DNA of 64,000 bases from NCBI GenBank assembly GCA_026398275.1, contig JAPLTF010000072.1, positions 62,001 through 126,000 of the forward strand, written 5' to 3'. Under the pieces are notes generated by a model. That model had not been told where the DNA came from and did not search any database. It saw only the letters and a program-made list of their open reading frames with translations. Below, piece by piece: positions 1 through 64,000 of this stretch. This stretch comes from Verrucomicrobiota bacterium. GTDB lineage: Bacteria; Verrucomicrobiota; Verrucomicrobiia; Chthoniobacterales; Terrimicrobiaceae. The translations under genes and the position numbers were made by a program. Positions within the stretch are counted from its first letter, which is position 1. Each line of letters opens with the position of its first letter.

Positions 1-533
1 TCAATCAGACAGTCACCTTAGGTACTTATACTTCGGCTTTCTACTGGAATGGTGCAGGAAACCCTGCCAACGCTGGCTGGGGCGGCGGGGGCGGTGCCCT
101 CATGAATCAGTCGGATGGGGCGGGGGCGAGAGTGGGCCAGGTCCTTACCGGGGACGGTAATGCGCCAGTAATTGCTGAATGGACCTCCGATGTGAACGCC
201 GCCACACTCACGGTGGCCGGTTCGTTTAGGAGGCTTGCATCCGGGCAGTCAAATTTTGGAAATCAGAACGTGTATATCCGCCTTAACAGCAACACTCCCA
301 TCTTACTGACGTCAGTTGTCTACAATAACATCAGCACCAACACGTTCAGCTACGATATCTCGAATCTCGTAGTCGGCGACAAAGTTGCACTCGTCGTGGG
401 TGGAAATGGAAACAACTGGGGGGGCGAGTCGATTTTAAATGCCACCTACAGCATTCCCGAGCCCACCACATGGGCCTTGCTCGCAGGCAGTCTGACCGTG
501 GTGACAATCCTGCGCCGCCGCAGGAAGTCCTAA
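1..533 (+). CDS. PEP-CTERM sorting-domain protein, 5' end outside the window
   Basis: The reading frame is open from the first bases of the window, so the start codon lies upstream; the first visible ATG (102) is probably internal. The visible part is a Gly/Asn/Thr/Ser-rich, beta-type extracellular sequence without recognisable enzyme motifs. The last 25 residues form a PEP-CTERM signal: the motif IPEPTTW, a hydrophobic helix and a terminal RRRRKS cluster. In this family the signal directs secretion and processing by an exosortase (established for the family; no exosortase gene is seen here). The function of the body is unknown. It is followed by a strong GC-rich hairpin. Confidence 0.85.
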   Translation, partial: NQTVTLGTYTSAFYWNGAGNPANAGWGGGGGALMNQSDGAGARVGQVLTGDGNAPVIAEWTSDVNAATLTVAGSFRRLASGQSNFGNQNVYIRLNSNTPILLTSVVYNNISTNTFSYDISNLVVGDKVALVVGGNGNNWGGESILNATYSIPEPTTWALLAGSLTVVTILRRRRKS

Positions 534-555
534 TTATTCAATGTTTGGGGGTTAG

Positions 556-585
556 AGCCGGCGGGGCGTTTTCATTCCGCCGGTT
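556..585 (+). terminator. GC-rich hairpin after the PEP-CTERM gene
   Basis: A 9-bp stem (AGCCGGCGG pairing with CCGCCGGTT, one G-T pair) with a 12-base loop starts 22 bases after the stop codon. No clean T-tract follows, so termination is only probable. A comparable GCCGGC hairpin follows the other PEP-CTERM gene at 26439. Confidence 0.45.
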
Positions 586-708
586 CGAACGAAGCTTCGC
601 CGGTCCTTGGGGGGGCCGGCGGGGCTTTTTCGTGTCCGGTTTTGGAGGGGATGGCATGTCCAAATGGGATTGGCCCACACGGCCCACGTCGCGCGGAAAA
701 CAAGAGGG

Positions 709-1797
709 TCAAACCGCAGGTTGACCCGCCAGGAGTGTGGGTGGGATAACCTCGCAGTCGAGTTCTTCGAAAACCGTCTCTCTCTTGCCCTCGATTAGCT
801 CGATGAGGCGCTCTGCCGCGAGCACCTGCATCTTTTTCGCCGGGGGGATCAGGAGGTAGGCCCGCACATCCGGGGGAATCGCCGGACGGGCTGATGTCGC
901 GACCGCGAAGGTGAGCCCCTTCTTGATCGGCCCAAGCGCCTGTAACGCCTTGATCAGCCTGGTGAAGATGCAATCCGTTGTCACCACGGCAATCGGGGTG
1001 GTGGATTTCTGGATCAGTCGGATCAGCGATTCGGGAGGGTTGTCGTTTTCGCACAGGTAGAGCAGCTCTTCCGACTGCCCGACTTCTGCAAGCGCGCTCG
1101 AATAGCCGCGGAGAATTTCCAGCGACATGGCCAGTTTCATCGGCTCCAGGGCCAGGACCACGCGCGCCCCCTCATTGGCCAGTTTCAGCGTCATCTCCTT
1201 GCCAGCTTCCTCGATGCGGGTTCGGACCTGGTTGGCCTCCCGGGGCAGTATGTGGTTGCCGACGGATACCAGCCTGACTCCGAATTGGTTGCCGAGCGCG
1301 AGGTGCGCTTCGTTGACGTTGCCGTCCAGAATCACCCCGCTGCAAAGCTGCTTCTCCAAGGCCGCCGGATACCGCCCGCGGATGAGATCCTCTTCGGTCA
1401 GGGCCGCCCAACTGAATGGAATCCCGCGCTCCGAGAGGTAGCGCTCGGTGGTGATGATCTCCTCGGTGTTGTAGGCTTCGTCCGGGGAGACGCCGACCAG
1501 AATGAAGGCCACCATGCCAACGTTTCCATTTTCCAGTTTCGGGCGGGTGTCCACAACAAAAGTCCCCCGCCCGATCTCCCGGCTCACGAGCCCCTCGTTC
1601 TGCAAATACTCCATCGCCTTGCGCACCGTGATCCGGCTCACCTGAAACCGTTCGCCCAGCTCCCCTTCGGTCTGCAACTGGCTTCCAACCGCATACTTGC
1701 CGGCTTGAATTTCGCTCATCAGCGTTTCGATCACCTGCCGATACTTCGGAACCCGCAGCTCCGTCAGGCGACGTTGTGATTTTGCATGTGTATTCAC
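709..1797 (-). CDS. GntR-family transcriptional regulator with LacI-type sensor domain
   Basis: The N-terminal 75 residues are a GntR winged helix (QLQTEGELGERFQVSRITVRKAM and a following wing with GRGTFV). The rest resembles a periplasmic-binding-protein fold sensor as in AraR/LacI-type effector domains. A GTG start at 1797 gives 362 aa, usual for this class; the frame continues upstream to 1950, but that part translates AT-rich intergenic DNA and lies on the neighbour's promoter. It is transcribed divergently from the GH94-like gene at 1905, and a long inverted repeat lies between them. It probably controls that gene in response to a sugar; the effector is unknown. Confidence 0.88.
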   Translation of the reverse strand: MNTHAKSQRRLTELRVPKYRQVIETLMSEIQAGKYAVGSQLQTEGELGERFQVSRITVRKAMEYLQNEGLVSREIGRGTFVVDTRPKLENGNVGMVAFILVGVSPDEAYNTEEIITTERYLSERGIPFSWAALTEEDLIRGRYPAALEKQLCSGVILDGNVNEAHLALGNQFGVRLVSVGNHILPREANQVRTRIEEAGKEMTLKLANEGARVVLALEPMKLAMSLEILRGYSSALAEVGQSEELLYLCENDNPPESLIRLIQKSTTPIAVVTTDCIFTRLIKALQALGPIKKGLTFAVATSARPAIPPDVRAYLLIPPAKKMQVLAAERLIELIEGKRETVFEELDCEVIPPTLLAGQPAV

Positions 1798-1809
1798 TGT
1801 AGTTATCCC

Positions 1810-1847
1810 AATATAACGTCTTATTTGATAAAGCAAGACATTATATT
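1810..1847. promoter_or_regulatory. Inverted repeat in the divergent GntR/GH94 promoter region
   Basis: Two arms of 13 bases, AATATAACGTCTT (1810-1822) and AAGACATTATATT (1835-1847), are inverted repeats with 12 of 13 matches and a 12-base spacer. They sit in the only AT-rich stretch between the divergent genes, 13 bases upstream of the regulator's GTG start. This placement suits an autoregulatory operator for the adjacent GntR protein. The 25-bp arm-to-arm spacing is wider than a classical compact GntR palindrome, so looping or two dimers is possible. Confidence 0.5.
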
Positions 1848-1904
1848 TTATAAAAACAATATATCGACATAACAGAATTGACGACGGGTTGTTTTTAACG
1901 CGTA

Positions 1905-4337
1905 ATGAAGTCCATGAACCTCTCTGCCTCCAACTCCACTGTGCAGTCACTCAAACGTCTGCCGTTTACCACATCGCCCGAGGACACGGTGGGTTCCTGG
2001 GGGGAGCACGGGCATTTTTTGGACGATGGCCGGTATGAGTTGTTGGATCCTGGCACGCCGCGACCGTGGCAGAACATCCTTTCGAACGATGACTACATGC
2101 TGAGCATCAGCCAGCTGGGGACCGGATTTTCGACTTACAAGAGCATCTACTCGAACCGCGTAACGCGCTCGTATCAGGAGATGGAATTCGACGACAAGCG
2201 GTCGGGGCGGTTTTTCTACCTGAGGGACCGCGTGGACGGTGACGTCTTCTCGCCGATGATTTATCCGGTGCACACGACGTTGGAGGGATACTCGGAATAT
2301 TCCTGCGTTTACGAGCCGGGGCTCACGAGGTGGAAGGCGAACCGGGGGGGGGTCGCCATGGAATTGGAGGCGCTGGTGTGTCAGGGCGAGGATACGGAGA
2401 TGTTCAGGCTGACCCTCACCGATCTCGACGGGATGGCGCGCGATCTGGATGCGTTTCTTTACCTGGAGTGGTGTTTTTCGGGCGCGCCGGAGGACCAGGG
2501 GTTCGGCCTCGATGCGGGCTTCGACAGCGAGGGGAACCACCTTTGGGCAAATGTGAAAACGCATCCGTCCCGGCGGTATCACCAGACGGGATTTGTGACG
2601 GCCAGCGAGCCGATCATGGACTACGATTGCCGGCGTCTGGCGTTTGAGGGGCCGCTGGGCTCGATCCATTGCCCGGATGCCGTGCGCCTCGGGCGGTGCC
2701 GGAATTCCGGGGCGCCGATCCTCGGCACGACCACGGGGGCGGTGCGGGTGAACGTGGACATTCCGGCCAACGGATCGGCTGTGGTTTTGTTTTGTGTTGG
2801 GGTGACTGCGGAGCGGAGCGAGATCGCGGAGCGCGTGAGACGGCTGCAATCCGCCGCGCGGTTCGAGGAGGAAAAGAAAACGGTGGCGGCATTCTGGAAG
2901 GGGATGACTTCGCGGCAGCAGATCACGATTCCGGGCGAGCATCGGGACGTGGGGCTGTTTTTTGATTCGTGGCTGAAGTGCCAGGTGATCCAGAACGCGA
3001 GGTGGACGCGCTGGGGGGCGAAAAAAGGCTACCGCGACGTCTTGCAGGATGCCGCCGGAGCAAGGCTGCTGGACCCCGCCCGCGCGCGCCGGATGATCCT
3101 TGCAGCCGCGAGCCACCTGCGCACAGACGGACACGCGCCGAGGAATTGGGATGAGGCCCCGTGGAAAGCCCATGTGTGGATCGATGCGCGCGACTGCCCC
3201 TACTGGCTGATCTACAGCCTTGATGCCTACCTGCGCGAGACCGGGGACTTCGGGATCCTTGATGAGATGTGTCCGTTTATCGATTCCGAGAGCAGGGCTT
3301 CCGTCTGGGACCACCTGCTTCTCGTGGTGGACTTTCTGTGGAAAAGCCGCGGCGAACGCGGGCTCAGCCTCTTCGGCGATTGCGATTGGAATGACAGCCT
3401 GAACGCGCCGGGGATCGAAGGCAAAGGGGAATCAGTCTGGCTCACCCAGGCGGTCGCCCAAGGAATGCTGCTCATGGAAGGCATTACGCGGGCGTCCGGA
3501 TATTCCGCGGGCCGCGTGAATTTTCTTGAACGCCACGCGGAGCTTGCGAAAGCGCTGGAGGTCCACGGCTGGGATGGGGCCTGGTTCCGCCGCGGATATG
3601 CCGACAACGGGATGCTGATCGGCAGCAGCCGGAGCGACGGCGGCGGTGAGATTTTTCTGCTCCCTCAGGCCTGGGCCACGATCTCGAAAACGACCACCCC
3701 GGAGCGCGAATCCGAGGCGCTGGCCTCGGCGGTCCATCGCCTCAGCAGCGAGTTCGGACCGATGCTCTACACGCCGGGATACGCGACCTACAACCCGTCG
3801 ATCGGAAGGATCTCGGTGAGCGCATCCGAGACGAATGCCGTGTATGTGCATGCCTCATTTTTCAAGGTGCAGGCCGACCTGATGCGCGGGGACGCCGACT
3901 CGGCGTGGGAAACGATCCACAAGGTTCTGCCGGCCTCGGGCGAGCTGCCATCCGCGCAGTCGGGCGCGGAGCCGTTCACCTGCATCAATGCCATCGCGGG
4001 AGCCGGGTGGTCATGGCCGGGCTGGAGCTACACCGGCTGGTGGAGCGCTTCTCCGGCCTGGCTGCTCCAGATCCTCGTCGAGTGGATCTGCGGTGCCCGC
4101 GCGGAATTCGGCGGATTGCGGATCGCTCCTTGCCTCCCCTCCGATTGGACCGGGGCCTCGATCATCCGCCATTTCCGCGGAGCGGAATACCATATCAAAA
4201 TCAGCAAGCCGGAAGGGGCGAAATCCGGAGCGGCCTCGCTGGTCGTTGACGGTGTGCCATTCGCGGGCAACCTGCTCCCAGCCGCACCGGCCGGGAGCAT
4301 CGTTCACGTCGAATGCGCCATCACTCCCCGCCATTAG
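1905..4337 (+). CDS. GH94-family glycoside phosphorylase (cellobiose/chitobiose phosphorylase-like)
   Basis: The 810-aa product has GH94 architecture: an N-terminal beta-sandwich (GLTRWKANRGG, about residues 140-150), an (alpha/alpha)6 barrel with the hallmark GYRDVLQDA, and the DCDWND segment near residue 495 that carries the general-acid Asp in this family. Family enzymes split a beta-disaccharide with phosphate to yield a sugar 1-phosphate. No signal peptide is seen, fitting cytoplasmic action on imported disaccharides. The exact substrate cannot be read from sequence. ATG 1905 is used; ATG 1914 is an alternative. It is transcribed away from the GntR regulator that probably controls it, and converges with the mannosidase operon 22 bases downstream. 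Confidence 0.9.
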   Translation: MKSMNLSASNSTVQSLKRLPFTTSPEDTVGSWGEHGHFLDDGRYELLDPGTPRPWQNILSNDDYMLSISQLGTGFSTYKSIYSNRVTRSYQEMEFDDKRSGRFFYLRDRVDGDVFSPMIYPVHTTLEGYSEYSCVYEPGLTRWKANRGGVAMELEALVCQGEDTEMFRLTLTDLDGMARDLDAFLYLEWCFSGAPEDQGFGLDAGFDSEGNHLWANVKTHPSRRYHQTGFVTASEPIMDYDCRRLAFEGPLGSIHCPDAVRLGRCRNSGAPILGTTTGAVRVNVDIPANGSAVVLFCVGVTAERSEIAERVRRLQSAARFEEEKKTVAAFWKGMTSRQQITIPGEHRDVGLFFDSWLKCQVIQNARWTRWGAKKGYRDVLQDAAGARLLDPARARRMILAAASHLRTDGHAPRNWDEAPWKAHVWIDARDCPYWLIYSLDAYLRETGDFGILDEMCPFIDSESRASVWDHLLLVVDFLWKSRGERGLSLFGDCDWNDSLNAPGIEGKGESVWLTQAVAQGMLLMEGITRASGYSAGRVNFLERHAELAKALEVHGWDGAWFRRGYADNGMLIGSSRSDGGGEIFLLPQAWATISKTTTPERESEALASAVHRLSSEFGPMLYTPGYATYNPSIGRISVSASETNAVYVHASFFKVQADLMRGDADSAWETIHKVLPASGELPSAQSGAEPFTCINAIAGAGWSWPGWSYTGWWSASPAWLLQILVEWICGARAEFGGLRIAPCLPSDWTGASIIRHFRGAEYHIKISKPEGAKSGAASLVVDGVPFAGNLLPAAPAGSIVHVECAITPRH

Positions 4338-4359
4338 CGCATTTTCGATTTTGTCCAAC

Positions 4360-7161
4360 TTACGGCTGATCCGATGATTCTTGTTTGAAGGTGACGCGCA
4401 GCGTGACGATCTGGTGGGGGCCTGCGGTGACAGTGACGACGCGGTCGTGAATGGCGGGGGTCGGTGCCGCAGGATCCGGTTCCTCGTTGAGCAGCAGGGC
4501 CTGCGCGTCCTTGACGGTTTCCGCGAAGCGCAGGTTTTCTTCCAGGGGGTCTGAGGTGGGATTCCAAAGGCGGAGCACCAATCCGTCTCCGCTCTCTGGA
4601 GTCTTGATCGCGGAGATCGGAAGCCGTCCGTCGAGGCACTCGATGAAGGAACGGGTGGTGGGGAGTTCGCCAGTCATGGCTGGGAATCCCGACGGGCGCT
4701 GGCCGGTCTGACGGGTGACGAGTCCGGCCTGCAGGCGCGCGAGTTCGATGAGAGCAGCGGCGCGTGGCAGTTCGTTCGCATAGGGCATGAGCGCGAACCG
4801 GAAGGTGGTTTTCCCGCGCTCCAAGCCGTCCTGCTCCCCGCCGGTGGCGATGGTTTTCCGGAACGACCGCAGGAGCGTGACCAGCATCGTGCGGCGGGAG
4901 TCGTCGGCGACGCCGCCCTCGTGCGGGCCCGCGCTCGAGAGAACGGCCAGTCCGCGCCGGCCATGGCCGACGGCCTGGATGCTGAGAAACGGTTTTTCGA
5001 CCTGTTCCATCTCCTGCCAGGAGGCCGTCTGCGGATCGATGGCGATCTTTCTTTCCACGAAATCAAACGGCTGGTGCGCGAGGTAGGTGTCAGCATCGGG
5101 ACAGTCGGTCGGCAGGAGCATCCGCAGGCGGTGGTCTTCGGCGAGGTTGTCCACCGCGACCTCGACATCCACGACCCGTGCGCCGCGCCGCAGTCGCACC
5201 ACGCTGGAGATCGCGAGATCGAGGAGTTCCGGGACGGGGCGCTCCGAGGTTTCGTCGTAGCGAGCGGGAACCCGCAGGATCACGGACACGCGGAAAGCGA
5301 CAACCTCCGGGCCGTCCTGCACGACCGAGACCTGTGCGGCGCAAGCATTCGAGAGCAGTTGTTCGTCATTGATCGCGTGCGCGTGGAACCATCCGTCGGA
5401 AATCTCGCTCCGGTCCTCGAAGAGCAGCAGGTCGCGGTAAACCTCGCCGCTGGATTTGTCGGTGAGGGTGAGCGTTCCGTTGGAGGCGATGGCGATGGCG
5501 AGAAACTCGTTCTCCGCCGAGACAGGGCCGGTTCTCAGCGTTCCGGCGGTGCGGACCGGCGTCTTCGATGGCCTCACCCGCAACGAGGAAAATCCGAGTC
5601 CGGGAAGCGGAAGCTTTGCGGCGACCGTGTAGCGGGTGAACGGCCCGTCGCTTTGGAAGCAGAACCTCGCAAATCGCGAGCGCTCGTTGGTTCGTGGCAG
5701 CACGGAGAGTCGTTGATACGGCACGACGTTGCCATCCGCATCCTCAAGCGTGAATGCCTTGATTCTCTGAGAGAAAAAGGCGTCCGCAAAATCCGCATGA
5801 TAATCTAGCGGCAAATCCACATCAAAGATCACGGCCTCGTCGCGGGGGTGGGGCAGGGGATTGACCACCGTGACTGTGAACTCGTCCTTCTCCCGCGCCA
5901 GGTCGGCGCAGGGCGCGGTGAGCGCCCCGATGGCCTGGGCGCGAAGCTGTTCGCCCAGCGTCCGCGCCTGGTCAAACCGATACATCATGTCGCGATGCAC
6001 CTGGTCGATCGAGCATCCGCAGATCGAATCGTGCGCGTGGTTGGTGAGGAGATTTTTCCAAGCGATGGCAAGGTGCAGCGCCGGAATGTTTGCGCCGCAA
6101 AGATTGGCCAGCGCGACCAGGGGATCCGCCCAGCGCTCCAGAAGCGTCTGGCATTGGTCGTTCGCCATCTTCAGGTGCACCCGCGCGGACGGGCAGTTCG
6201 GGATCAGCCACAAATAATTGCTCCTCTCGCGGCTCGGCTCGCGCAGCTCCCCGTTCCGAGCCGGCACGTCGCCGGCTGTCGCCCTGGCGTCGCGGAAGAA
6301 GTCCGGCAGGGTCGAGTGCTTCGGCTCCACGCCCGGGCAGGCCTCGCGGACAAACGCCAGGCTTTCGGTCACGTTCTTTGCGGGTGGGATGTGGTCGAGC
6401 GAGTCCATCAGGCACAGCGCTGCCCCCGGCTTTCCGCGGCCGATCTCGTGGTTCACATAGCGTGCGATCTCGATGCGGTAATGCCGGTCGCGGACTTCCT
6501 TCTGCTTCGCCGCATCGTCCCCCGCTTCGGCGAGGTCCCGGGAAAACTCCTTCATCGTGTGGGCAAAGAACATGCTCTCTCCCGCCTGGGTTGCGCGGGG
6601 CAGCGCGAACGCGCCATAGCCCTCCATATCCTGGAGTTTGAAGGTGAACACCTGCGAGCCGTCCGGCGCCGCCCACAGAAAAAATGGAGGCGTTGTGGAT
6701 TCGTTCGTGCCGCGACCGAGAACGGCATCCTGGAGCCCGAACCCCGCAAATATCTGAGGGATCTGCGAGGGATGCCCGAACATGTCGCAAATAAATCCCA
6801 CCGGCATCGGCTCGACTCCCCATTCCTTCGAAATCCTGCGCCCGAGCAGGAGATTGCGCACCAGCGCCTCGTCGCCAACGCAGAACAAATCCGGCATCGT
6901 GAACCACGGCCCGATCAGGATCCGTCCCGACTGGATCAGTGCCCGCAGGCGCTCGCGCTTTTCCGGCCGCACTTCAAGGTAGTCCTCCAACATGCAGGTC
7001 TGGCCGTCCAATTGAAAATAGCGGAAGCTCTCATCCCGCTCCATCAGTTCGATCAGATCATCCATCAGCTTCACCAGCAGCACACGGAACTCCTGGAACG
7101 GACGATACCATTCGCGATCCCAGTGGGTTCCGGAGATGTAGTGGGCGGGAGTTTTGTTCAT
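4360..7161 (-). CDS. GH38 alpha-mannosidase
   Basis: The product is 933 aa from ATG 7161. The zinc-binding HWD motif of GH38 is at residues 13-15 (SGTHWDREW) and the nucleophile Asp at 126 in FICDMFGHPSQ. A long C-terminal beta-rich region follows, as in bacterial GH38 enzymes. There is no signal peptide, so it probably acts in the cytoplasm on alpha-mannosides. The frame extends upstream to 7641 but that part overlaps the neighbouring GH36-like gene and is not protein-like. The start overlaps the upstream gene's stop in an ATGA tetranucleotide, implying translational coupling. It is the last gene of the leftward operon. Confidence 0.93.
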   Translation of the reverse strand: MNKTPAHYISGTHWDREWYRPFQEFRVLLVKLMDDLIELMERDESFRYFQLDGQTCMLEDYLEVRPEKRERLRALIQSGRILIGPWFTMPDLFCVGDEALVRNLLLGRRISKEWGVEPMPVGFICDMFGHPSQIPQIFAGFGLQDAVLGRGTNESTTPPFFLWAAPDGSQVFTFKLQDMEGYGAFALPRATQAGESMFFAHTMKEFSRDLAEAGDDAAKQKEVRDRHYRIEIARYVNHEIGRGKPGAALCLMDSLDHIPPAKNVTESLAFVREACPGVEPKHSTLPDFFRDARATAGDVPARNGELREPSRERSNYLWLIPNCPSARVHLKMANDQCQTLLERWADPLVALANLCGANIPALHLAIAWKNLLTNHAHDSICGCSIDQVHRDMMYRFDQARTLGEQLRAQAIGALTAPCADLAREKDEFTVTVVNPLPHPRDEAVIFDVDLPLDYHADFADAFFSQRIKAFTLEDADGNVVPYQRLSVLPRTNERSRFARFCFQSDGPFTRYTVAAKLPLPGLGFSSLRVRPSKTPVRTAGTLRTGPVSAENEFLAIAIASNGTLTLTDKSSGEVYRDLLLFEDRSEISDGWFHAHAINDEQLLSNACAAQVSVVQDGPEVVAFRVSVILRVPARYDETSERPVPELLDLAISSVVRLRRGARVVDVEVAVDNLAEDHRLRMLLPTDCPDADTYLAHQPFDFVERKIAIDPQTASWQEMEQVEKPFLSIQAVGHGRRGLAVLSSAGPHEGGVADDSRRTMLVTLLRSFRKTIATGGEQDGLERGKTTFRFALMPYANELPRAAALIELARLQAGLVTRQTGQRPSGFPAMTGELPTTRSFIECLDGRLPISAIKTPESGDGLVLRLWNPTSDPLEENLRFAETVKDAQALLLNEEPDPAAPTPAIHDRVVTVTAGPHQIVTLRVTFKQESSDQP

Positions 7162-8852
7162 GGTTCGTTGCAGGTTTTGAGAGTTGTGGGTGTTGGCTTT
7201 GACGGGACAGCTTCCACCAGGAGCGCCGCGTCGTGAGCGGGAAGTTCGAGGGTTTCGGAAACCTCGCCGAGCGGGTGAAGCAACTCGCTCGCAGAACGCG
7301 GGAGCCCGAGTTCCGCGAGCGTGTAGGAGCGCGTGGACTCCGAGTCGTTGAAGATGGCGGCGGCGTTCCGTCCGTCCAGCGTCCCGAGAAAGCACTGGGG
7401 CCAATTCCCCGGGGCGGATTCCAGCGGGCGGGCGTTGCGCAGGCGGAGGCTCGCTGCGCGGGCGAACAGGGCGATGCGATCGGCGGACATCCGGCCCGGA
7501 TGGTCGCTGGTCATGGCGGTGCCGGCAAGGATCGCCGCAAGCGCGGACATGCGGGCCTCGCCGGCGGTGAGGCTCGTGCGCTCGTCTCGGGCCATGACGC
7601 AGTCGGGGTCGATGCGGAACCAACGGTCGGCCATCCACCACTTGGCCAGCGAGTAGTGGAGCGCGTTGCGCAGGCAGGGCACGCCGAAGTTGCAGGGTTC
7701 ATTGACCGCCTGCGGGGCAGCGGCGGCTTCGTTTGGCAGCTCCCAGGCCTGCCATTTCGAGCCAGTGTCCGGGCTGACGCGCACGGAATCTACAAGCCCG
7801 AGGGTGGCAAGAAACGGCGTGCCGCAGCCCAGGATGTGGGCCTCCGGCACGGCCCGACGGATCGCCCGCATCCCTTTGCGATACGCGCTCAGCGGCGTCG
7901 CCAGCGGGTCGCTCCTCCGTCCGGCCGGCAGCGACATCCCGGTGCCGTCGAGCTTGAAGTAGCCGTATCCCATGTCGAAAAACGCTTTAAAAACGCCGGC
8001 GATGTGCGCGCAGACATCGTCCCGCGTGGTGTCGAGGCAGGCCCAGAGTTCGTCCGGCGGCGGCGACCAGCCTTTGAGCAGGTAGGGGGTTCCGTCTTCC
8101 CCTTTCACAAACCAATCCGGGTTCTGAAGGAAGACTTCGCTCGCGGTGCTGGCGAGGAAGGGCATGACCCAGATGCCTGGGATGCATCCCGCCTCGCGCA
8201 CAAGGGCGGCGGATTCCTCAAGCGGCATCTGCCAGCGTTCGTGGCAGGTGAGCCAGTCACCGTGGTGGGCCTGGTAGCCGTCATCGATCTGCACGATCCG
8301 GCAGGGAAATGCCTCGCGGTGGAGATTCAGTGTGGCAACCACATCGCGGAACTCGCCGGTTCCAAAATCTCCGTAATAATAATACCAGCTGCAATAGCCG
8401 GTGAGATTTTCGCGGGGCTCAGAAGTCTGAATTCCCGCGCGCGCCGCGACGCGCGCGGCGTAGTCGAGCACAAGATAGCGCCAGTCCCCGCCCTCGATCA
8501 CGACGATCTCCTCTGGGTCTGCCCCGTCCCCGATGTCAGGCTGGCGCACGCGCACCCCGGTGAACCGCCCCTGCCGACGCTCCAGCACGAGATAGCTCAG
8601 CGAGCGCTCCGCGGTGAGCGCCCCCACAAGAATGTAACGGCCCGAGGCCACATCCCCGGCCACAAGAAAATCCTGCGAGCAGAAATCGCCGTCAAACGTA
8701 CACTGCGCGCTGAGCGTGACCGGCCCGTAATCCGAGGGAGTCACGCCATTCAGGTTGCGGTGGAAAAATGCGGCCGCTGGCGGCAGATCCAGCGGGAGAA
8801 AGGTTTCCGTGATGATCCGGTGCTGGATGGTGGGGCAATGCGATGCGCACAT
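7158..8852 (-). CDS. GH36-like alpha-galactosidase (melibiase superfamily), short form
   Basis: The 564-aa protein has the GH36 core: YCSWYYYYGDF, the strand IVQIDDGYQ, the exit strand GIWVMPF, the nucleophile Asp in YGYFKLDGTG (near residue 303) and the acid/base Asp in VRVSPDTG. It is clearly shorter than the 770-aa GH36 enzyme at 13544 because the N-terminal beta-sandwich is reduced. No signal peptide is visible. It starts 3 bases after the Gfo/Idh gene and overlaps the mannosidase by 4 bases, so the three are co-translated. It probably releases alpha-linked galactose or a related sugar inside the cell; linkage specificity is not determinable. Confidence 0.85.
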   Translation of the reverse strand: MCASHCPTIQHRIITETFLPLDLPPAAAFFHRNLNGVTPSDYGPVTLSAQCTFDGDFCSQDFLVAGDVASGRYILVGALTAERSLSYLVLERRQGRFTGVRVRQPDIGDGADPEEIVVIEGGDWRYLVLDYAARVAARAGIQTSEPRENLTGYCSWYYYYGDFGTGEFRDVVATLNLHREAFPCRIVQIDDGYQAHHGDWLTCHERWQMPLEESAALVREAGCIPGIWVMPFLASTASEVFLQNPDWFVKGEDGTPYLLKGWSPPPDELWACLDTTRDDVCAHIAGVFKAFFDMGYGYFKLDGTGMSLPAGRRSDPLATPLSAYRKGMRAIRRAVPEAHILGCGTPFLATLGLVDSVRVSPDTGSKWQAWELPNEAAAAPQAVNEPCNFGVPCLRNALHYSLAKWWMADRWFRIDPDCVMARDERTSLTAGEARMSALAAILAGTAMTSDHPGRMSADRIALFARAASLRLRNARPLESAPGNWPQCFLGTLDGRNAAAIFNDSESTRSYTLAELGLPRSASELLHPLGEVSETLELPAHDAALLVEAVPSKPTPTTLKTCNEP

Positions 8853-8855
8853 TCT

Positions 8856-10058
8856 CTACGGCGTGCCGAAGTCCGGCACCGGCAGGAACGTTCCCCCCTG
8901 GAGTGAGGACTGGTGGGCGACGATGCCGGGAGCATTGAATCGGGCGGCATCCCAGACACTGCAGGTCGGCCGCCGATTGTTCACGACGGAAGTCACGAAG
9001 TCGTCGGTGAGAAACTGGTGCGAGCCCTCGTGCCCGTTCGGCTGGACTTTGAATTGTTCCGGCAGCCGCGAGCGGTATTTCTGGTGGACCTCGGCAAACC
9101 CTCCGACAAATTCCCCTTTGAGTGCGGCATCGACTTTCACGGCCTCCCACTGCTCATGGGAATAGACTCCGCCGCAGACCATCAGAGGTTCGACATCCTT
9201 CGAGCCTTTCGAGGTCCTGGTGGTCCAAATCCCGCCGTTGCTCTGCTCCTCGAAACTCCCTTCGGTTCCATAGAGGCTCAGCCTCACCGAGCGTCCGCCG
9301 CTCTGGCCGATCCGGCGGAATTCGTTGATCCGCATCATCCCGCCGTCGCTGGTCCGGAACAGCGCGGATTGGTTGCTCAGGTTGTTTTTCCAAAGCGAGA
9401 TGGCAGGGTCGAAGACGCCGTCATCGGATTGGTCCGCCCACCCCAGGCAGGAGACTCCGGTAGCCCGCGCCCCGGTCGTCCCGAGGATCATGGAGACCGA
9501 GTGGGTCGGATAGAGCATCGGAGGAAAACTGGCGGTCTTTTTCCAGTCGGCCCCGCCGCTCGACTGGTAGGCCTCGTAGAACCCGTGGCTCATGTCGTGG
9601 TAGTATTCGCCCTCGCCGTAGACGAACTTGCCGAATTCGCCGGCATCCCATTTCTCCTGGCAATAAACCCGGGAGCCGTAATAGAGGCTGGTCTCGCCCA
9701 TCATGTAGGTGAGGCCGGTGCGCTTGACCGTCGCGACCAGTTCTTCGAGCTCTTCGATCGAAACGGCGGCCGGCACGGCGGAATAGACGTGCTTGCCGGC
9801 ATTCAGCGCTTTGATGGCCATCGGCGCATGGAGATACCGCTGCGTGAAAAGCCCGACCGCATCCACGTCGCTTGTGAGCGCCTCATCGAGCGAGGCGAAC
9901 GTGCGCGCAAGCCCGAGGCGCGCGGCCTCCTCTTTGCGGCGATCAGGCATCAGCTCGGCGAGCGAGACTTCGCTGACCAGCGGGTGGGCTTTGAAAAGGT
10001 GGAGGAAGCACTGAGAAAATTGCCCGGCTCCGACGATGCAGATTTTGATGGGTTTCAT
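8856..10058 (-). CDS. Gfo/Idh/MocA-family oxidoreductase
   Basis: The 400-aa protein opens with a Rossmann dinucleotide site (KICIVGAGQFSQ) and continues as a Gfo/Idh/MocA NAD(P)-dependent dehydrogenase, with the usual AGKHVYSAVP segment where the family has EKP and a C-terminal alpha/beta domain. Family members oxidise or epimerise sugars, inositols and sugar acids; some cleave glycosides by a redox mechanism. The Lys of the classical EKP motif is replaced here (SAVP), which argues for an altered reaction or loss of standard dehydrogenase chemistry. It is located in the mannosidase/galactosidase operon. Confidence 0.85.
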   Translation of the reverse strand: MKPIKICIVGAGQFSQCFLHLFKAHPLVSEVSLAELMPDRRKEEAARLGLARTFASLDEALTSDVDAVGLFTQRYLHAPMAIKALNAGKHVYSAVPAAVSIEELEELVATVKRTGLTYMMGETSLYYGSRVYCQEKWDAGEFGKFVYGEGEYYHDMSHGFYEAYQSSGGADWKKTASFPPMLYPTHSVSMILGTTGARATGVSCLGWADQSDDGVFDPAISLWKNNLSNQSALFRTSDGGMMRINEFRRIGQSGGRSVRLSLYGTEGSFEEQSNGGIWTTRTSKGSKDVEPLMVCGGVYSHEQWEAVKVDAALKGEFVGGFAEVHQKYRSRLPEQFKVQPNGHEGSHQFLTDDFVTSVVNNRRPTCSVWDAARFNAPGIVAHQSSLQGGTFLPVPDFGTP

Positions 10059-10079
10059 GGATTTGTTTTGGTGATGGTT

Positions 10080-10424
10080 CTACCAGCTCTCGACTTCCGC
10101 GAGCAGGTCGCTGAGGCGGAAGAACTCGGAGGGTTTGTTGCGCAAGTGCCAGACAGCCTCGAGCTGCTGCGCGTAATCGCGCACTTGCCCGGCGGCTTCA
10201 TTCGGTGCGGGACAGAGCGCGCCTGTTGGCCGCCGTCCGGCGCGATCGTGCAGGCACAGAAAGACATTCTCCAGGGCCAGCGCCCCGAGCAGGGCCACCC
10301 GGATTTCCCCGGCCACCAGGGGATCCTCGGGATTCGCGGACGCAAGAAGCTCACCGAGGCGGACGCTCCCCTCGCGGAGTTGGCTCCGCTTCGGCGGGGG
10401 AATCAGGATGGGTTTCGAGATCAT
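10080..10424 (-). CDS. Small conserved-looking protein of unknown function
   Basis: The 114-aa frame starts at ATG 10424 and stops 21 bases before the Gfo/Idh gene, in the same direction. It is leucine/alanine-rich and probably all-alpha (for example RLGELLASANPEDPL and RLSDLLAEVESW), with no signal peptide or membrane segment and no motif I recognise. Its position suggests an operon-linked accessory protein. The start codon lies inside a perfect palindrome, so it may be the first gene of a separately regulated subtranscript. Being a genuine gene rests on placement and composition only. Confidence 0.6.
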   Translation of the reverse strand: MISKPILIPPPKRSQLREGSVRLGELLASANPEDPLVAGEIRVALLGALALENVFLCLHDRAGRRPTGALCPAPNEAAGQVRDYAQQLEAVWHLRNKPSEFFRLSDLLAEVESW

Positions 10425-10455
10425 ATTGATATGATCTATCTATCATGCAGTGCAT
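10418..10455. promoter_or_regulatory. Two palindromes at the start of the small operon gene
   Basis: AGATCATAT-TG-ATATGATCT (10418-10437) is a perfect palindrome with 9-bp arms that covers the start codon of the 114-aa gene (ATG 10424, minus strand). Seven bases further is ATGCA-G-TGCAT (10445-10455), a second perfect palindrome with 5-bp arms. They lie in the 71-base gap between two same-direction genes and look like an internal operator or roadblock; a start-codon hairpin in the mRNA is an alternative reading. Confidence 0.5.
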
Positions 10456-10495
10456 TCATCTCCCGGTAAAGAAATTGTTTAAACCGAAAACGTCT

Positions 10496-11533
10496 TCAGT
10501 CGTCGTAGCGGCCGAACTCCTCAGCCGCATCCACGAGCGCCCGCAGGTTTTGCGGCGGCGTGGTGGCAGGGATCGCGCAACCGGCGTTGAGGATAAATCC
10601 TCCGCCGGGCTTCCATATTTCGATGAGCGTGCGTGCGGCCTCGCGGACCTGCTCCGGCGTGCCGCGGGCGATGATGCCGCTGGGATCGATGTTGCCGAAG
10701 AGGACGTGTCCGGCACCGGCGGTCCGTTTGGCGAGTGCTGCGTCGGTTTTGTAATCCAGTTCGAAGCCGCAGAACGGGTATTGGGCCAGCGACTCCACAA
10801 TGCGGGTGGTGTTGCCGCAGATGTGAATGACCGTGAAGATGCCATCGTCGGAGAGCTCGCGGACGAGACGCTCCTCGTGAGGCTTCGAAAACCGCTCAAA
10901 CATCGCGGGCGAGATGACGTCCGGCCCGCAGAAGCTGTCGCCCAGGGAGGTGAAGTCTGCGCCGGCCTCTTTCACTGCACGTTGAACGGACAGGTGGCTT
11001 GCGTAGCAGACCTCGAGAAGGCGGCCGATTGCGGGCTCGTCGGGATTTTCGGCCAGATCGATCAGGAAGTCCTCATTTCCCCGGAGCAGGCAGGCCAGCG
11101 AAAACGGCCCCTGGTCGCAGTTCGTCCGGATTGCGATCCGGTCACCCGCCGCTTGGGAGATCAGGCGCGTGGCTTCAATAAGCACCGGGATGCGTCCGTC
11201 GCGAAGGGGATCCACCGGGCGGAGGCGGTCCACCTCGTCGAGGCTGGCGATCGCGGGGGCCGCGATGTGTCCCGGTTCGTCCGGGGTGGCGTCCGAGCGC
11301 GCGCCCATCGCTTCTGCAATCATGGTCGTGTCGATGTCGATCAGAATGCAGTCGTGGCCGTATTTCTCGAGGGCGTGCAGGTGCGTTTTGGCGACGGCTG
11401 CGGGGTCGGTCCGGTATTTTTCCATCGTGACGCCGGCCTCGCGGGCGGCGAGCAGGAAGTTGTGGAGGCAGACCGGGACGCGGTCGGGAATGCCGCCTTC
11501 GATGACGGCTTGGACTCTTTCTTTGGAATTCAT
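10496..11533 (-). CDS. MtaA/URO-D-superfamily protein, probable cobalamin-dependent methyltransferase
   Basis: The 345-aa product (ATG 11533) belongs to the uroporphyrinogen decarboxylase superfamily but looks like the corrinoid methyltransferase branch (MtaA/MtbA/CmuA). It has the zinc-ligand pattern His-x-Cys in VIHICGNTT (near 236-238) followed by Cys in LNAGCAIPATTPPQN (near 319). In that branch Zn activates a thiol acceptor and a methyl group moves from a corrinoid protein. No corrinoid protein or heme genes are present in the window, so a heme-biosynthetic role is unlikely. It sits in a glycosidase operon between a desaturase and the Gfo/Idh gene. Handling methyl groups released from O-methylated sugars is an inference. 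Confidence 0.75.
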   Translation of the reverse strand: MNSKERVQAVIEGGIPDRVPVCLHNFLLAAREAGVTMEKYRTDPAAVAKTHLHALEKYGHDCILIDIDTTMIAEAMGARSDATPDEPGHIAAPAIASLDEVDRLRPVDPLRDGRIPVLIEATRLISQAAGDRIAIRTNCDQGPFSLACLLRGNEDFLIDLAENPDEPAIGRLLEVCYASHLSVQRAVKEAGADFTSLGDSFCGPDVISPAMFERFSKPHEERLVRELSDDGIFTVIHICGNTTRIVESLAQYPFCGFELDYKTDAALAKRTAGAGHVLFGNIDPSGIIARGTPEQVREAARTLIEIWKPGGGFILNAGCAIPATTPPQNLRALVDAAEEFGRYDD

Positions 11534-11553
11534 AGGAGTGGGTGGTGAGGGTT

Positions 11554-12618
11554 TCAGGCGGCAGCGCTCGAAGGCAGCTTCGCGCAGTGCTGGTAGGACG
11601 GGTCTTTTTCCTGCCGCGACTGGATCGTCGCGATTTCCTTCCACACGGCGACCAGTCCATCGGGGCAGGGCGGCAGGTCGTGGCGGATCAGGCGGTGGAG
11701 TTTTCCGAGATGGTAGCAGGGCACGGCGGCATACATGTGGTGCTCGGTGTGGTAGTTCATCTGCCAGTAGAGAAACCGGACGACCGGGTTCAGCGTGAAC
11801 GTCCGGCAGCAGAGCCGGAAGTCCGGCACGAAATCCTGCAGCCCGATGTGCTGGGTGGTGTTGCAGAGGAAGAACAGCCAGCCGCCGTAGAAGGGGGCCA
11901 GCGTCACCAGAAGGGGGATGATCCATTGCCCGGTTGCCAGCGAGGCAGCGACGATCAGCCCGTGGCCGAGGAGGAGGAACCGCGCCCAGCGGACCGGCAC
12001 CGCGCGCTTGTCCGGGGCGGACTCAGGATAGAGCGTGAGTTCCCACTCTCCTTCGAACCGGGCGCGAGCGATCCGGATCGTATTCCTGACCGCGTTCCAT
12101 GCGGCCATCGGATCGACGAATCCAGTCAGCAGAAAGTGGCGGATCATCAGTCGGATTGGGAGGACGACCTCCAGATCATCCGGTGGATGCAGGGTGTAGC
12201 GGTGGTGGCGGGTGTGGCTTGTGTAGAAGGTTTCGTGGTTGATCCATCCGAGAAACGCGAGGAGGTGACAGAAAAACTGGTTCATCCACTTCGTCTTGAA
12301 GACAGTGCCATGGCCGAGCTCGTGGACGCCGTTGATGAGAAACGCCGTCACCATGCCGTGCAGGAACACCAGCAGGACCGTCACCGGCCAGGCCCAGTGC
12401 CGGAACGAGAAATACGCCGCCACAGCGGTGGCTGCAAGGATCCCCACATAGCCCAGCGTTTGGATCGCTCCCTGCACATCGCTCTTCTGGTGCAGGGCCT
12501 TGAACTCGTCCTTGGGCAGGGGAGTGCGATACCAGTCGATGACCGGCGCCTTGCGCTCCTTGGCGGTGAAGTCCGCGAGAGATTCGGGTTCGGGACCGAG
12601 GGTTTCTGGAATTTCCAT
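11554..12618 (-). CDS. Membrane fatty acid desaturase-family protein
   Basis: The product is 354 aa from ATG 12618. The three histidine boxes of membrane diiron desaturases/hydroxylases are present: HELGH (residues 99-103), HTRHH (near 135) and NYHTEHH (near 290), separated by hydrophobic hairpins, four to six membrane segments in all. The family introduces double bonds or hydroxyls into lipids. It is transcribed divergently from the AraC gene and 20 bases ahead of the MtaA-like gene, so it appears to be the first gene of the sugar operon, an unusual neighbour. The frame extends to 12675 but would overlap the promoter; M20 is the better start. Confidence 0.85.
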   Translation of the reverse strand: MEIPETLGPEPESLADFTAKERKAPVIDWYRTPLPKDEFKALHQKSDVQGAIQTLGYVGILAATAVAAYFSFRHWAWPVTVLLVFLHGMVTAFLINGVHELGHGTVFKTKWMNQFFCHLLAFLGWINHETFYTSHTRHHRYTLHPPDDLEVVLPIRLMIRHFLLTGFVDPMAAWNAVRNTIRIARARFEGEWELTLYPESAPDKRAVPVRWARFLLLGHGLIVAASLATGQWIIPLLVTLAPFYGGWLFFLCNTTQHIGLQDFVPDFRLCCRTFTLNPVVRFLYWQMNYHTEHHMYAAVPCYHLGKLHRLIRHDLPPCPDGLVAVWKEIATIQSRQEKDPSYQHCAKLPSSAAA

Positions 12619-12683
12619 GTGCGAAGGATCACAGAAAAATCCGCGCTTGGCTTTCAATCTGATCGCGCAATACAATATTGAAC

Positions 12684-13541
12684 ATGTCGCTTTCGCGAAG
12701 ACTCATGGCGCGGCGGCGGGTTGTCATGCGCCCGTCTGCGGCGGTGCTCCACGGGCTGCTTCAGCTGGGTCGTTACAACCATTCCTCCGCGCACCCCGGT
12801 CTCCGCGGGCACCTCCACCGGAACGCCATCGAGATCTGTTTCCTTGTCAAGGGACGGCAGACCTATCGAGTCGGGGGCGACTTTTATCGCTTGAGGGGCG
12901 GAGATGTCTTCGTCACTTTTCCTGATGAGGTGCACGACACGGGCGGTCTGCCCGAGGAGAAGGGCGTGCTTTACTGGATGGTGCTCGGGGTGCCGGAGCG
13001 GGGCGGTTCGTTTCTCGGGCTTCCGGCTTCTGAGGGTGCGGCAATTTCCCGCGCATTGCGGGGCCTGCCGTGCCGCCATTTCCGCGGTTCTTGGAAAATG
13101 AAGGAGCACCTCGACACCTTCACCCGCCTCCATAACGGAGGCGGCGGGCCGCTGCGCTCATGCACGATGGCGAACCTGGCCGTCGCCTTTCTACTGGAGG
13201 TCGTCGCCTGCGCCAGAAACAAGACACCGCGCCAACCCGCTCGCTCGCTGGCACCCGTTCTGGAGCACATCGCAGCCCACCTCGGCGACCCCCTTTCCAT
13301 CCCGGAACTGGCGCTCCGGGCAGGCCTCTCGGAGCCGAGGTTCAAGGTCCGATTCAAGGAGGAAACCGGGGTGCCGCCCGGCGAATACGTCCAGCGGGCG
13401 CGCATCGAGGAGGCCCGCCGCCGCCTCGATGCGGGGGACACTTCCATCACACGCGTCGCCTTCGACCTCGGATTCTCAAGCTCCCAATACTTCTCCACCG
13501 TCTTCAAACGCTTCACCGGCCGGAGCCCCCGGGATGGGTAA
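12684..13541 (+). CDS. AraC-family transcriptional regulator
   Basis: The 285-aa product has an N-terminal cupin-like sensor (HLHRNAIEICFLVKGRQTY, then GGDVFVTFPDEVH) and a C-terminal double helix-turn-helix (IPELALRAGLSEPRFKVRF; second HTH ITRVAFDLGFSSSQYFSTVF). This is the usual sugar-responsive arrangement. ATG 12684 is preferred over the in-frame TTG 12678. It is divergent from the six-gene operon that starts with the desaturase, with 65 bases between, and is the likely regulator of that operon. It converges with the GH36 gene, with 2 bases between the stops. Confidence 0.9.
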   Translation: MSLSRRLMARRRVVMRPSAAVLHGLLQLGRYNHSSAHPGLRGHLHRNAIEICFLVKGRQTYRVGGDFYRLRGGDVFVTFPDEVHDTGGLPEEKGVLYWMVLGVPERGGSFLGLPASEGAAISRALRGLPCRHFRGSWKMKEHLDTFTRLHNGGGGPLRSCTMANLAVAFLLEVVACARNKTPRQPARSLAPVLEHIAAHLGDPLSIPELALRAGLSEPRFKVRFKEETGVPPGEYVQRARIEEARRRLDAGDTSITRVAFDLGFSSSQYFSTVFKRFTGRSPRDG

Positions 13542-13543
13542 AA

Positions 13544-15856
13544 TTATCGCGCAGGCGCTTTGATGTTGAGGACGATCTTCTGGGTCTTTCCAGGCGCGCG
13601 TTCTTTGATGTGAAAGACCAGGAGTCCGTCACCGAGGCTGAACAGGTAGCCGTTGAGGTTTTCGCTGCTCTCCAGGGCGGTGGGCATCGGGCCGTCGGGG
13701 ATGGTCCACGGGGTGGCGATCCAGAGCGCGCCATAGTCGCGCCCGGCGTTGCCGTCGAGGGTGATCGCGAGGCGACCGCTTTTTGCGTCCCAGTCGAATG
13801 CTTTGACTTCCGCCGCTCCGCAGCCGATGTGGAGGTCGGAGCCGACAAGCACGGGGCGGGTCTTCGAGACAGGAGTAAGCCGCACGATTTGTGAGCCACG
13901 GGGCGGGAGGTCGCGGGCGGTGTGGGTCCCGCCGGTGGCGCCGTGATAGCGGGAATCCCAGAACGACCAGACATGGACCTTTCCATGGAGCCCCGTGTCT
14001 TTGGTGTCCAGCGAGACGTCCGCTGCGGTTTTTCCGGGGTTGTGGATTTGGACCACGGCAAAGTTTCCAGACGGGTGCCGCGCGGTGAACCCAAAGAGTC
14101 GGCCCTCCGGGTCAGCAGCGCCATGCAGCGCGTGGCCGCGGTCGGGCACAGGAGGATTGAGGATTTGGAGCATCGGGGCGGCCTCGGCAAAGTCCGCGCG
14201 TCCCATCGGTTCGCTCACGGCCACGAGCCCGCCGAGCAGCCCGACGAAGCCGTGCCACGAGCGCACCTGCTCGTCGAGCAGCGTGTCCCGGGCCCGGAGG
14301 TAGGTCACATCCGGATCGTTCACATACAGGATGCCGTGGGCCGGGGCGGTGTTCACCACGGCTTTGACGCAGTTGCCGATAGAACACGGGTAATCCCCGT
14401 ATTCCCACACCGGACCGGAATCCGGCCCGATCCGGAAGGCGTCCACAAAACCCGCCGGCGCCCTTAGGGTGTAGGCACCGCAGGCCAGCAGGTAGCAGTG
14501 CTCGCCGAGTTCCTCGCGGTAGAGCCGGTAAAGATCCCGATAGACCTGCAGCCGGGTTTTCTTAGGGTCGTGCCAGCGCGTGGCTTCTTCGAGGTTGTTG
14601 AAATCGATCTTAAAATACGTGAACCCCATCGCGCGGAACTCCCGAATGAGCTGGCGGATCCATTCCTGCGCGCCAGAGTGGGTGGGATCGATCCAGTGCG
14701 CCACCGGGCCCCAGTTGTTCACTTCGCTGGTGAACTTGCCCTCCGCATTTTTCTGCATCCACTCGGGATGTTCCTTGAAGAGCGGCGAGGATTCATGCAC
14801 CGCCAGCGGGGCAATCCAGATGCCGGGACGGGCGCCGAGCGAGTTCGCATCGGCCACGAAGGGAGTCAGCCCGCCGGGGAATTTTTCCGGACGGGGATCT
14901 GTGCGCCAGTCGCCAACCGTGCGCTGGTATCCGTCATCAAGCTGATAAAACGAAAGCGGAAGCCGGTCTTTGACTTTGCGGAAGGCCGCGACCGGTTCAC
15001 CGGCGGTGCGGGCACTCACATCCTGGAAAAGATCATACCACGAACACCATCCGACCGGTGACAGGCCAGTCCGTGAGCCGTGAGTCGAGGCCACCCAACG
15101 GAACGCTTTTTCGCACGAACCCTGCCAATCGCCTGCCAACACGAGCAACTCGTCGGTTAAACGCGTCTCGCCGGGCTCCAGAACCACGGCACCGAACTCT
15201 GCGGAAATTTCCATCCCCAGCCGGTCCGGTGTCACATGGTAATCAAAGGCGATTTCGACCTCGCCCGGCCCCACGGCCTGCAGGACAAGCGCATCCTTCC
15301 CGCCGGTTCGCGTCACGCTGAACCCATCGGTCGCCTGACGCCAGCGGCCATCGTTCGATTTCTCGTCGGTCGGCAGCTCGAAAGGAACTGGCATGTTGAA
15401 GGACTTCCAGACCCGCCGGGTTTTTTCGTTCCGGCTCAGCCGCTCCTCGTCCCAACGGGCCGGCATGTCGTCTCCCGCTCTGCCGATCCGAGCCAATGTC
15501 CACTCCGCCGCCTTCCCGCCTTTCGCGGTCCGCCGGATCCCGCCGCCATCCACCAGCGCAATCGATTTCAGGCGCACGGGATTGCCCGACCGGTTTGTGA
15601 TGGCAGCCTGCAAGGTCGTGCCGTTCCCCGGGCGCAGATGATCCGTGCGGATCAAATCGATTTGAAATCCTTCCGCAAATTCCCAGCTCCACGAGCGGGT
15701 TGTCGCCGGTCCGAGAAAGGTCTTCCGTTTTCCGCTTCGCGGCTCCGGCCATTTGGAGGGGACCAGGGAGAGTTCCTTCTCCTTGTCGCTTACGAGGAGC
15801 TTCGCTGAGGGCAAGGTTCCAGAGAAGACCAACGACGGGGTTTCAATAATTTTCAT
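13544..15856 (-). CDS. GH36 alpha-galactosidase
   Basis: The 770-aa protein has full GH36 layout: an N-terminal beta-supersandwich of about 260 residues, a TIM barrel with WCSWYDLF, FYQLDDGYQ, GIWIAPL and the nucleophile Asp in FTYFKIDFNN (near residue 416), the acid/base Asp in FRIGPDSGP, then a C-terminal beta domain. It retains alpha-galactosides and releases galactose in the family's double-displacement mechanism. There is no signal peptide, so it is probably cytoplasmic. It lies 58 bases downstream of the (alpha/alpha)6-type gene in the same direction and converges with the AraC gene. Confidence 0.92.
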   Translation of the reverse strand: MKIIETPSLVFSGTLPSAKLLVSDKEKELSLVPSKWPEPRSGKRKTFLGPATTRSWSWEFAEGFQIDLIRTDHLRPGNGTTLQAAITNRSGNPVRLKSIALVDGGGIRRTAKGGKAAEWTLARIGRAGDDMPARWDEERLSRNEKTRRVWKSFNMPVPFELPTDEKSNDGRWRQATDGFSVTRTGGKDALVLQAVGPGEVEIAFDYHVTPDRLGMEISAEFGAVVLEPGETRLTDELLVLAGDWQGSCEKAFRWVASTHGSRTGLSPVGWCSWYDLFQDVSARTAGEPVAAFRKVKDRLPLSFYQLDDGYQRTVGDWRTDPRPEKFPGGLTPFVADANSLGARPGIWIAPLAVHESSPLFKEHPEWMQKNAEGKFTSEVNNWGPVAHWIDPTHSGAQEWIRQLIREFRAMGFTYFKIDFNNLEEATRWHDPKKTRLQVYRDLYRLYREELGEHCYLLACGAYTLRAPAGFVDAFRIGPDSGPVWEYGDYPCSIGNCVKAVVNTAPAHGILYVNDPDVTYLRARDTLLDEQVRSWHGFVGLLGGLVAVSEPMGRADFAEAAPMLQILNPPVPDRGHALHGAADPEGRLFGFTARHPSGNFAVVQIHNPGKTAADVSLDTKDTGLHGKVHVWSFWDSRYHGATGGTHTARDLPPRGSQIVRLTPVSKTRPVLVGSDLHIGCGAAEVKAFDWDAKSGRLAITLDGNAGRDYGALWIATPWTIPDGPMPTALESSENLNGYLFSLGDGLLVFHIKERAPGKTQKIVLNIKAPAR

Positions 15857-15914
15857 AGATGAAAGGGGGGTGCGTTAAGGGAGAGTTTATTTTCTACTTC
15901 CTCATTTCAGGAGG

Positions 15915-18206
15915 TTAAACTTGGGTCGGAGGGAGGGGGAAATGCACGCTTTCACCTGCCGGAATCCGGACGCGGGGAGCATTCCAGATCGCATTCTGTC
16001 CCAAGGGTGAGGCAGGGCAGTCGTCCACCAGGATGCTGACCTCGGCCTCAAAGGAGGTGGGATTTTCGAGCACCAGCGAATGGCCAACTCCGTCGAGCGT
16101 TGCGCGGACATGGTCGAAGCAGACCAGCAGCGGCTCAGGACCCCTCCGGATGTAGATGCCCGGGATTTCCTGGATCGTCAGCATGAGCGAAACCTCGCAC
16201 CAGCAGGAGCCGTAAAAAACTCCGCCCACATTGTCATCCCAGTCACCGGTGTTGAGGCGCTCGCACATCCATCCCTCGGGAAGCTGTCGACCGCAGATGG
16301 AGTAGATCTGGCGGTCCTTTCGCGAAAGGTATTGGGTCAGGTTGTGTGCCAGATGTCGCAGCAGCGTGAGGTAGCGGGCGTCGCCGGTTGCGCGGTAGAG
16401 TTTGAGGTAGACGTTCCCGGAGAGGGTGCAGATCCCCGGGGCGCCGTGGCCGTTCTGCGGACTCGCGAAAATACCGCCCGCCGAGCGGATGCCAAGACGG
16501 CCGAATTCGGAGGAGGCGGGAAATTCAAAGTCGTAGGAAATCTGCCAGGTCGCAAGCTGCCGCGCGGCCTCGACAGCGCGCTGCAGCCATTTGTGCTCCT
16601 GCGTTCGCTCCCAAAGCACAATGAAGGCTTCGGCCAGGCCGGCGGAGGATTCGGAATCCGGGGATTGCAGGATCTCCCCGGGGCCTCCATTCGTGAGACC
16701 CGCTCGCGTGAAATTCTCGTAAAAATAGTCCCCGATTTGCCCCGCCTCCTCGAGGTAGCGCTCGTTGTCAAAGTAATCGGCCGCAAGGACGAGTCCCGCC
16801 GGCAGGATGCCCGCAGAAGCGGTGCCGCCATAAATGACCTCGCCTGTCTCGCGGTGCACAAACTGCCCGATCTGCCCGGTCCGCTGCCACAGCGAGACAA
16901 AGGCGTCCGCACACCGCCGCGCGCCTTCGCGCCATGCGGACGGAATCTCAAATCCCGGGTCGATCTTTTTCCAAAGATCAAACTGGCGGAGAACGAAATA
17001 GAGCACGTCCGCGCTCTTGCGCGTCATCGCATATTCGCTTCGCTCAAATTGGGGATTCGGCCACTGCGGGTTGCGGTCCAGTCCGTCGCCGAACCAAGTC
17101 CCTCGATGAAAGCAGGGCTCGAAAAATCCGGCCTTCCCGATCCCGTCGCCGGCGAACACAAAATCAAACGTCCGCCGCACGCGATCCCGAGTGCCCGCAT
17201 CGCCCCATTCGAGCAGCGGTTGGGTATTCATCAGGCCGCCCACCCAGCCCGCCTGCCAGGAAGCGCACCAGTGGTTGCCGTCGCCAATCGCGTAGAACCC
17301 GTATTCCTCGTTCCAATTGCAGGCCTGGTATTTTCGCCCAAGAATTTCGCGCGCGGCATCGAAGGGAAGCTCGTCGTGCAGGATGGGCTCGGGAACCAGG
17401 GCGCCGCGATTATCGAACAGCTCGTTGAAGAGCGAGCTCACTTCCGGGCAGGAAAACGGGTGGAACCGCACGCGCAGACTGAGGCTTTCGCCTGCGCTGA
17501 GGTTGGCCGCGCGGTCGTCGGACCGGGTGTTTGTGCTGCACATCGTGTAGCGGGTCCCTTGCCTCATCCCCGGCGTCTCGACTTCCAGGGTGGCGCTCGT
17601 CCTCTCCGCCGGCTCGCGGAAGACGAAGCCCGTCTGGCGTCCGTTGGAGAAAGGCTCCGCACCCACGATCCACCCCTGCCGGCCCGCAGGATCCCACCAG
17701 GCGGCCTGCGGAGAAGTCAACGCTCCGGCCAGCACTTGAATGCACGAGTCACCCGGTTCTTTCTTGAGCCTCGGGATGTCCGTGATCCGCGGCGGTTCGT
17801 GCAATCCAAGGCGCGGTGCTTTGGGAACCGGGGGATAATCCTGCGCCTCCAGGTCGAAGCGGTTGGATCGATAGATGAGGCCGGGCATGAAAAGTTCGTG
17901 CGACTCCTTCCAGTCGGGCGCGTCAAAAATCAACGCCATCGTCACCCCGGTTTGCGCCGCCGAGGGTGTCGCTGAAAAATGCCAGGTGCCTCCCGGTTCC
18001 TCGCGGACCTCGACTTTCCAAGTGCTTCCGTTGAACCCGAAAACAGCGATTCCGAAACACGTTCCGTGTTCCGCTACAGGATTCGACGTTTTCGGGTTGA
18101 AAGAAGTCTCCTCTCCCCACGAAACTTCGGCTTCCTCAATGCAAAACGAGTAGCGGAAAGAACGCAGAACGATGCGCGGGAAAAAAGGCGTGCCGGAAAT
18201 TATCAT
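15915..18206 (-). CDS. Large (alpha/alpha)6-barrel-type protein, probable glycosidase of unassigned family
   Basis: The 763-aa protein has an N-terminal beta-rich region of about 270 residues, then a helical domain with repeated Trp/Gly-rich segments (NWNEEYGFYAIGDGNHWC, GWVGGLMNTQPLLEWGD, TGDWDDNVGGVFYG) typical of six-hairpin glycosidases, and a short beta tail. I cannot match it to a specific GH family; beta-L-arabinofuranosidase- or heparinase-like toroids are possible relatives. No signal peptide is evident. It is paired with the GH36 gene downstream. Upstream, 18207-18290 is AT-rich with a small palindrome (TTCCA-TGC-TGGAA at 18276-18288) that may be an operator. Confidence 0.65.
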   Translation of the reverse strand: MIISGTPFFPRIVLRSFRYSFCIEEAEVSWGEETSFNPKTSNPVAEHGTCFGIAVFGFNGSTWKVEVREEPGGTWHFSATPSAAQTGVTMALIFDAPDWKESHELFMPGLIYRSNRFDLEAQDYPPVPKAPRLGLHEPPRITDIPRLKKEPGDSCIQVLAGALTSPQAAWWDPAGRQGWIVGAEPFSNGRQTGFVFREPAERTSATLEVETPGMRQGTRYTMCSTNTRSDDRAANLSAGESLSLRVRFHPFSCPEVSSLFNELFDNRGALVPEPILHDELPFDAAREILGRKYQACNWNEEYGFYAIGDGNHWCASWQAGWVGGLMNTQPLLEWGDAGTRDRVRRTFDFVFAGDGIGKAGFFEPCFHRGTWFGDGLDRNPQWPNPQFERSEYAMTRKSADVLYFVLRQFDLWKKIDPGFEIPSAWREGARRCADAFVSLWQRTGQIGQFVHRETGEVIYGGTASAGILPAGLVLAADYFDNERYLEEAGQIGDYFYENFTRAGLTNGGPGEILQSPDSESSAGLAEAFIVLWERTQEHKWLQRAVEAARQLATWQISYDFEFPASSEFGRLGIRSAGGIFASPQNGHGAPGICTLSGNVYLKLYRATGDARYLTLLRHLAHNLTQYLSRKDRQIYSICGRQLPEGWMCERLNTGDWDDNVGGVFYGSCWCEVSLMLTIQEIPGIYIRRGPEPLLVCFDHVRATLDGVGHSLVLENPTSFEAEVSILVDDCPASPLGQNAIWNAPRVRIPAGESVHFPLPPTQV

Positions 18207-18275
18207 AAGCGATCACCGCACTTTTCAAAGTCTGATTCCCCTTGTAAAGAGTATAATGTTATTGCATATTTTGAT

Positions 18276-18288
18276 TTCCATGCTGGAA
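18276..18288. promoter_or_regulatory. Small palindrome upstream of the (alpha/alpha)6-type gene
   Basis: TTCCA-TGC-TGGAA is a perfect inverted repeat with 5-bp arms, 70-82 bases upstream of the ATG at 18206, beside an AT-rich stretch with TATACT-like sequence on the minus strand. It may be a LacI- or GntR-type half-site pair; short length keeps confidence low. Confidence 0.25.
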
Positions 18289-18429
18289 GTAAATAATGGC
18301 CGTATCCTGCGGATTTTCTGCTGCCGAGGCTGATCTCAAGGTTTCCCGCCGTCAACACACTGACATGGAATCCCTCCGATCATGTTCTCCGCAGCGGCTT
18401 CCGGGATCAGGTCGCCTTTGATCTTGAGC

Positions 18430-18650
18430 TCGAACGACTGCTTGAAGAACGCTGCTCCCTTTCCCGCAGCGCGACCGCGCTCACAGGCTTGGTAATGTAG
18501 TCGCTCATTCAGGCGAGTTTGCAGGTATCAGCATTCGACGGAAAGGTATTGGCCGTTACCGCGAGGACAGGGATTTCCGGGGCACGGGCATTGGTAGAAC
18601 CGGAGCGCATCAACCTCGTCGTCTCCGCACCGCCCATTTGCTGGGGGCTT
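18430..18650 (-). pseudogene. Remnant of a response-regulator receiver domain
   Basis: Reading the minus strand from about 18650 gives QQMGGAETTRLMR, then APEIPVLAVTANTF, then a TGA stop (18509-18511) and, still in frame, MSDYITKPVSAVALRE. This is the second half of a hybrid-kinase receiver domain, which normally reads MP.MDG..ATR.IR, P.IPIIALTANA and AGMDDYI.KP. The stop replaces a residue next to the conserved GM-D-Y-KP segment, and the phosphoacceptor half is missing. The remainder of 18207-18928 contains a 7-bp hairpin (TGGGGGC at 18642, GCCCCCA at 18654) and nothing else I recognise. Confidence 0.7.
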
Positions 18651-18928
18651 TGCGCCCCCAATCCCCCGCACTGACACGCCGCAGAGCCGTTCGGGGGGAA
18701 CTTTCTTTTATGCCATTTGTTTCTGAGCGCGTCCTGGGGACGAGGCGGCGGTGTTTTTGTTGGTGAATCTTACGGCCTCATAGCAGGGGGAACATGGGAT
18801 ACGTGATTGAGAGATCGCTTGGGATGCAGGTTGAGGCTGGTCTGGAGCCTCGATAACAAGAGCGCTCCAAGAAACGATTTTGGCCTATTGTTGAGACACT
18901 CGAAATTACAGCCTTCTGATCCGTTGTA

Positions 18929-19576
18929 TCAATCTTCGCTGGCTTCCAAGCGGTCCTGAGGGCGACTCGGTTTCCCAATGGGGTTAGGCGCACTTGTTGG
19001 CGTGGAAAAACAGACGGTGATGGCACGGGTCGATCTGCCCCGGCGTGCAATTTTCCTGATGGATTGGAAATCGCCGTTTTCCCAGCGGATGAAGACCATG
19101 TTCTTTTTCTGCTGGAAATCGACGGACTTGACTCCTGGAGGAAGCATTTCACCGGCCCGTAGGAAGGCAGAGATAACCGTATCGGGGATTCCTCCAGGAG
19201 CCTGTCCTTGAGGGGCGGGGGTGGACTTCCTTCGTTCGCTTGGCATGAGCGGGGGGCGCTCCCCGACCGCCAGGCGACGGGCGGCGAGCAGAGCGGATTC
19301 GGTAGTCACTCGGACTTCCGCTCCGGACTTCCCGCTTTGATTTGAGACAATGGTGAGCCATGGATCCCCATGTCGGGAGGCGTAGAGCATGCGGTCGACT
19401 TCCTTCGGCCAATTGCCCAAGATTTCTTCAAGCTCGGACTTGAGGAGAAAGAACCGCTCCTTGCCATTGATCAAAATCTTCCCCGGTGCTGCGGTCCCAG
19501 ACATATCGAGCGTCGCGCCTCCGGGAGAGGCGGGGGTCATCTTTTTTGCGGTTTTCGGAGGGGATTTTTTTACCAT
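18929..19576 (-). CDS. Hypothetical protein with Lys-rich N-terminus
   Basis: The 215-aa frame starts at ATG 19576. It has a basic, Pro/Lys-rich tail (MVKKSPPKTAKK) followed by a soluble body with ILINGKERFFLLKSELEEIL, a Pro-rich linker and a second segment with KNMVFIRWENGDFQSI. There is no signal peptide. I do not recognise the family. The last 45 residues look low-complexity, so the true C-terminus may have been altered by a frameshift. It lies between a receiver-domain remnant and a tRNA fragment, in a zone that appears to have been assembled by insertion. Its coding status is likely but not certain. Confidence 0.55.
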   Translation of the reverse strand: MVKKSPPKTAKKMTPASPGGATLDMSGTAAPGKILINGKERFFLLKSELEEILGNWPKEVDRMLYASRHGDPWLTIVSNQSGKSGAEVRVTTESALLAARRLAVGERPPLMPSERRKSTPAPQGQAPGGIPDTVISAFLRAGEMLPPGVKSVDFQQKKNMVFIRWENGDFQSIRKIARRGRSTRAITVCFSTPTSAPNPIGKPSRPQDRLEASED

Positions 19577-19626
19577 AATCGCTCAGATGGCGATCACCGT
19601 GCTGCCCAGGGTGGTTAAAAATGGCG

Positions 19627-19665
19627 ATTTTTGTCGCGATTTTGTCGCAAGGTTTTTTTGCGACA
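19627..19665. repeat. TTTTGTCGC direct repeats and hairpin upstream of the hypothetical gene
   Basis: Two copies of TTTTGTCGC lie 13 bases apart, and the second forms an 8-bp perfect hairpin, TGTCGCAA (19643-19650) with TTGCGACA (19658-19665) around a 7-base loop. It is 67 bases upstream of the ATG at 19576. It could be an operator or the 5' leader structure of that gene; 19577-19784 holds nothing else recognisable. Confidence 0.35.
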
Positions 19666-19784
19666 CGGGCCTTTTCGAGCTGTTTCCAACTTCTCCGAGA
19701 ATTTGAGATTTATCGCCTGAAATATCTTCTGAACTCACTGTTTATCAGTATATTGAAGATGTTATATCCGAGGGGAAAACAGAC

Positions 19785-19822
19785 TGCACCCGGCGGGGGT
19801 CGAACCCACAACCTACGGCTTC
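19785..19822 (-). pseudogene. tRNA 3'-end fragment
   Basis: On the minus strand these bases read as the 3' half of a tRNA: the end of an anticodon loop and stem (GAA-GCCGT), a 5-base variable loop (AGGTT), a proper T arm (stem GTGGG/CCCGC, loop TTCGACC), the acceptor strand CGGGTGC and discriminator A. No CCA is encoded. The 5' half (D arm, acceptor 5' strand GCACCCG) is missing; in its place, symporter coding sequence follows. A 3'-half fragment is what integrative elements often leave when they use tRNA genes as attachment sites. The isoacceptor cannot be decided without the anticodon. Confidence 0.65.
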
Positions 19823-20152
19823 GCCGTCGGAATCTTCCGCATGGCCGTGGACACCCCGATCACACTCGGGCTGTTCAAGAGCTATCCCGAAGGCTCGTTT
19901 CTTTGGATCGTCAACAACATCAACTTCCAGTATTTCAGCATCCTGATCACATTGATCTCCGCGGTCGTGATGGTCGGGGTCAGCTACGCTGGCGCGATCC
20001 CGGACTACGACCGCATCAAGGGGCTGACATTCAGCACCGCCTCCGAGGAGGACCGCCGCCGCACCCGCGAGAGCTGGCGCTGGACCGATGTGGCGGCATC
20101 ATTGGTCGTGATGGCTTTCATCATCGGTGCTTATCTCTACTTTCGCGGATAG
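19814..20152 (+). pseudogene. C-terminal fragment of a sodium/solute symporter (SSS family)
   Basis: In frame from 19814 (YGFAVGIFRMAVDTP) to the stop at 20152 the translation is the last part of an SSS-family symporter: a membrane segment (YFSILITLISAVVMVGVSY), the cytoplasmic loop (RIKGLTFSTASEEDRRRTRESW) and a final membrane segment ending YLYFRG. About the first 500 residues are missing. Upstream sequence switches abruptly to the tRNA fragment, which overlaps the first 9 bases. An ATG at 19841 could start a 103-aa peptide, but it would be only a transporter tail. The stop is 13 bases before the next gene, suggesting that the two were once one operon. Confidence 0.8.
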
Positions 20153-20165
20153 GATTTCCTCAACG

Positions 20166-22226
20166 ATGCGGTATTCCAAGACTACATGTATGACAGGCTC
20201 TCAGCCATCGCTTTTCATTCTCTTTCTCGGGTTTGTTTTCGCCAGCTCGATCGCGCAGGCTCCGGCAGCGACCAGCTCGCTCGACAACGGCGCGGTTCAG
20301 ATCACCGTGGATCTCGCGAAGGGAGGCGGCATTGTCGGGTTCAATCCCTCGGGGCAGACGGCAAACAACGTCATCAACATCTACGACCTTGGTCGCGACT
20401 GCCAGCAGTCGTATTACTCCGGGCCGTCGCAGTTTAAGCCGGCCGGCGCGACGCAGAACGCCAAGTGGAACCCCTGGCCATGGAACCCCGTTCAGGCGGG
20501 GGATTGTTACAACAACAAGGCCACGCTGATTAGTTCGTCCAACGATGGGACGACGCTTTACGTGAAGTCGAGACCCAAGCAGTGGGCGCTCCAAAATTAT
20601 GATGCGGACTGCGTTTTGGAGCAGTGGATCACGCTGAATGGCAGCGTGGCCACCGTCCAAAACCGTCTCACCAACGCCCGCAGCGATACGACCCAGTATC
20701 AGGCCATGACACAGGAACTGCCTGCGCTCTACACATGGTCCCACCTCACCGAGCTCTGGACTTACTCGGGCAAGCAGCCCTTTACAAACGCCGCACTCAC
20801 GCAGATCCCGAAGACCGCGCCACCCTGGGCCTATTTCCGTGCCACCGAGGGGTGGGCCGCCTATACAATGAGCAGCGGGAGCAAATGGGGCGTAGGCGTT
20901 TTCCTGCCCGGCAACTGCTCCTTCGTAGGAGGATTCGCCGGCACTCTCAACTCCGGCAACCAGACGAGCACCAACACCGGCTACATCGCGCCGATCCGCT
21001 TCGAGGTGCTCGATTACAACATCGTTTACGACTTCACCTACCAGCTGATCCTTGGAAACCTCGCGGACATTCGCAGCTGGGCTGTAGCCCACCAGCCCGA
21101 CCTGAAGCCGAACTTCTACTTTCAGGGAACCCGGGCCGGTTGGACGTATCAGGTTGCATCCGACTCGGGCTACCCCATTCCCGCCGACCACCTGAGCGTG
21201 AACGTGAACACAAGCGACCCGCAAATGTGGGGTCCGGAGTGTTCGTTCCAAGCTGCGGATGTGCCGAAGATCTACATCCGGGCGGCTGTCCATTGCTCCG
21301 CCGGCACGCCGACCACGGCGCAGCTTTTCTGGGAAAAGGAAAATGGGGCTTCACCGATGAGCGAAGCCCAGAGCTATTCGTTCCCGCTCATCAATGACGG
21401 TCAATACCACCTTTATACGCTCAACCTCTCGACCAATGCCACATGGACGGGGCAGATCTCCCGGCTGCGCTTAGATCCAGTCTACAACGGCACAACCGGG
21501 GATTATGTCGAGGTGTCCGCGATGACATCCACCGCGCCCGGAGTCACGGTCACCGAGAGCGGCGGCTCCACGGCGGTGACCGAGGGCGGGGCGACGGACA
21601 CCTACGCCGTCGTGCTCACCAGCGAACCGACCGGCAACGTGACGATCACTCCTGCGCCCGGCAGCCAGTTGACCGTCTCCCCGGCGAGCCTGACCTTCAC
21701 CACGTCGAACTGGAACGTCCCGCAGACGGTTACCGTCACCGCGATTGACGACGCGGTCGCGCAGGGAACCCGCATTCAGACCATCACGAATGCGGCCAGC
21801 AGTGCTGATCCCGGTTACAACGGCGTTGGAATCGCCAGCGTAAATGTCACGATCACCGACAATGTCACCTCCTTCAATGAATGGACCGGTGGAGGGGTGC
21901 CGATCACCCCGCAATTGCTTGAGAAATATGCCGTCGGAGGAGCTTTGAACCCGGCGGGTTCCAGCGAGCAAGCCGTTCCGGGCCTTTCGGGTCCCAACTT
22001 CACCCTCACCGCCATCGTCCGGATCAACGACCCTTTCCTCGCGGTGGTTGGCCAGTCCTCGACGGATCTCATTACCTGGACCGACCTGGTCAACAACCCC
22101 TCGGGCATGCCGTCGGCCAGCCAGGCCGGTGTAGCCTACGGATGCAAGCGTCTCGATTTCACGATCCCGATCGGTGCGGATTTGAGGAAGTTTCTTCGCC
22201 TCAAAATCACCGACTCCTCGCCATGA
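20166..22226 (+). CDS. Secreted protein with Calx-beta-like domain, function unknown
   Basis: The 686-aa product starts at ATG 20166 with a signal peptide (LFILFLGFVFASSIAQAPAA). The first ~350 residues resemble a mutarotase-like beta-supersandwich seen in carbohydrate-active proteins (DLAKGGGIVGFNPSG, ATEGWAAYTM, W-rich strands), but I cannot assign a family. Around residues 455-570 lies a Calx-beta-like region (VTEGGATDTYAVVL, TVTVTAIDD, then IASVNVTITDN). The C-terminus is a further beta domain without a sorting signal. The original downstream neighbour of the truncated symporter, it probably binds or processes an extracellular glycan. Confidence 0.7.
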   Translation: MRYSKTTCMTGSQPSLFILFLGFVFASSIAQAPAATSSLDNGAVQITVDLAKGGGIVGFNPSGQTANNVINIYDLGRDCQQSYYSGPSQFKPAGATQNAKWNPWPWNPVQAGDCYNNKATLISSSNDGTTLYVKSRPKQWALQNYDADCVLEQWITLNGSVATVQNRLTNARSDTTQYQAMTQELPALYTWSHLTELWTYSGKQPFTNAALTQIPKTAPPWAYFRATEGWAAYTMSSGSKWGVGVFLPGNCSFVGGFAGTLNSGNQTSTNTGYIAPIRFEVLDYNIVYDFTYQLILGNLADIRSWAVAHQPDLKPNFYFQGTRAGWTYQVASDSGYPIPADHLSVNVNTSDPQMWGPECSFQAADVPKIYIRAAVHCSAGTPTTAQLFWEKENGASPMSEAQSYSFPLINDGQYHLYTLNLSTNATWTGQISRLRLDPVYNGTTGDYVEVSAMTSTAPGVTVTESGGSTAVTEGGATDTYAVVLTSEPTGNVTITPAPGSQLTVSPASLTFTTSNWNVPQTVTVTAIDDAVAQGTRIQTITNAASSADPGYNGVGIASVNVTITDNVTSFNEWTGGGVPITPQLLEKYAVGGALNPAGSSEQAVPGLSGPNFTLTAIVRINDPFLAVVGQSSTDLITWTDLVNNPSGMPSASQAGVAYGCKRLDFTIPIGADLRKFLRLKITDSSP

Positions 22227-22356
22227 CCGCGGTCTGTCGCTTGAGGAGCGCTCAAATGGCAGCGGCAGACGCGGCGACTTCACTCCGTCGCTCTGGCGAA
22301 AATAGGGTCGGATTTGATGTCATTCCCGCATCAATATGGTCAATGTCTGCGCTTCG

Positions 22357-24636
22357 ATGAAAAATGCTTTTTGGTTGGCCGGGCCTCCGACGCCCGATTC
22401 GTCCGTGCTATTCCGCGGCTCGTTCTCCCTGGAGCGGGCCGGGTGCGTGGAATTCCGCGTCACCGGTGCCTCGTGGTATCAGGCATGGCTTGACGGGGAG
22501 TGGTTGCTCGAGGGGCCTTTCCGCTACGCCCCGGACTTTCCGGAATACCAGGCCGTCACGCTGGAACTGGGTGAGGGGGCGCACGCGATCGCCTTCCACG
22601 CCCGGCACGACGGTGTGGAAACGCGCATCCTCAAGGTCCTGCCGCCGTTTGTCTGGTGCCGGATTCTGGTGGACGGGACCGACGCGGCTGCGGAGTGGAA
22701 AGCCCTCGGACTTGCCGGGGTCAACGAAGATCCGGACCGCCCTCGCACGTGGGATGAAATGGGGCGCGACGCCCAGCTCTCCGCAAAACGGCGCATCAAC
22801 CCGCAGCTCGGCTGGAGCGAGTTTCGCGATACCCGCCGCGAGCCGGCGGGCTGGCGACTCCCGGGGTTCGACGACGCGTCCTGGTCGCAGCCTCTCTGCG
22901 GCGTGTGCGATTTGCCCGAGCCCTCCCTGGCGGACCTGGCTCCGGTGCGGATGATCCCGCACGCGCTGGTGCTGGTGGCCGAAGGGCCGCTGGCCAGCAC
23001 GTTCGGCTATCCCTCCGACGATCCGCCCCATGGTTTCTTCACGCGTGACCTGGTGTGCCGCGACCTCCCGCCCAAGGGCGTGTGGCGGCGCTACGATCTC
23101 GGACGCGTGCGCCTCGGCCGTCCCTCCCTCACGCTCGACGTGCCGGAGGGAACGATTATCGAGATCGCCTGCGCCGAGGCGCTGACCGATGGACGTGTCG
23201 CACCCTGCATCAACTTCTCGCTCGGGACGTCCTGCAACATGGACCGCTTCATCGCGCGGGGAGGGGAGCAGACCTTTGCGCCGCTCGTGCCCAAAGGCGG
23301 GCGCTTTGTCGAGGTGCATGTGGTCAACGAGCGCGACGGCGTGCGTTTTGTCCGTGAGGAATATCTGGAGCGTTGCTACCACGCGCCGACGGAGGCCGCA
23401 TTTTCCTGCGGCGACCCGCTGCTTGAAAAGATCTGGGTCACGGGCGTCGAGACTTACCGGGCCTGCGCGGAGGACGGCATCACCGACAACCCGACGCGCG
23501 AGCGCGGCGAGTGGGTCGGCGATGCGCTGGTCGCAATCGAGACGGCGTCTGTCGCATTCCACGATTTGCGGGTCTGCTGCCGCGCCTTGCTCCATGCGGC
23601 GCAGTGCGCGCGGGAGGACGGGCTCGTGGCCGCCATGTCGCCGGGCGGTTGCTGTCACATGACGACCTACGCATTTCTCTGGGCTGTGGCGGCGGTGAAT
23701 TACCACCGCCATACCGGCGACCGCGCCTTCCTCGAAGCGATGTGGCCTGCCGCTCTGCGCAACATGGCCGCCGCCGAAAAATTCGACGGGCCGGAAGGCT
23801 TGCGCAACGAGGCCGGACAAATCTTTGTCGATTGGGGTTACCGCACGGAGCAGCCGACCGATACCGCGGCCAATCTGTTTTACCTCATGGCGCTCCGGGC
23901 GATGTCCGACTGGGCGGCGGTGATTGGAAATGATGGGGCAAGTTTCGTCCGCCGCGGAGAAGAGTTGTCCGCCTTGCTCGCCAGTCGTCTTCAATCCCGG
24001 CGCGAGGCCGGAGGATGGGAGGCGGTCGGGTATCATTGCGCCGCGCTCGGCTTGCGGCTCGGGCTGATTGCCGAAGAGGACGACTGCCTCGACTACCTCG
24101 CGTCGCATCTGCTGTGCTGTTTTCCCAACGATCCGACAGCACCCCGCAACGACGATCCCTTCACCTTCAACTCCCGCGTGATCACCCCTTACTTCGCGCA
24201 TTACGTCATGCCGCTCTTCATCGAGCGGGGACGGATGGATTTCGTCCTCGACCAATACCGCACCTGCTGGGGCTGGATGCTCGAAGGCGGGCACACCACA
24301 TGGCTGGAAGTGTTCGATGCGCGCTGGAGCCATTGCCACCAATGGAGCGGCTGCCCGACATCGCAGTTGTCGAGCTATGTGCTCGGACTCCATCCCCGCC
24401 TGGATCTTGGCCCGGATACGTTCGACTTCCGGCTCGAACCGGGCTCACTGCCGCAGGCCGGTGGCCGCCTCCCGCATCCGGCCGGGGGCTGGATTGAGAT
24501 CGAATGGCAACGCACAGCGGATGGCATTGTCTATTCCTGCACTCCGGAATCGGCGCTGCAAATCATCCGCCCCGGACAGGCGCCACTCCGGATCGAAGCC
24601 GGCCGGACATCCGGCTGGACGATCAACACTCGATGA
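22357..24636 (+). CDS. GH78-like alpha-L-rhamnosidase family protein (paralogue 1)
   Basis: The 759-aa protein has N-terminal beta-sandwich domains (FRVTGASWYQAWLDGEWLLEGP resembles the rhamnosidase N-domain) and an (alpha/alpha)6 barrel with the signature ITDNPTRERGEWVGDA, equivalent to the GH78 D-x-PTRxER-x-GW-x-GD segment that holds the catalytic acid. A C-terminal HCHQWSGCPT region matches the GH78 late barrel. No signal peptide is seen. The start at ATG 22357 aligns with its paralogue at 58498. Rhamnosidase activity is likely but untested, because the motif is atypical (N for C, E for D/E spacing). It lies 130 bases after a secreted protein gene. Confidence 0.8.
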   Translation: MKNAFWLAGPPTPDSSVLFRGSFSLERAGCVEFRVTGASWYQAWLDGEWLLEGPFRYAPDFPEYQAVTLELGEGAHAIAFHARHDGVETRILKVLPPFVWCRILVDGTDAAAEWKALGLAGVNEDPDRPRTWDEMGRDAQLSAKRRINPQLGWSEFRDTRREPAGWRLPGFDDASWSQPLCGVCDLPEPSLADLAPVRMIPHALVLVAEGPLASTFGYPSDDPPHGFFTRDLVCRDLPPKGVWRRYDLGRVRLGRPSLTLDVPEGTIIEIACAEALTDGRVAPCINFSLGTSCNMDRFIARGGEQTFAPLVPKGGRFVEVHVVNERDGVRFVREEYLERCYHAPTEAAFSCGDPLLEKIWVTGVETYRACAEDGITDNPTRERGEWVGDALVAIETASVAFHDLRVCCRALLHAAQCAREDGLVAAMSPGGCCHMTTYAFLWAVAAVNYHRHTGDRAFLEAMWPAALRNMAAAEKFDGPEGLRNEAGQIFVDWGYRTEQPTDTAANLFYLMALRAMSDWAAVIGNDGASFVRRGEELSALLASRLQSRREAGGWEAVGYHCAALGLRLGLIAEEDDCLDYLASHLLCCFPNDPTAPRNDDPFTFNSRVITPYFAHYVMPLFIERGRMDFVLDQYRTCWGWMLEGGHTTWLEVFDARWSHCHQWSGCPTSQLSSYVLGLHPRLDLGPDTFDFRLEPGSLPQAGGRLPHPAGGWIEIEWQRTADGIVYSCTPESALQIIRPGQAPLRIEAGRTSGWTINTR

Positions 24637-24699
24637 CGCGGGGCGGGCATCGAGAATCTCCCGCGCACCTGAATCACGCTTTTCCTAGACAAAAACGTG

Positions 24700-24728
24700 T
24701 GGACAATGTGTGTATCCTGAGATATGCA
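24700..24728 (+). promoter_or_regulatory. Possible promoter of the toxin-antitoxin pair
   Basis: TGGACA (24700-24705) and TATGCA (24723-24728) are 17 bases apart and 7 bases upstream of the antitoxin ATG. The -35 match is good, the -10 weak. A leader this short would be expected for an autoregulated TA promoter. Confidence 0.3.
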
Positions 24729-24734
24729 TCAAAC

Positions 24735-25013
24735 ATGATCACTTCTACTGCCTCTGCGCGAATCGACCTGCGCCTCGATCCCTACAAAAAGAGCATTGTC
24801 ACTCGCGCCGCCGAGCTGCTTGGGGTGAACATCACGCAATTCATCATGGACCGCGTGTTTCCAGAGGCTGAAAGGATTGTTTTGGAGAACCATCGCATCC
24901 GGCTTTCCAGCGAGGACTGGGAGCAGTTTTGTGCGAGGTTGGATGAGCCGCCTAAAAAACTGCCGGAACTCCGCAAGCTCCTTCTGGAACCAAGCCTCTT
25001 CACCAAAGGGTAG
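24735..25013 (+). CDS. TacA-like antitoxin (DUF1778, ribbon-helix-helix)
   Basis: The 92-aa product opens with a ribbon-helix-helix DNA-binding region (ARIDLRLDPYKKSIVTRAAELL) and ends in a toxin-binding tail (LDEPPKKLPELRKLL), the layout of DUF1778 antitoxins. Family members repress their own promoter and neutralise the partner acetyltransferase. The ATG at 24735 is preferred over longer upstream readings, which overlap the rhamnosidase gene. The toxin gene starts 3 bases after its stop. Confidence 0.9.
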   Translation: MITSTASARIDLRLDPYKKSIVTRAAELLGVNITQFIMDRVFPEAERIVLENHRIRLSSEDWEQFCARLDEPPKKLPELRKLLLEPSLFTKG

Positions 25014-25016
25014 GCC

Positions 25017-25523
25017 GTGGCATTTTTTGAGCCCCGCCCCCTGCAGACGGGCGATCCTGTTGCCGGTTTTGATTGCGGGAGCGAGGCACTGAACAGCTTT
25101 CTCTCGCGGTTCGCTTTTCAAAGCCAGCAAAGCCAGAGCGCGAAGACCTACATCACGGTCACCGATACCGGTGAAGTGGCCGGGTATTACACCCTCGCTT
25201 TTGGTTCGGTGGAGCACGGAGACGCCCCTGAACGCACCAAGAAGGGGCTGCCCAAACATCCGGTGCCCGTGATGATCCTGGCCCGGTTGGGGGTGGCGCG
25301 CAAATTCCATGGGCAGGGCCTGGGCAAACATCTGCTCCGGGACGCTTTGTTGCGAACGCTCCAAGCGGCAGACATCGCCGGGCTGCGCGCTGTCGTTGTC
25401 CATGCAAAGGACGATGGGGCGCGGCGTTTCTATGAGCGATACCGCTTCGAGCCATTCCCCGCCGACCCGCTGAAACTGGCCCTCCTGCTTAAAGATTTGC
25501 GCGCCCTGGTGGCCGCTGCCTGA
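25017..25523 (+). CDS. TacT-like GNAT acetyltransferase toxin
   Basis: The 168-aa product (GTG start, 25017) is a GNAT-fold acetyltransferase: the acetyl-CoA loop is ARLGVARKFHGQGLGKHLL and the C-terminal RRFYERYRFEPF holds the conserved Tyr of TacT/AtaT-type toxins. These toxins acetylate the amino acid on charged tRNA and stop translation (established for the family). The tight 3-base spacing to the antitoxin supports a functional module. It sits between a glycosidase and a PEP-CTERM gene, with no mobile-element genes nearby. Confidence 0.9.
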   Translation: MAFFEPRPLQTGDPVAGFDCGSEALNSFLSRFAFQSQQSQSAKTYITVTDTGEVAGYYTLAFGSVEHGDAPERTKKGLPKHPVPVMILARLGVARKFHGQGLGKHLLRDALLRTLQAADIAGLRAVVVHAKDDGARRFYERYRFEPFPADPLKLALLLKDLRALVAAA

Positions 25524-25670
25524 TCGCATGTTGCCGCACGGTGGCCTCATCCGCGATTTTCCGGGAAACCCGGCAGGCTTCCATCGGACACGGAGCGCGA
25601 AAGACGGACGCCCGCTATCCGCCGGGTCGCTGAAAATTCCGCCCCGATACGCTGGCGAAAACGTTCTGAT

Positions 25671-25687
25671 ATTTGGCGGAATCCTCC
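25671..25687 (+). promoter_or_regulatory. Candidate AraC-type site upstream of the PEP-CTERM gene
   Basis: ATTTGGCGGAATCCTCC matches ATTCGGCAGAATCGTCC (28560-28576, upstream of the GH99-like gene) at 14 of 17 positions. Both lie 40-80 bases before a start codon and flank the AraC gene at 27460. A looser relative, with one extra base, is at about 27421 before the AraC gene itself. The rest of 25524-25751 shows nothing recognisable. Confidence 0.35.
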
Positions 25688-25751
25688 TAGCAGGGGTTTT
25701 GGTCTGATGGTAATTTCATTCCAGTAAAACCAAATCCATCCTCTCCAAATT

Positions 25752-26393
25752 ATGAAAACCAAATCCCTCCTCCTCTCCATGACCTGCGCACTCGGTATGC
25801 TTGCCCTCGGTGGCCAGGCAAACGCTGCAGTGCTCGTGACCAATGGTAACTTTAGCGATCTGACCGGTCTAAATTATCTGGGTGGCCCCTGGTATGGTGG
25901 CGTTCCCACCGGATGGACCGGCTTAAACACCAATTACACAGTCATTTATACCGGCAATCCTTCTCCCGGTGTTTTCACTTACAGCGCCAACTTGCAAACG
26001 TTGTCCTCCATTAGTCCCTCCTTCTCTGCTCTACGTCAATACGTTGGAACCATGCCTTTCACCGGAGACTTCACGCTGACGTTCAATCTGGACGGTGCTC
26101 TTGGAAGCACCTATCAAGTCGGGGTAGCGCTCGTGAACAACGCGGTTTGGGACAGTGGGACTACCATCGGTGCCGTTCAAGACTACACTAACGTGACCGG
26201 CATCCAGTCTTTTACGAGGACAGGGATCGCCGCTGGAACTCCAATCTCGATCGGTTTCTGGACAACGGGTAACCCGGCATCCGTTACCGATGTCTCGATC
26301 TCGGTTGTTCCCGAGCCAAGCACATGGGCGATGATGCTTCTGGGCGGAGTGGGAATGCTGGCAGTCCTGCGCCGTCGTTCCAAGCAGGCTTGA
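25752..26393 (+). CDS. PEP-CTERM protein carrying the shared jelly-roll-type module
   Basis: The 213-aa product has a signal peptide (LLSMTCALGMLALGGQANAA), a domain that begins VTNGNFSDLTGL and includes GGVPTGWTG and ISIGFWTTGNP, and a PEP-CTERM tail (VVPEPSTW, hydrophobic helix, RRRSKQA). The central domain corresponds segment by segment to the free protein at 32196 and the N-terminus of the GH35 enzyme at 37461 (NGDFSD, GW, F-W motifs). It is probably a surface-anchored carbohydrate-binding module; binding is inferred from its fusion to a galactosidase. It is followed by a terminator hairpin. Confidence 0.88.
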   Translation: MKTKSLLLSMTCALGMLALGGQANAAVLVTNGNFSDLTGLNYLGGPWYGGVPTGWTGLNTNYTVIYTGNPSPGVFTYSANLQTLSSISPSFSALRQYVGTMPFTGDFTLTFNLDGALGSTYQVGVALVNNAVWDSGTTIGAVQDYTNVTGIQSFTRTGIAAGTPISIGFWTTGNPASVTDVSISVVPEPSTWAMMLLGGVGMLAVLRRRSKQA

Positions 26394-26438
26394 TCCTCGC
26401 GGAAGGCCTCGCCTCAATTCCATACCTCTTCTGATAAG

Positions 26439-26477
26439 GCCGGCGCGTTCATGGGTGGCGGCCGGCGTTTTATTTTC
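26439..26477 (+). terminator. Terminator after the PEP-CTERM gene
   Basis: GCCGGC (26439-26444) pairs with GCCGGC (26461-26466) and is followed by GTTTTATTTT, a proper T-rich tail. It closes the transcript 45 bases after the stop. Confidence 0.55.
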
Positions 26478-26640
26478 TCGCAGAGAGAGGTGTTCCCTGC
26501 GTGTTCGAGGTTGATCCGGTTGCCGCCGGGGTGTGATTGCGCCGAACCTCATCGGACATGCGAGGTCCTTGGCCAGATCGTGCTCTTTTTTGGCGGTAAA
26601 TTTATAGAGTCTCTCCCGGAGCAAGTTTAAGTTAAACACG

Positions 26641-27405
26641 ATGCCACCCTCTGAACAACGTCCACCCATTCGGACGCGCACCGCTTTGCGAGCTGACACC
26701 TGTCGGAGAAACGCTTTCACCTTGATCGAACTTCTGACTGTGATCGCGATTATCGCCGTGCTGGCGGCACTCGCAGTTCAAGCGGTGAACCGCGCGATGG
26801 GAAGCGCACGATCCGCAAAAGGCATCTCCAATCTCCGTCAGGTCGGGCAACTCACTGCGCTCTACTCGGCCGATCATGGCGGCCTGCTCCCGCCGCAACG
26901 CGACTGGAGCAACATGGGGGGGGATCCCGCGAACTTTAGCTTCTTCCAAAATTACCTCCGTCTGTCTGCCGATCTCCCAACCGTCGGCCAGGATTTCTTC
27001 TCATCGTCGTGGCTGCCGGAAATATTCTACGATCCCACGGTCAGGAAGGGCCCGCAGCACCCTTGGGGAAGCTTCGGCGTGAATGATGAGATCATCTTGA
27101 GTGTTGTTAATTGCAATGTGATATACGGGCAGCCGAATGGGATCCCTCTTCTCAGGATCAACCGCCCGGCGCACAAGGTCATTGCTTGCAGCGCTCGGGA
27201 CGGCGCGAACTCTTACTGGAAGAGCAGTTGGTATTTTTCCGGGATGGGCTGGGTCAATAACGGGGCGGCTCACCAGGGACCTTCTCCCGACCCCCGCCAC
27301 GGTGGACGCACGGCAAGTCTTTTTGCCGATTTTCACGTGGAGCTCCTCGACACCAGTTCGATGACCCAGGCGCAGCGGGCGGATTATTTCTTACTCGACC
27401 CCTGA
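26641..27405 (+). CDS. Type II secretion/pilin-like pseudopilin (prepilin N-terminus)
   Basis: The 254-aa product has a 25-residue basic leader and a prepilin cleavage/methylation site (AFTLIELLTVIAIIAVLAAL; cleavage before F, Glu at mature position 5). The C-terminal part has the GG-x-A-x-LFADFHVE region similar to the H-X9-DG tail found on many Planctomycetes/Verrucomicrobia pseudopilins. These proteins assemble at the membrane; the role of the many copies in these phyla is unknown. It stands alone, next to the AraC gene and the PEP-CTERM gene rather than in a secretion operon. Confidence 0.88.
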   Translation: MPPSEQRPPIRTRTALRADTCRRNAFTLIELLTVIAIIAVLAALAVQAVNRAMGSARSAKGISNLRQVGQLTALYSADHGGLLPPQRDWSNMGGDPANFSFFQNYLRLSADLPTVGQDFFSSSWLPEIFYDPTVRKGPQHPWGSFGVNDEIILSVVNCNVIYGQPNGIPLLRINRPAHKVIACSARDGANSYWKSSWYFSGMGWVNNGAAHQGPSPDPRHGGRTASLFADFHVELLDTSSMTQAQRADYFLLDP

Positions 27406-27459
27406 CGGAGCGCGATTCATTTTGGTTGTGAATCCGTCCTCCATTTCTTCCAATCGTCT

Positions 27460-28497
27460 ATGCCAAAGGCTGCAAAATTCGAGCGCGAACTGATCTTCTA
27501 CGACCGGAGTTTTCCGCTGGATGTTTTCTTTTTGGAGAACCACCCGGACTACCCGCAGCACACGCATGACTTCTCGGTGATCGTCATTGTCGCGCAGGGG
27601 AACGGGATCAACATCGTCGGCAAGGAGGAGTTCCCCCTCAAGGTGGGCGATGTGTTTGTCCTGCATGAAAGAACCCCGCACGGTTACCGGAACACGAAAA
27701 ACCTCTCCGTCATCAACATCATCTATGACCGCGCCCTGCTGAACAGAGTGCGCTTCGACATTGCCGGCCTGCCCGGGTATCAGGCCCTGTTTGTGGTCGA
27801 GCCCGCCCTGCACAAACAGGGGAAATTCGGGCGCCACTTGCACCTCGACATGGAGGATCTTGGCGCAGTGAAGACGCTGGCCGAGGCCATGGAAAAGGAA
27901 TTGCATGGCGACCAGCCGCGCCGCCCTGCCGTCAGATTCAGCGAGCGCCATCTCACCGCGACCGATCCTATGGCCGCGGCACATGGAAAACAGGGCCACC
28001 GGTTCATGGTCATGGCTCACTTCATGGCCCTCGTGGGCCTGATCTCAAGATGCTACAATGCCCAACCCACCTCGGAATCGGAGAAGATCATCAAGATCGG
28101 CCAGGCCATCAGCCATATGGAGAGGCATTTTGAAGAGGAGTTGGATTTGGAGGAACTCGCGAAAATGGCGGGCATGTCAACCCGCAATTTTTACCGGTTT
28201 TTCAACAAGGCGACGAAGGAAAGCCCGCACGCATACCTCCAGCGGCTGCGGGTGATGAAGGGGGCAAGAATCCTGGAATCAACGGACAAAAATGTCACCG
28301 AAGCCGCCTTTGCGTGCGGGTTTAACGACAGCGGCTATTTCGCGCGGCAGTTCCGCCGGGTTCTCGGGGTATCACCCCGTGAGTTCCAGGCCGGCTTGAA
28401 GCTCGCACCTCCCAGAGGCAGGGAATTCGCCGGTTTTGACGGCCAGGGATTGGCGGCCGGAGGCAGGAAGAAAAAATCCGGGAAAGATCTGAAATGA
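27460..28497 (+). CDS. AraC-family transcriptional regulator with cupin sensor
   Basis: The 345-aa product has a cupin at the N-terminus (PQHTHDFSVIVIVAQGNGI and FVLHERTPHGY, the His metal pattern of RhaR/RhaS-like sensors) and a C-terminal double HTH (DLEELAKMAGMSTRNFYRFF; second: VTEAAFACGFNDSGYFARQF). The 90-residue insert between the domains is longer than usual. Similar sensors bind L-rhamnose, in keeping with the GH106/GH78-like enzymes nearby. It precedes the GH99-like and GH106-like genes in the same direction. Confidence 0.9.
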   Translation: MPKAAKFERELIFYDRSFPLDVFFLENHPDYPQHTHDFSVIVIVAQGNGINIVGKEEFPLKVGDVFVLHERTPHGYRNTKNLSVINIIYDRALLNRVRFDIAGLPGYQALFVVEPALHKQGKFGRHLHLDMEDLGAVKTLAEAMEKELHGDQPRRPAVRFSERHLTATDPMAAAHGKQGHRFMVMAHFMALVGLISRCYNAQPTSESEKIIKIGQAISHMERHFEEELDLEELAKMAGMSTRNFYRFFNKATKESPHAYLQRLRVMKGARILESTDKNVTEAAFACGFNDSGYFARQFRRVLGVSPREFQAGLKLAPPRGREFAGFDGQGLAAGGRKKKSGKDLK

Positions 28498-28559
28498 ATC
28501 GCGCCGAGACGCCGAGAACAACGAAGACTGACTTCGCACCACGGCAGGATCGTGCTGGT

Positions 28560-28576
28560 ATTCGGCAGAATCGTCC
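28560..28576 (+). promoter_or_regulatory. Candidate AraC-type site upstream of the GH99-like gene
   Basis: ATTCGGCAGAATCGTCC lies 38 bases before the ATG at 28614 and matches the sequence at 25671-25687 at 14 of 17 positions. It may be a half-site for the AraC protein encoded just upstream. Confidence 0.35.
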
Positions 28577-28613
28577 GAGGCACATCTCCCCGCACGATGT
28601 ATAGGTTCTTCTT

Positions 28614-29837
28614 ATGTTAACCGACATGGAGCGCGCCATCCCAGAGCTTGGCGTCAGATCACCGGAGATTCCGGTCACCGTGGCCTGCTATTACTTCGGC
28701 AACTACCACCCCGGCGATCCCCGCAACGAACGGATCAAGGGCCCGGGATGGACGGAGTGGGATCTGCTCAAAGAGGCCAGGCCGCGCTTTCCGGGTCATC
28801 AGCAACCAAAGGTGCCGGCGTGGGGCTACCAGGACGAGTCGGATCCGGCGGTGATGGAACGGAAGATCGCCGCCGCCGCCGACCATGGGGTCGATGTCTT
28901 CATCTTCGACTGGTATCACTACAATGACGGACCGTTTCTGGATCGGACCATCGACCGTGGCTTTTTTGGCGCGGCCAACAACGACCGGATCAAGTTTGCG
29001 CTCATGTGGGCCAACCACGACTGGGTGGAAATCCAGCCCTACAAGCGGGGCGCGGAAGTGGAAACCCTCTTCCCCGGTGCGGTCGATGCGGCGGGCTTTG
29101 CGCGCATCTGCGACACGGTGGTGGACAAATACTTTTCCCATCCGTCCTACTGGACGATCGAGGGCCGGCCCTATTTCTCCGTCTATGACCTGGGCAAGCT
29201 GCTGGCCAGTTTCGATTCGCTGACCGCTGCGCGCAAGGGGCTCGACGCGTTCCGCGCCAAGACGCAGGCGGCGGGCTTTCCGGATCTGCACCTCAATGCT
29301 GTTGTCTGGGGGGACCCGGTCATGCCGTGGCAAAAGACCCCGGCCGACCCGGCTAAGCTGGTGCAGGACCTGGGCTTCGACTCGGTGACTTCCTACGTCT
29401 GGTTTCACCACGTGCCTCTGCCCGAGCTGGCCACAGATTACAACTACGTGCGCGACGGGTATTTCGACCACTGGAAAGCGGCGGAGAAGCAGTTTGCCCT
29501 TCCTTACTATCCCAATGTCACGATGGGCTGGGACTCGAGCCCGCGAGCGCACCAGGAAGACGAATTTGGTGACTTCGGCTACCCGTTCACCAACACGATC
29601 AAGAACAACACGCCGGAGCGGTTCCGCGAGGCGTTGGCCCTGACCAAGGCGCGCTTGGAGGGCAAGCCGGCCCGGGACCGGATTCTCAATATCAACAGCT
29701 GGAATGAATGGACCGAGGGCAGCTATCTCGAACCGGACATGATCAACGGCATGAAATACCTCGAGGCCATCCGCGAGGTTTTTCGCCGACCGGCCAGAGC
29801 GGTGCTCCGCCGAGCGCCCTTATTGGCGACCCCTTGA
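28614..29837 (+). CDS. GH99-like / WbsX-family protein
   Basis: The 407-aa product matches the Glyco_tran_WbsX / GH99-like group: VACYYFGNYHPGDPRN at the N-terminus, DVFIFDWYHYNDGPFLD in the middle and the closing NSWNEWTEGSYLEPD, which is characteristic. Members occur in polysaccharide synthesis clusters and in degradation loci; GH99 itself cleaves endo-alpha-mannosides. No signal peptide is visible, so it may be cytoplasmic. It is 27 bases upstream of the GH106-like gene, so probably co-transcribed with it. The direction of its activity (synthesis or hydrolysis) cannot be told from sequence. Confidence 0.8.
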   Translation: MLTDMERAIPELGVRSPEIPVTVACYYFGNYHPGDPRNERIKGPGWTEWDLLKEARPRFPGHQQPKVPAWGYQDESDPAVMERKIAAAADHGVDVFIFDWYHYNDGPFLDRTIDRGFFGAANNDRIKFALMWANHDWVEIQPYKRGAEVETLFPGAVDAAGFARICDTVVDKYFSHPSYWTIEGRPYFSVYDLGKLLASFDSLTAARKGLDAFRAKTQAAGFPDLHLNAVVWGDPVMPWQKTPADPAKLVQDLGFDSVTSYVWFHHVPLPELATDYNYVRDGYFDHWKAAEKQFALPYYPNVTMGWDSSPRAHQEDEFGDFGYPFTNTIKNNTPERFREALALTKARLEGKPARDRILNINSWNEWTEGSYLEPDMINGMKYLEAIREVFRRPARAVLRRAPLLATP

Positions 29838-29864
29838 GCGTCCAGGTTTTCCCGCACCGACACT

Positions 29865-32114
29865 ATGACCATCCATGCCCCCCCATTTTCACTGCCCGCT
29901 TGGAAGCTGGCAAATTTCCAAACGTTGCGGACATTTTCGATCTGTCTCTCTTTCTTTCTTCTGATCATGAGCACTTCCAGAGGAGACGCCGCCGACACGG
30001 CTGCGAGCGCTTCAGGGGCTTCCTCGTCCTCCGGCTGGGTGAAGATCGACGAGGGTTTTAAGAATCCGCCCAACGAATACCGGCTGCTTCAATACAGTCG
30101 GCATGATGGCGCGCTTCTTCCCCTCGACAAGATGCGCGAATACGGGATCGGGGGAGTCATGCTGTTCATGCAGTCCGACGGCTATCTCCGGAGCGACGCC
30201 GCTTGGGAAAATGTGAAGAACAATATCCGCCAGATCAAGGCGGCCAACATGCAACTCTGGATGGCCGACGACAACGGATACCCGAGCGCGATGGCCGGCG
30301 GCCTGGTCGTCGCGGCGGACCCGGCCTTCGAGGTGCGCTGTCTCACGCAGGTGAAAAAAGAGGGCGAGGGCACGCGTGAAATCCGCCTCGACCTGCCCCC
30401 GAAGGCGGAGGCCTTCGTGGCTGCCATGCTCTATCCGGTGAAAGACGGCCAGCCGGTTCTCGCCGGGGGAAAAGCTGTTCCATTTGAAAAGGATCACGTC
30501 GTCGCGACCGGCCTCGAGGGACCCTGGGTGCTTTATGGTTTTGCACGGGAGGTGAACAACGAGGGGACCCAGGCCATGCAGACAGCCAGCGGGTTCCAGA
30601 CCAGCGGGCGCTACCCGAACCTGCTCAATGCCTCGGCCATGTCCAAATTCGTCGATATGACTCATGCCGAATACGAGCGGCGTCTCGGTCCGCTGGCCGG
30701 CCAGATCGATGTCTTCTACAGCAACGAGCCCAACCTCATGTCGCTCTGGTTCGAATTCCCGGCGGGCAGCCAGCGTCCGGGCGGGGTTGTCTTTGTCCCC
30801 TGGGATGACGATCTGCCCCGGCGGTTCAAGGAGGCCCATGGCTACGAACTCGTGCCCGTGCTGCCCGCCCTCTTCGGGGGCAATTCCGACGAGGACAAAC
30901 TGGTGCGGCTCCACTTTTACCAGACGGTCGCGTCCACCCTCGCAGACCTCTTTTCCGGGCGCATCGCCCGCTGGGCCGACCAGCACGGCATCCGCTCCAG
31001 CGGGCATCCGCTGATGGAGGAAGACATGATCCACCATGTCATCAACGAGGGCGATTTCTTCGAATTTGTCGGGAGGATGCAGATCCCGGCCTGCGACTTC
31101 GGGATGCCGGATCGCGGCGTGGCCTCAAATTACTGGATGCCGAAACTTCTGAGTTCAATTGCGAGGTTGCATCGACGCCAAACCGTGGCCGGTCTCATGG
31201 ATCCGATGATCTTTCGCAAGGCGCCCGATCTCACGCCGCCGACAGACGAAATGCGACGGCACGTCAACACCGCATTCCTGGCCGGAGTGAACCAAATCTC
31301 AACCTTCATTTTCTGGAATCAATACACGGCCTACGATTACCGGCAATTCAACGAATATCTGGGTCGCCTGTCGCTCGTCCTCCGGGGCGCGGAGTCCGCG
31401 TCGCCCGTCGCCATGTATTACCCGATCGAGACGTTCCAGGCCGGGTTTACTCCTTCGCCCTCCACCTGGGATTCGAAGCTCTGGCCCGACTCTTGGGCGC
31501 ATCTTACCGGGCTGGTCAAGGTTTATGACACCATCGCGAAATCCCTTGTCGACCATGGCTATAATTTCAGTTGGCTCAACGGCAAGGCGATCGAGTCCGC
31601 GACCATCCGCAACGGCCGACTCGTCGTCGGGCCGCATGAATACACCGAACTCATTATGCCCGCAGTCGAGGTGCTGCCCCTCGCCGTTGCGAACAAACTG
31701 GCGGAGTGGCAAAAGGCCGGCGGCAAAGTGCTCTGGGTCAATTCGCTGCCGCGTCTCGGTGGCGCGCCGGGCGAGCACGAGGCCGTGCGCGAAGCTTTCG
31801 CCTCCGCAGCGACCATTGGCCCCGCCGACGTGGTCGGACGGCTCGGGCCCGCCGCCCCGGATGGATTCCGGCTGCGGGTGGACAAGGCCGGAGACGACAT
31901 CTTCATCGGCCGCTTCATCCGCGACGGGCGGCGCCTGAACTTCGTCATCAACAACAGCGCCGCCAAGGCCAGCCTCCCGTTCAGCCTCGAAGGGGCCGGG
32001 GCCGACTCGGTCCAAATTTACAACCCGGCGGACGGGTCAATCACGGAGCGCCAACTGCCGGCCACTCTCGAGATCGAGCCGTCGTCATCCCTCTTTGTTG
32101 TCGAGAAGCCATGA
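29865..32114 (+). CDS. GH106-like secreted glycosidase, single copy
   Basis: The 749-aa product has an N-terminal signal peptide (FSICLSFFLLIMSTSRGDA) without a lipobox. The mature start is FKNPPNEYRL and DKMREYGIGGVMLF, the opening of GH106 alpha-L-rhamnosidase-like proteins. Two Glu-rich motifs are conserved with the three tandem paralogues at 44-51 kb: FYSNEPNLM (near residue 287) and SSGHPLMEED. A C-terminal beta-sandwich ends PSSSLFVVEKP. Family assignment is by eye, and the substrate is inferred to be rhamnose-containing. It is co-directional with the GH99-like gene and the binding-module gene downstream. Confidence 0.75.
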   Translation: MTIHAPPFSLPAWKLANFQTLRTFSICLSFFLLIMSTSRGDAADTAASASGASSSSGWVKIDEGFKNPPNEYRLLQYSRHDGALLPLDKMREYGIGGVMLFMQSDGYLRSDAAWENVKNNIRQIKAANMQLWMADDNGYPSAMAGGLVVAADPAFEVRCLTQVKKEGEGTREIRLDLPPKAEAFVAAMLYPVKDGQPVLAGGKAVPFEKDHVVATGLEGPWVLYGFAREVNNEGTQAMQTASGFQTSGRYPNLLNASAMSKFVDMTHAEYERRLGPLAGQIDVFYSNEPNLMSLWFEFPAGSQRPGGVVFVPWDDDLPRRFKEAHGYELVPVLPALFGGNSDEDKLVRLHFYQTVASTLADLFSGRIARWADQHGIRSSGHPLMEEDMIHHVINEGDFFEFVGRMQIPACDFGMPDRGVASNYWMPKLLSSIARLHRRQTVAGLMDPMIFRKAPDLTPPTDEMRRHVNTAFLAGVNQISTFIFWNQYTAYDYRQFNEYLGRLSLVLRGAESASPVAMYYPIETFQAGFTPSPSTWDSKLWPDSWAHLTGLVKVYDTIAKSLVDHGYNFSWLNGKAIESATIRNGRLVVGPHEYTELIMPAVEVLPLAVANKLAEWQKAGGKVLWVNSLPRLGGAPGEHEAVREAFASAATIGPADVVGRLGPAAPDGFRLRVDKAGDDIFIGRFIRDGRRLNFVINNSAAKASLPFSLEGAGADSVQIYNPADGSITERQLPATLEIEPSSSLFVVEKP

Positions 32115-32195
32115 CTTCCTATGATCAACAACATTCCCCTGCAAAGACATAACGACACAAACCTATCCGTCTAATATCAACAAACGAACAACCCT

Positions 32196-32795
32196 ATGAA
32201 ACAACTAATGAAAAAACTTAACCTTTCGGCCAGGGCCGCTGTCCTGATCCTCGCGCTCCTGTTCAGTTACGCCGCCACGGCGACCGCACAAACGAAGGAG
32301 GATCTGGCCGTGATAAACGGGGACTTCAGCGATCTTTCCGATCTGGGATCCGCCGATGTCCATGGCTGGCGTTCCGGCGTTCCCGTTGGCTGGATGTCAA
32401 CTTCAATGGACCCCGTCAACCCCATCGACCCCCTGTATGCCGAGAACGACAAGGACGGGCCGACCCCGCCGGTCTGCAATCCCTCCCAATTGGGGTTTCT
32501 GAAGCAAGTGGTGGGCACGCTCACCAAGGATGCGGACGTGGTTCTGGAGTTCGATGTTTTCAAACTGTGGGGACCGAATGATGTCGATCTGGGCGCTGCC
32601 ATTCTTGAAGGAGATAACGCTCCGCTCACGCACGCAGAATTCAAGGCGGGTCGGAAGCAGAAACTGGTCGCTCGCAACGTCTCGGCGGGCACGGAGATCA
32701 CTATTCAGTTCTGGGCGACCAAGGCAACGACGCCCGGGTTGGACAATATCACAGTGAAAACCTTTGCCCCCGGCAAAGCGCCTGAAGCCCCTTAG
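32196..32795 (+). CDS. Secreted free-standing jelly-roll-type module
   Basis: The 199-aa product is a signal peptide (AAVLILALLFSYAATATAQ) plus one domain of about 160 residues: VINGDFSDLSDLGS, GWRSGVPVGWMS, FLKQVVGTLTKDADVVLEFDV and ITIQFWATK. The same domain opens the GH35 enzyme at 37461 and forms the body of the PEP-CTERM protein at 25752. No catalytic residues or anchor are evident. It most likely binds carbohydrate. It lies 81 bases after a GH106-like gene and directly upstream of the GPH symporter, so it may capture the substrate for uptake. Confidence 0.8.
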   Translation: MKQLMKKLNLSARAAVLILALLFSYAATATAQTKEDLAVINGDFSDLSDLGSADVHGWRSGVPVGWMSTSMDPVNPIDPLYAENDKDGPTPPVCNPSQLGFLKQVVGTLTKDADVVLEFDVFKLWGPNDVDLGAAILEGDNAPLTHAEFKAGRKQKLVARNVSAGTEITIQFWATKATTPGLDNITVKTFAPGKAPEAP

Positions 32796-32868
32796 CGCAT
32801 GGGCTCCGCGGCTCGAGATGATCGCCATGAGCCGGGAAGCAATGTCCGTCCCGCATAAAACTCTCATC

Positions 32869-34326
32869 ATGGACTCCTCACCACCTCCCCCGGTTTCAAA
32901 CTTTCGCATTCTCGGATACGCGCTCGGGGAGGGAGCGATGTCGATCACGATGAACGGGGTGTCGAACTTCGCCCTCCTCTTCTACACCCAGGTGCTCGGC
33001 CTCGGTGCCGGCTATGCGGGTCTGGCCCTGAGCGTGGCCACGCTCTGGGATGCGCTGGTGGATCCCGTCATGGGCCACATCAGCGACAACACGCGCTCCC
33101 GTTGGGGGCGGCGGATGCCCTACATCCTGGGCGGCGGCCTCCTCCTCGCTTTCAGCTACTGGCTGCTCTGGACCGTGCCGGGCAATATCACCTCGCCCCA
33201 GGCGCTGTTCGCTTTTGCCCTCGGGGGCAACCTGCTGCTCCGCACGGCGGTTGCGATCTTCGGCGTGCCCTTCAATGCGCTGGGTTTCGAGATTTGTCCG
33301 ACCTACGAGGATCGTTCGCGCCTTCAGGGCATCCGCACAGCCTTTAACATGGCGATCAACCTTATCTTCGGCGCGTTCGCCTGGGCGATCTTCTTCCGTG
33401 ACGGGGCCGGGGCCGACGGCGCGCGAATCGACGGCACGAAAATCGCGGGAAACTACGCCACCATGGGGTGGGTGCTGGCGGGTTCGGCGGCGCTGCTCGT
33501 CGTGCTTTGTGTTTGGACCACCCGCCATGCCGCGAAGGACAATCGGGCCTCGAAGGTCCAGGGCAACAGCCTGGCCGCCTTTCGCAAGGATCTCTTCCAA
33601 ATTTTCGGGGACCGCCTGGCCTGGTTCGTCTTCGGATTCTTTTCCATCGCGCTCTTTGCCATGCTCCTGGTCTCCCAGTTGCAGATGTTCGTCTATGTCT
33701 TCTTCATGAAGCTTCCGGCGGATGCCAAGACGTGGATCCACGGCAGCGGGATGGTGGCGGCCGGCCTCGGGGCGCTCCTCCAAACATGGATCACGAAACG
33801 ATCCGACAAGAAAGTCGCCGGGTATATCGCCATGGCATCGTCCATCTTGGGGGGAAGCCTCCTCCTGGTGCTCTTTTTCGGATTCAAACTCCCTCCCGAC
33901 GCCTCATGGCAGTTGGCAGGCACAGCCATCCCTATCGGCTTCATTCTTTTCGGGCTCTGTCAGGTGCTCTGGTGGGGCGGGTGCGGGATGCTCGGACCGA
34001 TCGCCGCGTCGATGGTGGCCGACCTGTCCGAGATCAACTTTCTCAAGTCGGGCATTTTGAAAGACGGCACCTACAGCGCGGTCTTCATGTTTATCACCAA
34101 AGCTGCCATGTCCGTCGGTCTTCTCCTCACCGGCTGGATGGTCGCCGCAGCCGGCATCGTCTCGGGCGCAGAAATCCAAACTCCCGAGGCCGTGCGCAAC
34201 ATCGCCCTCATGACCTTTCTCGTCGGACCCGTTCTTATCGTCATCGCGTTCTTCGCCCTCTGGCGATACCCGGTTGACCGCGACTACCTGCGGAACCTTG
34301 AGAAACCTGGATTATCCGATCACTGA
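32869..34326 (+). CDS. GPH-family sugar/cation symporter
   Basis: The 485-aa product has 12 predicted membrane segments and the GPH (MelB-like) loop signature DPVMGHISDNTRSRWGRRMPYIL. Such carriers import glycosides, pentosides or hexuronides with Na+ or H+. It follows the binding-module gene, so uptake of released oligosaccharides is likely. ATG 32869 is chosen as it leaves a short N-tail; ATGs at 32818, 32827 and 32842 are alternatives, and only 32842 has a purine-rich stretch just ahead. Its stop overlaps by 7 bases with the convergent methyltransferase-like gene. Confidence 0.9.
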   Translation: MDSSPPPPVSNFRILGYALGEGAMSITMNGVSNFALLFYTQVLGLGAGYAGLALSVATLWDALVDPVMGHISDNTRSRWGRRMPYILGGGLLLAFSYWLLWTVPGNITSPQALFAFALGGNLLLRTAVAIFGVPFNALGFEICPTYEDRSRLQGIRTAFNMAINLIFGAFAWAIFFRDGAGADGARIDGTKIAGNYATMGWVLAGSAALLVVLCVWTTRHAAKDNRASKVQGNSLAAFRKDLFQIFGDRLAWFVFGFFSIALFAMLLVSQLQMFVYVFFMKLPADAKTWIHGSGMVAAGLGALLQTWITKRSDKKVAGYIAMASSILGGSLLLVLFFGFKLPPDASWQLAGTAIPIGFILFGLCQVLWWGGCGMLGPIAASMVADLSEINFLKSGILKDGTYSAVFMFITKAAMSVGLLLTGWMVAAAGIVSGAEIQTPEAVRNIALMTFLVGPVLIVIAFFALWRYPVDRDYLRNLEKPGLSDH

Positions 34327-35417
34327 CATGAACTTTCGCGATACGCTCCGTATTCCCTGGCCGCTTCATACATGGCCACCACGTTTTCCGTGGGGGAATT
34401 TTCCTGGAGGCAGTGGGTGGGGGACATGCAATACCCGCCGCCGGGCATCATGACCTCGAGTGTCTCCCGCATGTTCCGGCGCACATCTTCGACCGTGCCG
34501 TAGGCGACCGGACCGGCGGTCGAGATGCAGCCGTGAAAGGTGAGCCGGTCGCCCCACCGGGATTTCAGATAGGCTGGCGACATGTCCGTCGCCTCGGGTT
34601 GGAGAGTATCCACGATGGTGATGCCCAGGTCGATAAACTCGTCAAACGCCCAACTGCTGGACCCGCAGGAATGGATCATCACCGGGATGTTCCAAGCTTG
34701 AGCCAGGTCCAGGATCCTCTTGTGCCGGGGTTTGATGAATTCCCGGTAGGTCGCCATGCTGATGATCGGCCCGCGCTGCGTTCCCAAGTCTTCGCCCATC
34801 CAGAGAAAATCGATCCGCCCCTTCGCGGCATCGAGTTCGCGCTCCAAGCAGGCGATTTGAAAATCGATCCGGCGGTCGAGGAAGCGCTGGATCGGGGAGT
34901 CGGGGTCAATGATTTCCATCATCGCCTGTTCGACCCCCATGAGCATGCCGGAAGAGTTCATGAGATCGCCGATCCCGGCGTGCCCGATATGGATCGCGCG
35001 GTCGGGGTGCTGCCGGCACAATTCCCCGACGACGGAATAATCGAAGTCATCGGGCGAGGGCAGCGGCCAGTTGTCGTAGGCCTCCTCAGTTGCATCCAAG
35101 AGCGGATAGTCGCAAAAATCCCAATACCCGCCCGCCTCGTTTTCAATCCACCTGGTGCGGGTCCCCCACACCGGGTCAACCTTCCGGTCGGGAACATCCG
35201 GGTGGATGGGCTGTCCGGTGTAATTGGTGTAAACACCTCGAAAATCCGTGCCCAGACGGCAGAGCAAGCCCTCGTCGTCCCCGGCGTCCAAACCGTAATG
35301 CTGCTTCAGGCGCACGCGCACTCCGGGGTTGTCCAGATATTGGATGGGAACCCGGTCGGGCTCTTCATGGTGAAAGGCGCGCAGCACGCGCTCGCGGGAG
35401 GTCAGGGTTTTTTTCAT
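34320..35417 (-). CDS. MtaA/URO-D-superfamily protein, probable methyltransferase (second copy)
   Basis: The product is 365 aa from ATG 35417. Like the gene at 10496 it has the Zn-ligand pattern of corrinoid methyltransferases: His-x-Cys in MIHSCGSSSW (near 248) and Cys in SPTHCLQENSPTENV (near 334). It diverges considerably from the first copy, so it is not a recent duplication. It lies 12 bases downstream of the PhyH gene and converges with the symporter. A demethylation or methyl-transfer role on methylated sugars is inferred; URO-D activity in heme synthesis is unlikely given the context. Confidence 0.75.
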   Translation of the reverse strand: MKKTLTSRERVLRAFHHEEPDRVPIQYLDNPGVRVRLKQHYGLDAGDDEGLLCRLGTDFRGVYTNYTGQPIHPDVPDRKVDPVWGTRTRWIENEAGGYWDFCDYPLLDATEEAYDNWPLPSPDDFDYSVVGELCRQHPDRAIHIGHAGIGDLMNSSGMLMGVEQAMMEIIDPDSPIQRFLDRRIDFQIACLERELDAAKGRIDFLWMGEDLGTQRGPIISMATYREFIKPRHKRILDLAQAWNIPVMIHSCGSSSWAFDEFIDLGITIVDTLQPEATDMSPAYLKSRWGDRLTFHGCISTAGPVAYGTVEDVRRNMRETLEVMMPGGGYCMSPTHCLQENSPTENVVAMYEAAREYGAYRESSCQ

Positions 35418-35428
35418 AATCGGGGTGC

Positions 35429-36370
35429 TCAGCAGATGCGGCGGGAGGGTTGAATGTAGCGGTCTTCCCACGGGATCAATTCCAGCGGGAGATTCTCCCA
35501 ATAGTATTTTAAGTCGTCACGGTCCCAGCCCGCGTAGATCTCCTCCCATGTCAGCTCGCAGTGCGGCAGCAACGATTTCTGTTCGACCGGCTCGTCCACC
35601 GGCTGGTAGCGGACATCCAGAGAAAGTCGAATGAGTTCCTTATCCACGCAGCGCAGAGCTTTGTGGATCGTGTAGCTGGGGAACGTGATGATGTCCCCGG
35701 TGGTGTAATCCCCCTCCGCCCAGAGAACCTCTCCCGGACACAGCGGCACGGCAATCCCGCCGGCACCTTTGGATGGCTGGATCGGCAGGTATCCCTGGCG
35801 GTGCGAACCTTTCAGGATCGTGAGACCTCCCATGGATCGCGGGCAGTCGCCCAGCGGAATCCAGCAGGTCCAAGTTCCGGGCGTTCCTTGAATGAGCGGA
35901 AAATCCTGATGCGGCGGGGTCGGGGAGACGACCCGGTGGCCGGTGATCATGCGCGCGATGTGGCGCGGGTGGACGAGGACTTCGCGGCCGAAGAGCGCGC
36001 GGTAAAAATCCAGCAATCTCGGATGGTGGGGAAGCCGGTGCACGGCCTCGAGTCTTTGCGCGTCATCGTAGGCGTCGATGCTCACCCCGATGTCACTGCG
36101 CATGCGTTCGTCGGGCACAAGGTTCAGCGCATCGAGATTAATCCGGCCTCCGAGGGCGTCCTGCCCGGGTTGACGCCAGTGGTGCCTCTCAACCACACCG
36201 AGCATTTCGGCCCGGAGCGCAAGCACCTCGCCGCGCGGCAGGAACCGCTTGAAATACAAAAACCCATCCTCATCAGCGCGGGCTTGCAGGGCAGGCGGAT
36301 CGCCGAGCAATGGCGTGGAATCAAGAAAAGGAACTTTGCGCTCGGGAGGAATCGATGCCGGGCTTGACAT
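35429..36370 (-). CDS. PhyH-type Fe(II)/2-oxoglutarate dioxygenase
   Basis: The 313-aa product shows the dioxygenase facial triad in context: His-x-Asp in PPHQDFPLIQGTP (near 154-156), the distal His in SYTIHKAL (near 235) and Arg in LIRLSLDVRYQ for 2-oxoglutarate. Family enzymes hydroxylate small molecules, lipids or sugars. ATG 36370 is used; longer upstream readings overlap the AraC promoter. It is divergent from the AraC gene with 54 bases between, and followed by the methyltransferase-like gene at 12 bases, forming a two-gene unit. The substrate is unknown. Confidence 0.85.
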   Translation of the reverse strand: MSSPASIPPERKVPFLDSTPLLGDPPALQARADEDGFLYFKRFLPRGEVLALRAEMLGVVERHHWRQPGQDALGGRINLDALNLVPDERMRSDIGVSIDAYDDAQRLEAVHRLPHHPRLLDFYRALFGREVLVHPRHIARMITGHRVVSPTPPHQDFPLIQGTPGTWTCWIPLGDCPRSMGGLTILKGSHRQGYLPIQPSKGAGGIAVPLCPGEVLWAEGDYTTGDIITFPSYTIHKALRCVDKELIRLSLDVRYQPVDEPVEQKSLLPHCELTWEEIYAGWDRDDLKYYWENLPLELIPWEDRYIQPSRRIC

Positions 36371-36424
36371 GCTTCCAACAGAGCACAACCTGCACGGGGA
36401 GCACATAGCACAAACTCTTGTTCC

Positions 36425-37318
36425 ATGGATAAATCTCTCAGAAAGCGAACCCTCCAAACCCTGCGGGGAAGCCCGGTGGTCGTTCTGGCAAACTGGTTTC
36501 AGTTTGCTCCCTCGGAACGGCATCGCAACAAGTGTGTCGAGAGCCGCATGTTTCTCTGGTGCCGTTCGGGGAGCGGGATCGTCAGGGTCAACGGAATCGA
36601 GTCGTCCTTTTCATCGGGGGACTGGGTCCTGCTGCCCTGGCGGCATGATATCGCCTACATCGCCGACGCGAGGTCCCCGTTTTTTGTCGGTGGAATCCAT
36701 ATCATTCCCTCTCACTCGAAAAAGCTGCCCGTGGTCTTCCGGGTCGCGCACAACCGGGCCGACGACCTGGCGGGTCAGCCGGGCAGGAGCGATGCCGGAT
36801 GGCCGGGCATGGAGGGCACCGTTCGCGGGCGGTTCGCGGGAGGAAACGACAGCATGGCATTGCTCGCGGCTTTCATCGTTGAGAAGTTCCAGCACTCCCG
36901 ACCGGAGCGAGGGCTGATGCAGAACCTCGCGGCGTTGCTCATTACGGAGCTTTCTTTCGCCGTCGGCGCAGCCCCGACCGGCGCGAAGCCGAAACCGGGC
37001 ACCCTGCACCGGATGCAGGAGTATGTGCGCGCCCATCCGGATCGGAGAATCAGTATTCTGGACCTGGCCAATCTGGCAAAATGCAGCACGGCGAGTGTGC
37101 ATCGGCAATTTCAAGCTTGCGAATCCCTCTCCCCCCGGCGCTGGATCGCCCGCCAGCGGATCGAGCTCGCAGCCACCCTGCTTCGCACCACCACCCTTAC
37201 GGTGCGGGAGGTGGGCGAACGGGTCGGCCTGGACGACCCCTTCCACTTTTCCAGATATTTTAAGAAAGAGACCGGCGAGTCGCCGGCTGTTTACCGGAAG
37301 GGGCGGGGATTTTTTTGA
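36425..37318 (+). CDS. AraC-family transcriptional regulator
   Basis: The 297-aa product has an N-terminal cupin-like region (RMFLWCRSGSGIVRVNGIESS) and a C-terminal double HTH (ILDLANLAKCSTASVHRQF; second: VREVGERVGLDDPFHFSRYF). It is divergent from the PhyH/methyltransferase pair and probably regulates that unit. It converges with the GH35 gene. A Pro/Lys-rich linker lies between the domains. Confidence 0.88.
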   Translation: MDKSLRKRTLQTLRGSPVVVLANWFQFAPSERHRNKCVESRMFLWCRSGSGIVRVNGIESSFSSGDWVLLPWRHDIAYIADARSPFFVGGIHIIPSHSKKLPVVFRVAHNRADDLAGQPGRSDAGWPGMEGTVRGRFAGGNDSMALLAAFIVEKFQHSRPERGLMQNLAALLITELSFAVGAAPTGAKPKPGTLHRMQEYVRAHPDRRISILDLANLAKCSTASVHRQFQACESLSPRRWIARQRIELAATLLRTTTLTVREVGERVGLDDPFHFSRYFKKETGESPAVYRKGRGFF

Positions 37319-37460
37319 AACCTGGATTGCTGGACCGCCCCGGAAATTGCATGACCAGGGGATTGGAATGGGCAGACTGACCGCCTTTCCCATCCATTGA
37401 ATGAGCTTTATCTTCTGCGGAGAAGACGGGCCGCAACTGGACTGGTGGCAGTTCGAGTCG

Positions 37461-40337
37461 TCACGGCAGCCGGATTTCCGCGGCGTATTCGGGAACAAGA
37501 GTGACGGACTTGATCTCCGCCGGTTCGTTCGCATTGCCGGTCGGTCGGAAGGCGATCCCGTCGAAAACAATCTTATCGGCATTGGTCTTCCAAGGGACGA
37601 CACGCAGGAACAGCCCGTCGCCGCCGAGCTGCTTGCGCCAGCGCTTCAAGCCGATCTCCCATGGCAGCCCATTGTTGAAGTTGTCGGTGACCAGATGGCT
37701 GTCGAGGAAAGCCCAACCCCGGTCACCGGCGTAGTCCACCCTCAGGAAAATGTCATTCAACTGGTCGAACTCCTTTCGCGGAACCTTGACCACAAGCTGA
37801 CCCTTCTGGGGCTTCACGATGTCCGCCTTGATCTCCCGCTTGGGCAGGGTGAGCGCGTAGCGGGCGAAGGCACCATCCTTCTGCGGTGCGAGCGGACTGC
37901 CCGGCCCGCGCAATGCACCGGCGGGTGGGGGATAGACGGCAAAACTCAGTTCGTTGTTGCCGACGGCCGAGACGCGCAGCAGGTCGCCATCCGCCAGGAT
38001 GTCGTTATCCGATACCACCAGGCGCTGACCGCCCCAGAGTTTGTCGGATTTCAGCGCATTCACCGCCTGCTGGCGCGTGAGGGTCAGCACGGAGAACGGT
38101 TTCCCTCCGACGGGTGTGACTTCGAAGATCGCGCTGGTGCCCGGTTCTGGCACGGGAATCCTCACCAAGCCTTCGTCCTTGGCCGGCGCGGTCCCGGTGG
38201 TCGCCGCGACGGACGATGCCTCGAACGCGTATTCCGCGCTCATTCCCACCGGCGCGAAAAAGACCCACGTGCGGTGCCCATCGTTGTCGAGGCGGGCGAG
38301 CAATTGCGCGGTCGCGTATTTCAAGCGCGCGCCATCCATCTCGAGATTGAGCGGGAGGACCGCCATCGCATCCGCTGCCAGGTCCATACCCTTGTCGTCT
38401 GCCGGCACCGTGATCGTTTCGTCTTTGAGCTTCATCTCGATGCGCACACCCTTGCGCGGCGGCATCTTGAGTTTGTCCTGGTAGTTGTTGAGGAAGAGAA
38501 AGCCGCGATTGCCGTCGATCCGCGCCACGTAGCGAAGATTCTTTGTGTCACCGGGTTGCACCGGCTCGCCGGGCCAGACCGTGACCGTCGGTGTGATCAA
38601 TTCGGGAAAGCCGGTCAGGAAGTTCGCCAGCGGCCGGAGGGCGCGGTAAGAATCCCGCAGGCGGCCGAACTCACCGATGGGCGCAAACCAGTCGTAGCTC
38701 ATGATCGGCATCCAGCGGTCGTAATTGAGCGGACCGCGAGTTCCAGACGGGTTGGTGCCCCCATGGTAGATATACATGCAGAACATGCTTCCCCCGCAGG
38801 CCGCGCGGGTCAGCAGGGTCACCTCCGCACTCTCCGGAGGAACGATCGGGCGCCATTCCGCCTGGATGGGGCACCCGGCGCCCAGTTCCACGTAGCCGAA
38901 GGGATAACGCCAGAACTCTGGCGGCTGGCCGTAATTGTCGGTAAAGGTCGAGGCCACGGTGGGGGCACCTGCCCCGAGAAACGAATAGACGCCCGAGGTT
39001 GCGAGCAGTTCCCCGAGCGGCACAGGCGCACCGCCCCATCCGGTGGTGGTGAAGAGCGGCGCATCCATGCCCGCCTCTTGCGCCATTTTCTTGAGCCGGA
39101 GCAAATGCCCTTCGTCCTCCGCGGTCGGAAAATGGCCATGCCCGTAGCCGGCCCCGGGGAAAGGGTATTCCCAGATCACCGGAGCGCACCCGAGTTCGTT
39201 CTCCGGCTGAACCGCAATGACGGGGCCGCCGTCCTTAAACATCAGTCCTTTAAGTTGCTCCCCGAGCTTTCCGTAGTAACGCTTGACGTAGGCGAGATAC
39301 GCGGGGTCATTGCTCCGCTCCAGGCCGGGCACGCCAAAGAGCCACTGGGGCAATCCGCCGGCCAACACCTCCGAGTTCACAAAGGGTCCCGGCCGCAGCC
39401 AGACATACATGCCGTGCTTGGCGCACAGCTCGACGAACTTCCGGATGTTGCGGTTGCCGGTGAAATCGAACTGCCCGGGCTCCTTTTCCAGATGGCTCCA
39501 GATGACGTAGAACGAGATGGTGTTGAGGCCGCCGGCTTTCATCTTGAGGATGGATTCCTCCCACGCTTCCTCGTTCGTCCGCGTGGGGTGCATTTCGCCC
39601 GCGACCGGCACGAATGGTTTCCCGCCGATTTCGAGACCCTGGCTGGTCACGACGAACTTGGCCCCCTGCGGATTGACCCCGCCCCAGGTGTTGGGGCCGA
39701 CGGGTTGGATCGCCCGGGGCTGCTGTGCGTCGAGCGTGTAGAGCAACTTTCCCGCCGGCGCGGCGGCCACGCCTTTGGCGGGTTCGGCGCGCACCGAGAT
39801 GTTGTCCAGGCCAGGGGTCGTTCCTTTGGCGGCCCAGAACTGAATAGTGATCTCTGTGCCCGACGGGACTTCGGGAACAACCAACACCGCCCGATTTCCT
39901 GGAACGAATTCTTTCACCGCAAGCGGAGTGTTATTCTCCCCAAGAATAGCGACGCCAAGGATTACATCCGGCCCCCACGTTGGCAAAACATCGCATTCCA
40001 AAACCACATCGGCTGTCTCGTTGAGCCTGCCTACCACCTGCTGTAGAAACCCCAATGGCGAGACATTGCAGACCGGCTTATACGGCCCGCTCCGCACGTC
40101 CACGGCATACGTGGCGTCGATGGATTTCTGAGGATCCATTGGGATTGACGTCCAGCCGTGGGGCATACCGCTGCGCCAGCCGTTGGCATCCTCAGCTCCC
40201 AGACCGGATACATCGCTAAAGTCTCCGTTTGTCACGGCGAGATCGTTCTTAGTTTGCGCGGCCGCATTGGCGGCGTAACTGAACATGATCGCAACGGTCA
40301 AAACAGCAGCTTGCGCCAAAGGGCTAAGTTTTTTCAT
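37461..40337 (-). CDS. GH35 beta-galactosidase with N-terminal jelly-roll module
   Basis: From ATG 40337 the product is 958 aa. A signal peptide (VLTVAIMFSYAANAAAQ) is followed by the shared ~160-residue module (VTNGDFSDVSGLGA, ITIQFWAAKG) and then a GH35 barrel: AGGLPQWLFG (near 328), the acid/base Glu in QPENELG (near 379), the nucleophile region CPIQAEWRP and the GGTNPSGTRG signature. Such enzymes remove terminal beta-galactose outside the cytoplasm. The frame continues to ATG 40442, which lies in a 23-bp tandem repeat; by comparison with the gene at 32196 (MKKLNLSARA/MKKLSPLAQA) 40337 is the ancestral start. Last gene of the leftward run. Confidence 0.9.
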   Translation of the reverse strand: MKKLSPLAQAAVLTVAIMFSYAANAAAQTKNDLAVTNGDFSDVSGLGAEDANGWRSGMPHGWTSIPMDPQKSIDATYAVDVRSGPYKPVCNVSPLGFLQQVVGRLNETADVVLECDVLPTWGPDVILGVAILGENNTPLAVKEFVPGNRAVLVVPEVPSGTEITIQFWAAKGTTPGLDNISVRAEPAKGVAAAPAGKLLYTLDAQQPRAIQPVGPNTWGGVNPQGAKFVVTSQGLEIGGKPFVPVAGEMHPTRTNEEAWEESILKMKAGGLNTISFYVIWSHLEKEPGQFDFTGNRNIRKFVELCAKHGMYVWLRPGPFVNSEVLAGGLPQWLFGVPGLERSNDPAYLAYVKRYYGKLGEQLKGLMFKDGGPVIAVQPENELGCAPVIWEYPFPGAGYGHGHFPTAEDEGHLLRLKKMAQEAGMDAPLFTTTGWGGAPVPLGELLATSGVYSFLGAGAPTVASTFTDNYGQPPEFWRYPFGYVELGAGCPIQAEWRPIVPPESAEVTLLTRAACGGSMFCMYIYHGGTNPSGTRGPLNYDRWMPIMSYDWFAPIGEFGRLRDSYRALRPLANFLTGFPELITPTVTVWPGEPVQPGDTKNLRYVARIDGNRGFLFLNNYQDKLKMPPRKGVRIEMKLKDETITVPADDKGMDLAADAMAVLPLNLEMDGARLKYATAQLLARLDNDGHRTWVFFAPVGMSAEYAFEASSVAATTGTAPAKDEGLVRIPVPEPGTSAIFEVTPVGGKPFSVLTLTRQQAVNALKSDKLWGGQRLVVSDNDILADGDLLRVSAVGNNELSFAVYPPPAGALRGPGSPLAPQKDGAFARYALTLPKREIKADIVKPQKGQLVVKVPRKEFDQLNDIFLRVDYAGDRGWAFLDSHLVTDNFNNGLPWEIGLKRWRKQLGGDGLFLRVVPWKTNADKIVFDGIAFRPTGNANEPAEIKSVTLVPEYAAEIRLP

Positions 40338-40419
40338 TCCCATTTGGCCCGATACCCTGAAGTCTGCTTCGGCTTTGCGGGTGAAGGGACCGCGTCCCCG
40401 TGGTCCGAGGCTTTTCACG

Positions 40420-40488
40420 AGGTTCTTTATTTGTTTTTTCATAGGTTCTTTATTTGTTGTTTTATAGGTTCTTTATTTGTTGTTTTAT
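40420..40488. repeat. Three 23-bp tandem repeats upstream of the GH35 gene
   Basis: AGGTTCTTTATTTGTTGTTTTAT repeats at 40443-40465 and 40466-40488 without mismatch, and a third copy at 40420-40442 differs in two bases and one shift. On the minus strand the unit reads ATAAAACAACAAATAAAGAACCT, and the first copy has ATG in place of ATA. It resembles the start region of the free module gene at 32196 (ATGAAACAACTAATGAAAAA), so the array may have grown from a duplicated start region. Confidence 0.75.
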
Positions 40489-40521
40489 AGGCTATAATTT
40501 CAGCTGGCTCAACTCAAAGTA

Positions 40522-40572
40522 TTCATAGTATCAAACAAATGTAGTGTTCACGTTTTATGTTATTAAACAAAT
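40522..40572. promoter_or_regulatory. Two 19-bp direct repeats in the GH42/GH35 gap
   Basis: TTCATAGTATCAAACAAAT (40522-40540) and TTTATGTTATTAAACAAAT (40554-40572) match at 14 of 19 positions, 32 bases (about three turns) centre to centre. Direct repeats with helical phasing are typical of AraC-type operators. They lie upstream of the 23-bp repeats and the GH35 gene, and just after the GH42 stop. Confidence 0.5.
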
Positions 40573-40608
40573 CGTAGAGGTGACTGATCGCCGCCGATTC
40601 GTTTGCGT

Positions 40609-42618
40609 TCACCATGGCAATATCTTCACGCCAAAGCCTTCGATCTTTTCGGGTGCGCCGCGGGCGGGTTGAAACTGCGCCGCCGTTGCGCGCGTGTTCA
40701 CCACAACGCAGCCGGCGGGTTTGCCATCGCCCGTCACGCGGGGCGCGATGATCACGCCCGCATCGGCCGTGGGCCCGGTTTCCGGCGCCAAAGTTTTGAG
40801 GAAGTCGCGCAGCCACCTGTCTTCCGGCTGGGTCCCAAGCAGAATGACCCGCCCCTTGCCGATGGGACATTCCACGATTGCGGCATAACCATCCAGGGGA
40901 CCGCCGGAATACCTGGCAAGAACCCGCTGCGTTGCGCTCGTTTCATAAGCATCGCACCACCACTGACAGCTCACGATTTCTTTTTCCGTCGCCAAACGGG
41001 TCACGCCACCGGGCGGCGAGCGATGGCGGACATGAATGCCCAGCCACTTCTCAAAATCCGCGCCGTAGCAGGCATCGCGGTGCGCCGTCGCCTCGGTCGT
41101 GCGGCACGCGGAAAGCGGCCCCAGGACCCAGGTGCCGCCCTGTTCGACATAACTCTTCATCGACTTTAGCGTCGCGGCGTCAAGTGCCGGAAAATACGGC
41201 GAGAAAATCGTTTGGTATCCGTCCACCGACGCGCCGGGCATGATGACATCGCGGGAGATACCGCACTCCGCAAGCATCCGGTGAAACGCGGTGATGGCCG
41301 CATCGTAGCTGAAGCCGGCGGCGATGGGACTCACGTTAAACTGCCATTGCGAAGGGAGGCCGTAGGTGAGCGCCACCTTGGCCGGAGCGGGTTTGGTGGC
41401 GCGCAGCCAGGCGGCATTTGTTTTCAGCTCGGCGGCGGCGCGGCGGATTTCCGGCGTATTGGCGCATTCATCGCCCCAGGGATAAAGCAGGCTCCCATGC
41501 TCCAGTTCCTGTCCGGCCCAATGCGCGCGCCAGAGCCAGAAACTGACGGCGTCTCCACCAAGCGCATAGGTGAGCCACATTTTCGCGCGCAGCGCACCGG
41601 GGAAATTTGCCCAATCGCTTGCGTTGTCCACCGCCGTCCCCGCGCTATGAGTCGAGGCGGTTTCCGCGAGCCAGAACGGTTTTTTGAGCGGACGCATCCA
41701 GTCGGCCTCAAACGCGTAGCGCATCAGATCATTCGGCCCGGCATAACTGTCCGTGCCGACGAGATCGAGGTCGCGAAACAAGTCGGCGTAATCAATCTGT
41801 TGGTAGGCGGGATTGTGAGCGTTCGTGCTCAGGCCCTTTTTCGTGTGCCGCCGCAACGCTCTTGCCTGGGCGTCACAGAAAGCCACATAGCTGTCGCTCA
41901 TGAAATGCCGGTAGGCGGCGACGAGCGAAGGATGATGCCCGGCACCGACACGCTGCGGATTGGGCAGCGGCACTTGATCGAACGATTGGTATTCCTGACT
42001 CCAAAGCACGGTGAGCCAGGCGGCATTGAGGTTTTCAATCGTGCCAAAATGATTCTTCAGCCACCCGCGAAACGCCTTTTGACAGTTCGCGCAATAACAA
42101 TCCTCCCACAGCTCATTGTCGATTTGCCAGGCGATCACGCCGGGTTCGCGGCCAAACTCCTCGCCCATTTTATCCGCGATGCGCACCGCGTAAGAAAGAT
42201 ATGTCGGTGAGTTCGGGCAATACTGCCGTCGCCCGCCGTGGCCGATGGTCTGGCCGAAAGCGTTCACGCGGAGAATGTCGGGATGCGCCTCGCTCAACCA
42301 AACCGGCGGCGTGGCCGTGGGCGTGCACAGCTGGACCGCAATACCCGCGTCGGAAAACTGTTTCACCGCCGCATGAAGCCAGGCAAAGTTGAAGTCGCCG
42401 TCCTTCGTCTCCATGCGCGACCACGCGAACTCACCAAAGCGCACGAGATTCACCCCCATATCGCGCATCAGGGCGATATCATCGGGCATCTGATCGCCCG
42501 CCACTTCGGGGTAATACGACACCCCCACATAGGGAGGCTCGGGTTGAGCGGACGCAGCACGAACAATTGTGGGTGTGAGTAGGAGAGCAGATAAGATCAA
42601 GGTTTTCATGAGCATCAT
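40609..42618 (-). CDS. Secreted GH42-like beta-galactosidase
   Basis: The 669-aa product has an N-terminal signal peptide (LILSALLLTPTIVRAASA), uncommon for GH42, which is usually cytoplasmic. The barrel shows GVSYYPEVAGDQMPDD, the acid/base Glu in AWQIDNELWED (near residue 168), a Cys-rich CYCANC Zn-type cluster, and the nucleophile Glu in WLAETAST (near 318). Then follow a trimerisation domain and a beta tail ending GVKILPW. GH42 enzymes release beta-galactose or alpha-arabinopyranose. It is followed 23 bases upstream by the sulfatase gene, in the same direction. Confidence 0.88.
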   Translation of the reverse strand: MMLMKTLILSALLLTPTIVRAASAQPEPPYVGVSYYPEVAGDQMPDDIALMRDMGVNLVRFGEFAWSRMETKDGDFNFAWLHAAVKQFSDAGIAVQLCTPTATPPVWLSEAHPDILRVNAFGQTIGHGGRRQYCPNSPTYLSYAVRIADKMGEEFGREPGVIAWQIDNELWEDCYCANCQKAFRGWLKNHFGTIENLNAAWLTVLWSQEYQSFDQVPLPNPQRVGAGHHPSLVAAYRHFMSDSYVAFCDAQARALRRHTKKGLSTNAHNPAYQQIDYADLFRDLDLVGTDSYAGPNDLMRYAFEADWMRPLKKPFWLAETASTHSAGTAVDNASDWANFPGALRAKMWLTYALGGDAVSFWLWRAHWAGQELEHGSLLYPWGDECANTPEIRRAAAELKTNAAWLRATKPAPAKVALTYGLPSQWQFNVSPIAAGFSYDAAITAFHRMLAECGISRDVIMPGASVDGYQTIFSPYFPALDAATLKSMKSYVEQGGTWVLGPLSACRTTEATAHRDACYGADFEKWLGIHVRHRSPPGGVTRLATEKEIVSCQWWCDAYETSATQRVLARYSGGPLDGYAAIVECPIGKGRVILLGTQPEDRWLRDFLKTLAPETGPTADAGVIIAPRVTGDGKPAGCVVVNTRATAAQFQPARGAPEKIEGFGVKILPW

Positions 42619-42640
42619 AAGAATGCAGAGAGCTTGTGTT

Positions 42641-44455
42641 TCAGCGAAGATCCATGGCGCATGGTTCGAGTGTCCAGTCGTTCATCAGGTGCGCGGAGGT
42701 GCCCGGGCGCCAGCTGAAGAGAACCTTCGCGGGACCGGTCTTTTTTGCCGTGTCCCACCGAATGTCCACCGAGCCATCGGGGAGGTTTTCCGCCTGCACC
42801 CATTCCGTGCCCTCGATGACCAGGGCGCTTGAGTCGAGCGGGTCGTTCCTTTCCCCTCGCAGCCGGATCTTCCGGGAGCCGGTCCCTTCCAGCCGGGTGA
42901 GCGCGGCGACGTCGCTATCAACCAGGCTGATCGAGGCGGGGCGGCCCGGCTTTTGGTTGCGGGGCTCGACGGGGTTGCCTCGATACTTGGCATTCCGGAT
43001 CGGAGTCAGCGCGCCGGTCTCCTGCAGATGTTTTTCGATCAACGCATCCAGCTCGCGCACTTTGTCCGGCATGAATGCGGCCAGGTTGACTGTTTCGCCT
43101 GGGTCGCGGCTGAGGTCGAAGAGTTCGTAGTGGTGGGCCGCCGCGTTTTCTCCCGCCCAATAGAATCGCAGCAGCTTGAAATCCCCGAGCCGCACGGAAG
43201 CCGAGGGGGCGCACATCCAGGAGAAATCGTGCGGGAAGTCGAAGAAAATCGGGCGGGTGGTCAGCGGCCCGCCTTCAAGCAGCGGGACCAAGCTGACGCC
43301 ATCAATCGGCTGCCCGGCCGGCGGCACGGCCCCCGCGGCCTGCAGGACCGTCGGGTAAAGATCAACCGTCGAGACGGGCGTGCTGTTGGTGCTGCCCGGT
43401 GTGATGTGCCCGGGCCAGCTCATGATCCATGGCACGCGTGTTCCGCCCTCGTAGGTATTCGCCTTGCCGCCCCGCAGCGGAAGATTCGAGGTGGGGCGGG
43501 CAAAGCCATCCATCTCGTAGTTGACCCCGCCGTTGTCCGAGACAAAGACGACCATCGTGTTGCTCTTGATCTCGTGGTTTTCCGGCCGGTCGAGCCAGTC
43601 GAGAAGAAGCCCGACGCTGGAGTCGAGGCTTTCGATCATCGTCGCCATTTCCGGGCAATCCTGCAGCCCGCGCGGGTCGGTCTTGGCCCGATACTTCGGG
43701 AGCAGATCTTTCTTCGCGACGATCGGCCCATGGACCGCATACGGCCATAAGTTCAGATAAAACGGCTTCCCGGAATCCCGGACGGAATCGAGCCACTTGA
43801 TCGCCTCGGCGCTCAGCCGCTCGTTGAGGTATTCGCCTTCCGGCCCCGGCGTCAGATTGGGAATGGCGAGTTTCCCTTTCCGGTAGGGCGAGTAGTAGTC
43901 GGGTGGTCCCGCGAGATGATCGCCGCCGATGACAAAATCGAATCCCCGGTGCCCGGCGTCGAACTCGCTCGTTTCGTTCTTTGGAGTGGACAGATGCCAT
44001 TTTCCAATATGGGCCGTAGTGTATCCGTCCTGCTTGAGGGCCTCGGCCAGCGTGCGGACTTCCAAAGGAAGGTGGTCCTTTGTCCCGACATCGCCGCAGT
44101 ATTGGTTCTCCTTTGGCTGCAAGGCATTTGGCTCCGCAGTGGCGCGGTTGGGCGTAATCGCCTCGGTGAGATGAAGCCTCGCCGGATATTGTCCGGTCAT
44201 AATGCTGGCGCGCGTGGGCGAACACAGCGGACTGGCTGCATAGGCATCAGTGAACCTCATGCCCTCGCGGGCCAGGCGTTCCAACGCGGGTGTCTCGTAA
44301 TAGGTCGAGCCATACACCGTGCTGTCCGCCCAGCCCAGATCGTCGGCCAGGATCATGATGACATTTGGCTGGGGTTTTTCCTTCCCGGCGATGGCAGTGC
44401 CCAGCACCACGGCCAAGGCGGCGAGGCACAGTGCGCGAAGAAGGGGAGAAGCCAT
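42641..44455 (-). CDS. Secreted S1-family sulfatase
   Basis: From ATG 44455 the product is 604 aa with a signal peptide (LCLAALAVVLGTAIAG). The metal-binding ILADDLG (38-39) and the formylglycine motif CSPTR with Cys 78 mark an S1 sulfatase; the active-site Cys must be oxidised by a maturase not seen here. A C-terminal ~120-residue beta region (DLEPCAMD-type tail) follows the alpha/beta sulfatase core. Its substrate would be a sulfate ester on a sugar of the polymer. It lies between the GH106-like array and the GH42 gene and is 17 bases from the former, so co-transcription is likely. Confidence 0.92.
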   Translation of the reverse strand: MASPLLRALCLAALAVVLGTAIAGKEKPQPNVIMILADDLGWADSTVYGSTYYETPALERLAREGMRFTDAYAASPLCSPTRASIMTGQYPARLHLTEAITPNRATAEPNALQPKENQYCGDVGTKDHLPLEVRTLAEALKQDGYTTAHIGKWHLSTPKNETSEFDAGHRGFDFVIGGDHLAGPPDYYSPYRKGKLAIPNLTPGPEGEYLNERLSAEAIKWLDSVRDSGKPFYLNLWPYAVHGPIVAKKDLLPKYRAKTDPRGLQDCPEMATMIESLDSSVGLLLDWLDRPENHEIKSNTMVVFVSDNGGVNYEMDGFARPTSNLPLRGGKANTYEGGTRVPWIMSWPGHITPGSTNSTPVSTVDLYPTVLQAAGAVPPAGQPIDGVSLVPLLEGGPLTTRPIFFDFPHDFSWMCAPSASVRLGDFKLLRFYWAGENAAAHHYELFDLSRDPGETVNLAAFMPDKVRELDALIEKHLQETGALTPIRNAKYRGNPVEPRNQKPGRPASISLVDSDVAALTRLEGTGSRKIRLRGERNDPLDSSALVIEGTEWVQAENLPDGSVDIRWDTAKKTGPAKVLFSWRPGTSAHLMNDWTLEPCAMDLR

Positions 44456-44472
44456 CGGGCGAGGTGTGGCGC

Positions 44473-46674
44473 TTATCCCTCTTCCACGAGGAAGATGCTG
44501 GAGAATGGGTTCAATGTCACGGTGCCCGGCAGCGCAAGTGGCGTCATGCTGCCATCGGCAGGGTTGTAGATCTGCATACTTCCGGACGCCTTGCCTTCGA
44601 GGCGGAAGGTGGGCGAGAGCGGCTCGCCGCTGTTGTTGACGACATAGTTGATCCGTCGGCCATCCCGCTCCCACCGGCCGATGAGGATGTTCTTGTTCTC
44701 TGCGTCAAGACGCAGGCGGAAGCTCGCCGGGAAAGCTGGTCCGAGGTTCCCGGCGACCTGCGCGGGGGTAATGACCCTGGCCTCCGCCACGGCCGCCCGC
44801 ACCGCGGCGTGTTCTTCGGGCGAGTCTCCGAGCCGCGGCAGCGAGTCCACCCAGAGCACCTTGCCGCCGGCCTTTTGGAATTCCTCCAATTTCCTCATCA
44901 CGGCCAGAGGCACTAATTCGACACGGGGCATGATCACCGTCGTGTAATCGTCCGGGCCAATGACCATGCGTCCGTCTTTGATAGTGGCCCTCAGGACGGC
45001 TTCGCCGTCGAGCCAGTTGAAATCCGCGCTGTTGGCGAAGAGGTTGTCGATGACCTTTTCAAAGGTGGCCTGCCTCAGCACGGTCTCAGGGCAGTCCGTG
45101 TTATTCTGGGACTCTCCGTAGTTTTTTGGAGTGGGCCGGTAGGCAGCCTGGAATGATTCGATCGGATAATAAAGCGCGATTTGGGAGGCATTGCGCGCGC
45201 CGCGCAGCATGACTCCCAAGCGCCCGATCTGCTCATTGAACTGCCGGTAAACTTCCGCCGGGTATTGTGTCCAATCGATGTAGCTCGAGGCCTGGTTGAC
45301 CCCGCATAGGTAGGCCATGTTGAAGAATTTCACCATTTCCGCCGGCTTCGGACTCAGTGTGGGGGAGGCGCGCTCGACGATGGGATCGATCAGCGCCGTG
45401 ACCATTTCATGTCCGTTCAGCCGCGCCGCTGCCGCCGCGATCTTCGGAGTCCAGTAGGTCCAGTAGTTCCCCGGATCAGGCATCGGGATGTCAACGCCGG
45501 GGGCCTGCTGGTGGCCGAGCGCCTGAAGGAAATTGCCATACTCGATGACGTGCGTGTCGAAACGCTCTTCGAGCAGGAGGTGTCCGCCCGAGATCACGCC
45601 GTTGGCCGCGCACCAATCGCCGATGCGGGCACTGAAGTTCTTCGCGAACATATTACCAACGGTTTGGTAATAGTGACGCCGCACGAGTTTGTTCTCGTCG
45701 GAATTGCCGCTATAGAGCGAGGGAAGCCGGGGCATGAGATCGTAACCGTGTTCTTTTTTGAACTGCTCCGGCAGCCCGTCTACCCACGGCAGGTAGCCTG
45801 CGCCGCCCGGCCTCTGTCCTCCCCGGTGCCAGGTGGCTCCCAGGTGCGGCTCGTTGGTGTAGAACAGATCGATCTGCCCGGCCAGGGCGCCGAGGCGCCT
45901 CGCGTATTCGGCATGCGTCAGATCGACAAATTTGGCCATGGCATCCGGATTGAGGAGGTTGGGGTAGTGGCCGGTGGTCCCGAACCCTTCCATCGTGCCG
46001 CGGCCAGGACTCCCCTCGTCATTGTTAATCTGCTGCATGAAGGCGTGCAGCGCCCATTGGCCGGGCAGGCCGGTGGCTTGGATGGAATCTCCCTGCACCG
46101 GCACGTCGATGCCCGCGTCATAGTCGGGGTGCCCGTCTTTTACCGGATAGAGCGTGGCGCGGACGAACTTCTCCGCGCCCGGCGGCAGATCGATCCGAAC
46201 TGGCTGCGGCCCGTTGCCACGTCGGACCAACTGTGCCAACACCCGCAATTCAAACTTGGGATCGGCCGCAACGACCAAGCCCCCGGCTTGCGGGCTGGGG
46301 TATCCATTTTCATCGCAGACCCACACCTGCATACCGGCTTTCTTGGCCTCCCGGATATTGGTTGTCATCGATTCCCACGCCTCCTCATTTCGGAGGTAGT
46401 TGTGCCTGCTCAGGAAGAGTTCCACTCCGCCGATGCCATACTCGCGCATTTTGGCAATCGGCATGATGGCACCTTCATGGCCGCTGTATTGAACCACCCG
46501 GTATTGGTTGGGCGGGTTGCGGAAGTCGGAGTCGATCCGGGTCCATGCAGCAGAGGGTTTCTTCGCGCAGCCATTGACCAGGCCAGTGGCCATCACCGCT
46601 CCGAGGACGAGGAGAAAGGCATGGCACCAGAATGACGTTTTCTTCCTCAAGCTTGTCGTGTGGGCATGTTTCAT
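44473..46674 (-). CDS. GH106-like lipoprotein, tandem copy 1
   Basis: The 733-aa product is a lipoprotein precursor: hydrophobic segment then VNGC-AKKPSA lipobox. The mature N-terminus is FRNPPNQYRV, KMREYGIGGVELF and AGMQVWVCDENGYPSPQAGG, as in GH106-like proteins. Two Glu-rich motifs are kept, FYTNEPHLG (near 270) and GGHLLLEERFD. A C-terminal beta domain follows. Compared with copies 2 and 3 it has the most divergent middle (residues about 370-540), but its last ~150 residues are almost identical to copy 2. It probably acts at the outer membrane on a rhamnose-type sugar; substrate unproven. Confidence 0.78.
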   Translation of the reverse strand: MKHAHTTSLRKKTSFWCHAFLLVLGAVMATGLVNGCAKKPSAAWTRIDSDFRNPPNQYRVVQYSGHEGAIMPIAKMREYGIGGVELFLSRHNYLRNEEAWESMTTNIREAKKAGMQVWVCDENGYPSPQAGGLVVAADPKFELRVLAQLVRRGNGPQPVRIDLPPGAEKFVRATLYPVKDGHPDYDAGIDVPVQGDSIQATGLPGQWALHAFMQQINNDEGSPGRGTMEGFGTTGHYPNLLNPDAMAKFVDLTHAEYARRLGALAGQIDLFYTNEPHLGATWHRGGQRPGGAGYLPWVDGLPEQFKKEHGYDLMPRLPSLYSGNSDENKLVRRHYYQTVGNMFAKNFSARIGDWCAANGVISGGHLLLEERFDTHVIEYGNFLQALGHQQAPGVDIPMPDPGNYWTYWTPKIAAAAARLNGHEMVTALIDPIVERASPTLSPKPAEMVKFFNMAYLCGVNQASSYIDWTQYPAEVYRQFNEQIGRLGVMLRGARNASQIALYYPIESFQAAYRPTPKNYGESQNNTDCPETVLRQATFEKVIDNLFANSADFNWLDGEAVLRATIKDGRMVIGPDDYTTVIMPRVELVPLAVMRKLEEFQKAGGKVLWVDSLPRLGDSPEEHAAVRAAVAEARVITPAQVAGNLGPAFPASFRLRLDAENKNILIGRWERDGRRINYVVNNSGEPLSPTFRLEGKASGSMQIYNPADGSMTPLALPGTVTLNPFSSIFLVEEG

Positions 46675-46711
46675 AAAGGAGATAAAAAAAGAGTCTGGCT
46701 GCGGGAAGGGG

Positions 46712-48931
46712 TCAATCGCTTTCGATCAGAAACAGGGTCGAAAATGGCGGCATGGGCATTTCTGCAGGCAATGTTTGCGGCGTTATGCTGCCATCGGCAG
46801 GGTTGTAGATCTGCACACTTCCGGACGCCTTGCCTTCGAGGCGGAAGGTGGGCGAGAGCGTCTCGCCGCTGTTGTTGACGACATAGTTGATCCGTCGGCC
46901 ATCCCGCTCCCACCGGCCGATGAGGATGTTCTTGTTCTCCGCGTCAAGGCGCAGGCGGAAGCTCGCAGGGAAAGCTGGTCCGAGGTTCTCGGCGACTTGC
47001 GCGGGGGTAATGACCTTGGCATCCGCCACGGCCGCGCGCACCGCCTCATGTTCTGCGGGCGAGTCTCCGAGGCGCGGCAGCGAGTCCACCCAGAGCACCT
47101 TGCCGCCGGCCTTCTCGAACTGCTGGAGCTTTTGCATCACCGGAAGCGGCAGCAGTTCGATCCGGGGCATGATGATGGACGTGTATTCGTGCGCCCCCAT
47201 GATCAGGCGTCCCGCACGGATTTCCGCCTTCAGCACCGCGTCGCCATCCACCCAACTGAAGTCGTAACCATGCTCGAAGAGGCTGGGAATGATCTGCTCC
47301 TGGGTCTCCTCCATGAGGATCATCTGCGGGTCGTAGTTGGCCGGTTTTGACTTGATGTCAATCGGGCACAGCGTCACCGGGACCGGGCGGAAGGTGGATT
47401 GAAAAGATTCGATCGGGTAATAGAGGGCGACGTTCGAGGCGTTTTTTGCGCCTCTCAACATAAGCGCCAGCCGCCCAACCTGCTCGTTGATCTTCCGATA
47501 AACTTCGGCCGGGTATTTGTCCCAGAAAGAGTAACTGCTCACATGGTTGACGCCGCATAAGAAGGCCACGTTGAGGTAGCGCATGACCTGCTCCAACGTG
47601 GCGGTCACGAAGCTCATGTCGCCCTTCCGGTCGATGAGCGGGTCGAGCAGGCAGGTGACCTCCTCGCGGTTTTGCAGCTGGGCGACGGAGCTGGTCAGCT
47701 TCGGCGACCAGTAGGTCCAGTGGTCGCCGGGATCCGGCATCGGAATGTCGCACCCGGGAACATGCTGCTGCTGCATGGCCTGAAAGTAATTGCCGGAGCA
47801 AATGACGTGCATGTCCATGCGCTCCTCGCCAAAAAGGTGTCCGCCGGATTTGACGCCATTCTCCCCGCACCAGCGCGCGAAGCGTCCGGTGATGTTCTCG
47901 GTGTAGATGTTCCCGATGGTCTGGTAAAAATGCCGGCGCACCAGCTTGGCCTCGTCGCTCTCCCCCGCGTAGAGGGCGGGAAGGAATGGCATGAGGTCGT
48001 AGCCGTGATCCTGGCGGAAACGTTCCGGCAGTGCCGCACTCCATGGGAGATAGGAAACGCCGCCCGGTCGCTCTCCTCCGGTGTGCCAGATCGACCCAGG
48101 GTGCGGTTCGTTGGTGTAGAAAAGATCGATCTGGCCGGCGAGGGACCCGAGACGGCGCGCATATTCGGCGTGGGTCAGATCGACAAATTTGGCCATGGCC
48201 TCGGGATCGAGCAGGTTGGGGTAGTGCCCGGTGGTCTTGAATTGTTCCATCGTGCCGCGGGCCGGACTTCCCGCGTCGTTGTTGATCTGCTGCATGAAGG
48301 CGTGGAGCGCCCACTCGCCCGGCAATCCCGTGGCTTCGACGAAATTTCCCTGCACCGGCACCTCGGTGCCTGCGGCGTAATCGGGTTGCCCGTCTTTGAC
48401 GGGATAGAGCGTGGCGCGGACGAACTTCTCCGCGCCCGGCGGCAGGTCCATCCGCACCGGCTGCGGCCCGTTGCCGCGTTGGACCAAGGGGGCCAAGACC
48501 CGCAATTCAAACTTGGGATCGGCCTCGACGACCAAGCCCCCGGCCTGCGGGCTGGGGAAGCCGTTGTCATCGGCGACCCACACCTGCATACCGGCCTTCT
48601 TGGCCTCCCGGATGTTGGTGATCATGGCGGCCCAGGCCTCCTCATTGCGCAGGTAGTTGTGCATGCTCATAAAGAGCTCCACCCCGCCGATGCCGTGCTC
48701 GCGCATCTTGGCAATCGGCACGATGGAACCATCGTGGCCGCCGAATTGGACGATCCGGCAATCGTTGGGCGGGTTGAGGAACTCGGAGTCGATCCGCGCC
48801 CAGGTGGCCGAGGGCTTTTTCGCGCAGCCATGGACCAGGCCAGTGGCCATTACGACCGCGAGGCCGAGCGAGAAGGCGTGGCGCGAGGATGAACGTTTTT
48901 TGCTCAGGTTTGTTGCCGGGGTTTGTTTCAT
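46712..48931 (-). CDS. GH106-like lipoprotein, tandem copy 2
   Basis: The 739-aa product has the same layout as its neighbours: lipobox VHGC-AKKPSA, FLNPPNDCRIV, KMREHGIGGVELF, FYTNEPHPG and GGHLFGEERMDMH. The middle is nearly identical to copy 3 (for instance NYDPQMILMEETQEQ), while the end is nearly identical to copy 1. The gap to copy 1 is 37 bases and to copy 3 36 bases, so all three form one operon and arose by tandem duplication. No residue of the conserved Glu motifs is lost. Confidence 0.78.
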   Translation of the reverse strand: MKQTPATNLSKKRSSSRHAFSLGLAVVMATGLVHGCAKKPSATWARIDSEFLNPPNDCRIVQFGGHDGSIVPIAKMREHGIGGVELFMSMHNYLRNEEAWAAMITNIREAKKAGMQVWVADDNGFPSPQAGGLVVEADPKFELRVLAPLVQRGNGPQPVRMDLPPGAEKFVRATLYPVKDGQPDYAAGTEVPVQGNFVEATGLPGEWALHAFMQQINNDAGSPARGTMEQFKTTGHYPNLLDPEAMAKFVDLTHAEYARRLGSLAGQIDLFYTNEPHPGSIWHTGGERPGGVSYLPWSAALPERFRQDHGYDLMPFLPALYAGESDEAKLVRRHFYQTIGNIYTENITGRFARWCGENGVKSGGHLFGEERMDMHVICSGNYFQAMQQQHVPGCDIPMPDPGDHWTYWSPKLTSSVAQLQNREEVTCLLDPLIDRKGDMSFVTATLEQVMRYLNVAFLCGVNHVSSYSFWDKYPAEVYRKINEQVGRLALMLRGAKNASNVALYYPIESFQSTFRPVPVTLCPIDIKSKPANYDPQMILMEETQEQIIPSLFEHGYDFSWVDGDAVLKAEIRAGRLIMGAHEYTSIIMPRIELLPLPVMQKLQQFEKAGGKVLWVDSLPRLGDSPAEHEAVRAAVADAKVITPAQVAENLGPAFPASFRLRLDAENKNILIGRWERDGRRINYVVNNSGETLSPTFRLEGKASGSVQIYNPADGSITPQTLPAEMPMPPFSTLFLIESD

Positions 48932-48967
48932 AAAGTGGAGAAAAAATGGGCGGTGGGCCGTGGGGCC

Positions 48968-51163
48968 TTAGTCGCCCTCGACCAGAAAGAGACTCGAAGA
49001 GGGCGGCATGGTCAGTTCGGCCGGCAGGGTTTGGGTCGTGATGGTGCCATCAGCCGGGTTATAGACCTGCACGCTTCCGGAGGCCTTCCCCTCGAGGCGG
49101 AATCGCGGGCTCACGGCGGCACTGCCCTTGTTGACCACGTAATTGATTCTGCGTCCATCGCGCTCGAACCGGCCGATCAGGATGTCCTTGTTCTCCGCGT
49201 CGAAGCGCAGCCGAAAGCTGCCCGGGAACGCTTCGCCCAGAGACCCGACGACCTGCTCGGGAGTGATGGTGGCCACGCCGGCCACGGCTGCGCGCACCGC
49301 GGCATGCTCTTCGGGCGCGTCTCCAAGGCGGGGCACCGCGTCCACCCAGAGCACCTTGCCGCCGGCCTTTTGGAATTCCTCCAGCTTCTTCATCACGGCC
49401 AGAGGCAGCAGTTCCACCCGGGGCATGACGATGGTCGTGTAATCATGGGAGCCAACGACCAGCCGCCCGCCGGATAGTTTCGCGGCGAGGACGGCGCCGC
49501 CGTCGAGCCAGCTAAAATCAGCCCCGTGCTCGTAAAGGTTTTGGATCACCTGCTCCTGGGTCTCCTCCATGAGGATCATCTGCGGGTCGTAGTTGGCCGG
49601 TTTTGACCTGATGTTGATCGGGCACAGAACCCCCGGGACCGGGCGGAAGGTGGATTGGAAAGATTCGATCGGGTAATAGAGGGCGACGTTCGAGGCGTTT
49701 TTTGCGCCTCTCAACATAAGCGCCAGCCGCCCGACCTGCTCGTTGATCTTCCGGTAGGCTTCGGGAGGGTATTTGTCCCAGTAAGAGTAACTGCTGATAT
49801 GGTTGACGCCGCATAAGAAGGCCACGTTGAGGTAGCGCATCACCTGCTCCAACGAGGCGGTGAGGAAACTGGTGTCTCCCTTCCGGTCAATGAGCGGGTC
49901 GAGCAGGCAGGTGACCTCCTCGCGATTTTGCAGCTGGGCGACGGAGCTGACCAGTTTCGGCATCCAGTAGTTCCAGTGATCGCCGGGATCCGGCATCGGG
50001 ATGTCGCACCCGGGAGCCTGCTGCTTCTGCAATGCCTGGAAGTAGTTGCCGGAGCAAATGACGTGCATGTCCATGCGCTCCTCGCCAAAAAGGTGTCCGC
50101 CGGATTTGACGCCATTCTCCCCGCACCAGCGCGCGAAACGTCCGGTGATGTTCTCCGCGTAAATGTTTCCGACGGTCTGGTAAAAATGTCGGCGCACCAG
50201 CTTGGCCTCGTCGCTCTCCCCCGCGTAGAGGGCGGGAAGGAATGGCATGAGGTCGTAGCCGTGATCTTGGCGAAAACGTTCCGGCAGTGCCTCGCTCCAG
50301 GGGAGAAAGGACATGCCGCCCGGTCGCTCTCCTCCAGTGTGCCAGATTGACCCGAGATGCGGTTCGTTGGTGTAGAAAAGATCGATCTGGCCAGCAAGCG
50401 GCCCGAGGCGGCGCGCATATTCAGCGTGGGTCAGATCGACAAATTTGGCCATGGCATCCGGATTGAGCAGGTTGGGGTAGTGGCCGGTGTTTCCAAAGCC
50501 CTGCATGGTGCCGCGGGCCGGACTTCCCGCGTCATTGTTGATCTGCTGCATGAAGGCATATAGCGCCCATTGGCCGGGCAGGCCGGTGGCTTGGATGGAA
50601 TCTCCCTGCACCGGCACGTCGATGCCCGCGTCGTAGTCGAGCCTCCCGTCTTTTATGGGGTAGAGCGTGGCGCGGACGAACTTCTCCGCGCCCGGCGGCA
50701 GGTCGATCCGCACCGGCTGCGGCCCATTGCCGCGTTGGCTCAATTGGGCCAGGACCCGCAATTCAAACTTGGGATCCGCGGCGACCACCAGTCCCCCGGC
50801 CTGTGTGCTGGGATAGCCGTTGTCGTCGGCCACCCAAACCTGCATGCCGGCTTTCTTGGCCTCCCGGATGTTGGCGATCATTGCTGCCCAGGCTTCCTCA
50901 TTGCGCAGGTAGTTGTGCACGCTCATAAAGAGCTGCACCCCGCCGATGCCATACTCGCGCATTTTGTCGATCGGCACGATGGATCCATCGTGGCCGCCGT
51001 ATTGGACGATCCGGCAATCGTTCGGCGGGTTGAGGAACTCGGAGTCGATCCGGGTCCAGTCGGCGGATGGCTTTTTCGCGCAGCCCGCAAGCAGGCAGGC
51101 GGCGACAAGTGCTCCGAGACACGCGAAGACGGCTCTGGGGCGGAAGGATATCGGGCTCTTCAT
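48968..51163 (-). CDS. GH106-like lipoprotein, tandem copy 3
   Basis: From ATG 51163 the product is 731 aa with a signal peptide and lipobox LLAGC-AKKPSA, followed by FLNPPNDCRIV and KMREYGIGGVQLF. It retains FYTNEPHLG and GGHLFGEERMDMH. The end region differs from copies 1 and 2 (ends PPSSSLFLVEGD). The open frame continues to 51418 but that region is not protein-like for this family. As the first gene of the leftward run it is closest to the presumed promoter, although no clear promoter was found in 51164-51200. Confidence 0.78.
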   Translation of the reverse strand: MKSPISFRPRAVFACLGALVAACLLAGCAKKPSADWTRIDSEFLNPPNDCRIVQYGGHDGSIVPIDKMREYGIGGVQLFMSVHNYLRNEEAWAAMIANIREAKKAGMQVWVADDNGYPSTQAGGLVVAADPKFELRVLAQLSQRGNGPQPVRIDLPPGAEKFVRATLYPIKDGRLDYDAGIDVPVQGDSIQATGLPGQWALYAFMQQINNDAGSPARGTMQGFGNTGHYPNLLNPDAMAKFVDLTHAEYARRLGPLAGQIDLFYTNEPHLGSIWHTGGERPGGMSFLPWSEALPERFRQDHGYDLMPFLPALYAGESDEAKLVRRHFYQTVGNIYAENITGRFARWCGENGVKSGGHLFGEERMDMHVICSGNYFQALQKQQAPGCDIPMPDPGDHWNYWMPKLVSSVAQLQNREEVTCLLDPLIDRKGDTSFLTASLEQVMRYLNVAFLCGVNHISSYSYWDKYPPEAYRKINEQVGRLALMLRGAKNASNVALYYPIESFQSTFRPVPGVLCPINIRSKPANYDPQMILMEETQEQVIQNLYEHGADFSWLDGGAVLAAKLSGGRLVVGSHDYTTIVMPRVELLPLAVMKKLEEFQKAGGKVLWVDAVPRLGDAPEEHAAVRAAVAGVATITPEQVVGSLGEAFPGSFRLRFDAENKDILIGRFERDGRRINYVVNKGSAAVSPRFRLEGKASGSVQVYNPADGTITTQTLPAELTMPPSSSLFLVEGD

Positions 51164-51200
51164 GAGCGGGCCAGCGTAGCATTCCCGCTGCCCGTCGCCA

Positions 51201-51510
51201 TCAATCCCCTGCCAAAAAGAGCGACGATCCTGCCAGCGGATTTTCCCCATTGCCGAGACCCTGGATGGACGCGGCGCCCTCTTCCTCGACAATCTGCGTT
51301 CGGCCCTGTGCATTGTGGAATGGCAACACCGCCGATCCGGCGATGAACTCGGGCACCCACATCGTGCGACTCGCGGCTTCCCCGCCGGTGTCCGGTGCAA
51401 GGATGCCTTCCCTCGCAACGCCCGGATGATTCCCGCCCCGCCGCCACCGGTTTGGCCGGGGTGGCCTCAATCATTGTTTGGGGGTCGTCGGGCGTGAGAG
51501 TTGCGGGCAT
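51201..51510 (-). pseudogene. Frameshifted C-terminal remnant upstream of the tandem array
   Basis: Two minus-strand frames complement each other. One contains DDPQTMIEATPAKPVAAG; shifting by one base gives EGILAPDTGGEAASRTMW, then FIAGSAVLPFHNAQGRTQ and ENPLAGSSLFLAGD before the stop at 51201. The last words resemble the tandem proteins' ends (SSSLFLVEGD), but the rest does not match them clearly. It is probably the decayed tail of another secreted protein; nature of the parent is uncertain. Confidence 0.45.
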
Positions 51511-51580
51511 TCGCGGCACAGACAAACTCTGAAAATGCCAGACTCCTGCCTGCCTTGCGTGCTCGCCGGCATCAACAATC

Positions 51581-51730
51581 GGGTGTGATCAAAACTGGGT
51601 GAGGTTCCAGAGAGCGATGGAAGGTAGGGGCGGGCCTCTGGACCGACCGCCTCTTCAAACCGCGCCTCGGCCGGCCCGGAGGTCCAGCCCTACCAACCCT
51701 TGCATCCAACCTCATCTTTTAATCACACCC
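51581..51730. mobile_element. MITE-like element, copy 1
   Basis: The 150-bp segment is bordered by related inverted ends: left GGGTGTGATCAAAACTGGGTGAGGTT (the first 20 bases are the informative part) and right, in reverse complement, GGGTGTGATTAAAAGATGAGGTT. The GC-rich interior contains GGTAGGGGCGGGCCTC and the matching GGCCCGGAGGTCCAGCCCTACC, so it can fold extensively. A related sequence in inverted orientation is at 61004-61147. No transposase is present. Its right end is 28 bases before the TTGACA of the pseudopilin operon. Confidence 0.6.
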
Positions 51731-51757
51731 TCACCAATCCCCGGAGCTGTGAGGCCA

Positions 51758-51786
51758 TTGACAGGACGAAGAAATGTCATTAACTT
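51758..51786 (+). promoter_or_regulatory. Probable promoter of the pseudopilin operon
   Basis: TTGACA (51758-51763, consensus -35) is followed after 17 bases by TAACTT (51781-51786). The start codon is 78 bases downstream. The same CCATTGACA plus 17-base spacing occurs upstream of the gene at 61252. Confidence 0.45.
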
Positions 51787-51863
51787 ACACCTGAAACTCA
51801 TTATTCCCGCCAAACTTGATTGTTCTGTCGAGTTCCATAAGGTGTTTTGAATCCTTCTCCTTC

Positions 51864-52547
51864 ATGAACGACCACCCCATCACGGAGATCTCCACTTGCC
51901 TTGGAGGGATCCGCCGGAGAGCTTTTTCGTTGGTTGAGCTTTTGGTGGTCATTGCGGTGCTGGGAATTTTGGCGGCGATGATTGTTCCCGCGCTGCCCTC
52001 CATCCTGGGAGCAAGGGGGGTCGCGCAGGCAATCAATGATGCGAGCAGCCTTTTGGAGTTATCGCGCGCGGAGGCGATGGCGAGGCGGACCTATGTTTAC
52101 GTAGGGTTTCTCAACACCACAAATTTTCTTGGCAACAGCGAGTTGCGGATCGGTGCGGTGGCATCGCAGGACGGGACGGCGGGCACCAATTTGAAGCCGC
52201 TGACCCGGCTGTTGAAAATCCCAAATGTTCTTCTGACCGACCTGAACGGCGTGCCGCAGGCGGTTCGGGGCGCACTGCCGACGAACTGGGGCGGCACCAA
52301 TTTCATCAATGCCTCGACGAATCGCGTCAATTTTTCAGTTGGGGGCCAGAGTTTCAACAATGCGCCCGTGGTCATTATTTCTCCACAAGGTGAGATTCTA
52401 CCCGCTGCGGACAGTTCCACATTCCGTGCTTCTGCAAGTCTGGGGCTTACCCCAACCCGGGGCACCGTCGCGCAGACAGCGGGATCGGACGGTGGGATCG
52501 TCACCTACTACGGGGGATCCGGCCGAATTGAAGCCATCCGCCCATGA
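51864..52547 (+). CDS. Verru_Chthon cassette protein D-like pseudopilin
   Basis: The 227-aa product starts at ATG 51864 and has a prepilin site (RRRAFSLVELLVVIAVLGIL; cleavage before F, Glu at mature position 5). It matches the first gene of the Verrucomicrobia-specific four-gene 'Verru_Chthon cassette' (proteins A-D). The short helix and beta-rich C-terminus resemble GspH-type minor pseudopilins. It overlaps the next gene by 4 bases (ATGA). The role of these cassettes is not established. Confidence 0.82.
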   Translation: MNDHPITEISTCLGGIRRRAFSLVELLVVIAVLGILAAMIVPALPSILGARGVAQAINDASSLLELSRAEAMARRTYVYVGFLNTTNFLGNSELRIGAVASQDGTAGTNLKPLTRLLKIPNVLLTDLNGVPQAVRGALPTNWGGTNFINASTNRVNFSVGGQSFNNAPVVIISPQGEILPAADSSTFRASASLGLTPTRGTVAQTAGSDGGIVTYYGGSGRIEAIRP

Positions 52548-53044
52548 GAAAACGGCCTTCCAGATTCCGGGGCATTCGCAGGGCCGGATTTTCGCTCATC
52601 GAGGTCACGATCGCCTTGGGGATCATCTCATTTGCCTTGGTGGCTATCATTGGCCTGTTGCCGGTCGGGCTGAACTCACAAAAACAGGGGGCCGATCAAT
52701 CGCGCGCGATCCAAGTCCTCAACAACGTCACACGTGCCGTGAAGGGGGTGCGCAGTGAAGGGGGCACCAACAAGTTTCTCCCCCCATTGTCGGGGTTGGC
52801 GGTGGGAACCGGAACATCAACGCTCGCGCTTCTCAGGTCTGGCACGCTCGCCTCGGGCAACCCGACTGCCGGGGATGATCAGTTGGGCACGGTGTTGATC
52901 CAACAGCTGGCCCAACCCGCGCCGGGCATCGTGCCGGTGTATATTTCCGTGGCCTGGCCCGGAAGTGCGCTTTACCAGGGAGGGGCTTGGAAAAACCATT
53001 CGGGGACGGTGAGCACGCTCCAATACGTCCTCCTTCCGCGTTAA
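52544..53044 (+). CDS. Verru_Chthon cassette protein B-like pseudopilin
   Basis: The 166-aa product has the prepilin site RRAGFSLIEVTIALGIISFALVAI; Glu follows F by four residues as required for methylation. The LIEV-type N-helix and small size match cassette protein B and, more loosely, GspI. It overlaps the upstream gene in an ATGA, so translation is coupled. 6 bases separate it from the C gene. Confidence 0.82.
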   Translation: MRKRPSRFRGIRRAGFSLIEVTIALGIISFALVAIIGLLPVGLNSQKQGADQSRAIQVLNNVTRAVKGVRSEGGTNKFLPPLSGLAVGTGTSTLALLRSGTLASGNPTAGDDQLGTVLIQQLAQPAPGIVPVYISVAWPGSALYQGGAWKNHSGTVSTLQYVLLPR

Positions 53045-53050
53045 CCCTGC

Positions 53051-54010
53051 ATGCCATCCATCGCCTCATTTTCCTGCGCCTCCCGTGCGGCGCGAATCCG
53101 CGGTCGGTTTTCGGCCGCGGGCGGCTTCAGCCTGATCGAACTGCTGGTGGCCACCGCCGTGATGGCGATGCTTCTGGTGATGACTCTTCAGGTGCTGAGC
53201 CAGACGAATGCGGCAATCCGCTCATCGGATCGCCAGATGGGGACAGCCTCGGAAGTGCGCGGGGCGCTCGATCGGTTGGAAACAGATTTTTCCACGGCCA
53301 TGCTCACCGGCGGGGCAACGGCTCTCGTTCTGGACAGCAACGCGGACAACAGCTTCATCCGATTTATCTGCCTATCCAGGGCGAGGGAGGACGGCACGAC
53401 GGATCAACCGCGGGGGGCGATCGTCGGGTATGGGATCAACGATATCAAAGAAACGATCGGCGGCCGACAAGTGCAGTATGGGACGCTGACCCGGGGGGAT
53501 GGCCGCGCGCGTTTTTCGGCAACGAATTCCACCCTCGCGCAGATTTTTCAGAAGCTGTCGCAATCCCCCCCGCCTTCCGACTTTATGAAATGGGAGCCAC
53601 TGGGCAGCGGCCTGGTGCGCTTCCATATCAGCTATCTTCTGGACGACGGATCGATTGTTCAGATCCCTCCCGTCTATTCCATGCTCTCTCCGCAAGACAA
53701 TCTTCCGACGAGCTTTCTGAACGGGCTGCCATTAAACCCCGGTTGGATGGCTGTCGCCTTCTCCCGGGCCAATGCGCCTGCGAGCGGGCGTTATGTCAAG
53801 GCGCTCATCGTGGCTGTTGCGGGACTGAGCGCCGAGGGCGTCGCGCTCGCCGAACAGGCGGGCAAACTCGGCGAGGTCACGAGCAAGCTGAAGAGTCCGT
53901 CAGGGAATGAAACCGCCATGCAGGTTTGGGAGACCAATCTCAACGCCATCACTTTTACCCCTTTGCGCCAAGGGTTACGCTTTTACCAGCGCACCATCGC
54001 CGTCCCATGA
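53051..54010 (+). CDS. Verru_Chthon cassette protein C-like pseudopilin
   Basis: The 319-aa product has an Arg/Ala-rich leader and the prepilin site GGFSLIELLVATAVMAML. The large beta-rich C-terminal part (ending in FTPLRQGLRFYQRTIAVP) fits cassette protein C and resembles GspJ in placement. Its stop overlaps the start of the A gene (ATGA at 54007). Co-translation with D, B and A suggests one assembly. Confidence 0.82.
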   Translation: MPSIASFSCASRAARIRGRFSAAGGFSLIELLVATAVMAMLLVMTLQVLSQTNAAIRSSDRQMGTASEVRGALDRLETDFSTAMLTGGATALVLDSNADNSFIRFICLSRAREDGTTDQPRGAIVGYGINDIKETIGGRQVQYGTLTRGDGRARFSATNSTLAQIFQKLSQSPPPSDFMKWEPLGSGLVRFHISYLLDDGSIVQIPPVYSMLSPQDNLPTSFLNGLPLNPGWMAVAFSRANAPASGRYVKALIVAVAGLSAEGVALAEQAGKLGEVTSKLKSPSGNETAMQVWETNLNAITFTPLRQGLRFYQRTIAVP

Positions 54011-57000
54011 GATTTCCCCCGCCAATTCGCGACCAAAGCATCCAAGAGCGGGGGGTTGCGCTTGTGATCACCCTGGCCATCGTTGTCCTGCTCACGTTTG
54101 TCGTGGTGGCATTTTTCACGAAGGCCACGGCCAGCCGGGCCATCGAAAACTCAAACGCCGGCGGCGTCTCGGCGCGACTTCTCGCGGACGGGGCGCTGGG
54201 TGCCATCCAGGCGGATTTGCTGCAGGAAATTCGGGATCCTGCCAACTCAGACGCCAGCACCCTCGGTAACTCCACGGTCTATACCCCCAAAACTTCTGCG
54301 AAAATGCTTCCGGCACGGGCTTTGCCGGTCAGCATTCCAACGAGCGACACCAACTTTGCGAGCCTCGTCAAACAAAGCGGGCAGAGTCTCTTCGCAGGAG
54401 CGGCCATTTTCAATTTTGCAGCAGGTAACAGCACGGCAGCAGCGGCTTCAAACGGGAGGTTGGTCAGCCCCTCGCGCTGGTCGTCCCCGATGCTCACCGG
54501 GACCAATTTTGCAGCGAACCAAACGCCAAACTGGATTTATGTGACACCAACGGGATACTCAGCCGCGCCCACTCCTGCGACCATCGGCCGTGTCGCCTTT
54601 AATGTTTATGATGTCGGGGGATTGCTCGATGCGAATGTGGCGGGCTTCGCTCCGAAATCCGGCGGAGGAGATCCGTCGGAAATGCCGGCCAAAGGGTCGG
54701 CCGTGTGGGCCGATTTGCGAGCCATTCCGGGAATCAATTCCGCAGCATATGCCGCCAATGATTCCTGGCCGCCACGATGGAGGATTACCGGAGACTGGAC
54801 GACGTTCACCTCGGATTCCAGCGCGAGCAGCTTGCCCTATTATCTGAGGAGCGGCTGGCGGCAGGCATTCCTCGGGCCGCAGGGTGCCGTCGCGGACCGG
54901 ATGTTTGCTTCGCGGCAGGATCTCATCCGCTATGCCAAGGCAAATCCCGCGACGTTCAGCGCGTCGGGCGGCTTGATTCCTGCCCTCCAGTATCTCACCG
55001 CATTCAGCCGCGACCGGGAGCGTCCGACCTTCCAGCCCGCACCGGGTCGGCCGACTGTTCAGGACGGCCTTGCAGCCGGGGGGAACGACGCCTTGGGAAA
55101 GGACAATGACATCAACCCCCCGATCGTCAGCCAGGCGAAATTGGGGGGGGCTTTGGCGATCACCAAGCGCTTTCCCCTCTCGCGCTTATCCCTGGTGGGC
55201 ACGCCGGTCCCGCCTGCGGCTCCGACAGGCAGCGCCAGCGACATCCTCAAGTATTTCGGATTAACGTGGGACGCCCCAAACAACCAGTGGGTTTACAGCC
55301 ACGGCAGTCCAAGTTCGATCTACCGCCTCTCGCAGGTGCCCGCAGATCGTGACCCGGATTTTTTCGAGCTGCTGAAATCCGCCCTTGCGGTTGGCGGGCT
55401 GGGCAAGCAATTCGGATTCAGTTTTCCGGACACTTACGCGGTCACCCTCCCGTCCAGCCGGCTTGGCGGCGACGATGGGCGCATCGAAGATCAGATCGTG
55501 CAAATCGCAGCCAATATCATCGACCAGGCCGACCCCGACAGCTACCCGACCCGCATCCAATTCAATGGCCGCACCTTTTACGGGATCGAGGATCTTCCGC
55601 GCATCTACCGGGCGCATGACACATCTTACATCGTGGGAAAGATGGGCTCCGCCGGCGATACGGCAGGCTTTGGCCCAAGGGCTGGAGACACCATCGCAAG
55701 CCCGATTCTAAATGATACCTACCTCTATGTGACGATGCTCTATCCGGAGCTCTGGAATCCGCACCGCCCCTCGCCGACACCTGCAGGAGCCACCCCGGCC
55801 AACTTTCGTGTCGTCGCAAAGTCGTTCACCCCCCTGGGAGCGGAGGGCGTTCATTTTTGGTCAAGCCCGGGGATTGCCGTCAAACCCGGTGTGGTAGGCG
55901 AGGATTCCATTTACTTCTCCGATTTCCGGTTTTTTCCCATCAGTCTCCCCACTTTTCCCGTTGAGCGGCCCGTTCCCAATGGTCCGAACTGCTCCGGGCT
56001 GATCAGCTACACCGCCGGGGAAGGCACCAGCAGCGCCAATGCCAATGCAGCGATCACATTCAATCTCGGGGCCGGCGATGCGAGTTTCCGAGAGCCTCGC
56101 CCGCTCTCCGCTGTGGGTTACCCTGCGGGAAGCAATGCAAACGGCTCGCCAAACAATCCGGATATGGCTGTGAACTCATTGGTATCGCCTACGTCACCAG
56201 ATACCGTGGTGACGATCGCAGAGAGTGCGGTCCCTCCACCGCTCCATGGCGGCAACAATGCCACGTATCGAAATGCCCTCGGGTTTGTCGCAGGATACAC
56301 TCCGTGTGCAGATGCCGGGGCATCCTATTTTTGGCTGAACGTTATGAAAGGTCGCGGCGGGCCGGTCGCGTTCGAATTACAATACAGCAATCCTTCCGAT
56401 CCGACGAAGTGGTGGACAATCGACAAGTGGGAAATCGCCTATGCCAACAAGCTGAGATTCATCCACCTCCAATCCCATGTCGCGACTCGGGCTGATCCGA
56501 GAACCACAAGATGGGGATCGCTCTATTCCATACCCGCTGGCTGGGGCGATCCACCTCTTTATTCTTGGTTATCGGCGACCCCCTACCGCTACAATACCGG
56601 CCTCACCGCGAATCCGAGCACCGGCAACTTCCAGGATTCCTTGTATTACACTGTTAGCCAAGCCCCTGGCTGGACAGGCTCTATCACGTTTTTTCCCACG
56701 GTGGGATCGGGTCCGCAGCTCGGGCAACTCCAGGCCAATTCACTCAATCCTCCCACTCCTCCCAATCCTCCTTTCTACTACACCGATCCCGATGGGATAC
56801 TGCGGAGTGGCGATGCCCGATATGCCTCGGCAGCGAGCGCGCCCGGCTGGCCGATGATTACCGGCAACACCGACAGCCGCCCCGTGGTGCTCAACCGTCC
56901 GTTTCGTTCCGTGGCGGAGCTCGGCCATGTTTTCCGCGACACCCCATGGCGCAATCTCGACTTCATGTCCCCGGAAAGCGCGGATCGTGCACTGCTGGAC

Positions 57001-57519
57001 GTTTTTACTGTCTCGGAAATCCCGGACGATGGAATCGTGGCCGGCCGTGTCAACTTGAACTCGCGACAGACCCCAGTGATTGCAGCTCTCATCCAGAAGG
57101 CCGGGCTTGCGACAGGGACGGATATCACCGCCGCAGAAGCCACCGCTGCGGCATTGCAGCTCACGCAGTGGACAGCTTCGCCGGATGCCGCCAAAGGGCC
57201 GCTCAGCGACCGGTCGGAGTTGGTGGGGCGCTTTGTTTCGGGAACGTCCTTCAAAGGTCCGCTCGAAGCGATGGCAAACGAACTGGCGGCAGCGAACCGT
57301 CCGATCAAAGCCAGCCGGGAAGCCATTGCGAAGGCCTTGATTGATGCCGGAACAACCCGGAGCTGGAATTTCCTCATCGACATCATTGCCCAATCCGGTC
57401 AGGTCACCCCGGCTGGAGTCTTCCTCCCCCAGGGGGAAAGCCGCATATGGAACTCCGTCGCCATGGATCGTTTTTCCGCCGAAGTCCTCGAACAATTCAA
57501 CGAAACCATCCCAGAATGA
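54007..57519 (+). CDS. Verru_Chthon cassette protein A-like, large
   Basis: The 1,170-aa product starts with a hydrophobic N-helix (RGVALVITLAIVVLLTFVVVAFF) that lacks the mature Glu-5 of ordinary pseudopilins, as in GspK. A very large, Asn/Gly/Pro-rich, mostly beta extracellular portion follows (for example SYFWLNVMKGRGGPV and FRSVAELGHVFRDTPW near the end). It matches cassette protein A, the largest member. Its size, four times a typical GspK, implies a structural or adhesive role. Stop and start of the next gene overlap in ATGA. Confidence 0.82.
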   Translation: MRFPPPIRDQSIQERGVALVITLAIVVLLTFVVVAFFTKATASRAIENSNAGGVSARLLADGALGAIQADLLQEIRDPANSDASTLGNSTVYTPKTSAKMLPARALPVSIPTSDTNFASLVKQSGQSLFAGAAIFNFAAGNSTAAAASNGRLVSPSRWSSPMLTGTNFAANQTPNWIYVTPTGYSAAPTPATIGRVAFNVYDVGGLLDANVAGFAPKSGGGDPSEMPAKGSAVWADLRAIPGINSAAYAANDSWPPRWRITGDWTTFTSDSSASSLPYYLRSGWRQAFLGPQGAVADRMFASRQDLIRYAKANPATFSASGGLIPALQYLTAFSRDRERPTFQPAPGRPTVQDGLAAGGNDALGKDNDINPPIVSQAKLGGALAITKRFPLSRLSLVGTPVPPAAPTGSASDILKYFGLTWDAPNNQWVYSHGSPSSIYRLSQVPADRDPDFFELLKSALAVGGLGKQFGFSFPDTYAVTLPSSRLGGDDGRIEDQIVQIAANIIDQADPDSYPTRIQFNGRTFYGIEDLPRIYRAHDTSYIVGKMGSAGDTAGFGPRAGDTIASPILNDTYLYVTMLYPELWNPHRPSPTPAGATPANFRVVAKSFTPLGAEGVHFWSSPGIAVKPGVVGEDSIYFSDFRFFPISLPTFPVERPVPNGPNCSGLISYTAGEGTSSANANAAITFNLGAGDASFREPRPLSAVGYPAGSNANGSPNNPDMAVNSLVSPTSPDTVVTIAESAVPPPLHGGNNATYRNALGFVAGYTPCADAGASYFWLNVMKGRGGPVAFELQYSNPSDPTKWWTIDKWEIAYANKLRFIHLQSHVATRADPRTTRWGSLYSIPAGWGDPPLYSWLSATPYRYNTGLTANPSTGNFQDSLYYTVSQAPGWTGSITFFPTVGSGPQLGQLQANSLNPPTPPNPPFYYTDPDGILRSGDARYASAASAPGWPMITGNTDSRPVVLNRPFRSVAELGHVFRDTPWRNLDFMSPESADRALLDVFTVSEIPDDGIVAGRVNLNSRQTPVIAALIQKAGLATGTDITAAEATAAALQLTQWTASPDAAKGPLSDRSELVGRFVSGTSFKGPLEAMANELAAANRPIKASREAIAKALIDAGTTRSWNFLIDIIAQSGQVTPAGVFLPQGESRIWNSVAMDRFSAEVLEQFNETIPE

Positions 57520-58316
57520 ACCCAATTTTCCGCCGTCTTCTCACCGCACTATCCGCACTCATGCTGTTCCTGCCGGAAGCGGCACGCTCCCAGGCCCCCG
57601 AAGTCCCGCCACTCGAACCTCTCCGCGCACCGACGGATGCCGCATGGACGATCGACATCAAATACCTTGCGACACCGGAAAAAGATTCACCCGGTCCCCG
57701 ACCCGTCCGGGCGAAGAGCGTTTCCGTCCAAAAGCAGCGTGATGTCTTCCACGAAACAGTGGCTTTTGATGACGGAAAAATGCGCGAGCGATGGGTGCTG
57801 AAGGGAATCCAGTTTGAAACCTCCGACGGCGGCAGCCAGGTCACGCGGCTCCTGCCGAGCGACTCGAGCGCCTCCGACTACAGCGAGACGGACTTTCCCG
57901 ATCTGGCCTGGGTGTCCGGGCTCAAGCCCCGCTTGATCGAGGAAAATCGCAACCAGCTTCTGCTCGTCGAAGTCGCTGCGGCCGACCGGCCCATGACCTC
58001 GAAACAAAAGCGGGAGCGCTCCGAGATGGAGCAACTGGCCGGTATGTATGACAAGTTATCGCGCAAGAATGAGGGAACCGCTGCCGGGAAGGATAACCCC
58101 GTTCAGCCTTCCGAGCCGAAGCCCGTTGGAACCCTGCGTTTGTTTCTCGATGCCAAAACCAAACTGCCGGTCCGCTTCGAATCGCCCACCGAAATTCGGA
58201 CGTATTCCTATTCCTCCGAGCTCCTTCCCCTGAGGCCCCCGGAACATTTTAAAGGGGCCTATGAAAGCTGGAGAAAAGAGTTCCTCGCCGCTTCGCGCCC
58301 GTCATCGAGGCCGTAG
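57516..58316 (+). CDS. Secreted protein coupled to the pseudopilin operon, unknown function
   Basis: The 266-aa product starts at ATG 57516, overlapping the A gene's stop, so it belongs to the operon. A signal peptide (LLTALSALMLFLPEAARSQA) precedes a beta-rich body with VVSVQK-type strands, and a charged region (TSKQKRERSEMEQLAGMYDK) that may be a coil. Its last third (LRLFLDAKTKLPVRFES, then YSYSSELLPLRPPEHF) resembles LolA/DUF1571-like lipid-binding folds. I do not recognise it as a named family. It may be an assembly factor for the pseudopilins. Confidence 0.6.
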   Translation: MNPIFRRLLTALSALMLFLPEAARSQAPEVPPLEPLRAPTDAAWTIDIKYLATPEKDSPGPRPVRAKSVSVQKQRDVFHETVAFDDGKMRERWVLKGIQFETSDGGSQVTRLLPSDSSASDYSETDFPDLAWVSGLKPRLIEENRNQLLLVEVAAADRPMTSKQKRERSEMEQLAGMYDKLSRKNEGTAAGKDNPVQPSEPKPVGTLRLFLDAKTKLPVRFESPTEIRTYSYSSELLPLRPPEHFKGAYESWRKEFLAASRPSSRP

Positions 58317-58452
58317 AGGGGAGCCGCCTCGGTGCAAGCCATCTTCCGCAGGAACTTACCGCCCGCAGATTCACCCTTCCCAAAAACCCAATCGTGAAAA
58401 CACCCTCTCCTTGTCTGCAGATCGTTTGTGTCCCGGGGCTGGGCCTTGGTTC

Positions 58453-58485
58453 AAAATAACATCAAAATAACATCAAACTAATATC
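58453..58485. repeat. Three 11-bp tandem repeats before the second GH78-like gene
   Basis: AAAATAACATC occurs at 58453-58463 and 58464-58474, followed by AAACTAATATC at 58475-58485. The period equals one turn of the helix, and the array ends 12 bases before the ATG at 58498. It lies in an otherwise featureless 181-base gap, so a regulatory array or leader element is plausible. Confidence 0.6.
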
Positions 58486-58497
58486 AAAAACTTGATC

Positions 58498-60747
58498 ATG
58501 TCTTCATTACTTTCCTTACCAGAGCACGCCCGAAAAACAGACAGCTACACAGCCTTGCGCGGACATTTTGCTCTGGCGAACGAGGAGGCCTGTCGTCTGC
58601 TAATCGCGGGAGCGGGTTGGTTTCAGGTTTGGTTGGATGGGAAGTGGATCGCGGAAGGGCCCGCCCGTTTTTTGGAAGGAAAAGCGAAGGCGGAGACTTT
58701 TGCGTTGGTGATTCCGGCGGGGGGGCACGTCTTGGCCGTGGTCTTGAATCACCTGGATGTGGAGACCCGGCTTTTGAAAAAGATGGAGCCGTTTTTGGAT
58801 GTGCAATTAGGCTTGGCGGGAGGTGAGGGAGTGGACTTGTCGTGGAGGGCCGCCCCGTTGGAGGGATATCGTCCGGCGGTGCGTCGAATCAATCCGCAGT
58901 TGGGGTGGTGCGAGTGGTGTGATACCAGGCTGAATCCGGCCGGTTGGCAGGAGTTGGGGTTTGAGGATGGTTCCTGGGAGGCGATCAAAACGCAGCCGCG
59001 GACGGCGGAGTTCAGTCCCTTGCGTTTAAATGCGGTCCAGCAGTTTTCCCATGACCTGACGGCGGTGGCGGAAGGGCGATGGGTGGACCGGTTCGGCTAC
59101 GAGTCCGACGATCCGCCGGTGCGGTTTTTTCTGAGGGATTTGACTTCACGGGATTTGCCACCCCAGGGGGTGTGGCGGCGTTTCGATCTGGGCCGTGTGC
59201 GTTTGGGCCGAGCGCAGGTGGTTTTGGATGTGCCTGCCGGGACCGTCGTGGAAATGGCCTACAGCGAAACGCTGTGTGACGACCGGGTGAGTCCGTTTAT
59301 CAACCTGTCCGCTGGCACGTCCTGCAATCTGGACCACTACGTGGCGCGCGGCGGCGTGCAGGAGTTTGGTCCGTTGACGCCTCGCGGGGGCCGCTATCTG
59401 GAGGTGCACGTCTATGGGCCAGAAGAAGCGATCCGATGGGTGGCAGTGCGGTTCCAAGAGCGGTGTTATCATGGGCCTGCCGAAGGGGCATTTACTTGCG
59501 ATGACGTTTTATTGAATCGGATCTGGGCGGTCGGCGTGGAGACCTATCGGGCTTGCGCGGAGGATGCCGTGATCGACAATCCGACCCGGGAGCGGGGGCA
59601 GTGGACGGGCGACGTCGTATCGGTGGGGCTGGACATTGCCAGTGTGGCCTACGGAGATTTGCGGTTGCTGCGAAGGGGGCTGATTCAAAGCGCGCAATCG
59701 GCCAAACCCTCGGGCTTGGTCGCGGGACTGTGCCCGGGAGGAGATGTTTTTCTGGGCAGCTACGCCGCGCAGTGGATCACCGCCTGCCTCCAATACTATC
59801 AGGCCACCGGGGATAAAACCTTGCTGGAGGAAGGATTCCCTTACGCGATCCGCAATCTCGAGGCCTTTGATCCGTTTCTGAAAGAGACAGGGTTGGAGGA
59901 CGGGATTGATTGGCCGTTTATTGATTGGGGGTATGTCAGGAAAGCGGGGGAAATTGACCTGGCGATGAATGTGCATTTGTTGCTGGCCTACCGCTCGTTT
60001 CTCGTGTGGTGCGATCATCTGAAAAACACGGCCGCGCGCGGCAAAGTGGCGGGGCAGGAAACGTCATTGTCCCGGGCCTTGAAGCACGTGGTGGCGGATA
60101 AGCTTGCGGGGGGATTTGGGGCATTGGGCTATCATGGAAGCGTTCTGGCTTTGATGGCGGGGCTCGTGGCTGCAGGGAGACGGGGGGAGGGGGTGGGCTT
60201 CGTCAAGGCCCACATTTTAAATTGCTTTCCGAACAATCCCGATGCGCCGCGCTTGAGTGATCCCTCGGCGGATCACGAGCAATTGATCACCCCCTACTTC
60301 GCGCATTATGCGTTTGATTTCTTGATTGCCGAGGGGGAGATGAAGTTTGTGCTGGATCAGTATCGGAAATGTTGGGGCTGGATGTTGGATCAGCAATCGG
60401 GCACCTGGCTGGAAGTATTCGATGTGCGCTGGAGCCATTGCCATCAATGGGCCGGTTGTCCCACATGGCAATTGAGCCGCTATGGGTTGGGTTTGCGTCC
60501 GCGCTTGGACCGGGGGCCGGGCTGCTACGAGTTTTGTTTGCGGCCGGGCGATTTGCTTGGGGCGAAAGGCAAACTGCCGCTGCCGGGTCCTGGCAGGTTG
60601 ATCAGCATTGAGTGGAGCCGGGCAGGAGCGGGCGTTGAGTATGAGATTCGCACACCATTCCCGGTAAAAATCCTGGGGATCCCGGGGCGGAAGATGGAGC
60701 TTGAAGTGGATTCTTTTTGGAAAGGGAAAGTGACGGTCGAGAAGTAA
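58498..60747 (+). CDS. GH78-like alpha-L-rhamnosidase family protein (paralogue 2)
   Basis: The 749-aa product (ATG 58498) is a clear paralogue of the protein at 22357, beginning with LIAGAGWFQVWLDGKWIAEG and containing VIDNPTRERGQWTGDV (the GH78-type acid region) and HCHQWAGCPTW. Sequence agreement runs through both domains. It has no signal peptide. The two paralogues differ at many positions and lie 36 kb apart, so this is an older duplication; each may have a different specificity. There is no obvious operon partner, and it follows the pseudopilin operon by 181 bases. Confidence 0.8.
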   Translation: MSSLLSLPEHARKTDSYTALRGHFALANEEACRLLIAGAGWFQVWLDGKWIAEGPARFLEGKAKAETFALVIPAGGHVLAVVLNHLDVETRLLKKMEPFLDVQLGLAGGEGVDLSWRAAPLEGYRPAVRRINPQLGWCEWCDTRLNPAGWQELGFEDGSWEAIKTQPRTAEFSPLRLNAVQQFSHDLTAVAEGRWVDRFGYESDDPPVRFFLRDLTSRDLPPQGVWRRFDLGRVRLGRAQVVLDVPAGTVVEMAYSETLCDDRVSPFINLSAGTSCNLDHYVARGGVQEFGPLTPRGGRYLEVHVYGPEEAIRWVAVRFQERCYHGPAEGAFTCDDVLLNRIWAVGVETYRACAEDAVIDNPTRERGQWTGDVVSVGLDIASVAYGDLRLLRRGLIQSAQSAKPSGLVAGLCPGGDVFLGSYAAQWITACLQYYQATGDKTLLEEGFPYAIRNLEAFDPFLKETGLEDGIDWPFIDWGYVRKAGEIDLAMNVHLLLAYRSFLVWCDHLKNTAARGKVAGQETSLSRALKHVVADKLAGGFGALGYHGSVLALMAGLVAAGRRGEGVGFVKAHILNCFPNNPDAPRLSDPSADHEQLITPYFAHYAFDFLIAEGEMKFVLDQYRKCWGWMLDQQSGTWLEVFDVRWSHCHQWAGCPTWQLSRYGLGLRPRLDRGPGCYEFCLRPGDLLGAKGKLPLPGPGRLISIEWSRAGAGVEYEIRTPFPVKILGIPGRKMELEVDSFWKGKVTVEK

Positions 60748-61003
60748 GGAGGATATGTGCAGCTTCAGGCATCCTGCGACCGGACGGGCTGCCCCCCCCC
60801 GTGGCGGCAACACCAGCGGTTCACCGCCACGCTCAAGCGAAGGCATTCCAGTGATGATTTTTGGCACGCATTTGAAGGTGTTGCTGCCGGGTCTTTGATA
60901 ATATTTAAAATCATCCGCGACATGAAAAGCATCACCATGCCGGCCTCGATATCCTCCCAACAGCCTCTCCCTCGGCGCCAAAACGTTTTCAGCCCTTCAG
61001 GCC
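60748..61003. other. Intergenic region with GC-rich hairpin
   Basis: This stretch after the GH78-like gene contains a run of nine or ten C and an inverted repeat GTGGCGG...CCGCCAC (about 60802-60835), which may act as a terminator without a T-tract, and an AT-rich patch near 60895. No gene or RNA was recognised. It ends at CCCTTCAGGCC (60993-61003), which recurs after the next element. Confidence 0.4.
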
Positions 61004-61147
61004 GGGTGCGATTCAATGTGGGTGCGATTTCCTTGGGGCGAAAGGTAGGGTCAGACCTCCGGGCTGACCGTTCCCCACGCGGCGGGCCGGGGACGTCCCG
61101 CCCTACCGGGCATTGCGTCCAGCCTCACCCAGTTTTGATCACGCCCC
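61004..61147. mobile_element. MITE-like element, copy 2 (inverted relative to copy 1)
   Basis: The reverse complement of the right part reads GTGATCAAAACTGGGTGAGG, then GGTAGGGCGGGAC and CCCGGAGGTCTGACCCTACC, matching copy 1 at 51581-51730. The left end, GGGTGCGATT, is a degenerate inverted end. The 11-bp word CCCTTCAGGCC is present at both borders (60993-61003 and 61145-61155) and may be a target-site duplication. The right end is 26 bases before the TTGACA of the next gene, the same arrangement as copy 1. Confidence 0.55.
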
Positions 61148-61172
61148 TTCAGGCCAAGGGGTAAAAAAACCA

Positions 61173-61201
61173 TTGACAAAGCCGACATAAGCCTGTAAGT
61201 C
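61173..61201 (+). promoter_or_regulatory. Probable promoter of the autotransporter-repeat gene
   Basis: TTGACA (61173-61178) with TAAGTC (61196-61201) after 17 bases. The -35 is perfect and the -10 weak, and the arrangement mirrors the pseudopilin operon promoter at 51758. The presumed start is 51 bases further. Confidence 0.4.
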
Positions 61202-61251
61202 TGTCTCGCAGTAGAGAGAATCCTTCCACTCAAACTCCAACAACATCTGCC

Positions 61252-64000
61252 ATAAAAAACTCCCCTTCAACTTCATTTGTTTCAGCCCTGATCCTTGCCC
61301 TCTCCCTCGTCCTCGGGGGACACGCGTATTCGCAGGCCATCTCGATCGCCACCGGCAACTGGAGCTCGAACTCAACTTGGAACACGCCTCCGGTCAACGG
61401 GGCATCTGCGTCCGTGAGCGGCAACAATACGGTGACTTTCCAGGCGGGTGACTCGTATACGGGGGGCTACAGCATATATAATGGCTTGGACGTCGGTCAG
61501 AATTTTCGGGCCAACCCGGGCTCAGGCGTCCTCAACGTCACCGGCGGAACGCTCCACACGGGCAGCCTCCTCGTGGGGCACGTCTACGGCGGCACGATCA
61601 ACGTGTCCGGCGGCGCGATGATCATCGATGGCGGCACCATGCTCTTTGGTTGGGGGGCGAGTTCCTCCCTCAACGTCTCCGGCAACGGGACGGTTACCAT
61701 GGCAGGCACGCTGGATCCCGGAAATCCCTACTTCAACTTCGGCCACAGCGCCCAGTCTTTCCTAAACATCAGCAGTAACGGCACGGTGAATGTCCAGCGT
61801 GCGGTCAGTGTGCAGGCCGGGTCGGTGGTGGACGTCAACGGTGCCAATTCGACGCTCAACTTCAGCGGTGCCGCAAACTTGAATTTGGTGGCCGGGTCAA
61901 AAATCAGCGCTGAGAACGGCGGCAGCATCAACATGAGCGGGGGCCAGGTGACCATCAATGGAACTGAGGGGCTCTGGCTGGGGGGAGCCGGAACGACCGG
62001 CACCCTGAACCTCAGCGGCGGGACATGGACGCAGACGGGCATGTTTCGGTTGGGTGTGTTCGCAAGCGGCAACGGTATCGTCAACCAGACCGGGGGCGTG
62101 TTTGAGCTTGGCAACAATATTGAGGTCTGGGGATCGAGCGTATCCCAATACAATCTGGCGGGTGGCACGTTCCGGTTGCTCGGCAACTACGCGATCAACA
62201 ACTATACTACCGGCAGCACCTTTAACATCACCGGGGCCAGCGGCAACGTGACGGTGGACGCGGGAGCCTACAACTTCACCTTGTTGAACACGAGCACCTT
62301 CAACAACGCCAACGCCACCTTGACCAAGACCGGCGCGGGCACGCTGACCTTCAGCGGCGCGTCCCAGTTGCAGATCGCGAACGGAGCGCTGGACATGCAG
62401 GCGGGGACGATCGAGACCGCCAGCAGCTTGGCTATCGGAATAAGTGGCAGTTCAGCGACTGGGACGATGAGCGGGGGAACGCTGAAGACCGGCTACCTTG
62501 CCGCGTCCAACTTCATCGTTGGTTATGGACAAACCGGAACCTTCACGCAGAGCAACGGCACCGTCGACATAGGAAGCCAGGCAAGCGCGGTTTTCGGCTG
62601 GAGCGGGGGGACAGGGAACTACACCCTTTCCGGGGGGACATTCTCTGCGGCCAATAACACCTACCTCGGCTTAGGGGGAGCCGGCACGCTCAATGTCAAC
62701 GGCGGGAGTTACACGGCGTTCAATATGTGGGTCGGCGGCAATGGCGGCACGGGGACGCTTAATCTCAATGGCGGCACTTTGAACGTGACCAACTCTATGA
62801 CTGTGGGTGCCGGGGGCACGCTCGGCTTCAACTCGGGTACGCTCAACCTCGCGGGGAGTCTTGCCTCGCCCGACTTCACCATTGGCTCCGGCGGCACGCT
62901 CAACTTGAACTCGGGCGGCAGCCTTGCGAACGGCCTTAACCTGACTGTTAATAACGGTGCGCTGGTGAAATTCAACGGGGGCACGGGCAACGCAACCATG
63001 AACCTCCTCCTGAGCGGAGGCACGGTGGACGTCAATGGCCAGTCGCTCGGGGCGGGCACCTGGGCTAATCTTTGTGCGACGACGTCGGGGGCGGTGCTCA
63101 AGAACAGCAGCGGCAATGCGACGATCGCGGCTGGCAACAACACGATCTGGATCTGGGACGCGGCGACCAACCTGACGATCAACGCGACCGGCAATCTGCA
63201 GATCGACTCGAGGATCACCAGTTCCGGGCAACCAAACCCGACAGGCATCATCAAGACCGGCAACGGAGCCCTGGTGCTCAACAGCAATCTCAACGACTAT
63301 ACGGGAGCGACGCTGGTCAACGCGGGCATCTTGCAGGTGAACGTGGCCAACGGCTTGGGCAGCACCTCCAACGGCACCACGGTGGCCAGCGGGGCGCAGT
63401 TGCGCCTGAATGGCGTCACCGTCGGTGCCGAGGCGCTGACGATCAGCGGCAACGGCACCACGGCGGGCAGCGCAGGGGCCCTGCGCGCCGGGACAGGCAG
63501 CAACACGTATCAGGGCAAAGTGACGCTGGCGGCCGATGCGAAGATCTTTGCAGGCAGCGGGACTTCGATGACCTTGGACGTGGCCTCCGGCGACGCGGTC
63601 AATTTGGCCAACTTTACCCTGACCGTCGACGGCGCGGGCAGCCACACGGTCAGTGATGGCATCACCGGCACGGGCGGCGTGACCAAGATCGGCAGCGGCA
63701 CGACAACGCTGAGCGCGGTGAACAGCTACACCGGTGCGACGACAGTTAACGTGGGCACCCTCCTGATCAACGGTTCCACCTCGGCCAGCAGCGCGGTCAC
63801 GGTGGCGTCCGGAGCGACCCTCGGCGGCAGCGGCACGGTCGGCGGCTTCACCACGGTGAGCGGCAACCTGAAGCCCGGCAACAGCCCGGGCACCCTCTCG
63901 TTCTCGAGCGGACTCACCCTCGCAAGCACCTCGAATACCACGATGGAGATCACCGGAATCGGTGCGGGGCTGTTCGACAGAGTTGTCGTGACCGGCCAGC
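61252..64000 (+). CDS. Autotransporter-associated beta-strand repeat protein, 3' end outside the window
   Basis: The frame is open from 61177 to the window end. It encodes a classic signal peptide (FVSALILALSLVLGGHAYSQ) directly after the codons ATA AAA AAC, so the natural start position has ATA instead of ATG; no ATG, GTG or TTG occurs before the signal peptide. The body is built of beta-strand repeats (LNVTGGTL, INVSGGAM, LNLSGGTW types) and two typical autotransporter-associated repeats (GIIKTGNGALVLNSN...DYTGATLV, GVTKIGSGTTTLSAV...SYTGATTV). It would form a long beta-helix at the cell surface, and an anchor such as PEP-CTERM or a barrel should lie beyond the window. Confidence 0.82.
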   Translation, partial: MKNSPSTSFVSALILALSLVLGGHAYSQAISIATGNWSSNSTWNTPPVNGASASVSGNNTVTFQAGDSYTGGYSIYNGLDVGQNFRANPGSGVLNVTGGTLHTGSLLVGHVYGGTINVSGGAMIIDGGTMLFGWGASSSLNVSGNGTVTMAGTLDPGNPYFNFGHSAQSFLNISSNGTVNVQRAVSVQAGSVVDVNGANSTLNFSGAANLNLVAGSKISAENGGSINMSGGQVTINGTEGLWLGGAGTTGTLNLSGGTWTQTGMFRLGVFASGNGIVNQTGGVFELGNNIEVWGSSVSQYNLAGGTFRLLGNYAINNYTTGSTFNITGASGNVTVDAGAYNFTLLNTSTFNNANATLTKTGAGTLTFSGASQLQIANGALDMQAGTIETASSLAIGISGSSATGTMSGGTLKTGYLAASNFIVGYGQTGTFTQSNGTVDIGSQASAVFGWSGGTGNYTLSGGTFSAANNTYLGLGGAGTLNVNGGSYTAFNMWVGGNGGTGTLNLNGGTLNVTNSMTVGAGGTLGFNSGTLNLAGSLASPDFTIGSGGTLNLNSGGSLANGLNLTVNNGALVKFNGGTGNATMNLLLSGGTVDVNGQSLGAGTWANLCATTSGAVLKNSSGNATIAAGNNTIWIWDAATNLTINATGNLQIDSRITSSGQPNPTGIIKTGNGALVLNSNLNDYTGATLVNAGILQVNVANGLGSTSNGTTVASGAQLRLNGVTVGAEALTISGNGTTAGSAGALRAGTGSNTYQGKVTLAADAKIFAGSGTSMTLDVASGDAVNLANFTLTVDGAGSHTVSDGITGTGGVTKIGSGTTTLSAVNSYTGATTVNVGTLLINGSTSASSAVTVASGATLGGSGTVGGFTTVSGNLKPGNSPGTLSFSSGLTLASTSNTTMEITGIGAGLFDRVVVTGQ

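Follow-up and report, generated by a model that had tools for sequence, protein, structure and literature searches.

A rare protein clade of Verrucomicrobiota, distantly related to GH106, with altered catalytic positions and a partner sulfatase

The window, by which we mean the whole 64,000-nucleotide stretch of verrucomicrobial DNA analyzed here, encodes four homologous GH106-like proteins. Three of the genes form a minus-strand tandem array, spaced by 37 and 36 nt: P0003 (48968..51163, 731 aa), P0002 (46712..48931, 739 aa), and P0001 (44473..46674, 733 aa). The fourth, P0004 (29865..32114, 749 aa), is on the plus strand. An original prediction, made from the letters of the DNA, had described three tandem homologs at 44473-51163 and a fourth at 29865, and the open reading frames are found at these positions. 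The proteins align from end to end, far beyond chance, with 52-82% identity to P0003. Each of the tandem three carries a lipobox (LLAGC in P0003, LVHGC and LVNGC in the others), in agreement with their earlier description as lipoproteins, and P0004 is a secreted protein with a signal-peptide-like N terminus and no lipobox. Four motifs had been reported as shared, and all four proteins do contain F-x-N-P-P-N, K-M-R-E-[YH]-G-I-G-G-V, N-E-P, and G-H-x-x-x-E-E; the description needs amending for P0004, whose version of the His motif reads SGHPLMEE instead of starting with two glycines.

The tandem genes share their strand and operon with three downstream genes, a formylglycine-type sulfatase bearing a CSPTR motif (42641..44455, 604 aa), a GH42 beta-galactosidase (40609..42618), and a GH35 beta-galactosidase with a long N-terminal extension (37461..40442), all on the minus strand and matching the sulfatase and two galactosidases named in the original prediction. 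P0004 sits behind an AraC-type regulator (27460..28497, plus strand) and a WbsX/GH99-like protein (28614..29837, plus strand) and before an MFS_2 (GPH-type) sugar transporter (32764..34326, plus strand). The regulator (60% in locus L019, 47% in G039) and the WbsX/GH99-like protein (75% and 55%, respectively) are common to the loci of relatives. In L019, the AraC and WbsX/GH99-like genes are followed by copy A and then copy B, after which come the sulfatase, GH42, GH35, a GH43-like gene (assigned by eye), and a convergent GH78-like gene; copy A is the counterpart of P0004 but does have a lipobox (LSAC). The window also contains two GH78 alpha-L-rhamnosidase-like genes (22336..24636 and 58492..60747, both plus strand), and an L-rhamnose isomerase is encoded on the same contig (C116:139487-140722). 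Together with this isomerase, a rhamnulokinase-like gene, BMC shell genes, and an anaerobic sulfatase maturase lie 13-30 kb past the window (G000:C116:139487-155800; L088, L089), and these genes match the fucose/rhamnose microcompartment lifestyle reported for Verrucomicrobiota (PMC5615132, PMC8857213). Two further long frames on the plus strand, at 53926-57519 (1197 aa) and 20127-22226 (699 aa), have no Pfam match at 1e-3.

The relationship to GH106, first drawn by eye, is borne out by profile comparison, yet it is distant. Against Pfam PF17132 the four window proteins score 31.5, 35.5, 28.9, and 31.5 bits (cut-off, 29), with best stretches covering 67-166 residues of the 743 model positions, and against the NCBIfam GH106 model they reach 38-40 bits (cut-off, 1300). 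Typical GH106 genes do score highly here: two that lie elsewhere in this genome reach 640-690 bits to PF17132, which shows that the search performs as it should and that the window proteins are genuine outliers. Across the nine members scanned, PF17132 is the one Pfam family that every member hits. Since a single-sequence search of the PDB returned just a 13-bit match to BT_0986, we turned to profile searches. A superfamily profile (A4), built from 14 sequences and wider than the clade described below, matches the solved GH106 proteins RHA-P (6q2f) at 6e-36 and BT_0986 (5mwk/5mqm) at about 1e-27, in separate stretches that together take in most of the protein (its start, barrel, and C-terminal beta domain); a clade-only profile finds 6q2f at 1.5e-9 and 5mqm at 1e-3. 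On these profile matches we regard homology to GH106, and descent from the GH106 superfamily, as settled. The large insert said to be lacking is indeed reduced, to about 60-75 profile positions compared with about 260-270 residues in 6q2f and 5mwk; the window proteins also lack a counterpart of the last ~180 residues of both structures. AlphaFold2 runs from six sequences gave low-confidence models (pLDDT 41 for the whole protein, 46 for residues 33-512), and Foldseek with the latter model returned nothing but uninformative matches, at a TM score of about 0.1-0.2 to the query.

Relatives of this kind are rare. Counting full-length, same-size proteins at 460 bits or more, we observe the clade in 6 of 388 Verrucomicrobiota genomes (the window's own, G386, G318, G081, G039, and G211), among many other superfamily members. 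Order- and class-level searches add G522 (the genome that holds L019), G528, and G676, which form one genus of another family; neither the genus nor the family of the window genome itself contributed a clade member. No relative turned up in two scans of viral contigs, and plasmid records yielded just distant homologs at 20-25% identity. In a quick maximum-likelihood tree of the 12 clade proteins then in hand, with SH-aLRT as the sole support measure, all 12 form one group (SH-aLRT 100) that falls into two halves, the window clade (99) and a second, sister clade (100). Ordinary GH106 and Ram106B-like proteins fall outside the group. These values support the earlier suggestion of a separate subfamily, or a separate group at the family level, which the tree places near the Ram106B-like side of GH106 along with relatives from other Verrucomicrobiota.

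The catalytic layout is where the clade departs most clearly from its relatives. In BT_0986, the general base is E593, the acid is E461, and the metal ligands are D458, S459, E538, and E561; in the Ram106B rhamnosidases, D458 and E593 are retained, and Glu, His, and Asp stand at the S459, E538, and E561 positions (PMC6828813). In the alignment of 15 clade members, N266, E267, H357, D387, and D422 (P0003 numbering) are invariant. N266-E267 of the TNEP motif (50363..50368, minus strand), with P268, falls on D458-S459 of BT_0986 in every member, which makes D458 an Asn within N-E-P in 15 of 15. H357 of the GGH motif (50093..50095, minus strand) lies at metal ligand E538 and D387 (50003..50005, minus strand) at E561, positions that hold His and Asp, respectively, in Ram106B. 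No Glu is present at the position of the general acid E461. At the E593 position, an ungapped alignment places a Leu, with the invariant D422-P423 of the LDP motif (D422 at 49898..49900, minus strand) two residues later, and all 15 members are without the base Glu; an HMM alignment to RHA-P gives a second reading of the same stretch, in which a two-residue gap puts D422 directly on the base Glu. By either alignment, both residues common to the BT_0986 and Ram106B types, D458 and E593, are changed. The Ram106B-like relatives in the alignment table, by contrast, all carry D-E at 266-267 and retain a base Glu.

The TNEP Glu, put forward earlier as acid/base, retains that likely role, as E267 lies on S459 of BT_0986, where the Ram106B rhamnosidases have Glu. 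A likeness to the Asn-Glu of clan GH-A had also been seen; at the level of sequence, N266-E267-P268 is invariant and might correspond to the acid/base pair that this clan has at the end of strand 4, and the Glu nucleophile expected at the end of strand 7 in that clan does not appear in the stretch around D422, whose only invariant carboxylate is D422 itself. GGHxxxEE had been offered as the source of a second catalytic Glu, and this candidate we reject. Its His occupies the E538 metal-ligand position, and the E361-E362 pair (50078..50083, minus strand), which the window clade and Ram106B-like relatives retain, is replaced by N-Q/D/E (or D-E, L092) in the second clade, which makes it unlikely as a clade-wide obligatory second catalytic carboxylate. 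Judged by conservation, D422 would be the better candidate for base or nucleophile.

Among known systems, the clade resembles the Ram106B enzymes (Tm_, Tn_, Cb_, and Ts_Ram106B; PMC6828813) in having Glu after the D458 position, His for E538, and Asp for E561, and the window clade shares G-H-x-x-x-E-E with the Ram106B-like relatives sampled. It differs from them in the Asn at D458 and the missing base Glu, and its members are about 730-750 aa long and mostly lipoproteins with a sulfatase partner, whereas the Ram106B-type proteins L044, L048, and L049 have 844-1045 aa. With the canonical GH106 enzymes BT_0986 (5MQM/5MWK) and RHA-P (6Q2F) it shares homology over the barrel, middle, and C-terminal beta domains, but lacks the acid E461, the metal ligands D458/S459/E538/E561 as such, the base E593 as a Glu, the ~200-residue insert, and the C-terminal ~180 residues. 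GH106-like Verrucomicrobiota proteins of ~920-980 aa (L026-L035, L054-L065) belong to the same superfamily and carry GYPS, TDEPSLM, and SGGHLLxEE motifs; these are longer, keep D-E and the base Glu, and form a separate clade. We would therefore file the clade apart from GH106 despite the homology, because the base, acid, and metal ligands that define the family are absent from it.

The sulfatase beside the tandem genes appears to be a dedicated partner. At E<=1e-120, an ortholog of it is found in 5 of the 388 phylum genomes, each of them one of the six that carry the clade, and in none of the other 382 (Fisher p = 8e-11, a value that treats genomes as independent though some are related). The exception is G386, which carries a clade member but no partner sulfatase at this threshold. 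Four second-clade loci (L072, L074, L076, and L077) encode a sulfatase 51-57% identical to that of the window, adjacent to the clade member or one to two genes away, with other sulfatases in the same loci at 25-36%; over the second clade as a whole, the identity of the partner is 51-59%. Its best PDB matches, the basis on which we call it S1_16-like, are 9fo1 (S1_16, 4.9e-103) and 6ust (2.4e-96). S1_16 sulfatases such as AMOR_S1_16A (9FO1) and BT3057/BT3796 differ from it in lacking ~110 extra C-terminal residues; known substrates of the subfamily are 4-sulfated galactose/GalNAc, 6-sulfated GalNAc, and kappa-carrageenan ends (PMC10154612, PMC11760155). Taken with GH42 and GH35 in the operon, the S1_16 matches suggest that sulfate is removed from galactose and that the galactose is then removed in turn. 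Very long frames containing a sulfatase domain, possibly fusions, occur at L074:4743-10550 (1935 aa) and L077:5691-9575 (1294 aa).

Sequence comparison shows a GH106-derived clade that is real, distant, and rare, in which the catalytic layout has changed and which a dedicated sulfatase accompanies. Catalysis itself, the residues that act, and the sugar that is cut are what we infer from the observed homology, clade, invariant residues, gene linkage, and co-occurrence. On balance we lean toward the four proteins being active GH106-descended exo-glycosidases with a reorganized active site, acting in a single pathway with the partner sulfatase on a sulfated rhamnose/galactose polysaccharide. They would be secreted or lipid-anchored enzymes from the Ram106B-like side of GH106 that probably work like a GH106 exo-glycosidase, with E267 of N-E-P donating the proton and D422, taking over from the GH106 base Glu, activating water or serving as nucleophile. 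N266, H357, and D387 stand where BT_0986 has the metal ligands that hold the sugar, and the chemistry of the -1 subsite should accordingly differ. The near-obligate S1_16-like partner, acting as an exo-sulfatase, would probably strip sulfate from galactose, and the GH42/GH35 beta-galactosidases and GH78 rhamnosidases could join in dismantling a sulfated rhamnose- and galactose-containing polysaccharide of algal or plant origin. Freed rhamnose may enter the L-rhamnose isomerase/rhamnulokinase/microcompartment pathway of the same contig.

A version of this reading that differs in specificity, and to which we give appreciable, though minority, weight, is a shift to another sugar or bond, for instance sulfated rhamnose/fucose or an arabinose/galactose linkage; the sulfatase would then come into play either earlier or later than the clade enzyme. 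The changed metal-site positions N266/H357/D387, the loss of the E593 Glu, and the near-obligate link with one sulfatase are what such a shift would lead us to expect, and so is the pattern of divergence between the tandem copies. P0001 is 82-86% identical to P0002/P0003 over residues 24-258 and 55-58% identical over residues 259-574, the stretch with E267 to D422; homogenized flanks around a diverged catalytic half would fit copies retained for different linkages. The closest characterized relatives, however, are all rhamnosidases, and no particular sugar is directly indicated. We give similar, slightly lower weight to the full proposal of a new GH family or clearly separate GH106-derived subfamily, in which the base Glu has given way to a shifted Asp, the metal site has been rebuilt, and a new specificity for a sulfated or sulfate-neighboring methyl-pentose/galactose linkage has arisen with one dedicated S1_16-type sulfatase.

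The label "rhamnosidase" is plausible for the four proteins. If they were ordinary GH106 alpha-L-rhamnosidases of an unsampled subfamily, with the same substrate, the same metal-assisted inverting mechanism, and harmless substitutions such as Asp for the Glu base, then PF17132 scores about at or above the cut-off, the two GH78 genes of the window, and the isomerase on the contig would be readily explained, and in Ram106B the acid and metal ligands do vary while rhamnosidase activity stays (PMC6828813). We nonetheless think this unlikely: what the Ram106B and BT_0986 types have in common, metal ligand D458 and base E593, is precisely what is changed in all 15 members. In two second-clade loci, moreover, a longer GH106-like gene stands near the clade member, which suggests a division of labor, so that rhamnose specificity should not be assumed for the clade. 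It is quite improbable that the proteins are non-enzymatic surface glycan-binding lipoproteins on a GH106 scaffold, the array offering several binding specificities, for while the GH106 base Glu is gone, three of them are tandem lipoproteins, and the bacterium has many other glycosidases for cutting, a binder is not expected to keep a set of barrel-mouth residues, and E267, H357, D387, D422, W110, and D113 are invariant across members about 31% identical; that polar residues stay unchanged around the predicted mouth of the barrel speaks for catalysis.

Sulfated methyl-pentose polysaccharides are regarded as a specialty of Verrucomicrobiota, whose genomes hold numerous sulfatases and GH106-like genes that have no assigned substrate (PMC8857213, PMC5615132). 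Because they co-occur across families of the phylum, the glycosidase clade and its sulfatase offer a ready pair for expression and substrate screening. Under the exo-glycosidase reading that we favor, alteration of the two residues that the characterized GH106 types share would illustrate how a catalytic base can shift position in this fold.

The locus has also been reshaped by exchange and recombination. RpoB of the window genome is 81% identical to that of G522 (79% at the nucleotide level), whereas in a comparison of the sulfatase-GH42-GH35 segment (window 37461-44455 with L019:11227-18416) GH35 is 95% identical (96% nucleotide), GH42 95%, and the sulfatase 91%, and copy B of L019 (L019:8990-11209) is 92% identical to P0002. 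With the segment at 91-95% and RpoB at 81%, the sulfatase-GH42-GH35-copy B segment was probably exchanged horizontally between the families, and recently. The tandem copies and L019 copy B are mosaics produced by recombination, the breakpoint lying close to residue 625: copy B is like P0002 to about that residue and like P0003 beyond it (chi-square 228, 0 of 1000 permutations), and the C terminus of P0002 is P0001-like (chi-square 250 against copy B). Finally, a 148-bp relic between GH42 and GH35 in L019 (L019:15286-15433), its second half inverted at CCATGG, is about 90% identical to window positions 31486-31633 inside P0004 and is evidence of a lost, rearranged copy.
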